A stretch of 64,000 nucleotides of DNA, taken from the NCBI RefSeq assembly GCF_023091225.1, contig NZ_JAHWXM010000002.1:124001-188000 (forward strand), read 5' to 3'. Position numbers and translations under genes: made by a program. Origin of the DNA: Microbacterium galbinum. GTDB lineage: Bacteria; Actinomycetota; Actinomycetes; Actinomycetales; Microbacteriaceae. Below the pieces are notes generated by a model. That model saw only the letters and a program-made list of their open reading frames with translations. It did no database searches and was not told the DNA's origin. Below are positions 1 through 64,000 of this stretch, piece by piece. Position 1 is the first letter of the stretch. Each line of letters starts with the position of its first letter.

Positions 1-509
1 GGAGAACCGTAGATCTTCGACCCCGGCTTCGCGGCGAGACGCTCGGCGACCTCGGCCTGCACCATCACGACGCCGCGCTGCAGGTAGGCGAAGTTCTCGA
101 GGAAGTGCAGCAGCACCGGCACCGAGACGTTGTACGGGAGGTTGGCGACGAGCACCGTCGGCTCTCCCGGCAGCTCGGTGATGCGCAGGGCATCGGCATC
201 CACGACGGTCAGCATGCCCTCGGGAACGCCGCGCTCCGCGGCGGTCTGCGGCAGGCGGGCGGCGAGCCGGTGATCGATCTCGACGGCGGTGACCTTCGCC
301 CCCGCTTCGAGGATCGCGAGCGTCAACGACCCGAGGCCGGGTCCGACCTCGACGACCCGCTCCCCCGGCTGCACGCGCGCGGCGTGCACGATCTTGCGCA
401 CCGTGTTGGCGTCGACCACGAAGTTCTGGCCGAGCTTCTTGGTGGGGGTGACGTCGAGCTCGGCGGCGAGGCGGCGGATCTCGGTGGCGCCGAGCAGGGT
501 GACGGTCAT
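1..509 (-). CDS. rsmA: 16S rRNA dimethyladenosine transferase RsmA (KsgA), 3' part outside window
   Basis: Dimethylates the two adjacent adenines near the 3' end of 16S rRNA during 30S maturation. About 169 N-terminal codons are present; the C-terminal part lies left of the window. Visible are the N-terminal KKLGQNF signature, the SAM-binding glycine loop (VEVGPGLGS), the acidic motif VEID and the catalytic [10 protein letters not shown] motif. The ATG at 507-509 starts the protein [14 protein letters not shown]. In actinobacteria metG, tatD and rsmA usually lie close together on one strand; here an opposite-strand MFS gene separates tatD from rsmA. Identification is firm from the motifs. Confidence 0.95.
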
Positions 510-552
510 TGCTCCATTCTCCCCTACGGCGGACGATGTCCCCGGCTCCCAG

Positions 553-558
553 TACTCT
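553..558 (+). promoter_or_regulatory. -10 box TACTCT, leaderless promoter of MFS gene
   Basis: TACTCT is followed by exactly 6 nt and then GTG at 565. No Shine-Dalgarno is present. This favours GTG 565 over the adjacent GTG 562 as the start. Confidence 0.55.
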
Positions 559-564
559 CGGGTG

Positions 565-1848
565 GTGCCCACCCTCGGAGAACTCATCGCCCCGCGCCGC
601 ATGGGGCGCGATTTCCGGTGGCTGCTGGCATCGTCGTGGACCAGCAACGTCGGCGACGGCGTCGCTCTCGCGGCCGCTCCCCTGCTGATCGCCTCGATGA
701 CCTCGTCGCCGATCCTCGTCGCGGCCGGCGCCATCCTGCAGTTCCTCCCGTGGCTGCTCTTCGGCCTGCACGCGGGAGCGATCGCCGACCGCTTCGACCG
801 GCGGCGACTGGTGATGCTCGCCAACGCCGCCCGCGCCGTCGTCCTCGCCGCGTTGTGCGTCTTCCTCGTGACCGGTACCGCCAACATCTGGATCGTGCTG
901 GCGGTGGCCTTCCTCTACGGCACGGCCGAGGTCTTCGTCGACACCGCGGGCAGCACGCTGCTGCCGATGCTGGTGCAGCCCGCCGATCTCGGCATCGGCA
1001 ACGCACGGCTGCAGGCGGGCTATCTCGTGGCCAACCAGTTCGCCGGCCCGCCGCTCGGCGCCTTCCTCTTCGCGGCAGGCAGCGCCTGGCCGTTCCTCGT
1101 CGAGATCGTCTGCGTGCTCGCAGCCGTCGTGCTGATCTCGCGCCTGGCCCGAACCCCGGTGCCCCCGCGTGAGAGCGCCGACGGCGGCGGCTCCGCGCAC
1201 CCTCCCGTGCACACCGACATTGCCGAGGGTCTGCGGTGGCTGTGGCGCAACCCTCCGGTGCGGATGCTGGTGCTCATCATCCTGCTCTTCAACGTCACCT
1301 GGGCCGCGCCCTGGGGTGTGCTCGTGCTCTACGCGACCGAGCACCTGCACATGGGAGCGGTGGGCTACGGAGCGCTCACCACGGCCTCGGCCGTCGGCGG
1401 CATTCTCGCGACGCTGAGCTTCGGGTGGCTGGAGCGGCACATCTCGTTCGCGAGCCTCATGCGCATCGTGCTGACCCTCGAGGTGCTCATGCACCTGGCC
1501 TTCGCACTCACCACCGTGGGGTGGGTGGCGCTCGTGATCATGTTCTTCTTCGGCGCCTACGCCTTCGTCTGGGGCACGATCTCGACCACCGTGCGCCAGC
1601 GGCTCGTGCCCGCCGAACTGCAGGGCCGCGTCGCCTCGGTGAACATGGTCGGCGTGTTCGGGGGCATGGTGATCGGCCAGGCCCTCGGCGGCGTGATCGC
1701 CGAGATCTGGGGCCTCACGGCTCCGTGGTGGTTCGCCTTCGCCGGAGCGGCGCTGACCCTGCTGTTCGTTTGGAAACCGATCAGCGCGATCGTTCAGGCA
1801 AGGCCAGTCTCACAGGACGACCCGGCTCAGCCCTCGAACGAGCCGTAG
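565..1848 (+). CDS. MFS transporter, DHA3-like drug/siderophore exporter type
   Basis: Predicted 12-helix inner membrane secondary transporter of about 427 residues, probably a proton-driven exporter; substrate unknown. Hydrophobic helices alternate through the whole length, and the loop after helix 2 carries the motif-A-like [12 protein letters not shown] longer in-frame opening exists from 289, but residues before 565 overlap rsmA antisense and are not membrane-protein-like. The TANNNT box 6 nt upstream supports GTG 565. The 3' end overlaps the end of tatD by 22 bp tail to tail. It resembles the MFS protein at 38784-40058 in type. Confidence 0.85.
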
Positions 1849-2699
1849 ACCCGCTGCGTGTTCGCGGCGATCCGCGCACAGAGCTCGTCGACCTCGAGAT
1901 CGAGTTCGGCGGCCATGAAGCGCACCGTGATCGGCACGAGGTACGGCGCGTTCGGCCGTCCGCGCAGCGGCACGGGAGTGAGGAAGGGGGCATCCGTCTC
2001 GACCAGGATGCGGTCGAGGGGCGTGACCTTCAACGCATCGCGCAGGTTCTGTGCGTTCTTGAACGTCACGTTGCCGGCGAACGACAGGTAGTACCCGGCG
2101 TCGGCGCAGACGCGGGCCATCGCGTCATCGCCCGAGAAGCAGTGGAACACCGTCGTCTCGGGCGCGCCGACCCGCGTCAGCGTCTCGAGCACCGCATCGT
2201 GCGCATCGCGATCGTGGATCTGCATCGCGATGCCGTGCTTCTTCGCGATCGCGATGTGCGCCTCGAACGAGGCGTGCTGCGGGCCCCGGCGTTCGGGCTC
2301 GGTGCGGAAGAAGTCGAGGCCGGTCTCGCCGACGGCCCGCGTGCGCGGGTGCGCGGCGAGCTCGTCGATCACCGCGATGGCCTCGTCGAGGCGCCCCTCG
2401 TCGGCGTAGGTGGGCGCGTCGTTCGGGTGGATCGCGACCGCGGCGAGCACACGGGGATCGGATGCCGCGGCATCGACCGCCCAGCGCGACGACTCGATAT
2501 CTCCCGAGGACTGCACGACGCCGGCGATCCCGACCGCCTGCGCGCGATCGAGCTGCTCGCCGAGCGTCAGCGGCTCATCGCCGTCGACGATGTCGAGGTG
2601 CGCGTGGTTGTCGTACACGGGCACCGCGAGCGGCTCGGGAGCCGCCGGATACCGCAGATCCTTGCGCCCGTCGTTGCTTCGCTGCTGCACGTACGTCAT
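1827..2699 (-). CDS. tatD: TatD family metal-dependent hydrolase (DNase/deoxyribonuclease type)
   Basis: TIM-barrel metallohydrolase of 290 residues; family members act as 3'-5' exonucleases on DNA/RNA. Metal ligands are visible: NHAHLD near the N-terminus, the Glu of GETGLDFF, MQIHDRD, VFHCFSG and ETDAPFLTP near residue 215. A strong RBS (AGGAGG) precedes ATG 2699. It lies 37 bp after metG on the same strand, so the two are probably co-transcribed. Its last 22 bases are antisense to the end of the MFS gene. Confidence 0.92.
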   Translation of the reverse strand: MTYVQQRSNDGRKDLRYPAAPEPLAVPVYDNHAHLDIVDGDEPLTLGEQLDRAQAVGIAGVVQSSGDIESSRWAVDAAASDPRVLAAVAIHPNDAPTYADEGRLDEAIAVIDELAAHPRTRAVGETGLDFFRTEPERRGPQHASFEAHIAIAKKHGIAMQIHDRDAHDAVLETLTRVGAPETTVFHCFSGDDAMARVCADAGYYLSFAGNVTFKNAQNLRDALKVTPLDRILVETDAPFLTPVPLRGRPNAPYLVPITVRFMAAELDLEVDELCARIAANTQRVYGSFEG

Positions 2700-2736
2700 G
2701 CTCGCGCGCCCCTCCTGTTCAGGCGGTCGTCGATTC

Positions 2737-4314
2737 TCAGGCGGTCGTCTCCACGCGCGGAAACAGCGGCGCGAGACCGTTGACGCTCGTGCCCGGCTTC
2801 AGCGCACCCCAGGCGCCCGCCTCGCGGATCGGCTGATCCTGCAGGCGGCCCAGGTCGTCTCCGGCGCCGAGCGCCTCCCAGAGCTTCTCGGTGGACTGCG
2901 GCATCACCGGCGACAGCAGCACGGCGAGCGCGCGCAGTCCCTCGGCGCACGTGTACAGCACGGTGCCGAGCCGCTCGCGCTGCGCCTCGTCACGGGCCAG
3001 CGCCCACGGCTCGCTCTCGGTGATGTAGCCGTTGAGCGCGTCGACGATCTTCCAGATCGACGAGATCGCCTCGTCGATGCGGAACTGCTCGATCGCGGCA
3101 TCCGCCTTCGTCGCGGCATCCGCCACGATCTGCTGGATCGCGAGGTCCTTCTCGGTGTACTCGCCCGCGGGCGGCACGATCCCCTCGAAGTACTTCTCGA
3201 TCATCGCGGTCGTGCGCGAGGCGAGGTTGCCGAAGCCGTTCGCGAGCTCGGCCTGGTAGCGCGCCGCGAGGTCCTCCCACGAGAACGAGCCGTCCTGACC
3301 GAAGGCGATCGCCGACAGGAAGTAGAAGCGGTACGCGTCGGAGCCGAAGACATCGGTGATCTCGGTCGGCGCGATGCCGGTGAGCTTCGACTTCGACATC
3401 TTCTCGCCGCCGACCAGCAGCCAGCCGTGCGCGAACACGCCCTTGGGCACATCGACGCCCGCGGCCATCAGCATCGCCGGCCAGATGACCGCGTGGAAGC
3501 GCAGGATGTCCTTGCCGACCACGTGGTAGGCCGGCCAGCGCCGATCGAAGTTCGCGTCGTCGTCGCCGTAGCCGACCGCGGTCGCGTAGTTGAGCAGTGC
3601 GTCGACCCACACGTAGATGACGTGCGCGTCGTCCCACGGCACCTCGATGCCCCAGTCGAACGCCGACCGCGAGATCGAGAGGTCCTTGAGACCCTGGCGC
3701 ACGAACGAGACGACCTCGTTGCGCGCCGACTCTGGGCGGATGAAGTCGGTCTGCTCCTTGTAGAGCTCGAGCAGACGGTCCTGGAACTCGCTGAGCTTGA
3801 AGAAGTAGTTCTTCTCCTGCAGCAGCTCGAGGGGCTTGGAGTGGATCGCACAGACCTTCAGTCCCTCGAAGGGACCGGTGCCGTCGAGGATCTCGGACTC
3901 GGGCTTGAACTCCTCGCAGCCCACGCAGTAGAGCGCCTCGTACTCGCCGGCGTAGATGTAGCCGCGGTCGTAGATCGCCTGCACGAACTTCTTCACGCGC
4001 TCCTCATGACGCTCCTGCGTCGTGCGGATGAAGTCGTCGTTGGCGACATCGAGGGTCTTCAGCAACGGGAACCACGCCTCGGTGACGAGCTTGTCGACCC
4101 ACTCCTGCGGGGTGACGTTGTTCGCCGCCGCCGCGCGCAGCATCTTCTGGCCGTGCTCATCGGTGCCCGTCAGCATCCAGGTGTCGTCGCCCGCCTGGCG
4201 GTGCCAGCGCGCGAGCGTGTCGACCGCCACCGAGGTGTACCCGTGGCCGATGTGGGGCACGTCGGAGGGGTAGTAGATGGGCGTGGTGATGTAGAACGAT
4301 TCGCCTGCGGGCAT
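2737..4314 (-). CDS. metG: Methionyl-tRNA synthetase
   Basis: Charges tRNA-Met with methionine in the cytosol. 525 residues, in the size range of the actinobacterial short form without a C-terminal EMAP-type tRNA-binding domain. The class I signatures are present: PHIGHGYT near residue 20 (HIGH) and EKMSKSKL near residue 305 (KMSKS). A knuckle-like insert contains CVGC followed by a single later Cys. The start ATG 4314 sits 6 nt after TAGAAT, so the mRNA is probably leaderless. First gene of a metG-tatD unit. Confidence 0.97.
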   Translation of the reverse strand: MPAGESFYITTPIYYPSDVPHIGHGYTSVAVDTLARWHRQAGDDTWMLTGTDEHGQKMLRAAAANNVTPQEWVDKLVTEAWFPLLKTLDVANDDFIRTTQERHEERVKKFVQAIYDRGYIYAGEYEALYCVGCEEFKPESEILDGTGPFEGLKVCAIHSKPLELLQEKNYFFKLSEFQDRLLELYKEQTDFIRPESARNEVVSFVRQGLKDLSISRSAFDWGIEVPWDDAHVIYVWVDALLNYATAVGYGDDDANFDRRWPAYHVVGKDILRFHAVIWPAMLMAAGVDVPKGVFAHGWLLVGGEKMSKSKLTGIAPTEITDVFGSDAYRFYFLSAIAFGQDGSFSWEDLAARYQAELANGFGNLASRTTAMIEKYFEGIVPPAGEYTEKDLAIQQIVADAATKADAAIEQFRIDEAISSIWKIVDALNGYITESEPWALARDEAQRERLGTVLYTCAEGLRALAVLLSPVMPQSTEKLWEALGAGDDLGRLQDQPIREAGAWGALKPGTSVNGLAPLFPRVETTA

Positions 4315-4320
4315 GGAGCA

Positions 4321-4326
4321 ATTCTA
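4321..4326 (-). promoter_or_regulatory. -10 box TAGAAT, leaderless promoter of metG
   Basis: On the minus strand TAGAAT, 6 nt, then ATG 4314. No ribosome binding site is present in the 6-nt gap, which supports leaderless initiation. Confidence 0.65.
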
Positions 4327-4344
4327 GGTGCCCGCAGGGCGACG

Positions 4345-5925
4345 TTACGCCGGTCCGACCGTCACGTCGATGCGGTGCCAGCCCTGGGCGCCGTCGGGTG
4401 CGGGGGCCGCGCGCTGCTCGGTCTGCGTGTCGCCGTCGGCACCGATCGCCCGGCACTCGATGCTGTGCTCACCGACCTGCGCCGACCATGGCATGCTCCA
4501 CTGCACCCAGGTGTCGTCGGAGATCCCGGTCGCGAGGTCGGCAGCCTGCCACGACCCGCCGTCGACGCGCACCTCGACGCCCGCGACGCCCGTGTGCGGA
4601 AACCAGGCCATGCCCGCGATCATCGTCTCCCCCGCAACGACCGTCCGTCCGCCGCGCGGCACGTCGATGCGCGACTGCAGCTTGATCGGGCCGTGGTCGG
4701 ACCATCCGCGCGGGGTCCAGTACCCCATCGCCCGGTCGAAGCGCGTGACCTCGAGCTCGGTGACCCACTTCGTCGCCGAGACGTATCCGTAGAGCCCCGG
4801 CACCACCATCCGCGCGGGGAAGCCGTGCTCCAGGGTCAAGGGGGCACCGTTCATCCCGATCGCCAGGAGCGCATCGCGATCGTCGGTGAGCGCCTCGATC
4901 GGGGACGAGGCGGTGAACCCGTCCGCCGAGGTCGAGAGCACCATGTCGGCGTCGGACTGCACCCCGGCGCGGGCGAGCAGTTCGCGCAACGGATAGCCGA
5001 GCCAGCGGGCGTTGCCGATCAACGAGCCGCCCACCTCGTTCGACACGCACGAGAGTGTGACGTAGGACTCGGTCATCGGCAGCGACAGCAACTCGTCCCA
5101 GGTGACCACCACCTCGCGATCGACCATGCCGTGGATGCGGAGCGACCAGTCGGCGGGGTCCACGCGCGGGACCACGAGGGCCGTGTCGATCCGGTAGAAC
5201 TGCTCGGTCGGCGTGACGACGGGGGCGAGGCCCGGCAGATCGAGCTCGGCGCCGCTCGGCACCGCCCCCGCCGCGGTCGTCGGCTTCGGCAGCGTCAGCG
5301 CCTTCCGCACCGCCTCGAGAGATCGTGAGGCGCCGCGGGCCGCATTCCCGATGAGCAGGGAGATCACGCCTGCGGCCGCGACGCCGCCCGTCCACAGCAG
5401 GAAGCGGCGGCGATCGTCGGGGTCGGGCGCGACGCCCACGATCGGGCGGAGTCGGCGGATCAGCAGCCGCAGGACGAACGCCGAGATCCCGCCCGCGACG
5501 ATCCCGGGCACCCACGCGTACGGGCCCGGGTTCGCCCGCGTCAACGCCACCAGCACCGCCACCGCGCCCAGAACACCGAACATCGTCGCCCCGAGGCCGG
5601 AGATGCGCCGTTCGACCACGCCGGCCAGAGCTGCGACCGCGGCGAGGACCACCCCGATGCCCACCAGCAGGGCGACCTTGTCGGCAGTTCCGAAGAGCGC
5701 GATCGCCGTGTCCTTCGCCCAGGCCGGTGCGAGATCGATGAGCCCGCCGCCGATGACCGCGAACGGACTCGCCTCCGGGGCGATGAGGGCGGCGACGAGT
5801 TCTGCGACGCCCACGCCGAGAGTGGCGGCGGCGAGCCCGGCGGCCGCCGCCCGGACGCGCTCCGCCGAGCCCCGATCGCTCGGAGCCCCGAGCGCCTGCG
5901 GCGGCGTCTGCGGCGTCTGCATCAT
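4345..5925 (-). CDS. Membrane-anchored molybdopterin-dependent oxidoreductase (sulfite-oxidase fold)
   Basis: 526 residues. The first about 200 residues form an N-terminal membrane region of several hydrophobic helices. Next comes a sulfite-oxidase-type Mo-cofactor domain (about 230-420), then an immunoglobulin-like dimerisation domain (about 430-526). The Mo-ligating cysteine is probably in YVTLSCVSNEVGG. The catalytic domain probably faces outside. No haem domain is present, so electrons must leave through another partner. The physiological substrate (sulfite, sulfoxide or other) cannot be told from sequence. Start ATG 5925 is the first of two ATGs and lies 6 nt after TACGAT. No Tat-type twin-arginine leader is visible; the helices do the targeting. 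Confidence 0.9.
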   Translation of the reverse strand: MMQTPQTPPQALGAPSDRGSAERVRAAAAGLAAATLGVGVAELVAALIAPEASPFAVIGGGLIDLAPAWAKDTAIALFGTADKVALLVGIGVVLAAVAALAGVVERRISGLGATMFGVLGAVAVLVALTRANPGPYAWVPGIVAGGISAFVLRLLIRRLRPIVGVAPDPDDRRRFLLWTGGVAAAGVISLLIGNAARGASRSLEAVRKALTLPKPTTAAGAVPSGAELDLPGLAPVVTPTEQFYRIDTALVVPRVDPADWSLRIHGMVDREVVVTWDELLSLPMTESYVTLSCVSNEVGGSLIGNARWLGYPLRELLARAGVQSDADMVLSTSADGFTASSPIEALTDDRDALLAIGMNGAPLTLEHGFPARMVVPGLYGYVSATKWVTELEVTRFDRAMGYWTPRGWSDHGPIKLQSRIDVPRGGRTVVAGETMIAGMAWFPHTGVAGVEVRVDGGSWQAADLATGISDDTWVQWSMPWSAQVGEHSIECRAIGADGDTQTEQRAAPAPDGAQGWHRIDVTVGPA

Positions 5926-5931
5926 CTCCTG

Positions 5932-5937
5932 ATCGTA
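5932..5937 (-). promoter_or_regulatory. -10 box TACGAT, leaderless promoter of molybdoenzyme gene
   Basis: TACGAT on the minus strand, then CAGGAG (6 nt), then ATG 5925. The AGGAG abuts the ATG with no spacer, so it is unlikely to act as an RBS for that codon; leaderless start is the simpler reading. Confidence 0.5.
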
Positions 5938-5985
5938 CGCCGCCGCGCATGCCCGGCGACCGGACGGCCTCTCGTGCGCCGGCTC

Positions 5986-7155
5986 TCAGAGAGCGTTCCG
6001 CCGCGCGACCTCTCCGAGCCACGCGAGCGAGGGCTTCGGTGTGCGCGCGAACGTCTCGCGATCGAAGGCGATCAGCCCGAACGTCGGGGCGAAACCGCTC
6101 GCCCACTCGTAGTTGTCGAGCGCGCTCCAGTGCTGGTAGCCGCGCACCTCGATGCCGTCGGAGATCGCCCGGTGCAACCCTTCCAGCGCCCCCTGCGTGT
6201 AGGCGATGCGGCGGGTGTCGTCGGCGGTCGCGATGCCGTTCTCGGTCACGATCACCGGCACCCCACCGCTGCGCTCCCAGGCGCTGCGCACTCCCAACTC
6301 CAACGCCTCGGGGAAGAACTCCCATCCGGTGAGCGTCGTCTCGACATCGGCCGAGACCGGCAGCGGCCCCTCCGGACCGATGAAGGTGCGGGTGTACGCC
6401 TGCACGCCCACGAAGTCGTCGCCCGCGGACTGCTCGAGGTACCAGTGGTCACGCGGATCGCCGTACTGCGCGACCATCTCGTCGGCGCCCGGCTCGCCGG
6501 TCGAGTGGAACGCCTGGGTGGCGATGGTCCACCCCGCCTGCGCGCCCGACACCGAGTGCACGATCTCGGAGGCGCGGTGGTGGGCGTCGAGCAGGGTGTC
6601 GGCGACCGCGAGATCGGGGTTCGGCAGACCGTAGGCCACGAGGTTCGATGCGTCCTCGCCGCCCGCGAGCATGGCCGCGATGTTCGGCTCGTTGATCGTG
6701 CACACGTACCGCACCCCGTCGAGGATCGGCAGGACGGTCTCGACGTAGCGCGAGAAGAGGTCGACCGCGTCATCCGCGCGCCAGAAGCCGTCGCGCTGGA
6801 ACCACTCGGGCACCGTGAAGTGCATCAGCGTGACCGTCGGATCGAGACCGTTCTCGCGAGCGGTGTCGATCATGCGCCGGTAGTGGTCGAGCATCGCCCG
6901 CGAGACGAACCCGCGCTCCGGCTCGATCCGCGCCCACTCCAGCGAGAAGCGGTACGAGTTGAGCCCCGCATCGGCGAGCAGCCGCATGTCCTCGGGATAG
7001 CGGTGCAGGTGGTCGGCGGCGTCTCCGGATGGCTCCACCATCGTCGATTCCGGCGCATGCTCCATGCGCCACCAGTTGCTGGTCGTGTTGTTGCCCTCGA
7101 CCTGGTGGGCGGCGGTCGCGGCGCCCCAGAGGAAGCCGTCGGGGAATGCGAGCAC
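5986..7155 (-). CDS. GH1 beta-glucosidase
   Basis: Family 1 retaining glycosidase of about 389 residues, predicted to hydrolyse beta-glucosides or related disaccharides in the cytosol after uptake. The acid/base glutamate lies in CTINEPN (near residue 160) and the nucleophile in VIVTENG (near residue 310). The N-terminus has the typical FPDGFLWGAATAAHQVEG. An in-frame ATG exists at 7170, but an AAAGGAG RBS lies between it and GTG 7155, so GTG 7155 is chosen. It is the last gene of the ABC importer operon (34 bp after the ATPase gene), and no signal peptide is seen. Slightly short for GH1 (often 440-480). Confidence 0.93.
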   Translation of the reverse strand: MLAFPDGFLWGAATAAHQVEGNNTTSNWWRMEHAPESTMVEPSGDAADHLHRYPEDMRLLADAGLNSYRFSLEWARIEPERGFVSRAMLDHYRRMIDTARENGLDPTVTLMHFTVPEWFQRDGFWRADDAVDLFSRYVETVLPILDGVRYVCTINEPNIAAMLAGGEDASNLVAYGLPNPDLAVADTLLDAHHRASEIVHSVSGAQAGWTIATQAFHSTGEPGADEMVAQYGDPRDHWYLEQSAGDDFVGVQAYTRTFIGPEGPLPVSADVETTLTGWEFFPEALELGVRSAWERSGGVPVIVTENGIATADDTRRIAYTQGALEGLHRAISDGIEVRGYQHWSALDNYEWASGFAPTFGLIAFDRETFARTPKPSLAWLGEVARRNAL

Positions 7156-7188
7156 GGATGCTCCTTTCATGAGGGGTCTTGTGGGGTC

Positions 7189-8913
7189 TCAGCGCGAACG
7201 CGCGGGGTTGGGGACGGCATCGAGCAGCTCGACCGTGTAGGGGTCCTCGGGGTGCTGCAGCACCTGCGAGGTCTCGCCGCGCTCTACGACGCGGCCGCGG
7301 TTGAGCACGAGGATGTTCTCGGTCACGAGGCGGGCGCTGAGCAGATCGTGCGTGATGTAGAGCATGCTGATGCCCCAGCGCTCGCGCAGATCCTCGAGCA
7401 GGGCGAGCACACCGGCCCGCAGCGAGACGTCGAGCATCGACACCGGCTCGTCGGCGATCAGCACCTGCGGGTCGCTCGCCAGAGCCCGCGCGATCACGAC
7501 GCGCTGACGCTGACCGCCCGACAGCTGGTGCGGCAGCTTCGCCGCGAACTGCTCGACGGGGGTGAGTCCGACGGTGTCGAGCAGTTCGAGCACCCGGGCG
7601 CGCGCCTCCGCCCCGCGCAGCGGCGTGTAGTTGCGGATCGGCCGGCTGAGCGCGTACTCGACGGTGTGCAGCGGATTGAGCGCGGCGTACGGATCCTGGA
7701 AGACCATCTGCACGTCCTTGCGCAGATCGCGCAGACCCCGACGCTTCAGCGACGCGACGTCGGTCTCGCCGAAGCGCACCGTGCCCGCGGTCGGCTTCTC
7801 GATGCCGGTGAGCAGCTTCGCGATCGTGGATTTGCCCGACCCCGAGGCGCCGACGAGCGCCAGGGCCTCCCCCGGCTCCAGCCGGAACGACACGTCGTCG
7901 ACCGCGGTGACGGCATCCTGTCCGCGACGCGGAGCGAGATAGCGCTTGCTCACGCCGTCGACGACGATCGCGGCGTCCGCCCGCCGCGTCTCGCGCTGCG
8001 ACACCGTCGGCAGCGTCTCGGTCACATCGGTGCGCGAGCGCCCCTCGCGCCGGCGGGTGCCGGCATCCACGAACCCGGGGATCGAGAGGGTCTCGGCACG
8101 CGGATCGGCGTAGTGGCTGAGCAGCATGCGCGTGTACTCGTCCTGCGGGGAGTGCAGGATGTCGGCGCTCGCCGCATCTTCGACGATGCGGCCTTCGTGC
8201 ATCACCATCACGCGGTCGGTGGCCTCGAGCACGATGCCGAGGTCGTGGCTGATGAGGATCGCGGTGAACCCCTCGGCGCGCTGCAGGTCTCGGATCGTGT
8301 CCATCACGGCGTGCTGCACGAGCACGTCGAGCGCGGTCGTCGGCTCGTCGAACACCATGAGCTGCGGCTCGAGCGACAGGGCGAGGGCGATCGAGGCGCG
8401 CTGGCGCATGCCGCCGGACAGCTCGCCCGGGTAGCGCGCGAGCACGGCCGGGTCGAGCCCCACCTTCGCGACGAGCTCGCGGGCGCGGGCGTCGCGGTCG
8501 TCGCGCGGCACGTGACCGTGAGCGGCGAAGATGTCGGCGAAATGGTGGCCGACCGTGCGCACCGGGTTCAGCGCATTCATGCCCGACTGCAGCACCATCG
8601 CGAACCCGCCCTGACGCTGGCGGCGCAGCCCCTCGGCGTCGAGGTCGCGGATGTCCTTGCCGTCGAACAGGATCCGTCCGCCGCTGATGCGCGCCGGGGG
8701 CTTCTGCAGCCGGGTCAGCGCGAAGCCGAGCGTCGACTTGCCCGACCCCGACTCGCCGACCAGTCCCACGAACTCGCCCTGCCGCAGCGTGAACGACACG
8801 TCGTGCACGGCCTGCACCGGTTCGGCGCCGGGAGAGGCATACTCCACCGACAATTGCTCGACCTCGAGAAGGATCGGGGTCTCGGTCGTCTCTGACACGG
8901 TCATGGCGGTCAT
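7189..8913 (-). CDS. ABC transporter ATPase, two fused nucleotide-binding domains (oligopeptide/oligosaccharide type)
   Basis: 574 residues with two complete NBDs joined head to tail, as in DppD-DppF fusions. NBD1 has GESGSGKST (near 48), LSGGMRQR and DEPTTALD; NBD2 has GASGSGKST (near 350), LSGGQRQR and DEPVSMLD. It energises the two permeases just upstream. ATG 8913 overlaps the permease stop in ATGA (8910-8913), indicating translational coupling; a second in-frame ATG at 8904 is possible. The GH1 gene downstream suggests a glycoside rather than peptide substrate. Confidence 0.93.
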   Translation of the reverse strand: MTAMTVSETTETPILLEVEQLSVEYASPGAEPVQAVHDVSFTLRQGEFVGLVGESGSGKSTLGFALTRLQKPPARISGGRILFDGKDIRDLDAEGLRRQRQGGFAMVLQSGMNALNPVRTVGHHFADIFAAHGHVPRDDRDARARELVAKVGLDPAVLARYPGELSGGMRQRASIALALSLEPQLMVFDEPTTALDVLVQHAVMDTIRDLQRAEGFTAILISHDLGIVLEATDRVMVMHEGRIVEDAASADILHSPQDEYTRMLLSHYADPRAETLSIPGFVDAGTRRREGRSRTDVTETLPTVSQRETRRADAAIVVDGVSKRYLAPRRGQDAVTAVDDVSFRLEPGEALALVGASGSGKSTIAKLLTGIEKPTAGTVRFGETDVASLKRRGLRDLRKDVQMVFQDPYAALNPLHTVEYALSRPIRNYTPLRGAEARARVLELLDTVGLTPVEQFAAKLPHQLSGGQRQRVVIARALASDPQVLIADEPVSMLDVSLRAGVLALLEDLRERWGISMLYITHDLLSARLVTENILVLNRGRVVERGETSQVLQHPEDPYTVELLDAVPNPARSR

Positions 8914-9824
8914 CGCCCCTTCCCTTCCCGCAGGCGCGGATTGGAGATGCCGTCCACGCCGAAGTTGATGAGTGTGAGGCTCAGCGCCAGCAGCGCGATG
9001 CACAGACCGGGGGCGAACAGCAGCAGCCACTGGCCCGTGAGCAGGGAGTTGGAGTTCTGCGCCCAGTAGAGCATCGTGCCCCAGCTGACGATGCTCGAGT
9101 CGCCGAGGCCGAGGAATTCCAGGCCCGCCTCCGCGAGGATCGCCGCCGTGGCCGCCCCGAAGAGCGTGCCGGCGATGATCGACGTCATGTTCGGCAGGAT
9201 CTCGCGGAACACGATGCGTGCCGGGCTGTCGCCAGAGAACTGCGCCGAGGCCACGAAGTCGTTGCCGCGCAGCGACTGCGTCTGGCTGCGCAGCACGCGC
9301 GCTCCCCACGCCCAGCCGGTGATGACGATCACCGCGATGATCATCAGGATGCCGCCGTTCTGCAAGTAGGCGGCGATCACGATCATGAGGGGCAGGCCGG
9401 GGATCACCAGGAACAGGTTGACGACGAAGCCGACGACCTCGCCCGAGAACCCGCGCATGTACCCCCAGCTGAGACCGATCAGCACGGCGACGATGGTCGA
9501 GAGGATGCCGGCGGCGAAGCCGACCAGCAGACTGACCTGTGCGCCGTAGATGAGCTGACTCAGCACGTCCTCTCCCGCCGCGGTGGTGCCCAGCCAGTGC
9601 GCGGCCGAGGCATCCGCGTTGCGTTCGAAGCCGTTCTCCTTCGCGCCGTAGGGAGCCAGGAGCGGGGCGAACACGGCCACCAGCACGAAGAAGGCGAGCA
9701 GGCACAGCCCGATGCGGGCCTTGCCGTTCGACCACAGCGTGCCGACCATGCGGCCGACCGAGCGCCAACGGCTCGGCTGGGCGATGCGATCGGAGGGGAT
9801 CTTGACGTTCATGGTGGAAGTCAT
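8910..9824 (-). CDS. ABC transporter permease, DppC type
   Basis: Inner membrane permease of 304 residues, BPD_transp_1 fold with an N-terminal DppC/OppC extension helix. It pairs with the DppB-type permease (9821-10801). The cytoplasmic coupling loop is visible near residues 185-215 (ARIVFREILPN). Starts at ATG 9824 within an ATGA overlap with the preceding permease and ends in an ATGA overlap with the ATPase gene. Confidence 0.92.
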   Translation of the reverse strand: MTSTMNVKIPSDRIAQPSRWRSVGRMVGTLWSNGKARIGLCLLAFFVLVAVFAPLLAPYGAKENGFERNADASAAHWLGTTAAGEDVLSQLIYGAQVSLLVGFAAGILSTIVAVLIGLSWGYMRGFSGEVVGFVVNLFLVIPGLPLMIVIAAYLQNGGILMIIAVIVITGWAWGARVLRSQTQSLRGNDFVASAQFSGDSPARIVFREILPNMTSIIAGTLFGAATAAILAEAGLEFLGLGDSSIVSWGTMLYWAQNSNSLLTGQWLLLFAPGLCIALLALSLTLINFGVDGISNPRLREGKGR

Positions 9825-10801
9825 CGGCGGGTCCTTGGATCCAGCACGCCGTACAGGATGTCGACGAGGAAGTTGGCGATGAGCACGCTCACGGTGATCA
9901 TCAGGAAGAGCGCCTGCATGAGCGGGTAGTCCTGCCCGATCACGGCGTTGAAGAGCAGGTACCCGATGCCGGGATAGCCGAACACCTGCTCGACGAGGAT
10001 CGACCCACCCACCACGCCGCCGAGCGTGAGCCCGAAACCGGTGAGGTTGGGGAGGATCGCGTTCCGCGCCGCGTAGCGCACGGCGATCGTGCGCTCGTGG
10101 AGCCCGTTCGCCTCGGCGAAGGTGATGTAGTCCTCGCCGAGCGTGTTGATCATGGCGTTGCGCATGCCGATGATCCATCCGCCCAGCGATGTGAGCAGGA
10201 TCGTCAGCGCGGGCAGCACCGCGTGCCGGGCGAGATCGCCGATGAACTCGAGGGTGAACCCCGGGGTCGTCGTCGCCGAGTAGGCGCCGGTCGTCGGGAA
10301 CCAGTGCAGCACGTAGCCGAGGAAGAACAGCAGCAGCAGCGCCGTCCAGAAGTACGGGAACGTGCTGAGGAAGGAGCCCGTCAGCGTCGGCAGGGAGTCG
10401 AGCCAGGTGCCGCGGCGCCAAGCCGCCGCGACGCCGATGAGCGTGCCGATCACGAACGCGAGGATCGTGACGATCCCGACGAGTCCGATCGTGTACGGCA
10501 GTGCGGTCGAGACCATGCTCGCCACCGACTGCGGATAGAAGGTGTACGAGACGCCGAAGTCGAGTGTCGCGACCTGACCGAGGTAGGCCACGTACTGGTC
10601 CCACAGCGATCCGCCCGGCACACCGAGTTGGGCTTCGATGGCGGCCCGGGTCGCGTCGGACACCGGTCCGTTCTGCGAGAGCTTCGCGATCGCCGCGTCG
10701 GCGGGAGAGCCGGGCATGAGCCGCGGCAGGAAGAAGTTCAGGGTGATCGCGGCCCACAGCGTGAGCACGAACAGGCCGAGCTTCTGCAGGAGGTACTTCA
10801 T
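9821..10801 (-). CDS. ABC transporter permease, DppB type
   Basis: Inner membrane permease of 326 residues. It has an N-terminal helix, a large periplasm-side loop carrying the usual ATRAAIEAQLG-like sequence, then five helices with the coupling loop AVRYAARNAILPN. ATG 10801 follows an AAGGAGG RBS, but that RBS lies inside a duplicated 41-bp segment and also belongs to the end of a 20-codon ORF (10798-10860). The gene is joined on both sides by ATGA overlaps. Confidence 0.92.
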   Translation of the reverse strand: MKYLLQKLGLFVLTLWAAITLNFFLPRLMPGSPADAAIAKLSQNGPVSDATRAAIEAQLGVPGGSLWDQYVAYLGQVATLDFGVSYTFYPQSVASMVSTALPYTIGLVGIVTILAFVIGTLIGVAAAWRRGTWLDSLPTLTGSFLSTFPYFWTALLLLFFLGYVLHWFPTTGAYSATTTPGFTLEFIGDLARHAVLPALTILLTSLGGWIIGMRNAMINTLGEDYITFAEANGLHERTIAVRYAARNAILPNLTGFGLTLGGVVGGSILVEQVFGYPGIGYLLFNAVIGQDYPLMQALFLMITVSVLIANFLVDILYGVLDPRTRR

Positions 10802-10838
10802 CGGTCGCCCTCCTTCACGGGCTTCAGCTTCGTGAAGA
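10798..10838. repeat. 41-bp direct repeat, copy 1
   Basis: Identical over 41 bp to 10857-10897, with a period of 59 bp. It contains the GAAGGAGGGCGACCGATGA translation-coupling segment read on the minus strand. Confidence 0.95.
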
Positions 10839-10860
10839 GCTCCACCATCGGATGCATCAT
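10798..10860 (-). CDS. 20-codon relay ORF created by tandem duplication
   Basis: A 20-residue ORF runs between the lipoprotein and permease genes. It opens with MMHPMVEL and then repeats the last 12 residues of the substrate-binding protein (FTKLKPVKEGDR). Its ATG overlaps the lipoprotein stop (ATGA, 10857-10860) and its stop overlaps the permease start (ATGA, 10798-10801). Both junctions therefore have identical RBS-stop-start architecture. It is probably translated as a side effect of coupling; no function is claimed for the peptide. Confidence 0.5.
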   Translation of the reverse strand: MMHPMVELFTKLKPVKEGDR

Positions 10861-10897
10861 CGGTCGCCCTCCTTCACGGGCTTCAGCTTCGTGAAGA
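10857..10897. repeat. 41-bp direct repeat, copy 2
   Basis: Lies at the 3' end of the substrate-binding protein gene. It encodes the C-terminal residues FTKLKPVKEGDR and the stop. Copy 1 lies 59 bp away towards the permease gene. Confidence 0.95.
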
Positions 10898-12521
10898 TCA
10901 TGAGGGGCGCCGAGTCGTAGTTCTGCGGGATCATGTACGGGTCGTCCGCGCTCGGCCAGCCGGTGAACTTCGCATCGCTGAACAGACCCCAGATGCCGCC
11001 GTAGTAGAGCCCGATCACGGGCATCTCGTCGTAGACGAGGTTCTGCAGCTCGCGCACGATCTCGGCCTGCCGGTCGGGATCGACCGTCTCGCGGTACTCG
11101 AGCAGCAGGGCATCCGCCTCGTCCGAGCGGTAGCGCTCGAAGTTGTTCGCGGTCGGCTCTCCGGAGGGCACGTAGAACTCGCTCGAGAGCAGGTTGTTGT
11201 AGGCCTGGTAGGCGTCACCGTTGCCCATGCCGCCGATCGCCATCTCGAAGTCGCCGTTGCTGATGGCGCTCTGGTACCCGGCCGGCTGCGGTAGCTTCAG
11301 CGTGACCTTCACGCCCACCGCGGCGAGCTGGCTCTGCACGCTCTGGGCCGCGCGGGTCCAGTCGGTGAAGCCGTTCGCGGTCGTGAGCGCGAACTCGAGC
11401 TGCGCGCCGTCGGGGCCGACGAGACGATCACCGTCGAGCGTGTACCCGGCCTGCTCGAACGCCGCGAGCGCGGCATCCGTGTCCTGCGTGATCATGCCGG
11501 AGTCGGGGATCGACGGGTCGAGGTACTTCTCCTGGTTGGGCAGGATGAGGCCGGTCTGGCCGGCGGGCTTCATGTACCCCTCGGATGCCGTCTCGGCGAT
11601 CTCCTCGCGGTCGAGCGAGAGGGCGATGCCGCGCCGCACGTTCACGTCGCCGAACGGCGCGACCTCGAGGTTCGGCATGAGCCCGATCACCCCGCCCGGC
11701 GGGAACCACCAGGAGTTGTGCTCGCTCGCCGCGCCCCACGTGCCCTCCACGTCGGAGATGAAGGCGTACGCCCAGTCGTATCCGCGGCTGACGGTGTCGA
11801 GCTGGTTGTTCGTGGCGGGCAGGACGATGTGCTCGATCTCGATCGAGTCGGCCTGCCAGTAGTCGGGGTTGCGATCCATCGAGTACTGCTGGTCGTTGTA
11901 GTTGCCGAGCACGAAGGGCCCGGTGCCGACCGGCTCCTCGTTGCGATAGGTGCCCGGGTCCTCGACGTCGGCCCAGAGGTGCTCGGGCACGATCATCGTG
12001 AGGCCGATGATCGACAGCGACGGGGCGTCCTCGCTCAGCAGGTGGAAGACGACGTCGTTCCCCTGCGTCTCGACGCTCTCGATGTGCTGCCAGGCACCCT
12101 TGATGTCGAGCGTGGGCTCGTCCTTCAACAGCTGGAACGTGAACGCGACGTCATCCGGGGTGAGCGGCTCGCCGTCGCTCCACTCGACGCCGTCGCGGAT
12201 CGTCATGACGATCGTCTTCGCGTCGGGCTGCGACCACTCGGTCGCCAGCCACGGGTTCAGTTCGCCGTCGAGCGGGTTCACCAGGATGAGCGGTTCGTAG
12301 ATCCAGCGCGACGCCGTGCGCGTGTTCGTCAGGTACGGGTTGAAGTTCCGGGTGAAGAACGGGTTTCCGTGGTCGGCGTTGATGAGCATCGTGTCGTCGC
12401 CGATCGTGGGATCGGGCTGGGATGTGATCTGGATGCTGCATCCGCTCAGCGCCACGGCCGCCGCCGCGAGCGCGACCACCGCCGTCCTGCGCCAGCGTCG
12501 GAGCATGTGCGTCTTCGCCAC
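10857..12521 (-). CDS. ABC transporter substrate-binding lipoprotein, SBP family 5
   Basis: 554 residues. Basic N-terminus, hydrophobic segment and lipobox LSGC at about residue 28 mark it as a membrane-anchored lipoprotein. The body is the peptide/nickel-type cluster C binding fold (about 500 residues). Family 5 proteins bind peptides, but several actinobacterial and thermophile members bind beta-linked oligosaccharides; the GH1 gene at the operon end and the LacI regulator favour a glucoside such as cellobiose. GTG 12521 is preceded by GAGGTGG. First gene of the operon. Confidence 0.9.
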   Translation of the reverse strand: MAKTHMLRRWRRTAVVALAAAAVALSGCSIQITSQPDPTIGDDTMLINADHGNPFFTRNFNPYLTNTRTASRWIYEPLILVNPLDGELNPWLATEWSQPDAKTIVMTIRDGVEWSDGEPLTPDDVAFTFQLLKDEPTLDIKGAWQHIESVETQGNDVVFHLLSEDAPSLSIIGLTMIVPEHLWADVEDPGTYRNEEPVGTGPFVLGNYNDQQYSMDRNPDYWQADSIEIEHIVLPATNNQLDTVSRGYDWAYAFISDVEGTWGAASEHNSWWFPPGGVIGLMPNLEVAPFGDVNVRRGIALSLDREEIAETASEGYMKPAGQTGLILPNQEKYLDPSIPDSGMITQDTDAALAAFEQAGYTLDGDRLVGPDGAQLEFALTTANGFTDWTRAAQSVQSQLAAVGVKVTLKLPQPAGYQSAISNGDFEMAIGGMGNGDAYQAYNNLLSSEFYVPSGEPTANNFERYRSDEADALLLEYRETVDPDRQAEIVRELQNLVYDEMPVIGLYYGGIWGLFSDAKFTGWPSADDPYMIPQNYDSAPLMIFTKLKPVKEGDR

Positions 12522-12577
12522 GCGTCCACCTCATGTCGTCGTCGTCATGGAGGGACCCGGTGGCCCCTCGAGAAGCC

Positions 12578-12583
12578 ACTGTA
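12578..12583 (-). promoter_or_regulatory. Probable -10 box TACAGT of the glucoside operon
   Basis: TACAGT on the minus strand, with TTGCGC 18 nt upstream as a possible -35. It overlaps the LacI-type operator 12580-12593, so repressor binding would block RNA polymerase. The leader to GTG 12521 is about 50 nt. Confidence 0.45.
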
Positions 12584-12593
12584 AGCGCATACA
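12580..12593. promoter_or_regulatory. LacI-family operator candidate
   Basis: TGTAAGCGCATACA is a near-perfect 14-bp palindrome (6 of 7 positions match in the half-sites) with the central GC step typical of LacI-family sites. It lies between the LacI gene and the substrate-binding protein gene. Confidence 0.65.
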
Positions 12594-12621
12594 TTTCGAT
12601 CGCGCAAGGGGGGTGACGAAT

Positions 12622-13722
12622 TCAGGACGGGCGCTGAGAGCTCTCCCGGAGCAGGATCTGCAGGGGCAGGCGCACGACGGCGGGCGGGGCATCCGGATGC
12701 TCCAACCGACGCGCGAGCACCTGCACCGCCGCGCGACCGAGGTCGATCATCGGCTGCCGGATCGTGGTCACCGCGGGCCGCGAGAGCGCCGCCGCCTCGA
12801 TGCCGTCGAACCCGGTCACGAGCACGTCCTCCGGCACCCCCAACCCGGCGTCGCGGAGCACGTCGATCGCACCGAGCGCCATCTGGTCGTTGGCCGCGAC
12901 GAGGGCGTCGGGGGCTCCCCCGACCAACAGGCCCTCCGTTGCTCGGCGCCCGGACTCTCGGGTGAAGTCGCCCCGTACCACGGTCACGGCATCCGTTCCG
13001 ATTCCCGCGGCGCGCACGGCCTGCGAGAAGCCCTCCCACCGCTGCCCGCCGTCCGGCGAGTCCTCGGGGCCGGCGAGGAAGGCCACGCGTGCCCCCTCCG
13101 GCACCTGCGCGAGCACGTGCCGGGTGAGCTCGGCCATCGCCTCGCTGTTGCTCACCGTCACGTGGTCGTAGTCGTCTCCGCGGGGTGGCCCGGAGAGCAC
13201 GACCACGGGGATGCGGCGCGACAGTCGGGCGAGCACGTCGTCGGGCACGCTCCGGGCGAGCACGACCAGGCCGTCGACACGCCCCGCCATGTCGCGCACC
13301 GTCGAGCGGTCGGGGTCGTCGCGGCCGACGCCGATCATGAGCACGAAACCGCGCTTCCACGCCTCGAGCTCGGCCCCGCGCAGCACCTCGTCGAGGAACA
13401 GCGACGTCGGATGCACCTCCCCGTCGTCGTGCGCCAGGGTGAACGGCGGGACGGATGCCGGGTCGTCCACGAAGACGTCGAGATGCGGGGCCTCCTCGGC
13501 CGCGTCGAACCCCGGGAAGTACAGCCCCAGCACTCCCGTGCGCCGCTCGGCGAGCCCGCGCGCGCTGCCGCTGGGCACGTAGCCGAGTTCGGCGACCGCC
13601 TCGCGCACCCGCTCGCGCGTGGCCGCACGGACGGCATCCGGCGAGCGCAGCACCCGCGAGACCGTGGCGATCGAGACTCCGGCGCGCGCGGCGACGTCGT
13701 AGACGGTCACGGACCTGCTCAC
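12622..13722 (-). CDS. LacI family transcriptional regulator
   Basis: 366 residues. The N-terminal LacI helix-turn-helix reads VTVYDVAARAGVSIATVSRVL, followed by the hinge (GYVPSGSARGLAERRTGVLGL) and a periplasmic-binding-protein-like effector domain. It is the likely sugar-responsive repressor of the operon at 5986-12521. GTG 13722 is chosen because the HTH begins immediately and an AGGACGGAG RBS lies 9-10 nt upstream; an in-frame ATG 23 codons earlier would add non-family residues. Confidence 0.92.
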   Translation of the reverse strand: MSRSVTVYDVAARAGVSIATVSRVLRSPDAVRAATRERVREAVAELGYVPSGSARGLAERRTGVLGLYFPGFDAAEEAPHLDVFVDDPASVPPFTLAHDDGEVHPTSLFLDEVLRGAELEAWKRGFVLMIGVGRDDPDRSTVRDMAGRVDGLVVLARSVPDDVLARLSRRIPVVVLSGPPRGDDYDHVTVSNSEAMAELTRHVLAQVPEGARVAFLAGPEDSPDGGQRWEGFSQAVRAAGIGTDAVTVVRGDFTRESGRRATEGLLVGGAPDALVAANDQMALGAIDVLRDAGLGVPEDVLVTGFDGIEAAALSRPAVTTIRQPMIDLGRAAVQVLARRLEHPDAPPAVVRLPLQILLRESSQRPS

Positions 13723-13765
13723 GATGAATGCTCCGTCCTGGTGGTCGCGCCCCGGCGCCGGGACG

Positions 13766-14461
13766 TCAGGCCAGGGTACCCGGCGGATCACGCCGCACCG
13801 CGGTCAGCGCACCGTGCGGGCGCGAGCTCGCCTCGCCCGACCGACGATCGCGGCGCTCGGCCGACACCACCGTGACGCCCGCGTCGACGAGCAGCGCCCC
13901 GAGAGCCTCGGCCGACCAGAAGTACGCGGTCGTCACCCGGTGCCCGAACGCCTCGCGTGCGGTGCCGTCGAAGTAGCCGAGCAGCAGGCTCCCGCCGGGC
14001 CGGAGCACCCGCGCGAACTCCGCCAGCACCGCAGGCACCTCGGCGGGCGGGGTGTGGATCAGCGAGTACCAGGCGAGGATGCCGCCGAGCGAGGCATCCG
14101 CTGCGGGGATATCCCGGAACGATCCGACCGCGAAGGTCGTCTCCGGGAATCGCGCCCTGGCCGAGGCGACGAACGCCTCGGTGACGTCGAGGCCCCAGAC
14201 GTCGCGCCCGCCTTCGTCGCGCGTGCCGCCGCCACCACCGCCGCCGCCGCCGAGGAACCGCGTCCACATGCCCGGCCCGCTGCCGGCGTCCAGCAGCGTC
14301 CCCGTCGTGGAGTCGCGCCAGGCCGCGATGGTTGCGCGGTCCGCGGCATCCATCTGCTCGATGTCGCCGAGCGCGCGCACGTACTCCTCGGCGCGGGCGG
14401 AGTACGCCGCGGCGATCACGCTGTCCGATGTGACCGCCTCCGACGCGACCGCGTCCGACAT
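13766..14461 (-). CDS. Class I SAM-dependent methyltransferase with a nine-glycine insert
   Basis: 231 residues. The SAM-binding motif I is LLDAGSGPG (near residue 52) and the acidic end of beta-2 is in WGLDVTEAF. The later LRPGGSLLLGYF is typical of Methyltransf_11/25 domains. The substrate is unknown. Between motif I and beta-2 sits a tract of nine consecutive glycines (14225-14251), a GGC/GGT repeat. The start ATG 14461 is 8 nt after the rsmI stop, so it may be co-transcribed with rsmI. Confidence 0.85.
   Translation of the reverse strand: MSDAVASEAVTSDSVIAAAYSARAEEYVRALGDIEQMDAADRATIAAWRDSTTGTLLDAGSGPGMWTRFLGGGGGGGGGTRDEGGRDVWGLDVTEAFVASARARFPETTFAVGSFRDIPAADASLGGILAWYSLIHTPPAEVPAVLAEFARVLRPGGSLLLGYFDGTAREAFGHRVTTAYFWSAEALGALLVDAGVTVVSAERRDRRSGEASSRPHGALTAVRRDPPGTLA
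14225..14251 (-). repeat. Nine-codon glycine microsatellite
   Basis: Nine successive GGN codons (seven GGC, two GGT) inside the methyltransferase gene. Copy number could vary by slippage without shifting the frame. Confidence 0.9.
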
Positions 14462-14469
14462 GCGCGTGG

Positions 14470-15291
14470 CTAGCCCTTCTTCGCGGCGAGCGCGGCCTGA
14501 TAAAGATCCCGCGACGACAGCCCCGTGAGTCCGGCGACCTCCGAGGCGGCATCCTTCAGGCGGATGCCGTCGGCGACGAGCCGCTGCACCTGCGCGAGCG
14601 CGTCCTCGGGCGAGGCATCGCGACGCGGCGCCCCCTCGACGACCACGACGATCTCACCCTTCACGCCGCCCTCGGCCCAGGCGACGAGTTCGGCGGCCGT
14701 TCCCCGGCGCACCTCCTCGTAGAACTTGGTGAGTTCGCGGCAGACGGCGATGCGCCGGTCGTCGCCGAAGGCCGCCCCCATGTCGGCGAGCGCCGAGGCG
14801 AGGCGGGCCGGCGACTCGAAGAACACCATCGTGCGCGGCTCGGAGGCGAGCGCCCGCAGCGTCGTGCGGCGCTCGGCGGGCTTTCGGGGCAGGAACCCCT
14901 CGAAAGTGAAGCGGTCGGTGGGAAGGCCCGAGATCGCCAGGGCCATCAGCGGCGCGCTCGGCCCGGGGATCGCAGTGACCGTCACACCCTGGGCTATCGC
15001 CTCGGCGACGAGCCCGTAGCCGGGGTCGCTCACCGTCGGCATGCCCGCATCGCTCATCACGACGACGTCGGTCTCGATCGCGAGGGTCGCGAGCTCGGCG
15101 GCCTTCTGCTTCTCGTTGTGATCGTGCAGCGCGATCAGGCGCGGACGGTTGGCGATCTCGAGCGCCTTCAGCAGCTTCTGCGTGGTGCGGGTGTCCTCCG
15201 CCACGACGACCTCCGCGTTCTCGAGCACCTCGATGAGGCGGCGCGAGGCATCGCCGAGATTTCCGATCGGGGTCGCAGCGAGGATGATCAC
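14470..15291 (-). CDS. rsmI: 16S rRNA (cytidine1402-2'-O)-methyltransferase RsmI
   Basis: 273 residues, full length. It methylates the ribose of C1402 in the 30S decoding centre. The tetrapyrrole-methylase fold signatures are ATPIGNLGDASRRL at the N-terminus, VVAEDTRTTQKLL, MSDAGMPTVSDPGYGLV and ITAIPGPSAPLMAL-like. GTG 15291 lies 6 nt downstream of TAGGCT, part of the palindrome shared with pmt. Divergent rsmI/pmt pairs are common in actinobacteria. Confidence 0.96.
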   Translation of the reverse strand: MIILAATPIGNLGDASRRLIEVLENAEVVVAEDTRTTQKLLKALEIANRPRLIALHDHNEKQKAAELATLAIETDVVVMSDAGMPTVSDPGYGLVAEAIAQGVTVTAIPGPSAPLMALAISGLPTDRFTFEGFLPRKPAERRTTLRALASEPRTMVFFESPARLASALADMGAAFGDDRRIAVCRELTKFYEEVRRGTAAELVAWAEGGVKGEIVVVVEGAPRRDASPEDALAQVQRLVADGIRLKDAASEVAGLTGLSSRDLYQAALAAKKG

Positions 15292-15297
15292 CCGCCC

Positions 15298-15307
15298 AGC
15301 CTAGGCT
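15298..15307. promoter_or_regulatory. Palindromic bidirectional -10 element AGCCTAGGCT
   Basis: A perfect 10-bp palindrome. On the plus strand TAGGCT (15302-15307) is followed by 6 nt and GTG 15314 (pmt). On the minus strand TAGGCT (complement of 15298-15303) is followed by 6 nt and GTG 15291 (rsmI). Both genes would be leaderless and share the same overlapping -10 element. Confidence 0.7.
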
Positions 15308-15313
15308 GTACCC

Positions 15314-16885
15314 GTGACGTCGCCCGATCCCGCTCCTGCGCTGCCTGTGCACCTGCCCGCACACGCGGAGCGCATGACCTGGTGGGGGCGCACCCGCGAC
15401 CGTCTGCTGCTCGATCCGGAGTGGAACAGCATCCTGAACTGGCTCGCGCCGTTCGCGGTGACCCTGCTCGCGACCTTCCTGCGACTGGTGAACGTCGGGC
15501 ACCCGCACGAGCTCGCCTTCGACGAGACGTACTACGTCAAGGACGCCTGGTCGCTGTGGACGCTCGGCTACGAGGGCACCTGGGGCGACGGTGCGAACGA
15601 GGCCTTCGTCGCGAACCAGGATCTCCCGCTGTCGGAAAAAGGCTCGTTCATCGTCCACCCGCCGCTCGGCAAGTGGCTGATCGCGCTGGGCATGGCCGCC
15701 GGCGGACCGGCCGACAGCCTCGGTTGGCGCCTCGCCACCGGCATCCTCGGCACCGCCTCCGTGCTGCTGGTCTACCTGATCGCACGCGTGCTGACGGGAT
15801 CGACCGTCGTCGCGACCGTCGCCGGCTTCCTGCTCGCGATCGACGGACTGAGCATCGTGCTCAGTCGCATCGCCCTGCTCGACGGCCCGCTCACCTTCTT
15901 CGTGCTGCTCGGGGTGCTCTTCGTGCTGCTCGACCGGCGCCGCACGATCCCGCTCCTCGAACGGGGCGACCCCGACCGACCCGAGCCGCTGTGGGGTCCG
16001 ATCCTGTGGCGGCGCCCCTGGCTGATCGCGGCGGGCGTCGCCCTCGGCGCTGCCTCCGCCGTGAAGTGGTCGGGCCTGTACGCGCTCGCGGGTTTCGGCC
16101 TGTACGTCGTGGTGACGGATGCCCTCGCGCGGCGCCGCGCGGGCGTCGTGGTCTGGCCGTCCGACGCGGTCTTCCGGCAGGGCCCGGTCTCGTTCGTGCT
16201 GCTGGTCTTCCCCGCGCTCGCGACCTACCTCGTCAGCTGGACAGGATGGCTGGTCACTGCGGGAGGGTACGACCGGCAGAGCGACCCGAATCCGCTGATC
16301 GCGCTGTGGAACTACCACCAGTCCATGCTCGGGTTCCACGTCGGGCTCACCCGCGGGCACCCCTACGCGAGTCCCGCCTGGGAGTGGCCGTTCCTCCTGC
16401 GCCCCACCGCGGTGTGGGTCGACAGCGATCCCGGGCCCTGCGGTACCGACCACTGCATCGCGGTGATCTCCTCGATCCCGAACCCGCTGATCTGGTACGC
16501 CGGCGTCGCGGCGTCCGTCTACCTGCTCTACCGGCTCGTGCGCGGCTGGGTGCTGCGGCAGCCGGTCGGCGCCGAGATCGGCATCCCGCTCGTCGGCCTC
16601 GCGGTGACGTACGTGCCCTGGCTGATGTTCCCCGAGCGCACGATCTTCCAGTTCTACACGGTCGTGATGATGCCGTTCCTCGTGATCGCGCTCGCCCTGA
16701 CGCTGCGCACGATCGCCGGTCGGCGCGACGACCCCCTGCACCGACGGCAGTCCGGCGAGCGCACTGTGATCGTCTTCCTGGTCGTCGCCGTGCTGGTGTC
16801 GATCTTCTTCCTGCCCTCGTGGGTCGGCATGAGCGTGCCGTACCCGTTCTGGCTCGTGCACAACTGGCTGCCCGGCTGGGTGTGA
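15314..16885 (+). CDS. pmt: Dolichyl/polyprenyl-phosphate-mannose protein O-mannosyltransferase
   Basis: 523 residues, GT39-type multi-spanning membrane enzyme. It transfers mannose from polyprenyl-phosphate-mannose to secreted proteins. The catalytic acidic pair is in LAFDETYYVKDAW (near residue 61), and HPPLGKWLIALG follows in the first large external loop. There are about ten further membrane helices. The start is GTG 15314 within the shared palindromic promoter. Its TGA and the TCA (reverse stop) of the permease gene abut as TGATCA at 16883-16888. Confidence 0.94.
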   Translation: MTSPDPAPALPVHLPAHAERMTWWGRTRDRLLLDPEWNSILNWLAPFAVTLLATFLRLVNVGHPHELAFDETYYVKDAWSLWTLGYEGTWGDGANEAFVANQDLPLSEKGSFIVHPPLGKWLIALGMAAGGPADSLGWRLATGILGTASVLLVYLIARVLTGSTVVATVAGFLLAIDGLSIVLSRIALLDGPLTFFVLLGVLFVLLDRRRTIPLLERGDPDRPEPLWGPILWRRPWLIAAGVALGAASAVKWSGLYALAGFGLYVVVTDALARRRAGVVVWPSDAVFRQGPVSFVLLVFPALATYLVSWTGWLVTAGGYDRQSDPNPLIALWNYHQSMLGFHVGLTRGHPYASPAWEWPFLLRPTAVWVDSDPGPCGTDHCIAVISSIPNPLIWYAGVAASVYLLYRLVRGWVLRQPVGAEIGIPLVGLAVTYVPWLMFPERTIFQFYTVVMMPFLVIALALTLRTIAGRRDDPLHRRQSGERTVIVFLVVAVLVSIFFLPSWVGMSVPYPFWLVHNWLPGWV

Positions 16886-18268
16886 TCAGCGCCGGCGTGT
16901 GAGGCGTGCGACGACCCAGAGCGCGAGCGTCAGCCCGGCCGTGAGCAGCAGTTGCGTGCGAGCTGCGGCATCGAACGCCGCCAGCACGACGACGCCGGCG
17001 ATCAGCGCGACGCACAGCCACGACAGCCAGGGGAAGCCCCACATGCGGATCGGCAGCTCCGTGCCCGTGCGCTCGGCGCGGCGGCGCAGGATGATCTGCG
17101 ACACCGCGACGGCCGCCCACGTCACGAGCAGCGTCGAGCCGACGACGTTCAGCAGCACCGGGAGCACGACGTCGGGGAACGCCCAGTTCAGCCCCACGGC
17201 CACGAAGCCGAAGACGACCGAGGCCACGACGGCGATCCGCGGAACCCCCTTCACGGTGGTGCGCGTGAGCGCGCGGGGCGCGAGGCCGCGCTCCCCCAGC
17301 GAGAACACCATGCGCGAGGCGCCGTAGATGTTGGCGTTCATGGCCGACAGCAGCGCCACGACGACGATGATCGACATCACCAGATCGACGCCGGGAAGGC
17401 GCAGGGTGGCGAGCACCGCCGAAAACGGACCGTCGAGCACCGCCGGGGTGTTCCACGGCAGCACGGCGACGATCACGAAGATCGAGCCCAGGTAGAACAC
17501 GAGGATGCGCACGAGCACCTGGCGCACGATCCGGCGGATGCTGCGGCCGGGGTCCGCCGATTCCGCCGCCGCGATCGCGACGAGTTCGGTGCCGCCGAAC
17601 GCGAAGACGACGATGAGCAGGGCGGCGGCGATGCCGGCGGCGCCGTTCGGGGCGAAGCCGCCCTCGTCGAAGAGATGCGCGATGCCGGTCGCCGGCACCC
17701 CGGGGAACAGCCCGAGGATCGCGCAGACGCCGATCACGAGGAACACGATGATCGCGGTCACCTTGATCGCCGCGAACCAGAACTCGAACCGTCCGTAGCC
17801 GCTCACCGCGAAGAGGTTGATGGCGGTGAACGCGGCGACGAACAGCAGTACCCACACCCAGGCGGGCACGGCCGGCACCCGCCCCGCGACGATCCCCGCG
17901 GCGCCCGTCGCCTCGGCGGCGATCACGACCACGAGCTGGATCCAGTACATCCATCCGACCGCGCTGCCGGCGCTGCGCCCCATCGCATCCTGCGCGTAGG
18001 AGCTGAAGGCGCCGGAGCTGGGGCGCGCGGCCACCATCTCGGCGAGCATCGCCATCACCAGCACGACGATGGAACCCGCCACGAGGTACGAGATCAGCAC
18101 CGCGGGACCGGCCAGACCGATCGCCTGCCCCGAGCCGACGAAGAGACCGGCACCGATCGCGCTGCCGAGTCCCATCATCGAGATCTGACGGCGCGTCAGC
18201 CCCGGCTTCAACGAGGTCGATGCGGTGCTCGACGCGGTGGCGGGTGCGGTGGGGGCGGAGTCGGTCAC
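16886..18268 (-). CDS. Amino acid permease, APC superfamily
   Basis: 460 residues, about 12 helices. Cytoplasmic membrane transporter, probably amino acid/proton symport or exchange. The N-terminal LTRRQISMMGLGSAIGAGLFVGSG is the first-helix signature of the AAT family (GabP/ProY/LysP-like). Specificity cannot be assigned. GTG 18268 lies 6 nt after TAGGGT. The gene abuts pmt tail to tail. Confidence 0.9.
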   Translation of the reverse strand: MTDSAPTAPATASSTASTSLKPGLTRRQISMMGLGSAIGAGLFVGSGQAIGLAGPAVLISYLVAGSIVVLVMAMLAEMVAARPSSGAFSSYAQDAMGRSAGSAVGWMYWIQLVVVIAAEATGAAGIVAGRVPAVPAWVWVLLFVAAFTAINLFAVSGYGRFEFWFAAIKVTAIIVFLVIGVCAILGLFPGVPATGIAHLFDEGGFAPNGAAGIAAALLIVVFAFGGTELVAIAAAESADPGRSIRRIVRQVLVRILVFYLGSIFVIVAVLPWNTPAVLDGPFSAVLATLRLPGVDLVMSIIVVVALLSAMNANIYGASRMVFSLGERGLAPRALTRTTVKGVPRIAVVASVVFGFVAVGLNWAFPDVVLPVLLNVVGSTLLVTWAAVAVSQIILRRRAERTGTELPIRMWGFPWLSWLCVALIAGVVVLAAFDAAARTQLLLTAGLTLALWVVARLTRRR

Positions 18269-18274
18269 CGCGCC

Positions 18275-18280
18275 ACCCTA
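18275..18280 (-). promoter_or_regulatory. -10 box TAGGGT, leaderless promoter of amino acid permease
   Basis: TAGGGT on the minus strand, 6-nt gap, then GTG 18268. The box lies between the permease start and the stop of the DUF255 gene (18278-18280), which it overlaps. Confidence 0.55.
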
Positions 18281-20089
18281 GACGGCGACCCTCTCGCGCG
18301 ACAATTCGTGAGGCTCGCTCACCGGGAGCAGGCACACGAAGCCGCGGCAGTCGTAGGCCAGACCCTCCGTGCCCGAGCGCCCGGCGAACAGCTCGAACCC
18401 GGCCGCGGCAAACTCCTCGGCCTGTACGGGCGACACGACGCCGACCACGTCGGCATCCGCACGTCGGGCGGCGACGGCGAGTGCGCCCGCCGGATCGTCG
18501 GTGACCACCACGATCTGCCGCGGCGGATCGACGAGCCCGGCCGCGACGCGCAGCAGACTGCCGTGCGCGAACGGTTGGGACAGCGCGGATGCCGCGTAGG
18601 CGTGCACCACGGAGGCGGCCGCCTCGCGATACCGCTCCCCCGCCCCGAGGCGCCACGCGGTCAGCGCCGCCTGAGCGAGTGCCGCGGGGCCGGACGGCAG
18701 ATCGCCGTCGGTCTGATCGGGAGACGAGGCGATCCCCTGCGCGCTCAGGAGCGGATCGCCAGCGATGCCGTCGAGGGCGAGATCGACGATGCCCCGTGCG
18801 GCGATCGCCCACGTCGCCTCCCCCGTCGCGAGAGCCAGCGCGAAGAGGCCGTCGGCGAGGAGACCGAGATCGGAGGGGGCCGCGACGGCCGTCGATGACA
18901 CACCGTCGAGCGACGCGCGCACGAGGGCACCGCTCGCGTCGCGGTTGGTGGTGAGCACGCCGTCCGCGGCCCGCCGGGCGGCGTCGACCCAGGATGCTTC
19001 GCCCAGAGCAGCGCCTGCGCGCGCGAGGGCACCGATCGCGAGGCCGTTCCAGCCCGTGATCACCTTGCCGTCGACGGCCGGCGGTTCGAGACCCCGACGG
19101 CCGGTGGCATCACGGAGGTAGTAGCCGCCCTCGCTGCGCTCGCCGTCGATCCACGACTCGGAATCCTGGGCGGCTCCGAACCCGCCGCCTTCGCGCTCGA
19201 GGACGTCGATGAGGAACCCGGCGATCCCTCGCACCGTGACTTCATCGCCGTCGTCCAGCGCGACATCCAGCAGTTGCGCGTTGTCGGTGAGCATCCGCTC
19301 GTAGTGGGGCACCGTCCAGTCGCGCTGCGTCGCGTAGCGGAAGAACCCGCCCTCGACGTCGTCGCGCAGATCACTCGCGGCCATCGCGGAGAGAGCGCGC
19401 CGCCCCGCCTCCGCCGCCGGCGCGTTCTCCCGGCGCACGAGCGGCGCCTGCAGGAACCGCAGCACCGTCGCGACGGGGAACTTCGGAGCACCCCCGAAAC
19501 CGCCGTGCTGCGGGTCCTCGCGGTCGGCGATCGCCGATGCCGCGCCCGCGAGCGCCACGGGATCGGGCAGGTCCGAGGGCGTCGTCTCGGCGGCGCGCGC
19601 GAGCGCTTCGATCACGGCATCCGCCGACTCCTCGGCCTGCGCCCGGCGCTGCGTCCACCCCTCCTGCACCGCCGCGAGCACCTCGCGGAACGAGGGCATC
19701 GGCGGACGGGACTCCGGCGGCCAATAGGTGCCCGCGAAGAACGTGCGCCCGCGCGGGGTCGCGAAGACGGTGAGCGGCCAGCCGAGGTTCTGGGTGAAGG
19801 CGGATGCCGCGGCCATGTACGCCCCGTCTACCTCGGGATGCTCCTCGCGGTCGACCTTCACCGCCACGAAATCACGGTTCACGATCTCCGCGGTCTCGGG
19901 GTCGGAGAAGGACTCGCGCGCCATCACATGGCACCAGTGGCACGTCGAGTACCCGATCGAGATCATCAGCGGCACGTCGCGGCGCTGCGCCTCGGCGAAC
20001 GCCTCCTCGCCCCACGGGTACCAGTCGACGGGGTTCTCGGCGTGCGCGCGGAGGTAGGGGCTGAGCGTGTCGGCGAGCCGGTTGGTCAT
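18278..20089 (-). CDS. DUF255 thioredoxin-domain protein (YyaL/SPATA20 family)
   Basis: 603 residues. The N-terminal thioredoxin-like domain (about 1-165) carries [14 protein letters not shown] and later [10 protein letters not shown]. The rest is an alpha/alpha-barrel like that of N-acylglucosamine 2-epimerases. The molecular function of the family is not settled; proposals include redox or glycan-related roles. ATG 20089 lies 6 nt after TAGCGT. Usual family length is 600-690. Confidence 0.9.
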
Positions 20090-20095
20090 GCCCTC

Positions 20096-20101
20096 ACGCT
20101 A
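20096..20101 (-). promoter_or_regulatory. -10 box TAGCGT, leaderless promoter of DUF255 gene
   Basis: TAGCGT, 6 nt, ATG 20089 on the minus strand; no Shine-Dalgarno. Confidence 0.55.
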
Positions 20102-20135
20102 CGCGCCCCGACCGACGTCGCGGCCGGAACGTCAC

Positions 20136-20705
20136 TCAGATCGCGAGAGCGGCGAGGGGCTGCGAGGCCGCGTAGTTCACCAGCGGCAACGCGCGATCGG
20201 CGGCGAGGTCGATGCGCGAGCGCAGCACGTCCGAGTTGATCTCGTAGCCGTCGAAGTCGGTGTTGCTCGCGTACACGCCGATCGGCAGCGTGAGCGCCTG
20301 GAAGAACGCGAACAGCGGGCGCAGCTGGTGCTCGATGATGAGGGCATGGCGCTCGCCGCCTCCCGTGGCCGCCAGCAGCACCGGCTTGCCGACGAGCTCG
20401 TACTGCCCGACGAAGTCGAAGAGGTGCTTGAAGAGTCCCGTGAACGACGCACGGTAGACGGGGCTGCCGACGATCAGCAGATCGGCCTGCTCGATCGCGA
20501 CGAGCTTCTCCTCGACCCGGGCCGGCAGCTGATCGCGGCTCAGAGCACCCGCGAGGTCCGGGCCGATGTCGGTGAGCTCGATGACCTCGACCTCGACCGC
20601 CGTGCGCTCGGCCACGGCGGCGGCGATCGCACGGATGAGGGCGGTCGTCTTGCTGGGCTCGTGGAGCGACCCGGACACGGCGACGACGCGGTAGGGAGCT
20701 GTCAT
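20136..20705 (-). CDS. NAD(P)H-dependent FMN reductase (SsuE/MsuE-like)
   Basis: 189 residues, flavodoxin-like fold. The flavin-phosphate loop is VSGSLHEPSKT near residue 10, and the isoalloxazine-side motif is VGSPVYRASFTGLFKHLFD. Such reductases supply FMNH2 to two-component luciferase-like monooxygenases; two such monooxygenases lie at 28992-30032 and 35281-36690, so it may serve them (inference from distance and family only). ATG 20705 lies 7 nt after TACCGT; a longer in-frame reading upstream overlaps the hairpin region and is not used. Confidence 0.9.
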   Translation of the reverse strand: MTAPYRVVAVSGSLHEPSKTTALIRAIAAAVAERTAVEVEVIELTDIGPDLAGALSRDQLPARVEEKLVAIEQADLLIVGSPVYRASFTGLFKHLFDFVGQYELVGKPVLLAATGGGERHALIIEHQLRPLFAFFQALTLPIGVYASNTDFDGYEINSDVLRSRIDLAADRALPLVNYAASQPLAALAI

Positions 20706-20712
20706 GTCCTCG

Positions 20713-20718
20713 ACGGTA
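20713..20718 (-). promoter_or_regulatory. -10 box TACCGT, leaderless promoter of FMN reductase
   Basis: TACCGT, 7 nt, ATG 20705 on the minus strand. Confidence 0.5.
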
Positions 20719-20726
20719 CCCACGAA

Positions 20727-20762
20727 GACGCCCCGTGTCGCGGGCTGGCGACACGGGGCGTC
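20727..20762. terminator. Perfect 15-bp hairpin downstream of aldo/keto reductase
   Basis: GACGCCCCGTGTCGC (20727-20741), a 6-nt loop and the exact complement at 20748-20762. A second small hairpin (GGATTC, 5 nt, GAATCC; 20769-20785) lies nearer the gene stop. There is no U-rich tail, so it may be an actinobacterial non-canonical terminator insulating the FMN reductase promoter. Confidence 0.6.
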
Positions 20763-20794
20763 ATCTGTGGATTCCTGTCGAATCCGCGACGGGA

Positions 20795-22818
<2,024 letters not shown>

Positions 22819-22825
22819 CCGATGC

Positions 22826-22831
22826 ATCGTA
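22826..22831 (-). promoter_or_regulatory. -10 box TACGAT, leaderless promoter of acyltransferase-like gene
   Basis: TACGAT on the minus strand, 7 nt, GTG 22818. It overlaps the apparent upstream ATG and decides the start. Confidence 0.55.
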
Positions 22832-22848
22832 GGGGGTCGAGGTCGGCA

Positions 22849-22854
22849 TACGAT
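22849..22854 (+). promoter_or_regulatory. -10 box TACGAT, promoter of hrpA
   Basis: TACGAT then 8 nt to ATG 22863. Transcription would begin at or next to the start codon. Paired with the minus-strand TACGAT at 22826-22831. Confidence 0.5.
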
Positions 22855-22862
22855 GAAGGGCT

Positions 22863-25800
22863 ATGTCCTCTCCCGTGATCTCCTTCCCCCCGGAGCTGCC
22901 CGTCAGCGCGGCCCGGGCGGAGATCGCCGACGCCATCCGCGACCACCAGGTCGTGATCGTGGCCGGTGCCACGGGTTCGGGCAAGACCACGCAGCTCCCC
23001 AAGATCGCCCTCGAACTGGGGCGCGAGCGCATCGCGCACACGCAGCCGCGACGTCTCGCCGCCCGCACGATCGCGGAGCGCGTCGCCGAGGAGCTGCAGG
23101 TCGAGCTGGGCACCCTCGTCGGCTACAAGGTGCGCTTCACCGACAAGGTGTCCGACGACACCCGCATCGCGTTGATGACCGACGGCATCCTGCTCAACGA
23201 GATCCACCGCGATCGGTTGCTCACCCGCTACGACACGATCATCATCGACGAGGCGCACGAGCGCTCCCTCAACGTCGACTTCCTGCTCGGCTACCTCGCG
23301 CGCATCCTGCCCGAACGCCCCGACCTCAAGGTGATCATCACCTCGGCGACGATCGACCCCGAGAGCTTCGCGAAGCACTTCTCCGCTCCCGGCCCGGGCG
23401 ACGACCGAGTGCCGGCGCCGATCATCGAGGTCTCCGGCCGCACCTATCCGGTCGAGATTCGCTACCGCCCGCTGGTCGCCGACGGCGACGACGGCGAGAC
23501 GGATGCCCCATCATGGGTCCCTGAGCCTGTCGAAGGGCCCGAGGACGAGGTCTCGGCGATCGTCGCGGCGCTCCGCGAACTCGACCGCGAGGAGCCTGGC
23601 GACGTGCTGGTCTTCCTCCCCGGCGAAGCCGAGATCCGCGACGCCGCCGACGCCGTGCGGGGCGCGTATTCGAAGGACCGCTCCCCCACCGAGGTGCTCC
23701 CCCTGTACGGGCGCCTCTCCGCCGCGGAGCAGCACCGCGTGTTCGAGCGCAGCCGAGTGGCGGGTGTCCGCCGCCGCGTGATCCTCGCGACGAACGTCGC
23801 CGAGACGAGCCTCACGGTTCCCGGCATCCGCTATGTGATCGACACCGGCACCGCCCGCATCTCGCGCTACAGCAACCGATCGAAGGTGCAGCGTCTGCCG
23901 ATCGAGGCGATCTCGCAGGCATCCGCGAACCAACGCTCCGGTCGCGCCGGTCGCACGAGCGATGGCATCGCGATCCGCCTGTACTCGGAGGACGACTTCG
24001 CCAAGCGGCCGGAGTTCACCGAGCCCGAGATCCTGCGCACCTCGCTCGCCTCCGTCATCCTGCAGATGCTGTCGCTCGGATTCGGCGACATCTCGGACTT
24101 CCCCTTCCTCACCCCGCCCGACTCGCGGGGTGTGAAGGCGGCGTTCGACCTGCTCACCGAACTCGGTGCGGTCGAACCGTCGCGGCGCGACGGGTCCCCG
24201 CACCTCACGCGCATCGGCCGCGACATCTCGCGCATGCCGATCGACCCGCGCTTCGCCCGCATGCTGATCGAGGCCGGGCGCCACGGCGTCACCCACGATC
24301 TGCTGCCGATCGTGTCGGGCATGACGATCCAAGACGTCCGCGAGCGACCGGAGGAGCGCCGCGAGGAGGCCGACCGGCTGCACGCGCGCTTCGTCGACCC
24401 GACCAGCGACTTCATCACCCTGCTCAACCTCTGGAACCACCTGCGCGAACAGCAGCGCGAGCTCGGATCCAGCGCGTTCCGCCGCCTCTGCCGCGCCGAG
24501 CACCTGAACTACGTGCGCGTGCGGGAGTGGTTCGACGTGCACCGTCAGCTCAAGACGCTGGTGAAGAGCGCCGAGCCGAAGGGCGACGGCAGCAGCGATC
24601 CCGATGCGATCCACCGGGCGATCCTCGCGGGACTCCTCTCGCAGATCGGTGTGCTCGACGAGCGCACCGCCCCCGCCGGCAAGACGCACGCACCCGCGAA
24701 GGACAAGGGGCGCCGCATCACCGAGTACCGGGGAGCGCGCGGCATCCGCTTCTCGATCTTCCCGGGGTCGGGTCTGCGCAAGAAGAGCCCGCGCGCGGTC
24801 ATCGCGGCCGAGATCGTCGAGACCTCGCGCACCTTCGCCCGTACCGTCGCCGCGATCGATCCGGCGTGGGCCGAGCCGCTCGCCGGCGACCTCGCCAAGC
24901 GCCAGGTCACCGAGCCGCACTGGTCGAAGGATGCCGGCGCCGCCGTCGCCTACGAGAAGGTGACGCTGTTCGGCCTCGAGATCATTCCGCGCAGGCGCGT
25001 GCAGTTCGCGCGCATCGACCGCGCGGCCTCGCGCGAGCTGTTCGTACGGCACGCGCTCGTCGAGGGCGAGTGGGATCCGAGCCGCATCGACAAGCGCGTG
25101 AGCGCGTTCTGGCGCAGCAACGCCGAGCTGCGCAAGCGTCTCGAGAAGCTCGAGGAGCGCGAGCGCCGCCGCGACATCCTCGCCGGTGACGAGGCGGTGT
25201 TCCGTTTCTACGACGAGCGCATCCCGGCCGAGGTCTTCGACGTGCGGTCGTTCGAGACGTGGTGGCGGGAGGCGCTGACGACGACGCCGAAGCTCCTCGT
25301 CATGCGCGAGGCCGACCTGATCGACGACGACGGGCGGGCCTCGCAGAGCGAGTTCCCCACCCGCTGGACGCAGGGCGACCAGGTGCTCGGCCTCGCCTAC
25401 CGGTTCGAGCCGGGCGCCGCCGATGACGGCGTGAGCGTCGTGGTGCCGCTCGCCCTGCTCGCCCAGATCGAGGACACCGGGTTCGACTGGCAGGTGCCGG
25501 GGCTGCGCGCCGAACTCATCACGGGCCTGCTGCGGGCGCTGCCGAAGGCGATCCGGCGTCACGTCGTGCCCGCCGCCGACTGGGCCGACAAGTTCGGCGC
25601 CGAGCTCGCGGGCCAGGGACCCGAAGACCACGACGGTCGCCCGAACAGGTCGTTGAAGGAGGCGCTCGCGCGCCTGATCCAGCCCCTCGCGAACCAGCTC
25701 GTCTCGGCCGCCGACTTCGAAGACGAGCGGGTGCCCGCTCATCTGCGCATGAACTTCCGTGCGGTCGACGAGCGCGGGCGCGTGGCCGGTTCCCACCGCG

Positions 25801-26819
25801 ACCTCACGACCCTGCAGGCGGAACTCTCCGATCGCGCGCGCAGCAGCGTCGCGCGCTCGATCGCGAAGCCCGAACGCGGGCCGCGCGCACGGGGCGGTTC
25901 CGAGGCGGTGGCCGCGGCATCCGCTCGGGGTCCGATCGAGCAGGCGGGTCTCACCGCCTGGACGTTCGGCGACCTTCCCGAGGTGCTCGATACGCGCGTC
26001 GCCGGTGGCGTCGTGCGCGGCTACCCGGCGATCGTCGACGAGGGCAAGAGCGTCGCGGTGCGCGTGGAGTCATCGGCGGATGCCGCGGCCGACGCCACCC
26101 GTGACGGCGTGCTGCGTCTCGTGCTGCTGGCCGTGCCGTCGCCCTCGTCGTACGTGCAGCAGCACCTCACCAGCCAGGAGAAGCTCGCCCTCGCGGCCTC
26201 GCCGTACCCGTCGGCGGCCGCGCTCATCGAGGACTGCCGTGCGGCCGTGGCCCGCAAGGTGATCGACGCTTCGACAGGCTCAGCGACCGGGGGTGTCGGC
26301 GTCGTGCGCACCGAGGCAGACTTCGGGCGGGTGCGGGATGCCGTGTCGGCCGCGCTCGTCGACGAGCTGTTCGCATGCGTCTCGCTCGTCGCCCGCATCC
26401 TCACGCAGTCGCGCGAGGTCGAGCGCGGCATCAAGTCGCAGAACTCCCTCGCCCTCCTCGGGCCGTTGAACGACATCCGCACGCAGCTCTCGGGGCTTCT
26501 GCATCCGGGCTTCGTGTCGGCCGCCGGCGTCGACCGGATCGCGCACTTCCCCCGCTACCTCAGCGGCATGGTCGACCGGTTGAAGACCCTCTCGTCGGAA
26601 CCCGGCAAGGACCGCACGCGCATGAGCGAGTACGAACGGATGGCGAAGGCCTTCGAGGATGCCGGGGGAACGATCCCGCTCCCCCGCGGTGCCGCTGCGT
26701 CGCTCGTCGAGACCCGCTGGCTACTGGAGGAGTACCGGGTGAGCGTGTTCGCCCAGCGCCTCGGCACCGCGCAGCCCGTGTCGCCGCAGCGCATCATGAA
26801 GGCCCTCGCGGGGAAGTAG
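22863..26819 (+). CDS. hrpA: ATP-dependent RNA helicase HrpA (DEAH box)
   Basis: 1318 residues, the full length of bacterial HrpA. Order: helicase core with GATGSGKTTQ (near 38), the DEAH motif IIIDEAHER (near 128), SAT, then the second RecA domain with QRSGRAGRTSDG (near 355), HA2/OB-fold regions and the long DUF3418 C-terminal domain. HrpA acts on mRNA and stalled ribosomes in the cytosol. Two copies of the dispersed CTTCGACAGGCTCAG element lie in frame (23519-23537 and 26269-26283), adding VPEPVEGPE and ASTGSA segments in variable linkers, leaving motifs intact. Confidence 0.96.
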   Translation: MSSPVISFPPELPVSAARAEIADAIRDHQVVIVAGATGSGKTTQLPKIALELGRERIAHTQPRRLAARTIAERVAEELQVELGTLVGYKVRFTDKVSDDTRIALMTDGILLNEIHRDRLLTRYDTIIIDEAHERSLNVDFLLGYLARILPERPDLKVIITSATIDPESFAKHFSAPGPGDDRVPAPIIEVSGRTYPVEIRYRPLVADGDDGETDAPSWVPEPVEGPEDEVSAIVAALRELDREEPGDVLVFLPGEAEIRDAADAVRGAYSKDRSPTEVLPLYGRLSAAEQHRVFERSRVAGVRRRVILATNVAETSLTVPGIRYVIDTGTARISRYSNRSKVQRLPIEAISQASANQRSGRAGRTSDGIAIRLYSEDDFAKRPEFTEPEILRTSLASVILQMLSLGFGDISDFPFLTPPDSRGVKAAFDLLTELGAVEPSRRDGSPHLTRIGRDISRMPIDPRFARMLIEAGRHGVTHDLLPIVSGMTIQDVRERPEERREEADRLHARFVDPTSDFITLLNLWNHLREQQRELGSSAFRRLCRAEHLNYVRVREWFDVHRQLKTLVKSAEPKGDGSSDPDAIHRAILAGLLSQIGVLDERTAPAGKTHAPAKDKGRRITEYRGARGIRFSIFPGSGLRKKSPRAVIAAEIVETSRTFARTVAAIDPAWAEPLAGDLAKRQVTEPHWSKDAGAAVAYEKVTLFGLEIIPRRRVQFARIDRAASRELFVRHALVEGEWDPSRIDKRVSAFWRSNAELRKRLEKLEERERRRDILAGDEAVFRFYDERIPAEVFDVRSFETWWREALTTTPKLLVMREADLIDDDGRASQSEFPTRWTQGDQVLGLAYRFEPGAADDGVSVVVPLALLAQIEDTGFDWQVPGLRAELITGLLRALPKAIRRHVVPAADWADKFGAELAGQGPEDHDGRPNRSLKEALARLIQPLANQLVSAADFEDERVPAHLRMNFRAVDERGRVAGSHRDLTTLQAELSDRARSSVARSIAKPERGPRARGGSEAVAAASARGPIEQAGLTAWTFGDLPEVLDTRVAGGVVRGYPAIVDEGKSVAVRVESSADAAADATRDGVLRLVLLAVPSPSSYVQQHLTSQEKLALAASPYPSAAALIEDCRAAVARKVIDASTGSATGGVGVVRTEADFGRVRDAVSAALVDELFACVSLVARILTQSREVERGIKSQNSLALLGPLNDIRTQLSGLLHPGFVSAAGVDRIAHFPRYLSGMVDRLKTLSSEPGKDRTRMSEYERMAKAFEDAGGTIPLPRGAAASLVETRWLLEEYRVSVFAQRLGTAQPVSPQRIMKALAGK
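23519..23537 (-). repeat. CTTCGACAGGCTCAG dispersed repeat inside hrpA, copy 1
   Basis: CCCTGAGCCTGTCGAAGGG read on the plus strand. It is translated in frame as part of WVPEPVEGPED, in the linker after the first helicase domain. Confidence 0.85.
26269..26283 (+). repeat. CTTCGACAGGCTCAG dispersed repeat inside hrpA, copy 2
   Basis: CTTCGACAGGCTCAG in the opposite orientation to copy 1, translated in a different frame as part of DASTGSATGG in the C-terminal domain. Confidence 0.85.
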
Positions 26820-26825
26820 CGCGGG

Positions 26826-26831
26826 TAGCCT
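26826..26831 (+). promoter_or_regulatory. -10 box TAGCCT, leaderless promoter
   Basis: TAGCCT, 6 nt, ATG 26838. It lies in the 18-bp gap after hrpA. Confidence 0.55.
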
Positions 26832-26837
26832 GAGGGC

Positions 26838-27779
26838 ATGGCTCGCGCGATCGTCTACACCGAAATCGGCTCCCCCGACGTCCTCCACCTCACGGAGGTG
26901 CCCGATCCCCTCGCCGGTCCCGGCGAGATCGTGGTGCGCATCGAGGCCGCGGGGGTCAACCCGATCGACGCGAAGATCCGCGGCGGACGCCGCCCCTCGC
27001 CGCCCATCACCGAACCCCGCCCGGTCGGCTTCGACGGTGCGGGTGTCGTCGATCAGGTCGGCGACGGTGTGGAAGGCTTCGCGGTCGGCGACCGGGTCGC
27101 GATCCGCGACGCCCACGGCACCTACGCGTCGGCCCTGCTCGTGCGCCCCGAGCACCTCGCCCTCCTGCCCGACGCGGTGACCGCCGCGGAGGGCGCCGGC
27201 ATCGGCATCCCCGCCGGCACCGCCTACCAGGTGCTGCGCTCGCTCGCCGTGGGCCCCGACGACGTGCTGCTCGTGCACGCGGGTTCCGGCGCCGTCGGCC
27301 AGGCCGCCGTGCAGTTCGCCGTGGCGTGGGGCGCGACCGTGATCGCGACCGCCAGCCCCTCGCGCCACGCGCAGCTGCGCGAGCTCGGCGCGATCCCCGT
27401 GGCCTACGGCGACGGCCTGCTCGAACGCGTGCGCGACGCCGCACCGTCCGACGTCACCGTCGTGTTCGACGGCGCCGGCACCGACGAAGCCATCGAGGTG
27501 TCACTCGCGCTCGTCGCCGACCGCGACCGCATCGGCACGATCGTGCGCGGACCGGACGCCGCATCATTCGGTATCCGTGCCTTCTCGGGCGGCTCGCCGG
27601 TCCCGCTCACCGACGAGGAGCAGGCCTGGCGCGCCGAGGCGCTGCCGAAGACCATCGAACTCCTCGCGAGCGGCGACTTCGTGATCGAGCTCGGACCCGA
27701 GCTGCCCCTCGCCGAGGCCGCCCGGGCCCACGAACTCGTCGAGGCGCACGTCGCGGGCAAGATCGTGCTGGTGCCGTAG
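26838..27779 (+). CDS. NADP-dependent quinone oxidoreductase-like MDR protein
   Basis: 313 residues, zinc-independent medium-chain dehydrogenase/reductase related to quinone oxidoreductase/zeta-crystallin. Signatures are VNPIDAKIRGG and GFDGAGVVDQVG in the GroES-like domain and VHAGSGAVGQAAVQFA as the nucleotide-binding loop. It probably reduces quinones or enones with NADPH in the cytosol. The start is leaderless. It converges with the CMD-domain operon (11 bp between ends). Confidence 0.92.
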   Translation: MARAIVYTEIGSPDVLHLTEVPDPLAGPGEIVVRIEAAGVNPIDAKIRGGRRPSPPITEPRPVGFDGAGVVDQVGDGVEGFAVGDRVAIRDAHGTYASALLVRPEHLALLPDAVTAAEGAGIGIPAGTAYQVLRSLAVGPDDVLLVHAGSGAVGQAAVQFAVAWGATVIATASPSRHAQLRELGAIPVAYGDGLLERVRDAAPSDVTVVFDGAGTDEAIEVSLALVADRDRIGTIVRGPDAASFGIRAFSGGSPVPLTDEEQAWRAEALPKTIELLASGDFVIELGPELPLAEAARAHELVEAHVAGKIVLVP

Positions 27780-27790
27780 GGCGCGAGACC

Positions 27791-28423
27791 TCAGTCGCTC
27801 GGCGCGACCGCCCGGCCGATCGAGAGCATCAGGCGGTTCGCCCAGTTGAAGAACGCCGCACCGTGGATGACGTCGGCGATCTCGAGATCGTCGAGCCCCG
27901 CCGCGCGCAGCCGCTCCACTTCCGCCACCCCGAAAGCGCTGGGGGTGTCGGTCAGCGCGACGGATGCCGCGACGATCGCGTTCCACCGCTCTCCGAGATC
28001 CGCGCCCACGCCCTCATCGAGCAGGAGGTCGACGTCGTCGGGACGCTTGCCGTGGTGCGCCGCGAAGCGGGAATGCACCGAGGCGCAGAACACGCACCCG
28101 TTGCGGCGCGAGGCGGCCGTCGCCGCGAGCTCGCGATCCGCGCGCGGCAACCCCTCCGCCACGTTGTAGAAGATGTCGTTGTCGACGAGCGTGCGCGCCT
28201 TGAGCACTTCGGGATCACGCGCGAGCAGCCGGAAGTAGTCGTTCTTCGCACGCGCCGCATCGACCAGCCCCTCATAGTGGCGATCGGTCAGCTCCTCGAC
28301 CGCGAGCGGCGCCAGGTGCGGCGTCCACCCGACGTTCGCGCGCGTGAACGCGTGCGGATGCGGCGAATCGGCGTGGCGCAGCGGGCTGGCCGTGCGGGCG
28401 TCGACGGCGGTGGGAGATGTCAT
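27791..28423 (-). CDS. Alkylhydroperoxidase-domain (CMD/AhpD-like) protein with CxxC
   Basis: 210 residues. The AhpD-like redox motif CVFCASVH lies near residue 112, consistent with peroxidatic or thiol redox activity. It matches the type of small CMD proteins found next to luciferase-like monooxygenases and peptide-type ABC importers in many bacteria (TIGR04030-like, from memory). ATG 28423 overlaps the stop of the preceding gene (ATGA). Last gene of the seven-gene operon starting at 35200. Substrate unknown. Confidence 0.85.
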   Translation of the reverse strand: MTSPTAVDARTASPLRHADSPHPHAFTRANVGWTPHLAPLAVEELTDRHYEGLVDAARAKNDYFRLLARDPEVLKARTLVDNDIFYNVAEGLPRADRELAATAASRRNGCVFCASVHSRFAAHHGKRPDDVDLLLDEGVGADLGERWNAIVAASVALTDTPSAFGVAEVERLRAAGLDDLEIADVIHGAAFFNWANRLMLSIGRAVAPSD

Positions 28424-28995
28424 GCGAGAACCTTCAATCCGGTGACGACGCGCTGCTGGAACGCGAGGAACGAGACGAGCTGCGAGAGGGTGATGATGCC
28501 GTCGGCCGACCACCCCGCCTCGACGAGACGCCCCAGGTCGTCTCCCGAGGCCTCACGCGGGCGCAGCACGAGCAGGTGCGCGTGGGCGAGGGCCGCGGCG
28601 AGGCGCTCCCCGAGAGCGGCGACCGCGGCATCCGACGGGGTGTAGCGCGATCCATCGGTGTTCTCGGACTGCAGACCCAGCTCGGTGTACGCGCCGAACG
28701 GTCCTGCGACCGCGGCGGACGCGGCCTCGGCGAGCGCGACCGCCGAGCGCTCGGCATCCGCCTCCTGCGCCCGTGCGGCGTAGAACGCCGCCGTCGGGTC
28801 GTCGGCGCCGGCGAGAGCCGTCGCGAACGCCGCGACGATCTCGCGCTCGGCCTGCGACACCTCCGCATCCGAGACGGGGGCGAACAGCGCATCGAAGCTC
28901 GCCTGCAGCTGATCGCGGGTGACGGGGCGACGGTGCCGCAGAGCGTTCAGCTCCGGCGTCACCCCCACGATCCGGTCGACGACGTCGTGAGTCAT
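28420..28995 (-). CDS. CMD-domain protein lacking cysteines
   Basis: 191 residues, alpha-helical, resembling the AhpD/CMD fold (C-terminal half with LLVLRPREAS and VEAGWSADGIITLSQLVSFLAFQQRV). It contains no cysteine at all, so it cannot use the CxxC chemistry of its neighbour. It could be a partner subunit of the CxxC protein or bind a ligand (inference). Similar to TIGR04029-type proteins by context. Joined by ATGA overlaps on both sides. Confidence 0.8.
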   Translation of the reverse strand: MTHDVVDRIVGVTPELNALRHRRPVTRDQLQASFDALFAPVSDAEVSQAEREIVAAFATALAGADDPTAAFYAARAQEADAERSAVALAEAASAAVAGPFGAYTELGLQSENTDGSRYTPSDAAVAALGERLAAALAHAHLLVLRPREASGDDLGRLVEAGWSADGIITLSQLVSFLAFQQRVVTGLKVLA

Positions 28996-30032
28996 TTGTT
29001 CTCCTCGAGTGTGTGGGATGTGAGCGTCTGGGACACGGAGTAGCCGAGGGCCGGGGCTACCTCGCCCGCGAAGAGCTCGATCGAGCGCAGCACGTGCTCG
29101 TGCGGGGCATCGACGGAATGCACCTGGAAGGCGACCTCGGTCGCCCGGGCGAGGGTGGTGTCGGCGGCGAGCGACTCGGCCACCTGCTCGGGCGTGCCGA
29201 GGTGCGTGTCGAGCGCCACGATCAGCTCTTCGAGACTGTCGCCCGGGATCGTCTGCCCCTGCGCCCGGAACCCCTCGGCGGCGCGGCGCAGCCCGACCTC
29301 GGCGAAGCGCAGCGCCTCGGCCCGGTCGTCGGCGACGAACACCGTGCGCGACGCCGTGATGCGCGGGGCGACGCCTGTGGGCAGCGCGGCGAGGTAGGTG
29401 TCGATGATCGGATCCTGCAGCGCCGACAGCGGCGCGTGCGGCGCTTCCGCCGAGCGCGGCTGCGTGCGCGAGAGCAGCAGCCCGTGCCCGCGGATGCCGG
29501 CGCGATGACCGCCGGGAGCCGAGAAGGTCGCCTGCCAGACGCGTTCGGCGAGGGTCGAGGTATCCGGGTAGATGGCGTTGCCCGCACCGACGTCCCGCCC
29601 CTCCAGGGCGTCGACCAGAACCTGGAGCTTGCGGTCGTAGGTGGCGGCCTTCGCGCGCACGTCCTCCCCGAAGGGCACGAACGACGACGGGGTGCCGCCG
29701 CTGCCGAGCCCGAGATCGACCCGCCCGCCCGAGAGCAGATCGGCGACCGCGGCATCCTCGGCCACCCGCACCGGATCCTCCAGCGGCAGCGTCACCACTC
29801 CGGTTCCGAGGCGGATGCGGGCGGTCTGCGCGGCGACGTGCGCGAGGAACACGAGCGGCGAGGGCAGCCCGCCCTCCGCGGCGTGGAAGTGGTGCTGCGC
29901 GACCCAGGCGCGGCCGATCCCGTGCCGTTCCGCGTGCTGGATCTGCGCGCTCGCGAGCGCGTACCGCTCGGCCGGTGGCGCATCATCGAGCAGCCGGGTG
30001 AAGAAGGCGACGGTGGGAGCGGATGCCGTCAT
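28992..30032 (-). CDS. Luciferase-like FMN-dependent monooxygenase (KPN_01858 type)
   Basis: 346 residues, bacterial luciferase TIM-barrel family. The motifs AWVAQHHFHAAEGGLPSPLVFLAHVAAQT and GTGVVTLPLEDPVRVAEDAAV are typical flavin-site regions. It needs reduced FMN from a separate reductase. It is probably an oxygenase attacking a C-S, C-N or carbonyl-adjacent bond in the compound imported by the upstream ABC system. ATGA overlaps join it to the ATPase gene and to the cysteine-free CMD gene. Confidence 0.88.
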   Translation of the reverse strand: MTASAPTVAFFTRLLDDAPPAERYALASAQIQHAERHGIGRAWVAQHHFHAAEGGLPSPLVFLAHVAAQTARIRLGTGVVTLPLEDPVRVAEDAAVADLLSGGRVDLGLGSGGTPSSFVPFGEDVRAKAATYDRKLQVLVDALEGRDVGAGNAIYPDTSTLAERVWQATFSAPGGHRAGIRGHGLLLSRTQPRSAEAPHAPLSALQDPIIDTYLAALPTGVAPRITASRTVFVADDRAEALRFAEVGLRRAAEGFRAQGQTIPGDSLEELIVALDTHLGTPEQVAESLAADTTLARATEVAFQVHSVDAPHEHVLRSIELFAGEVAPALGYSVSQTLTSHTLEENK

Positions 30033-31645
30033 GCGGGCACCTCCGTTCTGCCGGGGACCGCGGCGAGCAGTTCCCGGGTGTAGTCGTGCTGGGGGTCGTG
30101 GAAGAGTTCTTCGGTCGCGCCCTCCTCGACGATGCGCCCGTGCCGCATCACCGAGACCGTGTGGCTGATGCGGCGGACCACCGCGAGGTCGTGCGAGATG
30201 AAGAGGTAGGTGAGTCCGAGTTCGCTCTGCAGCGAGGCGAGCAGCTCGAGGATGCGGGCCTGCACCGTGACGTCGAGAGCGGAGACCGCCTCATCGAGCA
30301 CGACGATCTCGGGGTCGATCGCGAGCGCACGGGCGATCGCGACGCGCTGGCGCTGACCGCCCGACAGCTCGCTCGGTCGGCGCTGCGCGAGATCCTGCGG
30401 CAGCGACACCCGATCGAGCAGGGCGAGGGCTCGCTCCCGCCGCTCGACACTGCTGCCCACGCGGAAGCTCTGCAGCGGCTCGGCGACGATGTCGACCACC
30501 CGCTGCCGCGGATCGAGCGAGGCGAACGGGTTCTGATAGACGAGCTGGATGCGCCGGCGCAGCGCCCGCAGGCGCTCCCGTGATGCATCGGTCACATCCG
30601 CACCGTCGACCTCGATCGTGCCGGCGTCCGGTTGCAGGAACCGCGTGACCAGACGCGCGGTCGTGGTCTTGCCCGAGCCGGACTCCCCCACCAGCGCGTG
30701 CGTGGTGCCCTTGCGCACCCGGAAGGACACGTCGTCGACCGCGCAGAAGCGCTCGCGCCCCGCCACCCGGAACTCCTTGACCAGGTTCGACGCGACGATC
30801 GCATACGGCTTCTCGGCCGCGACCGCCGCCGCATCGCGCAGGAACGGCGGCGCCTCGGGGCGCCGGAAGCCCGTCGTGAACGCGGGGGCGTCGGCGAGGA
30901 GCTTGCGGGTGTAGGCATCCGTCGGCGCCTCCAGCACCCGTCCGCTCTCGCCTTGCTCGACGATGCGGCCGTCCTTGAGTACGACGATCCGCTGCGCGCG
31001 ATCGGCCGCGACACCCAGGTCGTGGGTGACGAGCAGGATGCTGGTGCCCTCCTCCTCGCGCAGTTCGTCGAGCAGGTCGAGCACGCGGCGCTGCACCGTG
31101 GCGTCCAGCGCACTCGTCGGCTCATCGGCGATCAGCAGCCGGGGGCGCAGGGCGATCGCCGTCGCGATCAGCACGCGCTGGCGCATGCCGCCGGAGAGCT
31201 CGTGCGGGTACTGCTGGGCGCGCAGCGCCGGATCGTCGATGCCGACCCGGTCGAGCAGTTCGATCACCCGCGCGCGGCGGGCCCGGCGATCCCGGTGACC
31301 GTGCAGCCGCAGGATCTCCTCGACCTGCGCCCCGATCGGACGCACCGGATCGAGCGAGGTCACCGGATCCTGCGGCACGAGGCCGATCTCCGGACCGCGG
31401 AAGCCGCGCAGGGCTCGATCGCTCCAGCCGGCGATCTCGAGTTCGCCGAGGCGCACGTCGCCGCTGTCGACCCGTCCCCCGGCGGGGAGCAGGCCCAGGA
31501 TCGCGTGCGCGGTCGTCGACTTGCCCGATCCGGACTCACCGACGAGAGCGAGGGTCTCGCCCTCGACGATCTCGAACGAGACGCCGTGGACGACCTCGCG
31601 GGCGCCGTAGGAGACCTTCAGATCCTGCACGCTCAACACGCTCAT
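30029..31645 (-). CDS. ABC transporter ATPase, two fused nucleotide-binding domains
   Basis: 538 residues, DppD-DppF-type fusion. NBD1 has GESGSGKST (near 38), LSGGMRQR and [11 protein letters not shown]2 has GESGSGKTT (near 325), LSGGQRQR and DEAVSALD. Second example of this layout in the window (compare 7189-8913). Starts at ATG 31645 in an ATGA overlap with the permease stop. Confidence 0.93.
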
Positions 31646-32580
31646 CGGACGTTCCTTCCCAGACGGTGGCTGATCCTGTTGGCGCTGAGCACGACGGCAA
31701 CGACCACGAGGCCGGGCAGCGCGGTGAGCCACCAGGCGGTCGCGACGTAGTTTCGGCCCTCGGCGATCAGCAGACCCCACTCGGGGGTGGGCGGCGGGGC
31801 GCCGTAGCCGAGGAAGCCGAGGGTGGAGATCGCGAGGATCGCGGTGCCGAACTGCAACGCGGCGAGCGCGGCGATCGGGGTGAGCGAGTTGGGCAGCACG
31901 TGCCGCCGCAGCACGGTGACGAACGTGCCGCCGCTGCCGTAGGCGGCCTCGACGTACTCGGTGCGCCGCACCCGAGCGACCTCGGCGCGCATGAGCCGCG
32001 CGAACGCGGCGACGCTGCCGAGACCCACGGCGATCGCCGCGTTCACGGTGCCGAACCCGAGCAGGATGATCACCGACAGCGAGAGCAGCAGGCCCGGGAT
32101 CGCGAGGAGCACGTCGACGACCCGCATGAGGATGTCGTCGATCACCCCGCCCAGCGCCCCCGCGACGGCACCGATGAGGGTGCCGAGGGCGAGGCCGACG
32201 GTCACCGCGATCAGGGCGCCGGAGAGCGAGTGGACGGCGCCGTGCACGACGCGGCCGAAGAGGTCGCGTCCGAGGGTGTCTGTGCCGAACCAGTGCGCTG
32301 CGCTCGGCGGCAGCAGCTTATCGGCGGGCACCGCATCGATCGGGCTGCCCGGCGCGAAGACCCCGGGCACCACGGCCCACAGCACGGCGAGCGCGACGAC
32401 GAGGAAGGAGAGATACAGCCCCCACGGACGCGCGCGCGGCGACCACCGTCGGCGTCGCCGCGAGGACTCGTCGGCCGCGGCATCCGTCTTCTCGGCTACC
32501 TGCCCGATGACGGCGTTCTCTGTGACGGCGCTCTCTGTGCCGATTTTCTCTGTATCGGCGGGCGAGACGGAGACGGTCAT
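31642..32580 (-). CDS. ABC transporter permease, DppC type
   Basis: 312 residues. The first about 50 residues are a hydrophilic cytosolic extension with repeated TE-rich pieces (TEKIGTESAVTENAV) and a basic patch (SSRRRRRW), unlike the short leader of its homologue at 8910-9824. The BPD_transp_1 core follows, with a coupling loop near EAAYGSGGTFVTVLRRHVLPN. ATG 32580 is in an ATGA overlap. Confidence 0.9.
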   Translation of the reverse strand: MTVSVSPADTEKIGTESAVTENAVIGQVAEKTDAAADESSRRRRRWSPRARPWGLYLSFLVVALAVLWAVVPGVFAPGSPIDAVPADKLLPPSAAHWFGTDTLGRDLFGRVVHGAVHSLSGALIAVTVGLALGTLIGAVAGALGGVIDDILMRVVDVLLAIPGLLLSLSVIILLGFGTVNAAIAVGLGSVAAFARLMRAEVARVRRTEYVEAAYGSGGTFVTVLRRHVLPNSLTPIAALAALQFGTAILAISTLGFLGYGAPPPTPEWGLLIAEGRNYVATAWWLTALPGLVVVAVVLSANRISHRLGRNVR

Positions 32581-33566
32581 GCGGGGACCTCCTGGGTGGT
32601 CGGGGAAGGCGCGGCGGGTGCCCGTCGCGCGCGGCCACGGCCCGTGCGTCGCTGCCGCGGATCGATGAGCGGCGTGACGAGGTCGACGGCGAAGCTGATG
32701 ATGACGAACCCGAGCGCCGACAGCAGCACGACGCCCTGCAGCACCGGGATGTCCTGGTTGGCGACGGCCTGCTCGGTGAGCCGGCCGATGCCCGAGCGGC
32801 CGAACACCGTCTCGGTCACGACCGCTCCGCCGACCAGCTCGCCGAACAGCACGCCGGCGATCGTGAGCACCGGCAGAGCGGCGTTGCGGGCCACGGAGCG
32901 CGTGAGCACCCACACCGGCGGCGCCCCCTTGGCGCGCACCACCGTGATGAAGGGTTGCGCCTGCACCTGGTCGATCGCGCGCACGAGTACCTGCGCCAGC
33001 GGAGCCGAGATCGGCACCGCGAGCGTGAGCACGGGAAGGATCAGGCCGCTCACCGGATCCGCGCCCACGACCGGCACCCAGCCGAGCCCGAACGAGAAGA
33101 CCTGGATGAGCAGGATGCCGAGCCAGAACACCGGCACCGCGACGAACAGCCCGGGCACCTGCCGCAGACCGTCGCGCAGCCACCCGAACGGTGACAGTGA
33201 CGACAGTCCCGCGACGAGCACCGCGATCAGCAGCGCGACAACGAGGCCCAGCGAGGCGAGCAGCAGCGTCTGCGGCAGCGCCTCGGCGAGCATCGTCAGC
33301 ACCGGGGTGCCGAACTGGGTCGAATAGCCGAAGTCCCCCGCGAGGAACCCGAGTCCCGCATGCAGGTACTGCTCCCACCAGGGCAGGTCCGCCCCGTAGG
33401 TGGCGCGGATGCTGTCGAGCTGTTCGGGAGAGAGCCCGAGGCTCGGGTCCGAGAACTTGATCAGGATCGCGTCACCCGGCAGCAGTTGCAGCAGGAAGAA
33501 GGTGGCCGTGAAGGCCGCGATCAGAACGATCGCGGCCTGCCCGGCTCGTCGGAGGACGAAGGTCAT
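32577..33566 (-). CDS. ABC transporter permease, DppB type
   Basis: 329 residues with an N-terminal helix, a large external loop and five further helices. The coupling loop is near VRAKGAPPVWVLTRSVARNAALP. It starts at ATG 33566, which shares one base with the stop of the substrate-binding protein (TGATG), and ends in an ATGA overlap with the second permease. Confidence 0.9.
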   Translation of the reverse strand: MTFVLRRAGQAAIVLIAAFTATFFLLQLLPGDAILIKFSDPSLGLSPEQLDSIRATYGADLPWWEQYLHAGLGFLAGDFGYSTQFGTPVLTMLAEALPQTLLLASLGLVVALLIAVLVAGLSSLSPFGWLRDGLRQVPGLFVAVPVFWLGILLIQVFSFGLGWVPVVGADPVSGLILPVLTLAVPISAPLAQVLVRAIDQVQAQPFITVVRAKGAPPVWVLTRSVARNAALPVLTIAGVLFGELVGGAVVTETVFGRSGIGRLTEQAVANQDIPVLQGVVLLSALGFVIISFAVDLVTPLIDPRQRRTGRGRARRAPAAPSPTTQEVPA

Positions 33567-35200
33567 CAGTGCTCCTGCAGCCAGACGCCCGAGAACGTCG
33601 GACGTGCGACGGACTCGAAGTCCACGCCCTGCACGTAGGTGGCGGCGCCGTACACCTGCGGCTCCTCGAACAGCGGGATCACGTACGCCTGCTCGGCGAT
33701 GTAGTCCTGCGCGGCCTCGGTGGCGGCGACGCGCTCGTCGGCGTCGGGCTCGGAGGCGATCGCGAGCAGCAGCGCGTCGAGCTCGGCGTCCTGCGAGATC
33801 AGCACGTCGCGGTTCTTCGTGAAGTACTGGCTCTTGATCACGTCGAGATCGGCCCGGCCGACCATCGAGTGGTAGAAGCCGGTCTTGAGCGGGTCGCGCG
33901 TGTCTTCGGCGTAGGTGCCGGCGTCGCCGGGCTTGACGGTCAGTTCGACGCCGATCTTCGCGAGCTGCTGGCCGACCAGTTCGAGCGACTGCTTCGACAG
34001 CGGCTGCGGCTTGGCTTCGTAGACGGTGATCGACAGGCGCTCGCCGTCCTTCTCGCGGATGCCGTCGGCTCCGGGCTCCCACCCGGCCTCGTCGAGCAGC
34101 TCCTCGGCCTTCTCGGGGTCGTACGCGTAGTGCTCCGACTCGTCCTTGTAGCCCAGTGCCTGCGACGAGAGCACCGACGTCGCCACCGGGTAGTTCTCGG
34201 TGAAGAGCGTGTCGACGACCTCCTGCGCGTCGACGCCGGCGATGATCGCCTGCCGCACGCGGATGTCTGCGAGCAGCGGATTCTCGGGGCGCAGCGCGAT
34301 CGAGTTGTTCACGCCGCGGGTCTGCGGGGCGTAGAGCGTGAAACCCGCGGCCTCGACGCGGTCCTCGTCGAACGCCTGCACGTAGCGCACGTAGTCGGCC
34401 TGACCCGAGAGCAGCGAGCCGATGCGCACCGAGTCCTCGGGGGTGATGAGCACGTGCACCGCGTCGAGGTAGGGGCGGCCCTGGTTCTCGGCGCTCTCCG
34501 GCGCCCACGCGTAGTCCTCGCGCGCGGCGAGCGTGTACTCGGTGCCGAGCTTCTCGTCCGAGACGGTGAAGGGGCCGGCGCCGACGATGTCGGCGGCGTT
34601 GCCCGCCCCGAAGTCCTCGATCGTGCCGTCGAGCGTGTCGGACGACAGCAGCCCGGAGTTGATCGTCGAGGTCGCCTGCAGGAATCCGGGCGACGGCGCC
34701 GTGAAGCGGAACGTCACGGTGTCGTCGTCGACGACCTCGCTGCTGGCGTAGTTGTTGATCGCCTCGGAGATCGTGAGTCCGCGATCGGCATCGCCGAGGC
34801 CGTAGGTGTCGAAGTTCTTCGCCACGACCGCGGCGTCGACCGGGGTGCCGTCCGAGAACGTCACATCGGGCTTGAGGTCGAACGTGTACTCGGTCGCGTC
34901 GTCGTTCACGGTCCAGTCGGCCGCGATCCACGGCTCGATCTCGAGCGTTTCCGGGTTCTGCCACGTGAGCCGGGCGGCGATGTTGTTGACGATGCCGCCG
35001 TTGGGGTAGAAGCCGGCCTGCGGCGGGTAGAGGTTCGTGTAGGCCTGGTGCTCGAGGTAGGTGAGAGTGCCGCCCTCGACGGGGTCGCCCGCCTCGGTCG
35101 GCACGTCGGACGGAGCCTGCGACGAGGAGCAGGCGACGAGGCTCGCCGCGAGGGCGAACGGGAGTGCGAGGGCGGCGACGCGGGTGATGCGACGTGTCAT
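33566..35200 (-). CDS. ABC transporter substrate-binding lipoprotein, SBP family 5 (KPN_01854-like)
   Basis: 544 residues. Signal peptide with lipobox LVAC at about residue 24, then the family 5 binding fold (WIAADWTVNDDATEYTFDLKPDVTFSDG). Ligand unknown; by context with luciferase-like monooxygenase and CMD proteins it is probably not a peptide. ATG 35200 has a GGAGGA RBS 7-8 nt upstream. First gene of the operon 27791-35200. Confidence 0.9.
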   Translation of the reverse strand: MTRRITRVAALALPFALAASLVACSSSQAPSDVPTEAGDPVEGGTLTYLEHQAYTNLYPPQAGFYPNGGIVNNIAARLTWQNPETLEIEPWIAADWTVNDDATEYTFDLKPDVTFSDGTPVDAAVVAKNFDTYGLGDADRGLTISEAINNYASSEVVDDDTVTFRFTAPSPGFLQATSTINSGLLSSDTLDGTIEDFGAGNAADIVGAGPFTVSDEKLGTEYTLAAREDYAWAPESAENQGRPYLDAVHVLITPEDSVRIGSLLSGQADYVRYVQAFDEDRVEAAGFTLYAPQTRGVNNSIALRPENPLLADIRVRQAIIAGVDAQEVVDTLFTENYPVATSVLSSQALGYKDESEHYAYDPEKAEELLDEAGWEPGADGIREKDGERLSITVYEAKPQPLSKQSLELVGQQLAKIGVELTVKPGDAGTYAEDTRDPLKTGFYHSMVGRADLDVIKSQYFTKNRDVLISQDAELDALLLAIASEPDADERVAATEAAQDYIAEQAYVIPLFEEPQVYGAATYVQGVDFESVARPTFSGVWLQEH

Positions 35201-35242
35201 GCGAGGGTCCTCCGGAGGGGTGTGCGGTGCGGGATGGGGTTC

Positions 35243-35248
35243 ACGTTA
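35243..35248 (-). promoter_or_regulatory. Possible -10 box TAACGT of the CMD/monooxygenase operon
   Basis: TAACGT on the minus strand would give a leader of about 35 nt before ATG 35200, with the RBS inside the palindrome CCTCCGGAGG (35209-35218). No convincing -35 was seen. Confidence 0.3.
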
Positions 35249-35280
35249 GGCAGAGCGATCGGTGCCGTGCGGCCGTGCGG

Positions 35281-36690
35281 TCACGCGTCGACACCGCTCG
35301 ACACGAGCCGACTCGACCCGACTCGCGGGGTAACACTCAGGCGCTCCCGGAGGGTCGATCCCTCGCGTCCGAGCAGACCGCGGCGGCGCAGTTCGGGGGC
35401 CGCGAGACGCGTGAACGCCTCGAACTGCGCCGGCTGGAAGGCCGAGAGCACGTTGAAGCCGTCGGCGGCGCCGGCATCGCGCCACGTCTCGAAGTGGTCG
35501 GCGACGGATGCCGCGCTCCCCACCACGAACGCACCGGGAACGGCGTGTGCGGCGACCAGGTGCCGCCAGGTGAGCGAGGTGCCGCGAGCGGACCCGGAGA
35601 TCTCGAGTCCGGCGATGCGGGCGAGGCGCTCGATCAGCGCCGCTCCCTCCTCGCCCAGTCGCTCGGCCTCGGCGGCGGTCACCGGGGCGTCGAAGGCCGC
35701 GGAGCGGAGCGGGTCGTCGGCCGCGACGCCGAGCGCATCCGCGAGGGCGGTGACCGAGCGGTTCACGGGGAAAGCCGGACGAGATCGCTGATGCTCCTCG
35801 GCCAGCGGGACGAGCGAGAGCAGCCGCGCCACGATGGCCTGGGCCTCGGCATCCGTCTCCCCGACCACGGGCAGCACCGGGGCGATGACCCGCACGGCCT
35901 CCGGCGAACGCCCGGCCTCGGCCGCGAGCAGACGCAGGCCCGTGCGCGTCGCCACCGCATCGGCCAGTGAGGGCGCGGCGATGAGGGCGAGGTCGGCCTC
36001 GGTCGCGGCGAGCGCGCGCGAACGCGGCGAGGTGCCCGCGTGCACGATCGGCAGGCGTCCCTGCGGGGGCCGCGCGACATTCAGCGGGCCGGTCACGCGC
36101 ACGTGCGCCCCCTCGACCCCGGCCTCGCGGAGCCCGTCGGGGTCGATGAGCACACCGCGATCGGCATCCGCGATCCAGGCGTCGGCGCTCCACGAGTCCC
36201 ACAGCCGGTCGAGCGCCGTGACGAACTCCTCGGCGCGGTCGTAGCGGTTCTCGTTGTCGGCGTGCGCGTCGCGGCCGTGGTTGCCGGCCGCCCGCGGCTC
36301 GACGCCGGTGACGAGGTTCACCCCGGCGCGACCGCCGGTGAGCACGTCGAGCGAGGCGAGCGCCCTGGCCGTCGCGTAGGGGTCGGCGTAGGTCGTGTTG
36401 ACCGTGGCGATCAGCCCGATCCGGGAGGTGACCCCGGCGAGGAAGAGCACCGCGCTCAGCGGGTCGATGCGCGCCAGCAGGTAGGGGTCGCGGAACTCCA
36501 GATCCGGACCGGTCGCGAGCCAGTCTCCGAAGAAGAGGTAGTCGAGACCCGCCTCCTCGCCCAGCTCGGCGATGCGTCGGAGCACCGCGGCGTCTCCGGC
36601 GGGATCGCGATGGGCGCCGGGGTGGCGCCAGCCGGAGGGATAGGCGCCGAGGGTGCGCACCATGGCGCCGATGATGAGTGGTTCGGTCAT
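35281..36690 (-). CDS. FMN-dependent monooxygenase, NtaA/SnaA/DszA family
   Basis: 469 residues, class C flavin monooxygenase. Signatures: FFGDWLATGPDLEFRDPYLLARIDPLSAV, the NTTYADPYATARALASLDVLTGGRAGVNLVTG region and DRAEEFVTALDRLWDSW. Family members oxidise nitrilotriacetate, EDTA, dibenzothiophene sulfone and similar compounds with FMNH2 and O2. A substrate linked to the adjacent ABC/CMD operon is plausible, but the gene has its own leaderless promoter (TACCGT, 7 nt, ATG 36690). An in-frame ATG three codons earlier (36699) lies inside the -10 box and is not used. Confidence 0.9.
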   Translation of the reverse strand: MTEPLIIGAMVRTLGAYPSGWRHPGAHRDPAGDAAVLRRIAELGEEAGLDYLFFGDWLATGPDLEFRDPYLLARIDPLSAVLFLAGVTSRIGLIATVNTTYADPYATARALASLDVLTGGRAGVNLVTGVEPRAAGNHGRDAHADNENRYDRAEEFVTALDRLWDSWSADAWIADADRGVLIDPDGLREAGVEGAHVRVTGPLNVARPPQGRLPIVHAGTSPRSRALAATEADLALIAAPSLADAVATRTGLRLLAAEAGRSPEAVRVIAPVLPVVGETDAEAQAIVARLLSLVPLAEEHQRSRPAFPVNRSVTALADALGVAADDPLRSAAFDAPVTAAEAERLGEEGAALIERLARIAGLEISGSARGTSLTWRHLVAAHAVPGAFVVGSAASVADHFETWRDAGAADGFNVLSAFQPAQFEAFTRLAAPELRRRGLLGREGSTLRERLSVTPRVGSSRLVSSGVDA

Positions 36691-36697
36691 GCCCGCC

Positions 36698-36703
36698 ACG
36701 GTA
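36698..36703 (-). promoter_or_regulatory. -10 box TACCGT, leaderless promoter of NtaA-family monooxygenase
   Basis: TACCGT, 7 nt, ATG 36690 on the minus strand. Confidence 0.55.
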
Positions 36704-36803
36704 GGAGCGCGGATCGCCCCGTGCTCGGTCGGCGAAGCCGCGGGTCACGCGGCGCAACAGACCGACATACGCCCCGCACGTCCGCGGTGTCGCAGGCACC
36801 CTC

Positions 36804-36809
36804 TACGCT
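36804..36809 (+). promoter_or_regulatory. -10 box TACGCT, leaderless promoter of Gfo/Idh gene
   Basis: TACGCT, 6 nt, ATG 36816. Confidence 0.55.
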
Positions 36810-36815
36810 GGGGAC

Positions 36816-37826
36816 ATGACTGGTCTTCGATGGGGAATCCTCGCGACGGGCGGCATCGCCGGCTCGTTCGCTTCCGACCTGCGCGCCGCTGGTCTCGACC
36901 TGGTGGCCGTGGGGTCGCGTTCGCAGGAATCGGCGGATGCCTTCGCCGCCCGCTTCGACATCCCGCACGCCCACCCGTCCTACGAGGCTCTCGTCGCCGA
37001 TCCCGACGTCGACATCATCTACGTCTCCACCCCGCACCCGATGCACCACGCCAACGCGCGCCTGGCGCTCGAGGCCGGCAAGCACGTGCTCGTCGAGAAG
37101 GCCTTCACGCTGAACCAGGCCGAGGCCGCCGACCTGCAGGCCCTCGCCACCGAGCGCGGTCTGCTCGCGACCGAGGCGATGTGGACCCGCTATCTGCCGC
37201 ACATGATCCGCGCGCGTGAGATCGTCGCCTCCGGCATCCTCGGCGAGGTGCGCTCGGTGAGCGCCGACCACACGCAGCTGCTGCCCTCCGACCCCGAGCA
37301 CCGTTTGAACGCGCTCGAGCTCGGCGGGGGCGCGCTCCTCGACCTGGCGATCTACCCGATCTCGTTCGTCTGGGACATCCTCGGTGCGCCCACCAGCATC
37401 CACAGCGTCGCGCGTCTGATCGAGACCGGTGCCGACGCCGAGGTCGCGACCGTCATGACCCACGAGGGCGGCGCCGTCTCGACCACGCTCTCCTCGTCGC
37501 GCACGGCCGGCCCGAACCGCGCGACGATCCTCGGCACGAAGGCCCGCATCGAGATCGATCGCTTCTTCTGGTCGCCGTCGGTGCTGCGCGTCATCGACCC
37601 CGAGGGCACGGTGCTCGAGGAGTTCGACGGGCGTCTCGACCCCGAGGCCGGCGGCCGCGGCATGCAGTTCGAGGCTCTCGCCGCCGAACGCCTCGTGCGC
37701 GAGGGGAACCTCGCCGGCGACATCCTGCCGCTCGCCGAGTCCGTCGCGATCATGGGCACGCTCGACGAGATCCGCCGTCAGATCGGCGTCCGCTATCCCG
37801 GCGAGTCGACCGGCGAGCAGGCCTGA
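36816..37826 (+). CDS. Gfo/Idh/MocA family oxidoreductase
   Basis: 336 residues. NAD(P)-binding Rossmann domain (GILATGGIAGSFASDL) and the C-terminal Gfo/Idh sheet domain. The usual EKP motif reads EKAFTLN, as in dihydrodiol-dehydrogenase-like members. It probably oxidises or reduces a sugar or cyclitol hydroxyl; the substrate is unknown. Leaderless start. The stop is followed after 2 bp by the NYN gene, so both are one unit. Confidence 0.9.
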   Translation: MTGLRWGILATGGIAGSFASDLRAAGLDLVAVGSRSQESADAFAARFDIPHAHPSYEALVADPDVDIIYVSTPHPMHHANARLALEAGKHVLVEKAFTLNQAEAADLQALATERGLLATEAMWTRYLPHMIRAREIVASGILGEVRSVSADHTQLLPSDPEHRLNALELGGGALLDLAIYPISFVWDILGAPTSIHSVARLIETGADAEVATVMTHEGGAVSTTLSSSRTAGPNRATILGTKARIEIDRFFWSPSVLRVIDPEGTVLEEFDGRLDPEAGGRGMQFEALAAERLVREGNLAGDILPLAESVAIMGTLDEIRRQIGVRYPGESTGEQA

Positions 37827-37828
37827 GC

Positions 37829-38803
37829 ATGGCCGAGCCCACCGACGTCCGCGTCGCGGTCTACCTCGACTTCGACAACATCGTCATCTCCTGGTACGAC
37901 CGGGTGCACGGTCGCAACGCCTACGGCAAGGACCGTCAGCGCATCAGCGAGAACCCGAACGATCCCGAGGTCGCCGAGCGCCTGAGCCTCGCGATGATCG
38001 AGGTCGGCGCGATCATCGACTACGCCGCCTCCTTCGGCACGCTCGTGCTCACCCGCGCCTACGCGGACTGGTCCTCGCCCGTGAACGCGGTCTACCGCTC
38101 GCAGCTCGTCGCCCGCGCGGTCGACCTGGTGCAGCTGTTCCCGGCCGCCGCATACGCGAAGAACGGGGCAGACATCCGTCTCGCGGTGGATGCGGTCGAA
38201 GACATGTTCCGCCTGCCCGACCTCACTCACGTGGTGATCGTCGCTGGCGACAGCGACTACGTGCCGCTCGCCCAGCGCTGCAAGCGTCTCGGCCGGTACG
38301 TGATCGGCGTCGGCGTCGCCGGGTCCACGGCGAAGTCGCTGGCCGCGGCCTGCGACGAGTTCGAGGCCTACGACTCGCTCCCCGGCGTGCACCGTCCCGT
38401 CAAGGCCGCCCCGGTGGCCGAGGTCGCCGCCGCGCCCGCCGAGGCGGCCGAAGCGGAGGCCGAGCCGGCGGCTGAGGCTCCGACCGACACGGTCAAGAAG
38501 AGCACCCGCTCGCGTCGCGCCAAGTCGGCACCGGCCGCGCCGCCGCCCGAGCCCGTGATCGACCCGCAGAACGAGGCGACGCAGTTGCTCGAGCGCGCGC
38601 TGCGCTTGGGGCACGACAAGGCGGATGCCGACGAGTGGCTGCACAGCTCGGCGGTCAAGACGCACATGCGCCGCATGGATCCGTCGTTCAGCGAGAAGGG
38701 ACTCGGCTACCGGTCGTTCTCGGACTTCCTGAAGTCCCGCGACGACATCGCCGAGCTCGAAGAGACCGGGCACGAGCGCTTGGTCAGGCTGCGCGACCGC
38801 TGA
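37829..38803 (+). CDS. NYN-domain protein with C-terminal LOTUS/OST-HTH-like domain
   Basis: 324 residues. The PIN-like NYN nuclease domain occupies about 1-175, with acidic residues in VYLDFDNIV, KNGADIRLAVD and AGDSDYVPLAQR. A low-complexity Ala/Glu/Pro linker spans about 190-250 with a basic stretch (KKSTRSRRAKSA). The C-terminal domain (about 255-320) ends in LGYRSFSDFLKSRDD, typical of LOTUS/OST-HTH RNA-binding domains. It is probably an RNA-binding ribonuclease; targets unknown. The last 20 bp overlap the MFS gene tail to tail. Confidence 0.88.
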   Translation: MAEPTDVRVAVYLDFDNIVISWYDRVHGRNAYGKDRQRISENPNDPEVAERLSLAMIEVGAIIDYAASFGTLVLTRAYADWSSPVNAVYRSQLVARAVDLVQLFPAAAYAKNGADIRLAVDAVEDMFRLPDLTHVVIVAGDSDYVPLAQRCKRLGRYVIGVGVAGSTAKSLAAACDEFEAYDSLPGVHRPVKAAPVAEVAAAPAEAAEAEAEPAAEAPTDTVKKSTRSRRAKSAPAAPPPEPVIDPQNEATQLLERALRLGHDKADADEWLHSSAVKTHMRRMDPSFSEKGLGYRSFSDFLKSRDDIAELEETGHERLVRLRDR

Positions 38804-40058
38804 CCTCGTCGCCGCCCGTGTCGTGACGCCCGAGGGCACGCCACGAGAGGGCGGCCACGACGACCGTGACCGCCCCGACGACGGCGTAGGCGAGGCGCGG
38901 GTCGGTGAGCTGCGCGAGCGCCCCCACGAGCACGCCGGTCACGACGGTCGATCCCGGCAGTGCCATGGCCCAGATGCCCATGACGCGGCCGCGGATCGGC
39001 GTCGGGGTCGAGAGCATGACGAGCGCGTTGGCGCGCGCGATGAACCACATCACGATCGCCCCGACCACCGCGAGGCCGAGGAACAGCAGCGGCAGCGTGG
39101 GTGCCGCCGCCGAGAGCAGCACCGCCAGGCCCATCAGCGCCGCCAGCATCCGCACCTCGCCGCCGCGCGGCGTCGTCGGCCCGGTGGCCGAGAAGAATGC
39201 GCCGGGCAGCGCGCCCAGACCGAAGGCGACGGCCAGCAGCCCGTAGGTTCCGCCGTCGGCGCGGAAGACGTTCGCGACGATCAAGGGGATCACGACCGCG
39301 ATGTTGTACCCGGCCGCCGCGCACACGGCGAGCAGGAGCGTCTGCCGCACCGCAGGCGTGCGGGCCACGAACCGCCAGGCGCCCGTCGTCGGCGGGTCGG
39401 GCGCGGCCGATTCCTCGACCACCGGATCCGACGTCGGCCGCGACCGCGGCCGCAGCGTCAGCAGCACGATGATCGACGGCACGAACACCAGGGCGTTCAC
39501 GACGAAGCACCACGCGGCATCCGCGAAGACGAGCAGCACTCCCGCCACCGCGGGGCCCAGCACCCGCGCGCCGTTGATGATGACCTCGTTCATGCTCACC
39601 GCGCTCGTCACGCGCTCGCGCCCGACGAGGTCGAGCACCAGCAGCTGCCGCGCCGGGTTGTCGGCGGCGAACGCGAGGCCGTGCGCGAGCGAGAGCGCCA
39701 TCAGCATCCAGATCTCGAGCGCACCGCCGAAGGCGAGCGCGGCCAGCACGGCGGCCACCGCCATCTGTGCGACGGCCGTCACCAGCAGCACCGAGAGCCG
39801 CGAGTAGCGATCCACGAGCACGCCGATGAACGGGCCGAGGGCGAGCGTCGGCACCATCATGCAGGCCGTCACGGCACCGAGCGCGAGCCCATCGCCCCCG
39901 AGTTCGACCACGAGCCACGCGATCGCGATCTGCGAGGCGGCCCCGCCCGCCGCCGACAGCAGCTGCGTGATGCTCCACCGGCGGTAGTCGCGGATGCGGA
40001 GCGCGGCGAACGAGCGGGTCAGGGATTCGCGCGTGAAGCGATCGCGCCAGAAGCTCAC
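38784..40058 (-). CDS. MFS transporter, last gene of the glycoside operon
   Basis: 424 residues with about 12 helices and the motif-A-like [15 protein letters not shown]3-like. GTG 40058 overlaps the stop of the TIM-barrel gene (GTGA), so it is translationally coupled to the catabolic operon. It may export a product, aglycone or toxic intermediate (inference); an import role is also possible. Confidence 0.85.
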
Positions 40059-41062
40059 TGGTTGCTGAATGCGGCGTCGAACGGGGCCGTCGGCTTCGGC
40101 CACAGCAGCGACCGCACGTACTCGACGGCCTGTGCTGCGCCGTGCAGGCGATCCATGCCGGCGTCCTCCCACTCGATCGAGATGGGGCCCGCGTATCCGA
40201 TGGCGTCGAGCGCGCGGAACGAATCCTCCCAGGGCACGTCACCGTGCCCGGTCGAGACGAAGTCCCAGCCACGGCGCGGGTCGCCCCAGGGCAGGTGCGA
40301 ACCGAGCACGCCCGCGCGTCCGTTGTGCGGGCGCAGCCGGGTGTCCTTGCAGTCGACGTGGTAGATGCGGTCGGCGAAGTCGACGATGAAACCCACCGGA
40401 TCGATGTTCTGCCACATCATGTGCGAGGGGTCCCAGTTGAAGCCGAAGGCCTCCCGGTGGTCGATCGCTTCGAGGGCCCGCACCGACGACCAGTAGTCGT
40501 AGGCGATCTCGCTCGGGTGCACCTCGTGCGCGAACCGTACCCCCTCGGCGTCGAAGACATCGAGGATCGGGTTCCAGCGTGCCGCGAAGTCGTCGAATCC
40601 TCCGTCGATCACCGACTCGGGCACCGGCGGGAACATCGCCACGTAGGGCCAGATCGACGACCCGGTGAACCCGACCACGGTGTCGACGCCGAGCTTGCGG
40701 GCCACGCGCGCGGCGCGCTTCATGTCGTCGGCGGCACGCTGACGCACGCCTTCGGCCTCGCCGTCGCCCCACACGTAGTCGCGGAGGATCGCCTGGTGGC
40801 GGAAGTCGATCGGCGCATCGCACACCGCTTGACCGGCGAGGTGGTTCGAGATCGCGAAGACCTGCAGGCCGTGGCGGTCGAGGATCTCGAGGCGGGAGGC
40901 CGCGTAGGCGTCGTCCTCGTCCGCGCGCTGCAGGTCGAGGTGGTCTCCGGATGCCGCGATCTCCAACCCGTCGTAGCCCCACGAGGCGGCGAGCCGGGCC
41001 ACCTCCTCGAACGGCAGATCGGCCCACTGGCCGGTGAACAGGGTGACGGGATGCGTGCTCAT
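40055..41062 (-). CDS. Xylose-isomerase-like TIM-barrel sugar isomerase/epimerase (TIM1)
   Basis: 335 residues, AP_endonuc_2 superfamily. Probable metal ligands in order: Glu of AHEVHPSE, Asp of WDPSHMMW, His of YHVDCKD and Glu of ISIEWED. This is the complete E-D-H-E set of ketose 3-epimerase-like enzymes. It likely acts on a sugar or keto-sugar released from an imported glycoside. ATG 41062 is in an ATGA overlap with TIM2. Proteins of this kind form the catalytic subunit of C-glycoside deglycosylases in other bacteria, but the small partner subunit was not found. Confidence 0.87.
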
Positions 41063-42033
41063 CGATGTGCCTCCGTTGGCGCTGCGGGGTAGTTCTCGGC
41101 GATCCACGCCCAGCTCGTCTTCGCGCTCTCGAACGGCTCCATGCTGGGCTTGTCGACCTCGATCAGAACCGTACCGCCGAAATCGTCCGGCAGCTCGGCG
41201 AGCGCCTCGCGGATCGGCACGTCGCCGAGCCCGGGCTCGAGGAAGAAGCGCTCGGCCATGACGTCGAAGTAGGGCGTCTTCTTCTCGCGCGCGGTCTTCG
41301 CGAGCGCGAGGTCCATGTCCTTCACGTGCAGGTCCGAGATGCGGTCGGCGTGCGCGGCGACCCAGGCCACGACATCCGTGCCCGTCCACGCCAGGTGACC
41401 GATGTCGGGCCCGGCGGCGAGCAGCGACGGCGAGATCGCGTCGAGCACGTGGTCGTACTCGGCCTCGGTCTCGATCCACGTGCCGACGTGGTTGTGCAGC
41501 GCGGGCGTCACGCCCTCGGCCGTCAGCACCTCTGCCGCCTCGCCGATGACGTTCACGACCCGATCGAGCCGCGCGGCGTCGAAGGCGTGGCCGGAGGCCG
41601 CCGCCTCGTCGATGCGCGGCCGCCCGGGGGCCATGTCGGCCGCGAGGAACACGCGGTCGAGACCGAGGTACAGCGACTCCTCGGCACGCCGACGGATGCC
41701 GTCGAACCAGCGGAAGTGCGCCTCGTCGTCACCCGTGTGATCGCGACCGAACTCCTCGGGGAGGCCGATGTGCACGTAGCCCGGTGTGACCGTCAGCCCC
41801 GAATCCGCGACGACGCGGGCGTACGCCTGCAGGGTCTGGGTCGGGAGCACCTCGAGCATGACCGACGAGAACCCGGCGTCGCGCACCTGACCGAGCACGA
41901 TCGGCTGGCGGGCGAGGAAGCTCGGGCGGTCGAACTCCCATCCGACGCTGCCCGGGTCGCCCGTCGAGTCGCCGAGCGAGACGGTGATCCACTGGAGCGT
42001 GTTGAGCGAGAAGTGGTCCCTGGTGAGTGTCAT
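41059..42033 (-). CDS. IolE-like TIM-barrel protein (TIM2)
   Basis: 324 residues, paralogue of TIM3 next to it. Shared motifs: [22 protein letters not shown] (resembling the HHHMGTVVET region of inosose dehydratase IolE), [18 protein letters not shown] and [12 protein letters not shown]. It probably dehydrates or isomerises a keto-sugar. GGAAGGGAA RBS upstream of ATG 42033. It ends in an ATGA overlap with TIM1. Confidence 0.85.
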
Positions 42034-42054
42034 CGTCGTTCCCTTCCTCGACCG

Positions 42055-42999
42055 TCAGGCCGTGATCTCTGCGACCCAGCGGGCCGTGTGGTGGGCACTG
42101 GCGACCGGGTCCATGCTGGCGCGATCGACCTCGATGATCACCCAGCCGTCCCAGCCCTCGGGCAGCTGCTCGAGCGTGCCCCGCAGGTCGACCTGACCGA
42201 GCCCGGGCTCGAGGTAGAGTCCGAGGTCGGTCGCCCGCTCGTAGCTCAGTCCCTCTTCGCGGCTGCGCCGCGCGAGCTCGAGATCGAGGTCCTTCAGGTG
42301 CAGATCCTGCACGCGGTCCGCCCAGCGCGCGATGGTGTCCTTGGCGCTGATGCCCGCCCACTCCAGGTGACCGATGTCGAAGGCCGCGCCGAGGCGCTGC
42401 GCGTCGATCGCGTTCAGCACGTGCTCGTACTCGTGCTGCGTCTCGATCCAGGTGCCGACGTGGTTGTGCAGCCCGGGCTTCACGCCCTCGGCGTTCAGCA
42501 CGTCGACGGCCTCGTCGATCAGGTCGGTGAGCTCGTCGAGGCGATCCTGCGAGAAGTCCGCGCCGATGGCCGGCTTCTGCCAGCGGATCGCCGTCTGGTC
42601 GACCTCGGCGGCGAGGAAGATCGTGCCGATCCCGAAGTAGTTCGATTCCTCGGCCTTGCGACGCACCGCATCGAACCAGTGGATGCGCTCGAAGGTGCCG
42701 CGCTCGAGCCGTCCGCCGTGATCGCTCGCCAGCGGAACCTGCACGTACCCCGGGGCGAGGGCCAGACCCGACTCCCGCACCATCGCCGCGTAGTTCTTCA
42801 GGGTCTGCGTGTCGAGCACCTCCATCATCGTGGCCCCGAACCCGGCCTGTCGGATCTCGCGGAGCACATCGGGGTACTCGGCGACGAACGCGGGGTCGGC
42901 GAAGCGCCACAGACTCGCGCTCTCGAGGTCTTCCGGGTCCTCCTTCACGTTGATCCACTGGATCGCGTTGAGGGCGAACTTCAGGTCCTTCACGGCCAT
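42055..42999 (-). CDS. IolE-like TIM-barrel protein (TIM3)
   Basis: 314 residues, clear paralogue of TIM2. Motifs: [43 protein letters not shown] and VIIEVDRASMDP. The metal-site residues are conserved in both copies, so both are probably active, possibly on successive or different substrates. AAAGGA RBS before ATG 42999. It lies between the permease gene and TIM2. Confidence 0.85.
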   Translation of the reverse strand: MAVKDLKFALNAIQWINVKEDPEDLESASLWRFADPAFVAEYPDVLREIRQAGFGATMMEVLDTQTLKNYAAMVRESGLALAPGYVQVPLASDHGGRLERGTFERIHWFDAVRRKAEESNYFGIGTIFLAAEVDQTAIRWQKPAIGADFSQDRLDELTDLIDEAVDVLNAEGVKPGLHNHVGTWIETQHEYEHVLNAIDAQRLGAAFDIGHLEWAGISAKDTIARWADRVQDLHLKDLDLELARRSREEGLSYERATDLGLYLEPGLGQVDLRGTLEQLPEGWDGWVIIEVDRASMDPVASAHHTARWVAEITA

Positions 43000-43047
43000 G
43001 GGAGGGGTCCTTTCGAGGGGGTCGCTGCAGGGGTCACGACGCGGCGG

Positions 43048-43875
43048 TCACTTCAGACCGGTGGCGGCGACGCCCTGGATGAAGTACTTCTGCAGGAAGA
43101 GGAACAGGATGAGGATCGGCAGCAGCACGACCATCGCACCGGCCAGCAGCAGACCGAAGGAGATGGTGTTGGATGCCTGCGACGCGACCGAGAGTCCGAC
43201 CGGCGCGGTGTAGGTGTCCTGCGACTGGGCGACGACGAGCGGCCAGAGGAAGTTGTTCCACGAGGTGAGGAACGACAGGATCGCGACGGTCGCGAGGCCG
43301 GGACCGGTGAGCGGCAGGAAGACCCGGAAGAAGATCCGGCCCTCCCCCGCGCCGTCCAGACGCGCGGCCTCCATGAGCTCGAACGGCACGCCGTGCGCGA
43401 ACTGGCGCATGATGAACACGCACAGCGGCAGCACGAGCACGGGCAGGATGATCGCGATGAGCGAGTTCACCAGGCCCATCTGCACGACGATCACGAACTG
43501 CGGCACGAAGAGCGCCACGTACGGCACGATCATCGATGCGATCACGAGCGGGAACACGAGGCCGCGTCCGCGGAAGCGCAGCTTCGCGAGCGCATACCCG
43601 GCCATCGCGCTGAAGAGCACGTTGCCCACGATCGCGACGCTCGAGACCACGATGCTGTTGAGCATGTAGGTGCCGAAGCCGCGGTCGGCGAACAGCTGGA
43701 TGTAGTTCTGGATCTGGAACGACTCCGGGAACCACGCCCCCGGGTTGCCGAGGAACTCGGCCTGCGTCTTGAACGATCCGAAGAACACCCAGACGAAGGG
43801 CAGGAGCATGAAGACGGTGATGACGGTGAGCGCCGTGTAGTTCAGCGCTTGACGCGTCGGAGACAGAGTTTTCAA
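43048..43875 (-). CDS. ABC sugar transporter permease, CUT1 MalG type
   Basis: 275 residues, six helices. The EAA coupling loop reads ELMEAARLDGAGEGRIFFRVFLPL, the CUT1 signature. The start is TTG 43875, overlapping the upstream stop as TTGA (43872-43875); no ATG or GTG is suitably placed before the first helix. Partner of the MalF-type permease. No ATPase gene is in the operon, as usual for actinobacterial CUT1 systems that share a multitask ATPase (MsiK). Confidence 0.9.
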   Translation of the reverse strand: MKTLSPTRQALNYTALTVITVFMLLPFVWVFFGSFKTQAEFLGNPGAWFPESFQIQNYIQLFADRGFGTYMLNSIVVSSVAIVGNVLFSAMAGYALAKLRFRGRGLVFPLVIASMIVPYVALFVPQFVIVVQMGLVNSLIAIILPVLVLPLCVFIMRQFAHGVPFELMEAARLDGAGEGRIFFRVFLPLTGPGLATVAILSFLTSWNNFLWPLVVAQSQDTYTAPVGLSVASQASNTISFGLLLAGAMVVLLPILILFLFLQKYFIQGVAATGLK

Positions 43876-44840
43876 TGTTTCGGCCTCAGGATTCTGAACT
43901 GGACGATCGCGACGATTCCGACGAGCACGAGCAGCAGCACCGATCCCGCCATCGAGGCGGAGACGTTGCCGAACCCGAACTGCTCGTACACCCAGACGGC
44001 GATCGACTTGGTGGATCCGAGCGGGCCGCCCTTGGTGAGCAGGTACGGCTCTTCGAAGATGTTGAGGAACGAGACCGTCTGCAGCACCGTGACGAGCAGG
44101 GTCGTCGGGCGCAGCAGCGGCAGCGTGATCGACCAGAGCCGGCGCCAGGCACCCGCCCCGTCGGTGGCCGCGGCCTCGTAGATCTCCTCCGGCACGGCCT
44201 GGAGGCCGGCGAGGAAGAGGATCATGCAGGTTCCGGTCGTGCGCCACACGCCCATCATCACGACGGTGGTGATGGCCCAGCCCGGCTCGCCGAGCCAGTT
44301 CGGCGCTCCGAGTCCCAGATCCGCGAGGGTCGTGTTCACCGGCCCGGTGATCGAGAACGCGTACTGCCAGATCACGGCGGCGGCGACGATGTTGGTGATC
44401 ACCGGCACGTAGGCCGCGGCCCGGAAGAAGTTGCGCAGGCGACGGATGCCGTTGTTGAGCATGAGCGCCAGGGCGAGGCCCAGGGCCATGCTGATCGGCA
44501 CGCAGATCACCACGAACATCACGGTGTTCAGGAACGCGCTCTGGAATCCGGGGTTGTTGATGATGTCGATGAAGCCCTGGAAGCCCGTGAAGTTCACGTT
44601 GAACGGATCGCGGATGTCGCGGGCGCTGATGTCGGTCAGGCTCGCCCCGATCGCGAGCACGGCGGGGATGCCGGTGAAGAGCAGGAAGATCGCGAGGAAC
44701 GGGGCGAGGAACAGCCACGCGGTGGTGGCTTCGGCCCGCGATCCCTCGTGCACCTTCCTGATCCGTCGAGGACCGGTGCCCCGGGGGCGTCGCGAGGACG
44801 CCCCCGAGGTGACCATGGTGCGGGTCGCAGTGGTGGACAT
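43872..44840 (-). CDS. ABC sugar transporter permease, CUT1 MalF type
   Basis: 322 residues. A basic cytosolic N-terminus (about 40 residues) precedes six helices; the EAA loop reads EIYEAAATDGAGAWRRLWSITLPLL. It starts at ATG 44840, 8 nt after the lipoprotein stop with a weak RBS, and overlaps MalG at its end. Confidence 0.9.
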   Translation of the reverse strand: MSTTATRTMVTSGASSRRPRGTGPRRIRKVHEGSRAEATTAWLFLAPFLAIFLLFTGIPAVLAIGASLTDISARDIRDPFNVNFTGFQGFIDIINNPGFQSAFLNTVMFVVICVPISMALGLALALMLNNGIRRLRNFFRAAAYVPVITNIVAAAVIWQYAFSITGPVNTTLADLGLGAPNWLGEPGWAITTVVMMGVWRTTGTCMILFLAGLQAVPEEIYEAAATDGAGAWRRLWSITLPLLRPTTLLVTVLQTVSFLNIFEEPYLLTKGGPLGSTKSIAVWVYEQFGFGNVSASMAGSVLLLVLVGIVAIVQFRILRPKH

Positions 44841-44848
44841 GATCGGGG

Positions 44849-46162
44849 TCAGTTACCCGTCCCGATGGACTCGGCCTGCGCCTGAGCCTCGTCGAGAGCG
44901 TCCTGCGCCGACACTCCGCCGCGGACGACCTTCTCCATCTGCTCACCGATCACGGTGCCGACCTGGCTCCAGGTCGAGACCTTCGGCAGGGTGACGCCGG
45001 TCTCGAGACCGGCCTCGACCGTCTGCAGCAGACGGTCCCCGGCGAGCGCCGGGTCCTCCCACGCCGACTTCACGGCCGGCATGTTCTTGAAGATCTCGAA
45101 CCACTTGACCTGGCTCTCGGGCTCCGACATGAAGCGGGCGAACTTCCACGCCGCGTCCTTGTTCTCGGAGTCGGAGGGCACGAACCAGCTGCCGCCGCCG
45201 ACCGTGGTCGCGGCGTCGCCGTCGGGGCCGACGGGCATCGTGGCGAGCGAGAGGTGCTCGTCCGCCCAGCCCTCGCCGTTGGCATCGTCGAACCAGCCGA
45301 CGAACCAGGGGCCGCCGTCGATGATCGCGGCGTTCTTACCGGTGGTCGACCACGAGACCGTGTCGAGGAAGGCGGGGCCGTCGGGCGAGGCCAGGCCGTC
45401 GGCCATCAGGCCCGCCCAGTACTCGAGCGCCTCGACGTTCTCGGGCGAGTTGATCGTCCACGTCGAGAGGTCGTCGGAGATGAACCCGCCGCCGTTCTGC
45501 TTCGCGAAGGTCAGCAGCTGACGGGCGGTGTACGAGTCGTAGGCCGCGTAGAGCGCGAGCGGCCACTCGACACCGGAGGCCTTGAGGTCCTCACCGAAGG
45601 TGCGCAGACTGTCCCAGTCGGTGGGGGCCTCGGCACCCGCGGCCTCGGCCAGGTCGGTGCGGTAGATGACCATGTCGGCGTAGGCGTACCACGGCACGCC
45701 GTAGGCCACGTCGTCGTAGACCGAGTTGTCCCAGATGACCTCGAAGAAGTCGTCCGGGTCGACGAGGCCGTCGGGCACGGCGTCGAATCCTCCGGTCGAG
45801 ATCAGCGACGACTGCGTCTCGGTGAACGCGTAGATCAGGTCGGGCACGGTGCCCGCGGTGATCGCCGCGGTCATCTTCGACGCGAACTCCGCTTCCGGGA
45901 TCTGCGTCATGTTGATCTCGACGTCGGGGTTGTCCTTCGTGAACTCCTCGAACATCTGGGGCAGTTCGGCGCCGTCGGCGCCCTGCGTCCAGATCTCGAG
46001 GGTGCCGGTGGCCGGCTCGTCGTCGACCTTCGTGGAAGCGCCGGCGTCGCCGCCGCCGCTGTCGCCGCTGCGGCCGCAGCCGGTGAGCAGCAGGGCGCCG
46101 GACGTGACCAGCGCGATTCCGAGCATCGTCGCCCGGCGTCGCGAAGTGGTGTGGAAGTGCAT
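44849..46162 (-). CDS. ABC sugar transporter substrate-binding lipoprotein, SBP family 1
   Basis: 437 residues. Signal peptide with lipobox LTGC at about residue 28, then the extracellular solute-binding family 1 fold (LEIWTQGADGAELPQMFEEFTKDNPDVEINM). Binds a mono-, oligosaccharide or glycoside. Two in-frame ATGs are possible; AAGGAG (46172-46177) abuts the first ATG but lies 9 nt before ATG 46162, which is therefore chosen. Confidence 0.9.
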   Translation of the reverse strand: MHFHTTSRRRATMLGIALVTSGALLLTGCGRSGDSGGGDAGASTKVDDEPATGTLEIWTQGADGAELPQMFEEFTKDNPDVEINMTQIPEAEFASKMTAAITAGTVPDLIYAFTETQSSLISTGGFDAVPDGLVDPDDFFEVIWDNSVYDDVAYGVPWYAYADMVIYRTDLAEAAGAEAPTDWDSLRTFGEDLKASGVEWPLALYAAYDSYTARQLLTFAKQNGGGFISDDLSTWTINSPENVEALEYWAGLMADGLASPDGPAFLDTVSWSTTGKNAAIIDGGPWFVGWFDDANGEGWADEHLSLATMPVGPDGDAATTVGGGSWFVPSDSENKDAAWKFARFMSEPESQVKWFEIFKNMPAVKSAWEDPALAGDRLLQTVEAGLETGVTLPKVSTWSQVGTVIGEQMEKVVRGGVSAQDALDEAQAQAESIGTGN

Positions 46163-46199
46163 CGCGATCATCTCCTTGGTGGGTAGGGGTACTGCAGGG

Positions 46200-47693
46200 T
46201 CAGAGGGAAGCGGCGACCGCGCGGGCGATGCGCACCGAGAGCGTGGCTCCGGTGAGCGTCGAGTTGCACGTCAGCGCGGTCGGGATCACGCCGTTGCCGG
46301 CGAGATACAGGTTGTCGAAGCCCCAGACACGACCATCCGTGTCCACGACGCTCGTGCCGTCGTCATCGGGGCCCATCCGGACGGTGCCGGTGTAGTGCAG
46401 GGATGCCCCGGGGGGCTGCACCTCGCGGTCCTCGGTCGGGAAGTCCCCGATCACGGCCGCTGCCGTCCGCTGCACCTCCTGGGTGCGGCGGATCTCCTCG
46501 AGGTCGGCGTCGGAGTACGAGAAGTGCACGGTCATGTGCGGCATGCCGAGGGCATCCGTCAGCTCGTCGGAGAACTCGATGCGGTTCTCGGCGCGGATCT
46601 CGGTGGCGCAGTACCATCCGACGCTGAGCTTGTGGCGTCCCTCGAACTCGCGCTCCATGAGCTGGCCGTGCGCGGGGCGGGCGGCGCCGATCGACGGGCT
46701 CCAGAACGAGCCGATGAACGGCTCCCCCGCGGGCGGCTGGATGATGTCGGCATCCGTCAGGCCGAAGCGGGAGGCGTCGATGTCGACCTCGCCGTCGATC
46801 GTCGCGTGCTCGTTGAGGTAGGCGCCGAGGGCGGTGGGGCGGATGCCGGAGGCCCAGAGCAGCTGCGGGGTGCGCAACGCGTCGCCCGCGATCAGCACCT
46901 GCGCGCCGTGGGCGGTCGCTTCCTCGCCGGTGACGAGGTCGCGGTAGGAGAGTCCGGTGACGCGCGTTCCGTCGTGCTCGATGCGGTGCACCAGCACGCC
47001 GCTGCGGAGCGTGACGTTCGCCTCGCTTCCGTCGAAGACGAACGGCGCGATGTCCCGCGGGCCGGTGCGGGCGAAGGGCTCGCCGACGCGCGGCACGCCG
47101 CCCATCGGCATGTACCCGAACTCGCGGGCGGGATCGGGGCTCGGCACGGCCTCGCGGAGAGCGGCGAACAGCGGCTGCTCGAACGGGTTCGGCACGCCCG
47201 CGACGAGGGGCCCGACGTAGGTGCGCAGCAGACCGCGCGCCGTCTCGAGGTCGGCGTCCCATTCGGCGCGCGGCAGGAAGGCGGGGATCTCCTCGGCATA
47301 GGGCCAGGGGGTCGCGGCGGTCCAGTGCACGCCCATCCCGCCGATGTTCCAGGCGACGGACGCCCCCGGGAAGGCGGCGAAGTTGTGCCCGAAGAACGCC
47401 GCCGGGAACACGCCGGACGACTCGGGATCCCACCCGTCGCCCTCGATCGCGCTCATCGAGACCGCATCCTTGACGTACTCGATCTGGCGCGCGCGGCGCA
47501 TGAGGTCGTCGTACGAGGCGTTCATCGCGCTCTCATCGGCCTCGACGAGGTGCTCGCCCGGCACCGAGGTGATCTCGCGACCGGCCTCGAGCACCAGGAT
47601 CGTCGCCTCGGGCACCCGCTGGTGCACCTGCTGCGCGATGATCGCGCCGTTCGGACCGGTGCCGACGATCACGAGGTCGAAGTTGTCAGTCAT
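46200..47693 (-). CDS. FAD-dependent pyranose-oxidase-like sugar/glycoside oxidoreductase (GMC superfamily)
   Basis: 497 residues. FAD-binding GTGPNG with EAG at the end of beta-2, the NIGGMGVHWTAATPWP substrate-loop region, SLHYTGTVRMG (catalytic His) and TCNSTLTGATLSVRIA (catalytic Asn). The His/Asn pair resembles pyranose 2-oxidase and CarA-type C-glycoside 3-oxidases known from Microbacterium/Arthrobacter rather than His/His glucose oxidase. No signal peptide, so it is cytosolic. Predicted to oxidise C2 or C3 of an imported glycoside. AAGGAA RBS before ATG 47693; a longer in-frame reading begins outside the conserved fold. Confidence 0.88.
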   Translation of the reverse strand: MTDNFDLVIVGTGPNGAIIAQQVHQRVPEATILVLEAGREITSVPGEHLVEADESAMNASYDDLMRRARQIEYVKDAVSMSAIEGDGWDPESSGVFPAAFFGHNFAAFPGASVAWNIGGMGVHWTAATPWPYAEEIPAFLPRAEWDADLETARGLLRTYVGPLVAGVPNPFEQPLFAALREAVPSPDPAREFGYMPMGGVPRVGEPFARTGPRDIAPFVFDGSEANVTLRSGVLVHRIEHDGTRVTGLSYRDLVTGEEATAHGAQVLIAGDALRTPQLLWASGIRPTALGAYLNEHATIDGEVDIDASRFGLTDADIIQPPAGEPFIGSFWSPSIGAARPAHGQLMEREFEGRHKLSVGWYCATEIRAENRIEFSDELTDALGMPHMTVHFSYSDADLEEIRRTQEVQRTAAAVIGDFPTEDREVQPPGASLHYTGTVRMGPDDDGTSVVDTDGRVWGFDNLYLAGNGVIPTALTCNSTLTGATLSVRIARAVAASL

Positions 47694-47743
47694 CTGTGTT
47701 CCTTCTGTTCTGCGTTGAATCAGGAGAGGTGCGTGCACCGGGG

Positions 47744-48850
47744 TCAGAGTGCGGGGGTGTCGACCCAGCGCTGCTCGTCGGCGGCGATCAGCACGGCCTC
47801 GGTGAGTCGAGCGGCGCGCACCCCGTCGTCGAAGGTGGGCAGGCCGTCGGGTGACTCACCGCGGATCGCCGCGTAGGCGTCGGCGACGAAGCCGTTGAAG
47901 GCGTCCTGATAGCCCTGCGCGTGACCGGCGGGAACGGTCGAGAACCGGGCGACTCCGGGGTGAGCGGTCTGCGGGTCGCGGAAGAGGTGCCTGCTGCCCT
48001 CGCGCTCGCCGATCCACAGCTCCTCCGGGCGCTCCTGGTCGAAGCGGATGCTCGCCTGCGTACCGTGGAGTTCGAGGGTGAGGGAGTTCTTGCGGCCGGC
48101 GGCCATCTGCGAGATCAGCAGCGTGCCGATCGCGCCCGACTCCATCTCGACGAGGATCGACACGGCGTCCTCGTTGGTGACGGCGCGCCCGGCGCGCTCG
48201 GCGTAGACGCGGCGCGTGCGGGCGGTGAGGCGCACGATCCGCTCCCCCGCGACGAACTCGAGCAGGTCGCACAGGTGCGAGCCGATGTCGGCGAAGGCGC
48301 GGGAGGGTCCGCCGTCGGCGGAGGTGACGCGCCAGTCGTCGTCGCCGGGCAGGAGCATCCAGTCCTGCAGGTATCCGCAGTCCACCGTGAGGAGATCTCC
48401 GATCTCACCGGCGGCGACGCGGGCGCGGGCCTCGCGCACCATCGGGTGGTACCGGTAGACGAAGGGCACCGCGGCGACCACACCGCGCTCGGCGGCTGCG
48501 GCGGCGAGCGCGCGGGCGTCGTCGACGTGCGTGGCGAGCGGCTTCTCGCAGATCACGTGCACGCCGGCCTCGATCACCGCGAGGGCGAAGGCGGCGTGGG
48601 TGGCGTTGGGGGTGCACACGTGCACCACGTCCACGTCCTGGGTGAGCAGTTCGGCGAGATCCTCGGCGGCGCGTTCGATCCCGAGGTCCTGAGCGGCGGT
48701 GAGGGCCCGCTCCCGCGAGGAGCTCGCGAGCACTGCGGTGGTGGCACCGGCGGCGCGTGCTGCGCGGCTGTGCACCTGGGCCATGAATCCTCCGCCGAGG
48801 AATCCGGATCGGATCGTCCCGACGCCGGTAGCTGTGACGTCCGTTGTCAT
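47744..48850 (-). CDS. Gfo/Idh/MocA family dehydrogenase, first gene of glycoside operon
   Basis: 368 residues. Rossmann motif FLGGGFMAQVHSRA, the EKP motif in CEKPLATH and DIGSHLCDLLEFVAG in the catalytic domain. Probably interconverts a keto-sugar and its alcohol with NAD(P)H, complementing the FAD oxidase downstream. ATG 48850 follows CAGAAT by 7 nt; leader and RBS are absent or minimal. Divergent from the ROK gene across 115 bp. Confidence 0.9.
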   Translation of the reverse strand: MTTDVTATGVGTIRSGFLGGGFMAQVHSRAARAAGATTAVLASSSRERALTAAQDLGIERAAEDLAELLTQDVDVVHVCTPNATHAAFALAVIEAGVHVICEKPLATHVDDARALAAAAAERGVVAAVPFVYRYHPMVREARARVAAGEIGDLLTVDCGYLQDWMLLPGDDDWRVTSADGGPSRAFADIGSHLCDLLEFVAGERIVRLTARTRRVYAERAGRAVTNEDAVSILVEMESGAIGTLLISQMAAGRKNSLTLELHGTQASIRFDQERPEELWIGEREGSRHLFRDPQTAHPGVARFSTVPAGHAQGYQDAFNGFVADAYAAIRGESPDGLPTFDDGVRAARLTEAVLIAADEQRWVDTPAL

Positions 48851-48857
48851 GCCGATG

Positions 48858-48863
48858 ATTCTG
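48858..48863 (-). promoter_or_regulatory. Possible -10 box CAGAAT of the glycoside operon
   Basis: CAGAAT, 7 nt, ATG 48850 on the minus strand. The -35 region would fall on the CTTTTG/CAAAAG inverted repeat. Confidence 0.4.
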
Positions 48864-48878
48864 ACACGAGTCCTCCTA

Positions 48879-48902
48879 CTTTTGCTAGATCTTCGTCAAA
48901 AG
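48879..48902. promoter_or_regulatory. ROK operator candidate, CTTTTG-N12-CAAAAG
   Basis: Perfect 6-bp inverted repeat separated by 12 nt in the AT-rich divergent intergenic region between the dehydrogenase operon and the ROK gene; an inner ATCTT/AAGAT repeat (48889-48893 and 48900-48904) partly overlaps. Good position for repression of the minus-strand operon. Confidence 0.5.
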
Positions 48903-48965
48903 ATTTTTCTCAATCGTCAGATCTCCTCCGCTGAGCAGTGGAAGTCCTGTGATTTACTGACCCCT

Positions 48966-50162
48966 ATGAGTGATGCGGAACGCCACCTCTCGAGCGCCTC
49001 CACGGGCGCGGGCGACATCTTCCAGCTCCTGCTGGACGGTCAGGCGCGCACCAAGGCCGACCTCGTGCACCTCACCGGCCTCGCCCGTTCCACCGTGTCG
49101 GCGCGCGTCGATGCCCTCCTCTCCGCCGGACTGCTCGTCGCCGCGGGCGAGGCCGCGTCCACCGGCGGGCGACCCCCGTCGCGCGTCGCCTTCAACCCGC
49201 GCGCGGGCCTCGTGCTGGCCGTCGACCTCGGCGCCTCACACGCCACGATCGCCATCGCCGATCTCGGCGGCAGGATCCTCGGCTCCACCACGCATCCGCT
49301 CGACATCGCCGGCGGGCCCGAGCCGGTGCTGGATCGGATGCTCGTCGAGGCCGAGGCCCTTCTCTCCGACCTCGAGACGCCCACGAGCGCGCTCGTCGGC
49401 GTCGGGATCGGCGTGCCCGGCCCGGTCGAGCACTCGACCGGCCGCCCCTACAACCCGCCGATCATGCCGGGATGGGACCGCTTCGACATCCCCGGCTACG
49501 TGCAGCGCACGTTCGACGTGCCGGTGCTCGTCGACAACGACGTGAACGTGCTCGCCCTCGGCGAGCAGACCACCAGCTTCCCCGACACCACCGATCTCAT
49601 CTTCGTCAAGGTCGCCACCGGCATCGGTGCCGGCATCATCGCGGGCGGCCAGCTGCAGCGCGGCGCGCAGGGCTCGGCCGGCGACATGGGGCACGTCCGC
49701 GTGCCGCACTCCGCCGAGTCCACGCACGCCGCCGATGAGGAGCGCGACCTCGAGGACCTCGCCAGCGGCAGCGCGATCGCCGCGTCACTGCGCGCGCAGG
49801 GGATCGACGCCGAGACCAGCCGAGACGTGACCGAACTGGTGCGGGCGGGGAACACCGCGGCGATCGAAGCGTTGCGCCAGGCCGGGCGCGACGTCGGCGA
49901 GGTGCTCGCCACGGTCGTGAACCTGCTCAACCCCTCGATCGTCGTGCTCGGCGGCAGCATCGCACGAGCGGGCGAGCACCTGCTGGCCGGTGTCCGCGAG
50001 GTCGTCTACCGCCGATCGATCCCCCTCGCCACGCAGCATCTCGCCATCGTGCAGTCCCCGACCGGGGAGCGCGCCGCGGTGCTGGGCGCGGCGATCATGG
50101 TCGCCCGCGAGGTGCTCTCCCCCGCCAACGTCGAACGATACGTGTCGGTGAGAACCCGATGA
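48966..50162 (+). CDS. ROK family transcriptional regulator
   Basis: 398 residues. An N-terminal winged HTH (about 20-65; TKADLVHLTGLARSTVSARVDALLSAGLL) is followed by a ROK kinase-like domain with the DLGASHATIAIAD phosphate loop and GIGVPGPVE. The usual CPCG-type zinc cysteines are absent: the corresponding region reads GDMGHVRVPHSAESTH. Expected to repress the divergent glycoside operon and respond to a sugar. No Shine-Dalgarno before ATG 48966; TTTACT lies 7 nt upstream. Confidence 0.9.
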   Translation: MSDAERHLSSASTGAGDIFQLLLDGQARTKADLVHLTGLARSTVSARVDALLSAGLLVAAGEAASTGGRPPSRVAFNPRAGLVLAVDLGASHATIAIADLGGRILGSTTHPLDIAGGPEPVLDRMLVEAEALLSDLETPTSALVGVGIGVPGPVEHSTGRPYNPPIMPGWDRFDIPGYVQRTFDVPVLVDNDVNVLALGEQTTSFPDTTDLIFVKVATGIGAGIIAGGQLQRGAQGSAGDMGHVRVPHSAESTHAADEERDLEDLASGSAIAASLRAQGIDAETSRDVTELVRAGNTAAIEALRQAGRDVGEVLATVVNLLNPSIVVLGGSIARAGEHLLAGVREVVYRRSIPLATQHLAIVQSPTGERAAVLGAAIMVAREVLSPANVERYVSVRTR

Positions 50163-50767
50163 TTTCGCCCTATGAGCGCGCGCTCGGAGATCGCATCTCC
50201 GAGCTCCACCCGAAGACCGCCTGGTACTTCCGCACGATCCCCGATGGTCAGGTCGGCATCGGTACCGGGGTCTTCACCCGAGCCGGGTCCCCGCATCGCT
50301 GGCTGTGGCCGGTCTTCCGCATCGCCGAGTCCCTGGGCGTCGCGTTCGCCGGGTGGGAGCGCGACGTGCCCTTCCGCATCGAGAACCGCACCGTCGGCGG
50401 CACGGCCGTCGCGGTGCGGTACTTCGACCTCCCCGGCCGCACCTGGGTCATGCCCGACACGGTCGCCCTCGGCGAGAATCGCATCCTCCGCAACGAGATC
50501 GGCCCTCACCGCACCGTCGTGACGACCTTCGACCTCGACGTGCAGGACGGCGCGGTCGTGCTCACCATCCGACGGGTCGGGATGCGGTTCGGGCGGGTGC
50601 GCATCGCCGCTCCGCGCTTTCTGCGCCCGCGCATCGGCCTCGTCGAGCGCTGGGACGACGGCCGGCAGCAGCACCACGTGAACATGACCATCGACGCGCC
50701 ACTCCTCGGTCGCGTCTACGAGTACACGGGCTACTTCGACTACGTGATCGAGAGCGAGACCCCGTGA
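50159..50767 (+). CDS. DUF4166 domain protein
   Basis: 202 residues, no signal peptide. Contains RISELHPKTAWYF near the start and RTWVMPDTVAL... ERWDDGRQQHHVNM typical of DUF4166, whose function is unknown. The start ATG 50159 overlaps the ROK stop (ATGA) and the stop overlaps the next start (GTGA), so it is translated in a regulator-DUF4166-epimerase unit. Confidence 0.8.
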   Translation: MISPYERALGDRISELHPKTAWYFRTIPDGQVGIGTGVFTRAGSPHRWLWPVFRIAESLGVAFAGWERDVPFRIENRTVGGTAVAVRYFDLPGRTWVMPDTVALGENRILRNEIGPHRTVVTTFDLDVQDGAVVLTIRRVGMRFGRVRIAAPRFLRPRIGLVERWDDGRQQHHVNMTIDAPLLGRVYEYTGYFDYVIESETP

Positions 50768-51780
50768 CCGATGCCACGCCCCTCCCCGCGGGCCCCGTCG
50801 TCATCGGCGGCTCCTCGGGATTCATGGGCAGGCACCTCGTCCCGCGCCTGCGGTCCGCCGGACGCGAGGTCATCACGATCTCGCGATCCGGGGCCGACAT
50901 CTCCTGGGGCGACCAGCGCGCGATCGATCGCGCCGTCGACGGCGCGTCGCTCGTGATCGGTTTGGCCGGCAAGAGCGTGAACTGCCGATACACCCCCGAG
51001 AACCGCGCCCAGATCTTCCGGTCGCGGCTCGACACCACCGCGTCGCTGAGCTCGGCCATCGCCGACGCGACGGACCCGCCACCCCTGTGGATCAACTCCT
51101 CGACGGCGACGATCTACCGCCATGCCGAGGATCGACCGATGACCGAGTCGTCCGGGGATCTCGGCGCCGGTTTCTCCGTGGACGTGGCGAAGGCCTGGGA
51201 GCGCGCTCTGTTCGCCGACGATCTGCCGCACACCCGACGGGTCGCACTGCGCAGCGCCATCGTGCTCGGTCACGGCGGTGTGCTCGGTCCGCTCGAACGC
51301 CTGGCGAGACTCGGGCTGGGCGGCGCACAGCACGACGGACGCTGGCCCGTCAGCCGGGCGCGCCGCACCGCCGGAACCGGGCACTTCCCGGGAGCACTCC
51401 ACGGCACGCAGAGGTTCAGCTGGGTGCACGTCGACGACGTGGCCCGGATCATCGACTTCCTCGAGGTCACCCCCTCGATCGAGGGCCCGGTGAACGCGGC
51501 CTCCCCGAACCCCTCCGACAACGCCGGGTTCATGGCCACCGTGCGCCGAGTGCTCGGCGTCGGCTTCGGGCCCCCGCTCCCCCGATGGATGCTCGAACTC
51601 GGCGCCATCGGCATCCGCACCGAGACCGAACTGGTCCTGAAGAGCCGCTGGGTCATCCCCGAGAAGCTCACGACCGCCGGGTTCGCCTTCGCCTATCCGG
51701 AGCTCGAGGGCGCGGTCCGTGAATCCTTCTCGCGCACGTCGCGCAGCGCCGGCTCCAGCTCGGGGAAGGCGAAGGCGTAG
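50764..51780 (+). CDS. SDR39U1-type NAD(P)-binding epimerase (TIGR01777 family)
   Basis: 338 residues. N-terminal Rossmann GGSSGFMGRHLV, VIGLAGKSVNCRY and the SSTATIYRH / FSWVHVDD motifs of the family; DUF1731-like C-terminus. Function of the family is uncertain. GTG 50764 is fixed by the GTGA overlap with DUF4166. Its last 88 bp overlap antisense the end of a homologous gene on the other strand; the tail SAGSSSGKAKA is read from the complement of the partner's FAFPELE segment. Confidence 0.85.
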   Translation: MTDATPLPAGPVVIGGSSGFMGRHLVPRLRSAGREVITISRSGADISWGDQRAIDRAVDGASLVIGLAGKSVNCRYTPENRAQIFRSRLDTTASLSSAIADATDPPPLWINSSTATIYRHAEDRPMTESSGDLGAGFSVDVAKAWERALFADDLPHTRRVALRSAIVLGHGGVLGPLERLARLGLGGAQHDGRWPVSRARRTAGTGHFPGALHGTQRFSWVHVDDVARIIDFLEVTPSIEGPVNAASPNPSDNAGFMATVRRVLGVGFGPPLPRWMLELGAIGIRTETELVLKSRWVIPEKLTTAGFAFAYPELEGAVRESFSRTSRSAGSSSGKAKA

Positions 51781-52694
51781 CCTGCGTCCTCGAGCACACC
51801 GGGAGCGATCCACCGACTGTTGAGCACCAGATCCGGCTCGGCGCGCAGCACCCACATCGCCGGCTCGAGCATGAACCGCCACGAGGGCAGCCCGATCGGC
51901 ATCCCGACGACACGACGCAGCGCCCGCATCAGTCCGCGGTTGTCCACGACGCCCGGCGCCGACATGTTCACCGGACCCGAGATGCGCGCGTCGTCGCGGA
52001 TGAACCGCACGGCTCCCACGAGGTCGTCGATGTGGATCCAGCTGAACCGCTGATGCCCGCGGGACCGCCGTCCCAGCGGCTTCCGCGGCTCGGTCGGGTG
52101 CGGGCCGATGCCGCGATAGCGCCGGTGCGGGAACCACCAGCCGTCGAACTGCGGCCCGCCGACGCCGAAGCGAGCGAGGCGGAAGAGCAGTGCCGGCGCG
52201 GGACCGTCGCCGACCACGAAGGTGATCCGCAGCGCCACGCGCCTCGTCGACGGCAGATCGCCCCGGAACAGCTCGGCTTCCCAGGCCCGGGTCACGTCCG
52301 GCAGGAAGCCGGTGTCGCGCTCGGTGTCGGCCTCGGTCTGAGCGCGGTCGAGCGCGTAGCGATAGACCGCCGCGCTGGATGCGTTCATCCAGACGGCGGG
52401 CGGATGCTCGGCTCCCGCGATGGCGTCGTGGAGCGCGCGGGTCGTGTCGATGCGCGACTGGAGGATCTCCTCGCGATTGCGATCGGTGAACCGCGCGTTG
52501 ATGCTCTTGCCCGCGAGACCGATGACCAGGTCCGCGCCGTCGACGACGCGCCGGATCGAGGCGGGGTCGTCCCAGCGGGCGTCCGGGCCGTGGCGGCCGA
52601 TCACGCTCACCGCGTATCCGTCGGCCTCGAGCGCCTGGGTCAGCGCCGTGCCGACGAACCCGCTGCCGCCGCCGATGACGGCCCGTTTCGCCAT
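51693..52694 (-). CDS. SDR39U1-type NAD(P)-binding epimerase, convergent paralogue
   Basis: 333 residues. Motifs parallel the plus-strand homologue: GGGSGFVGTALTQAL, VIGLAGKSINARF, NASSAAVYRY, FSWIHIDDLVGAV and a DUF1731-like end. ATG 52694 lies 1 bp after the stop of the PLDc_N gene. The tail TAPSSSG is encoded by the complement of the partner's AYPELEG segment, so each gene ends inside the other's conserved C-terminal motif. Confidence 0.87.
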   Translation of the reverse strand: MAKRAVIGGGSGFVGTALTQALEADGYAVSVIGRHGPDARWDDPASIRRVVDGADLVIGLAGKSINARFTDRNREEILQSRIDTTRALHDAIAGAEHPPAVWMNASSAAVYRYALDRAQTEADTERDTGFLPDVTRAWEAELFRGDLPSTRRVALRITFVVGDGPAPALLFRLARFGVGGPQFDGWWFPHRRYRGIGPHPTEPRKPLGRRSRGHQRFSWIHIDDLVGAVRFIRDDARISGPVNMSAPGVVDNRGLMRALRRVVGMPIGLPSWRFMLEPAMWVLRAEPDLVLNSRWIAPGVLEDAGYAFAFPELEPALRDVREKDSRTAPSSSG

Positions 52695-52695
52695 G

Positions 52696-53082
52696 TCAGA
52701 GGCCTTCCCCGCCGGATTCGCCGGCATCTCGCTTGCGCTTCTCGATCTCCTCGCGCAGGCGCCATTCCTCGATCTCGCGGTCGAGGTCGGCGATCTGCTG
52801 CTCGGTCGTGCGGATGTCGCGGGGCGGCGCCGGGGGTGCCTCGGTGCCCGTCGACGGGGCCGTGCGAGGAGCCCTCCGCAGACGTGGGATCGCGATCCCC
52901 GCGTCGCCGTAATCCCGGCCGAGGCCGAACCAGAGGAGCGCTCCGAGGAGCGGCAGCAGGATCACCACGATCAGCCAGACGAGGCGGGGCAGGAACCGCA
53001 CCTGCGAGTCCTCGCGCCGCACGATGTCGACCACCGCGCCGATCGTCAGCGCGAGAGTGATGATCGTGAACAGGAACGGCAT
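52696..53082 (-). CDS. Small membrane protein with PLDc_N-like domain
   Basis: 128 residues. Two hydrophobic helices (about 1-22 and 33-53) with RREDSQVRFLPRLVWLIVVILLPLLG between, the phospholipase D nuclease N-terminal pattern. A charged coiled-coil-like tail follows (QQIADLDREIEEWRLREEIEKRKRD). Function unknown. The start ATG 53082 lies 6 nt after TACTCT. A longer in-frame reading begins 19 codons upstream but is interrupted by that promoter. Confidence 0.75.
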   Translation of the reverse strand: MPFLFTIITLALTIGAVVDIVRREDSQVRFLPRLVWLIVVILLPLLGALLWFGLGRDYGDAGIAIPRLRRAPRTAPSTGTEAPPAPPRDIRTTEQQIADLDREIEEWRLREEIEKRKRDAGESGGEGL

Positions 53083-53088
53083 GAACTC

Positions 53089-53094
53089 AGAGTA
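53089..53094 (-). promoter_or_regulatory. -10 box TACTCT, leaderless promoter of PLDc_N gene
   Basis: TACTCT, 6 nt, ATG 53082 on the minus strand. Confidence 0.6.
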
Positions 53095-53096
53095 GA

Positions 53097-54026
53097 TCAG
53101 GGAAGCAGGTGCCCGGCAGCCCGGAACAGCTCGTACCACTCCTCACGGGTGAGTTCGACATCCGCCCCGGCCGCGGCATCCGTCACCCGCTCGGGCGTCG
53201 TGGTGCCGAGGACGACCTGCATGCGCGCCGGGTGACGGACGATCCACGCCGTCGCGATCGCGATCGGCGTCACGCCGTGCGCGGCGGCGAGCCGGTCGAT
53301 GACCGCGTTCAGCTCGGCGTACTGCGGGTTGCCGAGGAAGACGCCGGTGAAGAAGCCGCCCTGGAACGGCGACCACGCCTGGATCGTGATGCCGTTGATG
53401 CGGCAGTACTCGACGATCCCGCCGCCGTCGCGCACGATGCTCTGGTCCTCGGCCGCCATGTTCATCGCGATCGGCTGGGCGATGATCGGGGCGTGCGTGA
53501 TCGAGAGCTGCAGCTGGTTCGCGACGAGGGGCTGGCGCACCGCGGTGCGCAGCAGGTCGATCTGGCGCGGCGTGTGGTTCGACACCCCGAATGCGCGCAC
53601 CTTGCCCGAGGCTTCGAGCTCGTCGAACGCCCGCGCGACCTCCTCGGGTTCGACCAGCGCGTCCGGGCGGTGCAGCAGCAGCACGTCGAGGCGGTCGGTT
53701 CGCAGCGAACGCAGAGATCCCTCGACCTGCGCGACGATGTGCTCGTACGAGAAGTCGAACATCCCCTTGTCGGGCACGATGCCGCACTTGGTCTGCAGCA
53801 CGATCTCGTCGCGCTCGGCGGCGGTGAGACGCAGGGCAGCGGCGAACCGGGACTCGCAGTGGTGCATGCGTCCGCCGTAGATGTCGGCATGATCGAAGAA
53901 GTCGATCCCGGCGGCGCGCGCCGTGTCGTACAGGGCCCGGATGTGGGCGTCGTCCTTGTCGTCGATGCGCATCATCCCGGCGACGACGGCGGGTGCGGTG
54001 GTGGTTCCGAAAGGCACGGTCTTCAT
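53097..54026 (-). CDS. Aldo/keto reductase (YdhF-like)
   Basis: 309 residues, TIM-barrel oxidoreductase. Signatures: GIDFFDHADIYGG (catalytic Asp and Tyr), LLLHRPDALVEPEEVA, RAFGVSNHTPRQI, IQAWSPFQGGFF and VVLGTTTPERV. Resembles the YdhF branch. Substrate unknown. ATG 54026 lies 6 nt after TATCGT. Confidence 0.92.
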   Translation of the reverse strand: MKTVPFGTTTAPAVVAGMMRIDDKDDAHIRALYDTARAAGIDFFDHADIYGGRMHHCESRFAAALRLTAAERDEIVLQTKCGIVPDKGMFDFSYEHIVAQVEGSLRSLRTDRLDVLLLHRPDALVEPEEVARAFDELEASGKVRAFGVSNHTPRQIDLLRTAVRQPLVANQLQLSITHAPIIAQPIAMNMAAEDQSIVRDGGGIVEYCRINGITIQAWSPFQGGFFTGVFLGNPQYAELNAVIDRLAAAHGVTPIAIATAWIVRHPARMQVVLGTTTPERVTDAAAGADVELTREEWYELFRAAGHLLP

Positions 54027-54032
54027 GGCGCC

Positions 54033-54038
54033 ACGATA
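54033..54038 (-). promoter_or_regulatory. -10 box TATCGT, leaderless promoter of YdhF-like gene
   Basis: TATCGT, 6 nt, ATG 54026 on the minus strand. About 20 bp upstream lies the 7-bp tandem repeat. Confidence 0.6.
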
Positions 54039-54058
54039 TCGCGGCGGCGGGCACCCGC

Positions 54059-54091
54059 GTCAGTGGTCAGTGGTCAGTGGTCAGTGGTCAG
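54059..54091. repeat. Tandem repeat (GTCAGTG) x 4.7
   Basis: Perfect 7-bp repeat of 33 bp upstream of the aldo/keto reductase promoter, reaching into the last bases of the HTH gene on the same strand. Seven is not a multiple of three, so slippage would alter the C-terminus of the HTH gene or promoter spacing. Confidence 0.95.
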
Positions 54092-54315
54092 CGACCCGAG
54101 CGCAGGTCAGGGAGGAGGGATGCCGGCGAACGATCCAGCGCCTCGGCGATGCGCGCGAGGTCGACGACGCTGATGTCGGCCTGCGCGTCGAGCTTGCGAC
54201 GTAGGGTGGAGTAGGCGATTCCGGAGTGCTCCGCGAGCCATCTCTTCGAACGCTGACTCTCACGCAGGGCGGAGACGATCGCGGATGCCACCAATTGTCG
54301 ATCATCTGCCGTCAC
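54088..54315 (-). CDS. Small XRE-like helix-turn-helix protein
   Basis: 75 residues, almost only an HTH: KRWLAEHSGIAYSTLRRKLDAQADISVVDLARIAEALDRSPASLLPDL. DNA-binding regulator. GTG 54315 (after TACTGT and 6 nt) is preferred; an upstream in-frame ATG at 54384 would place the coding region over the inverted-repeat operator. Divergent from the second HTH gene. Confidence 0.8.
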   Translation of the reverse strand: MTADDRQLVASAIVSALRESQRSKRWLAEHSGIAYSTLRRKLDAQADISVVDLARIAEALDRSPASLLPDLRSGR

Positions 54316-54321
54316 ACGTAG

Positions 54322-54327
54322 ACAGTA
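54322..54327 (-). promoter_or_regulatory. -10 box TACTGT, leaderless promoter of small HTH gene
   Basis: TACTGT, 6 nt, GTG 54315 on the minus strand. Confidence 0.6.
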
Positions 54328-54335
54328 TCCTCCCG

Positions 54336-54367
54336 ATTGGCGACACGCAACACCGCGTGTGTCCAAT
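54336..54367. promoter_or_regulatory. 32-bp inverted repeat, operator candidate between divergent HTH genes
   Basis: Arms ATTGGCGACACGC (54336-54348) and GCGTGTGTCCAAT (54355-54367) match in 11 of 13 positions around a 6-nt spacer. It overlaps the likely -35 of the minus promoter and lies just upstream of the plus promoter. Confidence 0.6.
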
Positions 54368-54396
54368 ATGACGGCATACTGCATCCATCACGGTGC

Positions 54397-54402
54397 TATC
54401 GT
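54397..54402 (+). promoter_or_regulatory. -10 box TATCGT, leaderless promoter of HTH-ImmA unit
   Basis: TATCGT, 7 nt, GTG 54410. Confidence 0.55.
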
Positions 54403-54409
54403 GACTCGT

Positions 54410-54787
54410 GTGAAGACATCAGCGGAGCTGTTCAACGCGGCCGTCGGCCGTCAGCTGCGGGCCGAGATCGCCGCCGCAGGAAGCAGCATCGCCGCCATGG
54501 CGCGCGATGCGGGAGTCGCGCGGAGCGCGCTCGACAACTACGTCACCGGCAAACGCGCCATCCCCGTGCCGGTCGTCTACACGGTCTGCGCGATCATCAA
54601 CGTCGCTCCGCACCTCGTGCTCGCGCGCGCCGAAGAGCGCCTGAGCGCCGACATCGCGAGCGCCCCGGCGACGATCACTCCCCTGCACCGCCGCCCCGAT
54701 GTCGCACCCCTCGGCCAGGATGTCCCTGAAGTCGCCTTCGGCTCTCCCCTCCCGCACGATCGCGACACCGACGACCTCTACTCGTAG
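54410..54787 (+). CDS. XRE-like helix-turn-helix protein
   Basis: 125 residues. HTH in about 10-60: GRQLRAEIAAAGSSIAAMARDAGVARSALDNYVTGKRAIPVPVVYTVCAIINV. The C-terminal half is unstructured-looking and rich in Pro and Asp. GTG 54410 is chosen because of the TANNNT box; the ORF can be extended 17 codons upstream. Immediately followed (7 bp) by an ImmA/IrrE-type protease gene that may cleave it or its partner. Confidence 0.82.
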   Translation: MKTSAELFNAAVGRQLRAEIAAAGSSIAAMARDAGVARSALDNYVTGKRAIPVPVVYTVCAIINVAPHLVLARAEERLSADIASAPATITPLHRRPDVAPLGQDVPEVAFGSPLPHDRDTDDLYS

Positions 54788-54794
54788 GAACGAC

Positions 54795-55196
54795 ATGGAC
54801 CCGCAGCTCCTCCGCCTCGCCGAGGAGCGCGGGCTGCACATCGTCGAACGCGCCGGCCCCACGCGCGGCGGCTTCGACCCCGCGCACAGCATCATCCGCG
54901 TCGCCCCCGGCATGAGCGCCCGCACCACCCGCAGCGTCCTGGCCCACGAACTCGGGCACGCCACGCTCCGTCACGCGCCGACGACGCACGCGCGCCTGCG
55001 CGCTCGCCAGGAGCGCCAGGCCGATGCCTGGGCCGCACGCCTCCTGATCTCCCCGCAGGCCTACGCCGCCGCCGAGAACCTCCGTGGGCCGCACCCGGCG
55101 AGCCTCGCGTTCGAGCTCGACGTCACGGTCGAACTGGTGATCGCCTACCAGGCGCTCCTCGCCCACCCGAGTGAACGACAGCGCCGCGCTGGTTGA
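54795..55196 (+). CDS. ImmA/IrrE-family metallopeptidase
   Basis: 133 residues. The zinc protease signature LAHELGHATLRH lies near residue 57; downstream RQERQADAWAARLLI supplies the third zinc ligand Glu/Asp. Family members cleave or sequester HTH repressors (ImmR, DdrO). AGGAA RBS before ATG 54795. The upstream HTH gene, and the divergent one, are natural candidate targets (inference from family and context). Confidence 0.87.
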   Translation: MDPQLLRLAEERGLHIVERAGPTRGGFDPAHSIIRVAPGMSARTTRSVLAHELGHATLRHAPTTHARLRARQERQADAWAARLLISPQAYAAAENLRGPHPASLAFELDVTVELVIAYQALLAHPSERQRRAG

Positions 55197-55204
55197 ATGG
55201 CCGC

Positions 55205-55807
55205 ATGGCTTTTCTCGTTCCCCCCGCGCCCGTCACGCTCACCGGCCGCCTCGTCGAACTGCGCCCGCTCGACGCGTCGTACCGCGACTCCCTCATCGAA
55301 GCCGTCGAAGAGGGCGACCTCTGGCAGACGGCCTGGTACACCTCGGTGCCCGCACCCGACGGGGTTGCCGCAGAGATCGATCGGCGGCTCGATCTCTGCG
55401 CGAAGGGCGAGATGATCCCCTTCGTCGCCGTCGATGCGACCGGTCGCGTGCTCGGCCTGACTTCGTACTACGACATCGCCGAGGACGTGCCCCGCCTGCA
55501 CATCGGGTACACGTGGAACCGCCCCTCCGCCCACGGCACCGGCACGAACGCGGAGTCGAAGCTGCTGCTCCTGCGCCACGCCTTCGAGACGCTCGGCGTC
55601 TTCCGCGTCGGACTCACGACCCAGTGGGTCAACTTCCAGTCCCGTGCGGCGATCGAACGCCTCGGCGCCAAGCAGGACGGCGTGATGCGCGCGATGTCGC
55701 GCTACCGCAACGGCGCACTCCGCGACAGCGTCGAGTATTCGATCATCGAGCCGGAGTGGCCCGCCGTGCGCGCGAACCTCGAGATGCGGTTGTCGCGCAG
55801 GAGGTGA
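55205..55807 (+). CDS. GNAT family N-acetyltransferase (RimJ/RimL type)
   Basis: 200 residues. GNAT fold with LTGRLVELRPLDASYRDSL at the N-terminus, HIGYTWNRPSAHGTGTNAES (acetyl-CoA pyrophosphate loop) and NFQSRAAIERLGAKQDGV. Probably acetylates an amine of a protein N-terminus or small molecule. ATG 55205 is chosen over an in-frame ATG 4 codons earlier; TTGAAT lies 6 nt before it. Confidence 0.9.
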   Translation: MAFLVPPAPVTLTGRLVELRPLDASYRDSLIEAVEEGDLWQTAWYTSVPAPDGVAAEIDRRLDLCAKGEMIPFVAVDATGRVLGLTSYYDIAEDVPRLHIGYTWNRPSAHGTGTNAESKLLLLRHAFETLGVFRVGLTTQWVNFQSRAAIERLGAKQDGVMRAMSRYRNGALRDSVEYSIIEPEWPAVRANLEMRLSRRR

Positions 55808-55808
55808 G

Positions 55809-55820
55809 GGCGCCGGCGCC
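55809..55820. repeat. 12-bp palindrome GGCGCCGGCGCC between convergent genes
   Basis: Perfect palindrome in the 21-bp gap between the ends of the GNAT gene and the small membrane protein gene. It might act as a weak bidirectional terminator; no U tract. Confidence 0.35.
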
Positions 55821-55828
55821 GACCGTGA

Positions 55829-56032
55829 TCAGTCGGTGGAGGGGCCCGACCAGTTCTTCGAGCGCCGCGTGGCCGAGCCGCGCTCGCGCATCATGAAGGC
55901 GAGCGACAGCATCGTGATCAGGAGGCCCGCGACGAAGATGATCGCCTGGTAGTCCTCGGCGGTCTGCGCGAAGGCCATGAGGTAGATCCCTCCGAGGAAG
56001 AGGATCAGGAAGAAGATGAAGCTGAGGATCAC
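55829..56032 (-). CDS. Small two-helix membrane protein
   Basis: 67 residues. Hydrophobic helices at about 2-22 and 30-48 with a basic tail (MRERGSATRRSKNW). Not recognised beyond that. GTG 56032 has a GGAG RBS 5 nt upstream. Confidence 0.65.
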   Translation of the reverse strand: MILSFIFFLILFLGGIYLMAFAQTAEDYQAIIFVAGLLITMLSLAFMMRERGSATRRSKNWSGPSTD

Positions 56033-56141
56033 GGGATCTCCTGTCGTAGCGGCCGCCCCTCCAGCCTACCGCGCGTAGCGCAGGGCACCGATCCGCGGAA
56101 GCCCCTTCGCGCGCGCGGCATCCGCTGCTCTACTCGTCATC

Positions 56142-56753
56142 ATGTACACCGCGCTCACCGCACTCGCCATCACCTGCACGCTCAAGCCCTCCCCCGCCGA
56201 CTCGAGCTCCGACCTGCTCGCCACGCAGATCCTCGACGCTCTCGCCGACCACGGCGTCACCGGTGATCTGGTGCGCGCCGTCGACCTCGCCGTGAAGCCG
56301 GGCGTCGAGACCGACATGGGGGACGGCGACGAGTGGCCCGCCATCCGCGAGAAGGTGCTCGGCGCCGACATCCTCGTGCTCGTGACCCCGACGTGGATGG
56401 GGCAGCACTCGAGCGTCGCCCAACGGGTGCTCGAGCGCCTCGACGCCGAACTCGCCGAGACGGATGCCGAGGGGCGCCCGATCCTGTTCGACAAGGTCGC
56501 GATCGCCGGGATCGTGGGCAACGAGGACGGCGCGCACCACATCGCCGCGATCCTCTTCCAGTCGCTCAACGACGTCGGGTACACGATCCCCGCGCAGGCG
56601 TCGGTCTACTGGAACGGTGAAGCGATGCAGGGCGTCGACTACAAGGACCTCGACGAGACGCCGGAGAAGGTCGTGGAGACGATCACGACCGCGTCGCGGA
56701 ACGCCGCGCATCTCGCCCGGGCGCTGAAGACGAGCGCGTATCCGGCCGACTGA
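56142..56753 (+). CDS. Flavodoxin-like NAD(P)H-dependent FMN oxidoreductase
   Basis: 203 residues. Flavodoxin-like fold with a phosphate loop at LKPSPADSSSDLL and the VLVTPTWMGQHSSVAQRVLERLD region that contacts the isoalloxazine. Resembles WrbA-like/NAD(P)H-dependent oxidoreductases. No Shine-Dalgarno is seen before ATG 56142. The last 71 bp overlap the convergent membrane protein gene. Confidence 0.85.
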   Translation: MYTALTALAITCTLKPSPADSSSDLLATQILDALADHGVTGDLVRAVDLAVKPGVETDMGDGDEWPAIREKVLGADILVLVTPTWMGQHSSVAQRVLERLDAELAETDAEGRPILFDKVAIAGIVGNEDGAHHIAAILFQSLNDVGYTIPAQASVYWNGEAMQGVDYKDLDETPEKVVETITTASRNAAHLARALKTSAYPAD

Positions 56754-57693
56754 ACGTGACGACCTCGTCGCGACGCGATCGATCCACCGAGAGACCTGCG
56801 AGCTCCAGCCGCCGGAACACGCGCTTCGGCAGATCCGGCAGCCCGCGCTCCACACCGCGCGGAGGTGTGACGAGCCCCAGGAGGAGCGACAGGTCGACGC
56901 CTTCGGCGCGCACCTCGATACGCGCGTAGTCGCTGCGTGGCCTCCACAGCAGGTGGTTGAGGTCGCGATACGGGACGCGATGGTGCACCAGGCCGACCGT
57001 GAGGCGCAGCTCGTCGTTCCCGAACTCGATGACGGTGGGAACGGACCGACGCCGCGCACTGGCGGTGAACACGAAATACAGGGGCAACCCGACGAGCAGG
57101 CCCAGCGCGATGATCACGATGCGCGGGCCGAGCCTCATCGCGAGGTCGTCGAACACGACCATCAGCACGAACGCCACGAGCCCGGCCGGCAGGATCATCC
57201 CGACGATCGCCAGCGTGAGGGCGCGCATGCGCATCTCGACCGCGTCGACGCGCAGCTCCGAGCCGTCGCCGCTCGGCGCACGCTCCCAGGTGCGGAGAAC
57301 CGGAGCCGGACGCTTCGCGGCATCTCGACGGCTCATCACCGAGGTCACGCGCGAGAGCAGCCCGAGCCAGATCCATCCCGCCGCCGGGATCGCGGCCATC
57401 TGCAGTACCACCACGACCGCGCGCACCGGCTCGGAGAGCGTCGCGAGCCAGGGCCCGGCGAACTCGACCACGACGATCATCAGCGCGGCCAGCACCACGG
57501 CGACCCCGATGTGAAGGGGAACGCCCGTGCGATTCGGCATCCGCAGCGTGAGGCCCACGAAGGCGAAGCCGAAGCACCACCCGCCCACCAGCATCAGGAG
57601 GAACGGCAAGAAGCTCAGGTCGTCGCCGGCCAGGGTCGCCGCGAGGGCGGCGGCGAGGAGGACGACTCCCCAGAAGAGCGGACGGCGCAGCAC
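56683..57693 (-). CDS. Membrane protein of unknown function
   Basis: 336 residues. About four to six hydrophobic helices: three in the first about 100 residues and two around 160-210. A soluble domain (about 220-310) with a PH-like appearance (IEFGNDELRLTVGLVHHRVPYRDLNHLLW) follows, and a Ser/Arg-rich tail that is antisense to the flavodoxin gene. Not recognised. GTG 57693 lies 6 nt after TAAGCT. Confidence 0.75.
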   Translation of the reverse strand: MLRRPLFWGVVLLAAALAATLAGDDLSFLPFLLMLVGGWCFGFAFVGLTLRMPNRTGVPLHIGVAVVLAALMIVVVEFAGPWLATLSEPVRAVVVVLQMAAIPAAGWIWLGLLSRVTSVMSRRDAAKRPAPVLRTWERAPSGDGSELRVDAVEMRMRALTLAIVGMILPAGLVAFVLMVVFDDLAMRLGPRIVIIALGLLVGLPLYFVFTASARRRSVPTVIEFGNDELRLTVGLVHHRVPYRDLNHLLWRPRSDYARIEVRAEGVDLSLLLGLVTPPRGVERGLPDLPKRVFRRLELAGLSVDRSRRDEVVTFSRPDTRSSSAPGRDARRSATRS

Positions 57694-57699
57694 GGGACA

Positions 57700-57705
57700 A
57701 GCTTA
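57700..57705 (-). promoter_or_regulatory. -10 box TAAGCT, leaderless promoter of membrane protein gene
   Basis: TAAGCT, 6 nt, GTG 57693 on the minus strand. Confidence 0.6.
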
Positions 57706-57747
57706 GGATCAAGCCCGCCCCGTGCTGCGCCAGGTGTCAGTTGCGGA

Positions 57748-59718
57748 TCAGCTGCGGCGCGCGCGGCGCACGGCCATCGTCGCCGCTCCGGCGAGCAGCA
57801 GCATCAGACCGAAGCCGGCGGCGTACCAGGGCAGGTCGCCTCCGGTGATGGCCAGGCCGGCGCCTGCCTGGCCGGCCGCGGGCGGGGTGGTGCCACCGGG
57901 GGCTGCGGGTGCGGTGACGGTCACGGCCGCGGATGCCGATCCGGTGAGGAGGTTCTCATCGGGGTCCATCGCGGAACCCGCGGCACCGTTGGTCAGCGTG
58001 CCGACGTCGGCGGCGCGCACCTCGTACGACACGGTGCAGGTGAGCACATCGCCGGGGGCGAGCGTCACGGGTGCGGTCGCGTCGCACTCGAGGTCACCCA
58101 GCGGAGCCGATCCCGAGAAGTCGGTGTCCGTCAGCGTGACATCGGAGAGGGTCACGGCGCCGGCGTTCGTCGCGGTGAGCGTGTAGAGAACGTCGTCGCC
58201 GACCGCGGCGGTCGATACGGATGCCGTCTTGGTCACGGCGAGGGCGGATTCACCCTCGACCGCGACGAGCGCGGTGGACGCAGCGGATGCCGACGACACC
58301 GTGGTGTCGGCGATCAGCGCCGTCGCGACGGCCTCGTTGCTCACACCACCGGCGTCGACATCGGCCTGCGTGATCTCGTAGGGCGCCTGGCACGTGGTGC
58401 TCTCGCCGACGGCGAGTTCGGTGACGGGGCACACGATCTCGCCGAGCTCGCCCGTACCCGAGAAGGCCGTCTCGTCGATCGCGAGACCGTCGACCGGCAG
58501 GTCGCCGTCGTTCGTGACGGCGAAGTCGTAGACGACCGTGTCGCCCGCGGCCGCGGTGGTCGGGCTCACGGTCTTCACGAGGCCGAGCGACGCCGCCTTC
58601 GCGGTGTTCGTGACCGTGCAGCTGACCGCGTCACCGGCGACGAGAGCGAGCTGCTGGCTCGCACCCGCGCCCTCCGGCAGCTCGGTGGTGCTGGTCGCAT
58701 TCGCGTTGGTGCACGCCCAGTCGGCGTCGTAGTAGTCCACCGGGCTCGCAGAGCCCGCGGTCGACGCTTCGGAGAGCGTGAGCGGACCGCTCGGGATCAC
58801 CGGCACGACGTCGGTCGATGCCGAGTCGGCGTCGCCCGTCGAGGCGGATGCCAGGAGCGGACCCTCGCTCGATGCGACACTCAGGTCGAACGAGTCGGTG
58901 GGGTCGACGCGGCTGGCGACCTGCTTGTCGACCGAGACGCTGGCGGTGCGGATGCCGAAGGCGAGGCCTTCGCGCTCACCGCGTGCGTACATGAAGAGCG
59001 ATCCGGTGATCGAGGTCGCCGACGGGGCGGCGAGGATCGACCCGTAGGCCGACGGGCTACCCGCGACACCGGGGTTGCACTGCACCGCGGTCGTGCCGTT
59101 TCCGTTGAGCGGCATCGCGCACGCGCCCCCGCTGGTGATCGGGGCGTGGCTGTCGATCAGCGTGAGAGGAGTGTTGGAGGACCAGTAGACGAACTCTCCG
59201 AGGTTGCCGGTCACGGCATCCGTCGTCTCCGGCGCCGCAGTGACGAGGTCGTAGCCCGTCACGGGGGTGCCGTTCAGCGAAACCTGGAAGTTGGTGACGT
59301 TGATCTGCACCGCGCCGTACAGTGCTCCCGACGACGAGTAGAGGAACGGCTGACCCGGGATGCCGTTGTAGTACCCGGGAACACCCATCACGAATGGACC
59401 GGCGTTGGCCGGCTGCGCGGTGACCGCGCGGGTGCTCCACCCGGCTACCGGGCGCTCGGTCACGGTGTATGAGACGTCGTACGCGCCCAGCGACATCTCG
59501 AACTGCTGCCCCTCGGCGGTCAAACCGACAGTGGAGTCGTAACCGGCGAAGTCGAGCCAACAGATCGAGTCGGGGAACTTCCCGCCCCCGTCCGGGTTGG
59601 CGTACCCGCAACTGGACTCGATCGGAGCGGCGGATGCCGGAGCCGCCGCGACTCCCGTGAACAACATGGCCAACAGTGCTGCTGCGCCGGCGAACGCCGA
59701 CAGTTTCTTGACGCTCAC
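57748..59718 (-). CDS. Sortase-anchored surface protein with DUF11/DUF7507-type repeats
   Basis: 656 residues. Signal peptide (about 1-30, KKLSAFAGAAALLAMLFTG... ASA), a CshA/fibrillar-like N-terminal domain (about 30-270), linker, then two DUF11-like repeats (about 410-510 and 520-615) with matching SLGLVKTVSPTTAAAGDTV and ALAVTKTASVSTAAVGDDV. It ends with LAITGGD, a hydrophobic helix and RRARRS, an LAxTG sorting signal of class E type. Probably a cell-surface adhesin or matrix protein and a candidate O-mannosylation target of Pmt (Thr/Ser rich). GTG 59718 has a GGGGAG RBS. Confidence 0.87.
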   Translation of the reverse strand: MSVKKLSAFAGAAALLAMLFTGVAAAPASAAPIESSCGYANPDGGGKFPDSICWLDFAGYDSTVGLTAEGQQFEMSLGAYDVSYTVTERPVAGWSTRAVTAQPANAGPFVMGVPGYYNGIPGQPFLYSSSGALYGAVQINVTNFQVSLNGTPVTGYDLVTAAPETTDAVTGNLGEFVYWSSNTPLTLIDSHAPITSGGACAMPLNGNGTTAVQCNPGVAGSPSAYGSILAAPSATSITGSLFMYARGEREGLAFGIRTASVSVDKQVASRVDPTDSFDLSVASSEGPLLASASTGDADSASTDVVPVIPSGPLTLSEASTAGSASPVDYYDADWACTNANATSTTELPEGAGASQQLALVAGDAVSCTVTNTAKAASLGLVKTVSPTTAAAGDTVVYDFAVTNDGDLPVDGLAIDETAFSGTGELGEIVCPVTELAVGESTTCQAPYEITQADVDAGGVSNEAVATALIADTTVSSASAASTALVAVEGESALAVTKTASVSTAAVGDDVLYTLTATNAGAVTLSDVTLTDTDFSGSAPLGDLECDATAPVTLAPGDVLTCTVSYEVRAADVGTLTNGAAGSAMDPDENLLTGSASAAVTVTAPAAPGGTTPPAAGQAGAGLAITGGDLPWYAAGFGLMLLLAGAATMAVRRARRS

Positions 59719-59800
59719 AAGCGCTCTCCCCTGGGTAAAAGGTGGGCAGCGTCCCATCAACGCCTCCCCTTCAAGAGACGCCGGAACGGCCCGATCATTA

Positions 59801-59827
59801 CGCGCATCTGTCGGATACCGATGCGCG
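59801..59827. repeat. Inverted repeat CGCGCATC-N11-GATGCGCG
   Basis: Perfect 8-bp arms with an 11-nt spacer, about 85-110 bp upstream of the surface-protein start. Possible operator or mRNA leader hairpin. Confidence 0.4.
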
Positions 59828-59984
59828 CACCACCGGCACATCGCGTTCTTTCGAATCCCCCGCGATATTTCGGTCAGCTCACCCTATTGGACAGGAAGTG
59901 TCGAATGAGCGAAGTGCGCCACACTTCATCCGCAATTTACTTTGAACGACTATTCAGTCTTGCCGCCCCGGCGCGATGCGGGTG

Positions 59985-59990
59985 TATGTT
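59985..59990 (+). promoter_or_regulatory. -10 box TATGTT, leaderless promoter
   Basis: TATGTT, 6 nt, ATG 59997. A TTGCCG at 59960 is a possible -35 with a long (19 nt) spacer. Confidence 0.55.
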
Positions 59991-59996
59991 TCGGAA

Positions 59997-60995
59997 ATGG
60001 AGCCGTTGCGTGTAGGGCTCGTCGCAGATCCGGCTTCGCCCACGGCCGTGGCTCGTCGGATGACCGACCTCGCGCCGCCGATCACCGCCGAGGCCGTCGG
60101 CTGGACGGTCGAAGTCGTCAGCGAACCGTTCACCCTCGGGTCCGAAGATGTCGACGTCGCCGTGGCTCGGCTCGGCGAGCACGCCGAGCGGAACGGGTGG
60201 GATCTCGTCGTCGGTGTCACCGAGCTCCCGCTGCGCGCCGACGACGGCCGCTATCTGCTGGCGGCGATCGACGCGCGGCGCCGGTCCGCGGTGCTGTCAC
60301 TGCCCGCTCTGGGCGGCGTGCGGGTGCAGGCGCGAGCACGCCACGCCGTACGAGGGCTCATGGATGAGATGGCCGAACCCGCCACGCGCGAGGATCAGCG
60401 CCTGCCGCTCCCCCGGATCAGCGCCCGCGGGCGCCTGCTCATGGGCATGGTGCTGGCGAACCGCCCGTGGATGCTCGCCGCGGGACTCAAGTCGGCGTTG
60501 GTCGCGGCCCTGGCGACTGGCGCCGTGGCGACGATCGAACCGACGGTGTGGTCGCTCGCGATCTCCCTGTCGGGCTGGCGCCTGGCGGCGGCGATGGTCG
60601 CCTCCATCGCTATCCTCATCGCCTGGATCGTGATCGACGGCGAGCTCTGGGACCGCCCCGAGGACGACTCGCCCGCGTCGCGGGAGAGATCCCGGCTCTA
60701 CAACACCTCGACGATTCTGACTCTGACCGTGGGGATCGTCATCTGCTATCTGGCCCTGTACGCCGTGAACCTCGCCTGGGCCCTCTTCGTCCTCGATACG
60801 GCGGTGATGAGCGACGCCCTCGGTCGCGCCGTCGCACTTCCCGACCTGTTCGTGCTCACCTGGTTCGTCGCGTCGGCCGCGACTCTCGGCGGGGCACTGG
60901 GCACCGGCTTGGAGTCGGACGATTCGATCCGCGCCGCCACCTACTCGAAACGCGAGGAGGAGCGGCGCGCTCGCCTTGCCGGCGAGCGCGCCTGA
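59997..60995 (+). CDS. Membrane protein of unknown function
   Basis: 332 residues. A soluble N-terminal domain (about 1-150: VGLVADPASPTAVARRM, VVGVTELPLRADDGRYLLA, VHVQARARHAVRGLMDE-like) precedes four helices (about 165-290). The C-terminus is charged. The soluble part mentions no known catalytic motif. Possibly a stress or envelope protein; not recognised. ATG 59997 follows a leaderless-type box. Confidence 0.75.
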   Translation: MEPLRVGLVADPASPTAVARRMTDLAPPITAEAVGWTVEVVSEPFTLGSEDVDVAVARLGEHAERNGWDLVVGVTELPLRADDGRYLLAAIDARRRSAVLSLPALGGVRVQARARHAVRGLMDEMAEPATREDQRLPLPRISARGRLLMGMVLANRPWMLAAGLKSALVAALATGAVATIEPTVWSLAISLSGWRLAAAMVASIAILIAWIVIDGELWDRPEDDSPASRERSRLYNTSTILTLTVGIVICYLALYAVNLAWALFVLDTAVMSDALGRAVALPDLFVLTWFVASAATLGGALGTGLESDDSIRAATYSKREEERRARLAGERA

Positions 60996-61065
60996 ACCGA
61001 TCACGAGCGCGCCGGAACCGATCACGCGAGATGATCGCCGAGCGGACCGCCCCGCTGACAGTGAC

Positions 61066-62076
<1,011 letters not shown>

Positions 62077-64000
62077 TCAGAGCATGCAGGAGACGCACTC
62101 GGTCATGTCGGTGCCCTCGAGCGCCATCTGACGCAGACGGATGTAGTAGATCGTCTTGATGCCCTTGCGCCATGCGTAGATCTGCGCCTTGTTGATGTCG
62201 CGCGTCGTGGCGGTGTCCTTGAAGAACAGCGTCAGCGACAGGCCCTGGTCGACGTGCTGCGTCGCCGCGGCGTACGTGTCGATGACCTTCTCGTAGCCGA
62301 TCTCGTAGGCGTCCTGGTAGTACTCCAGGTTGTCGTTCGTCATGAACGCCGCCGGGTAGTAGACGCGACCGAGCTTGCCTTCCTTGCGGATCTCGATCTT
62401 CGACGCGATCGGGTGGATCGACGACGTCGAGTTGTTGATGTACGAGATCGATCCGGTCGGCGGCACCGCCTGCAGGTTCTGGTTGTAGATGCCGTGCTCC
62501 TGGATGGACGCCTTCAGCGCCACCCAGTCGGCCTGCGTCGGGATGTGCTTGCCCGCGAAGAGCTCCTTGACCTTCTCGGTCGCCGGCACCCACTCCTGGT
62601 CGATGTACTTGTCGAAGAACGCGCCCGAGGCGTACGTCGAGTCCTCGAAGCCGTCGAACGCCTGCTTGCGCTCGATCGCGAGGTTGTTCGAGGCGCGCAG
62701 CGCGTGGAACAGCACCGTGTAGAAGTAGATGTTCGTGAAGTCGATGCCCTCTTCGGAGCCGTAGTAGACGTGCTCGCGAGCGAGGTAGCCGTGCAGGTTC
62801 ATCTGGCCGAGGCCGATGGCGTGCGAGCGGTCGTTGCCGTCTTCGATCGAACGGACCGAGCGGATGTGGCTCTGGTCGCTCACCGCGCTGAGCGCACGGA
62901 TCGCCGTCTCGACGGTCTGACCGAGGTCGTCGGCATCCATCGAGAGCGCGATGTTCATCGAGCCGAGGTTGCAGGAGATGTCCTTGCCGATCTGGTCGTA
63001 CGACAGGTCGTCGTTGTACGTGGTCGGCGTGTTCACCTGCAGGATCTCGCTGCAGAGGTTCGACATGTTGATGCGGCCCTTGATCGGGTTGGCCTTGTTC
63101 ACCGTGTCCTCGAACATGATGTACGGGTAGCCCGACTCGAACTGGATCTCGGCGACGGTCTGGAAGAACTCGCGAGCGTTGATCTTGGTCTTCTTGATGC
63201 GCGAGTCGTCGACCATCTCGCGGTACTTCTCGGTGACCGAGATGTCACCGAAGGGCACGCCGTAGACCTTCTCGACGTCGTACGGCGAGAAGAGGTACAT
63301 GTCCTCGCCGTTCTTGGCGAGCTCGAAGGTGATGTCGGGAACGACGACACCCAGCGAGAGGGTCTTGATGCGGATCTTCTCGTCGGCGTTCTCGCGCTTG
63401 GTGTCGAGGAACCGCATGATGTCGGGGTGGTGCGCGTTGAGGTACACCGCACCCGCGCCCTGACGGGCACCGAGCTGGTTGGCGTAGCTGAAGCTGTCTT
63501 CGAGCAGCTTCATCACGGGGATGATGCCCGAGGACTGGTTCTCGATCTGCTTGATCGGGGCGCCGGCCTCACGGATGTTCGAGAGTAGCAGCGCCACGCC
63601 GCCGCCGCGCTTGGAGAGCTGCAGCGCCGAGTTGATGCCGCGGGCGATCGACTCCATGTTGTCTTCGATGCGCAGGAGGAAGCAGCTGACGAGCTCGCCG
63701 CGCTGCGCCTTGCCCGCGTTGAGGAAGGTCGGCGTCGCCGGCTGGAACCGGCCGGAGATGATCTCCTCCACCAGGGCGACGGCGAGCTTCTCGTCACCGT
63801 CGGCGAGTCCGAGGGCGGTCATGACGACGCGGTCCTCGAAGCGCTCGAGGTAGCGCTTGCCGTCGAACGTCTTGAGCGTGTAGCTCGTGTAGTACTTGAA
63901 GGCGCCGAGGAACGTCTCGAAGCGGAACTTCTTGCCGTAAGCGAGGTCGTTGAGCTTCTGGATGAACTCGAGCGAGTACTGCTCGATCACGGCCGGCTCG
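62077..64000 (-). CDS. nrdE: Class Ib ribonucleotide reductase alpha subunit NrdE, 5' end outside window
   Basis: The last about 640 residues are present; about 70 N-terminal residues lie beyond the right edge (frame continues to 64000). Reduces NDPs to dNDPs. NLCSEILQ carries the active-site Cys, the Gly-rich [14 protein letters not shown] is near it, [11 protein letters not shown] follows, and the redox-active C-terminal cysteines are in ECVSCML. Co-transcribed with nrdF downstream; the usual nrdHIE genes would lie right of the window. Confidence 0.96.

Follow-up and report, generated by a model that had tools for sequence, protein, structure and literature searches.

The window analysed here, a 64,000-nucleotide stretch of the Microbacterium galbinum genome, carries nine genes that form one operon on the minus strand (38784-48850), with a divergent gene for a ROK-family regulator opposite it on the plus strand (48966-50162; PF00480, 172 bits; ATG start at 48966). 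Starting from the ROK side, the operon encodes a Gfo/Idh/MocA oxidoreductase (47744-48850; PF22725/PF01408), proposed to be a keto-sugar reductase; an FAD-dependent glycoside oxidase (46200-47693), whose reading frame is open upstream to 47738; a CUT1 solute-binding protein (44849-46171; PF01547, 116 bits); a MalF-like permease (43872-44840; PF00528) and a MalG-like permease with a TTG start and a 4-nt overlap (43048-43875; PF00528); three TIM barrels, here called TIM3 (42055-42999; PF01261), TIM2 (41059-42033; a TIM3 paralogue with 46% identity) and TIM1 (40055-41062); and an accessory MFS_3-type transporter (38784-40058; PF05977, 138 bits), for which the GTG start is one choice of start. Consecutive genes are spaced by -4 to +50 nt, and a Pfam scan of the ten proteins, the nine of the operon and the ROK protein, placed each in its expected class and found no glycoside hydrolase among them. 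The original prediction of a nine-gene minus-strand run facing a ROK regulator and devoid of glycoside hydrolases is thereby confirmed, except that it placed the locus at 40055-50162, a range that begins at the TIM1 stop and leaves outside the MFS gene it had counted in. The same gene order recurs, as far as the contigs extend, in 22 orthologous loci, so the arrangement is not due to chance and the operon is real. The MFS gene is present in 13 of 21 orthologous loci and TIM2 in 11 of 21; since TIM2 is missing from the other 10, it is no obligate partner.

The intergenic region contains a palindrome (CTTTTG-N12-CAAAAG, 48879-48902), which is conserved as a block across an alignment of 21 intergenic sequences, with both arms exact in 15. 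It occurs once in the window, versus 0 in 100 shuffles, and at a single site in the whole genome. The palindrome is likely the operator of the ROK protein, which, if it binds there, would control solely this operon. Scans for promoters and terminators returned 0 (0.5 expected) and 2 (2.1 expected) hits, respectively.

The FAD enzyme is homologous over its full length to CarA and PsG3Ox and keeps the catalytic residues of this type of oxidase as given in PMC10646112 (H448 and N492), a His/Asn pair counted in 114 of 114 aligned oxidase relatives. It matches the structures 8qve (E 7.9e-80), MtCarA 7dve (E 3.5e-67) and PsG3Ox 7qf8 (E 1e-57), and it does not group with choline or alcohol oxidases, since these rank well below the pyranose oxidases and glycoside oxidases. 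On sequence grounds it is a member of the pyranose oxidase/C-glycoside oxidase (POx/CGOx) space, in agreement with its earlier description as pyranose-oxidase-like. Its earlier assignment to the CarA type (clade IV) was not borne out, being ruled out by trees, loop and motif. On a quick tree of the oxidases, MtCarA and PsG3Ox group with 28 oxidases that neighbour PF19906, and the window oxidase lies across the separating branch (100% SH-aLRT). It has a GVHW motif and a short loop, whereas clade IV is marked, in the available text of PMC10807413, by a (G/A)AHW motif and an ASPVPLADD-type loop; in an alignment with relatives, the CarA substrate loop was not present in the window oxidase. The GVHW motif is shared with clade III, but the published clade III loop is absent, and the loop NPPFQL of MPOx (clade II) was not found among the 120 oxidase relatives listed.

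PF19906 (Pfam name CGDB, C-deglycosylase beta subunit), which we take to be the former DUF6379, had no match in the M. galbinum genome and none in any of the 23 genomes with the operon, in a profile search that did match genomes G362 and G045. The absence of this small partner subunit, already suspected from the locus, thus extends to the other operon-bearing genomes. The TIM3 family is encoded in 39 of 361 genomes of the genus, 38 of which also encode the oxidase; the two lie at most 4.3 kb apart on one contig in 36 genus genomes, and the oxidase is present at 43 of the 46 named TIM3 loci. Among 58 further loci, 29 have PF19906, 21 have a TIM3/TIM2 relative, 8 have neither and none has both. 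Six genomes carry both partner types, at separate loci and with an oxidase of its own at each, and the oxidases beside PF19906 separate on the oxidase tree from those beside TIM3/TIM2 relatives. In a sample of the phylum, 2 of 296 genomes matched at E 1e-40, the M. galbinum genome included, which is too few to tell anything. The IolE/LgdB1-like TIM3 stands in place of the C-deglycosylase beta-subunit partner. As this locus lacks the beta subunit that the known C-deglycosylases have, a variant of the pathway is likely, as had been suggested.

TIM1 is homologous to the 2-hydroxy-3-keto-glucal hydratase AtHYD (8ro4, titled AtHYD; E 1.7e-35 over residues 18-318), and hydratase activity is proposed for it; much closer is 2zds (SCO6571; E 3.1e-154), whose title gives no function. 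The TIM1 family occurs in 12 of the 19 genus genomes lacking the oxidase and so is not specific to the pathway, and it is missing at the locus in arrangements B and C. For the Gfo/Idh protein the best NCBIfam model was levoglucosan dehydrogenase, with 189 bits versus 650 required. A levoglucosan operon is ruled out by this score, and TIM3 in the window does not stand beside a levoglucosan dehydrogenase. The cut-off was passed by none of 119 genus genomes and by four of 149 order genomes, the latter being the LgdB1 comparison loci.

The nearest solved relative of TIM3, both by sequence (PDB search) and by fold, is the dehydratase IolE (3cny), and its match to AtOGE (8bvk) in the profile search of the PDB was not significant (E 0.69). 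The 17 structures in the PDB that the TIM3 profile matched include no protein named as a C-deglycosylase; neither C-deglycosylases nor AtOGE are among the 50 fold matches listed, which is no evidence against kinship. The predicted structure of TIM3 has a pLDDT of 94.6. Its invariant residues (H178, H180, D208, H234 and E290) form, within a PF01261 barrel, the His-x-His/Asp/His/Glu set that makes up the metal and catalytic residues of AtOGE (PMC10628242), and IolE shares the same residues. Against the IolE equivalog TIGR04379 (cut-off 290 bits), TIM3 and TIM2 scored 105 and 79 bits, well short of the threshold. The TIM3 profile matched the LgdB1-position gene in all four levoglucosan loci, and these genes are probably beta-eliminases of the glycosidic C-O bond. 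The TIM barrels, originally seen as enzymes that cleave or dehydrate the keto-glycoside, are not plainly C-deglycosylase alpha subunits: TIM2 and TIM3 are IolE/LgdB1-like and TIM1 is hydratase-like. TIM3 is best read as a putative 3-keto-glycoside beta-eliminase that would act without a beta subunit.

We propose that the operon serves the oxidation, beta-elimination, hydration and reduction of an imported glycoside, an O- rather than a C-glycoside, and put the probability of this reading at roughly 0.55. The glycoside would enter through the CUT1 transporter, as its family suggests, and its sugar would be oxidised by the FAD oxidase, most likely at C3 and with O2 as acceptor, by analogy with CarA, PsG3Ox and MPOx. 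TIM3, together with TIM2 where present, would then remove the aglycone by metal-dependent beta-elimination, yielding a 2-hydroxy-3-keto-glycal that TIM1 may hydrate to 3-keto-glucose and the Gfo/Idh protein reduce to glucose, as AtHYD and LgdC indicate. Since the beta subunit is lacking, 3-keto-O-glycosides are the likelier substrates; C-glycosides are less likely because a published alpha subunit, that of PuCGE, is reported to be by itself devoid of C-glycoside activity (available text of PMC13273386). The keto-sugar logic of the original prediction, from import through TIM-barrel cleavage to Gfo/Idh reduction, thus fits the neighbouring genes, while its CarA type does not hold and C-glycoside substrates are less likely. 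Several observations weigh against our reading, among them the IolE kinship of TIM3 with its insignificant AtOGE match, the unspecific TIM1, and TIM3 relatives without an oxidase in G465, L190 and L191.

The proposed four-step logic is that of the Agrobacterium tumefaciens GlycDH-AtOGE-AtHYD-Gfo operon (PMC10628242), which likewise combines a flavin oxidoreductase, a TIM-barrel eliminase of O-glycosides without beta subunit (AtOGE), a hydratase homologous to TIM1 and a Gfo/Idh protein, with the active-site residues in the same order in TIM3 and AtOGE. The two differ in that GlycDH is a dehydrogenase with about 20% identity to CarA, PsG3Ox and ScPOx, in the lack of a significant TIM3-AtOGE sequence match, and in the CUT1 transporter and ROK regulator of the window. 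The CarA/CarBC and PsG3Ox clusters (PMC8563793, PMC10646112, PMC12724307) share the FAD oxidase space, permeases, Gfo/Idh and often a nearby TIM1 relative, but have alpha/beta C-deglycosylases (PF19906) and permeases of other kinds, and their oxidases carry the loop and motif of clade IV, a clade to which the window oxidase does not belong. The levoglucosan pathway LgdA-LgdB1-LgdB2-LgdC, as described in the available text of PMC7676230 and PMC10066097, also proceeds by oxidation, elimination, hydration and reduction and has TIM3-profile matches at the LgdB1 position, but uses an NAD-dependent LgdA in contrast to the flavin oxidase of the window, where the Gfo/Idh protein stays under the cut-off. 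The latter source names LgdB3, annotated as inosose dehydratase, and LgdB4 as uncharacterised groups.

The IolE kinship of TIM3 and TIM2, with identical active-site positions, would also fit a role as keto-sugar or inosose dehydratases, the FAD enzyme oxidising a sugar or cyclitol to the ketone, perhaps at C2, and TIM3 dehydrating the ring of the product, with no aglycone involved. We consider this unlikely, as both proteins score far under the IolE equivalog cut-off, a glycoside oxidase is the fixed partner of TIM3 in 38 of 39 genus genomes, the characterised oxidase relatives are poor on free sugars (available text of PMC11673046), and the TIM3 profile also matches the probable C-O beta-eliminases at the LgdB1 position; no other inositol genes were found by Pfam among the ten proteins. 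Still less probable is the C-deglycosylation originally envisaged, in which TIM3, alone or with TIM2, would cleave oxidised C-glycosides without the known beta subunit. Clade III oxidases, which have the GVHW motif of the window oxidase, and their ancestors are active on C-glycosides, puerarin and homoorientin among them (available text of PMC10807413), which favours it and counts against the preferred O-glycoside reading, but TIM2 is not needed as a partner in every locus, the alpha subunit of PuCGE is reported to have no C-glycoside activity by itself, and AtOGE, which likewise has no beta subunit, does not act on 3-keto-C-glucosides (PMC10628242). The least probable is an anhydrosugar, nucleoside-like or oligosaccharide pathway, with the Gfo/Idh or FAD enzyme oxidising a compact sugar derivative that the TIM barrels open, for although levoglucosan dehydrogenase is the nearest NCBIfam model of Gfo/Idh and a TIM3-Gfo/Idh-TIM1 set without FAD enzyme (L191) includes a pyrimidine nucleoside phosphorylase, the Gfo/Idh score is far too low and the studied members of the oxidase class prefer aryl glycosides (PMC11673046).

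Under the proposed O-glycoside pathway, this soil bacterium probably has a dedicated gene set for imported sugar conjugates, whose sugar is oxidised before the attached molecule is removed. The pathway itself is already known; the cleaving enzyme would be of another kind than in its best-studied relatives. The available literature on actinobacterial glycoside oxidases mentions C-deglycosylase-type partners only, and a search that missed most subscription journals found no publication that connects an IolE-like partner to a glycoside oxidase. Tentatively, and at somewhat less than even odds, TIM3 may represent a further, undescribed class of 3-keto-glycoside beta-eliminases, deriving from the IolE/LgdB1 branch within the xylose-isomerase fold and distinct from AtOGE as well as from the two-subunit C-deglycosylases. 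Enzymes of this class would be the usual partners for one large half of the actinobacterial glycoside oxidases, and whether O- or C-glycosides are used would then depend more on the cleaving enzyme than on the oxidase. TIM3 is a single-subunit candidate eliminase for deglycosylation, and if the partner split holds, many oxidases without a nearby C-deglycosylase would be explained and the class of substrate could be predicted from the neighbouring genes.

The genome holding the window comprises 3.57 Mb, with the window located on contig 2, and the operon consists of nine minus-strand genes that run from 48850 down to 38784. They encode, in order, a Gfo/Idh protein, an FAD enzyme, the transport proteins SBP, MalF and MalG, three TIM barrels (TIM3, an IolE/LgdB1-like putative 3-keto-glycoside beta-eliminase; its paralogue TIM2; and TIM1, a putative AtHYD-like hydratase) and an MFS protein, with successive intergenic gaps of 50, 28, 8, -4, 48, 21, -4 and -4 nt. 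The gene classes originally predicted all agree with Pfam; the MFS gene, already counted among the nine, lies outside the interval first delimited. No ABC ATPase is encoded among the operon genes; transporters of this type commonly share a general ATPase. Immediately past the operon, a second Gfo/Idh-like gene (36816-37826, plus strand, 31% identity) is found, a counterpart of which recurs past most of the orthologous loci.

A ROK gene (48966-50162, plus strand) is divergent from the operon. The region between ROK and Gfo/Idh contains the palindrome CTTTTG-N12-CAAAAG (48879-48902), which is the conserved block of this region in an alignment of 21 sequences, of which 15 match both arms exactly and six carry one changed base in the left arm. 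The palindrome has an expected count of 0.00 for the window, and its exact pattern was found once genome-wide. It is probably the ROK operator, with the operon, judged by exact matches only, as its sole target. Past the ROK gene, at 50700-52727, two similar sugar-epimerase-like frames were read by eye; they are convergent with overlapping 3' ends, the plus-strand frame ending at 51780 and the minus-strand frame spanning 51693-52727.

The FAD enzyme does not group with unrelated GMC oxidases, since its near full-length matches to three bacterial oxidases of solved structure, MtCarA (7dve), PsG3Ox (7qf8) and 8qve, a pyranose oxidase by its deposited name, are far above those to choline oxidase and other GMC enzymes. 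Its residues H448 and N492 align with H440 and N484 of PsG3Ox, whose alanine variants are reported as inactive (PMC10646112), and are conserved in all 114 relatives of at least 480 aa, a set that includes certain genomes under two locus ids and so counts them twice.

At E 1e-20 or better, an oxidase of the POx/CGOx space was found in 119 of 366 Microbacterium genomes. Twenty-two of these 119, including the window's own genome, carry an orthologue of the window oxidase (67-100% identity, the next best being 47%), and one further orthologue occurs outside the genus, in genome G063 of a related genus. Two of the orthologous FAD genes are split between frames (loci L087 and L088, genomes G399 and G387); several operon genes of G387 are frame-split, which may be an assembly error. 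Among the 22 orthologous loci compared, the window left out, Gfo/Idh adjoins the oxidase in all 22. Locus L079, a 4.4 kb contig, stops after these two genes, and the 21 others all possess SBP, MalF, MalG, at least one IolE-like TIM barrel and TIM1 in the window's order, with two IolE-like copies in 11 and an MFS gene in 13.

The absence of the beta subunit of known two-subunit C-deglycosylases was borne out: a profile search that was positive for genomes G362 and G045 detected PF19906 (Pfam name CGDB) in none of the 23 operon-bearing genomes. PF19906 is frequent across the genus (79 of 361 genomes), and the chance of no overlap with the operon would be 0.004 for independent genomes, which these are not. 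TIM3-family genes were found at E 1e-30 in 39 of 361 genus genomes, 38 of which also have the oxidase (hypergeometric 1e-19 with 118 of 361 genomes counted as oxidase-bearing, a descriptive value only). In 36 genomes the two genes share a contig and are no more than 4.3 kb apart. Assembly into separate short contigs splits the pair in G445 and G381, the oxidase contig of G381 terminating within a TIM3-like gene, and G465 has a TIM3 relative of 33% and no oxidase. A second scan, of named genomes with a TIM3 alignment and overlapping in part with the genus genomes, gave 46 loci from Microbacterium, Rathayibacter, Leifsonia, Agromyces, Agreia, Frondihabitans, Subtercola, Promicromonospora, Myceligenerans, Antribacter, Amycolatopsis, Saccharopolyspora and others. 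The oxidase is within the locus in 43 of these 46, and a home-made CGDB profile of six sequences detected no CGDB-like gene in any of them. The three loci without oxidase are L161 (a short contig), L190 (Streptomyces sp. NP160, 10001-10918), where a TIM3 relative (60%) lies near an aldo/keto reductase gene, and L191 (a Propionibacteriaceae bin, 10001-14436), where consecutive genes encode TIM3, Gfo/Idh, a protein resembling pyrimidine nucleoside phosphorylase, and TIM1; here the same enzymes may serve a purpose related to nucleosides.

Besides the window's arrangement, TIM3 loci display the order SBP-MalF-MalG-oxidase-TIM3, or an oxidase opposite SBP-MalF-MalG-TIM3, frequently with Gfo/Idh; the Amycolatopsis and Saccharopolyspora loci yielded no more of the gene set than ROK, Gfo/Idh, oxidase and TIM3. 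In the PF19906 loci the permeases are different ones (30-40% identity to those of the window), a TIM1 relative is frequent (mostly 66-71%) and TIM3 is absent. Across 58 loci (L090-L147), four of them without oxidase and many picked for one partner gene or the other and thus not a random sample, the partner was CGDB in 29, a TIM3/TIM2 relative in 21, neither in 8 and both in none. Loci L090, L093, L097, L098, L102, L105 and L146 have an oxidase of the POx/CGOx space with neither partner within the stretch read, and a further partner type may exist. Seven genus genomes contain both partner types, and in the six examined (G170, G302, G186, G501, G284 and G239, the TIM3 relative of the last being just 32-38% identical) each partner occupies a separate locus with its own oxidase.

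The same division was found in a quick maximum-likelihood tree of 90 oxidases, where a branch with 100% SH-aLRT, at which the program warns of long branches meeting, separates all 28 CGDB-neighbour oxidases from 54 TIM3-neighbour oxidases and 8 others, including the cut-off orthologue L079. The original CarA-type assignment was abandoned: when the tree was enlarged to 104 rows by references and ten more relatives, MtCarA, PsG3Ox and 8qve were placed on the side of the CGDB-neighbour oxidases, opposite the window oxidase, and the motif of the window oxidase is GVHW, described for clade III, not the clade IV motif (G/A)AHW (PMC10807413). A substrate-loop segment comprises 16 residues in the window oxidase, 16-23 in TIM3-neighbour oxidases and 25-29 in PF19906-neighbour oxidases.

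From the observed gene content, conservation, co-location, kinship and active-site residues we infer a pathway whose substrate, direction of transport and every catalytic step are predictions. AtOGE, an Agrobacterium eliminase without beta subunit, is reported to require Mn2+ and to act on 3-keto-phlorizin but not on 3-keto-C-glucosides (PMC10628242), and the isolated PuCGE alpha subunit is described as devoid of C-glycoside activity with low O-glycoside activity remaining (PMC13273386); by analogy, a single-subunit eliminase adjoining a glycoside oxidase should therefore act on 3-keto-O-glycosides. TIM1 and then Gfo/Idh would carry out the steps after elimination in the manner described for Agrobacterium and for levoglucosan use (PMC10628242, PMC7676230). 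MPOx of another Microbacterium, which may or may not be a near relative of the window oxidase, is described as preferring the O-glycoside phlorizin over the C-glycoside aspalathin (PMC11673046). Three points speak against the proposed pathway. Clade III oxidases as published are active on C-glycosides (PMC10807413); TIM1 relatives are frequent in genus genomes in which no oxidase was found (12 of 19); and IolE is closer to TIM3 than any structurally solved eliminase and has active-site residues in common with it. In G155, G397 and G164, TIM1 relatives (about 72% identity) directly adjoin Gfo/Idh genes resembling levoglucosan dehydrogenase, suggesting that the presumed hydratase is employed more widely.

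The pathway logic is already known; a literature search of partial coverage found no pairing of an actinobacterial glycoside oxidase with an IolE-like TIM barrel. A Rathayibacter locus (L104, 14194-18926) carries alpha-L-rhamnosidase and GH3 genes 4-9 kb downstream of the oxidase-TIM3 pair, which would fit flavonoid O-glycosides and may be a chance placement. TIM1 is the best-conserved part of the operon (89-99% identity), and SBP (59-100%) and TIM3 vary more, a pattern that would fit a common sugar intermediate derived from differing glycosides.
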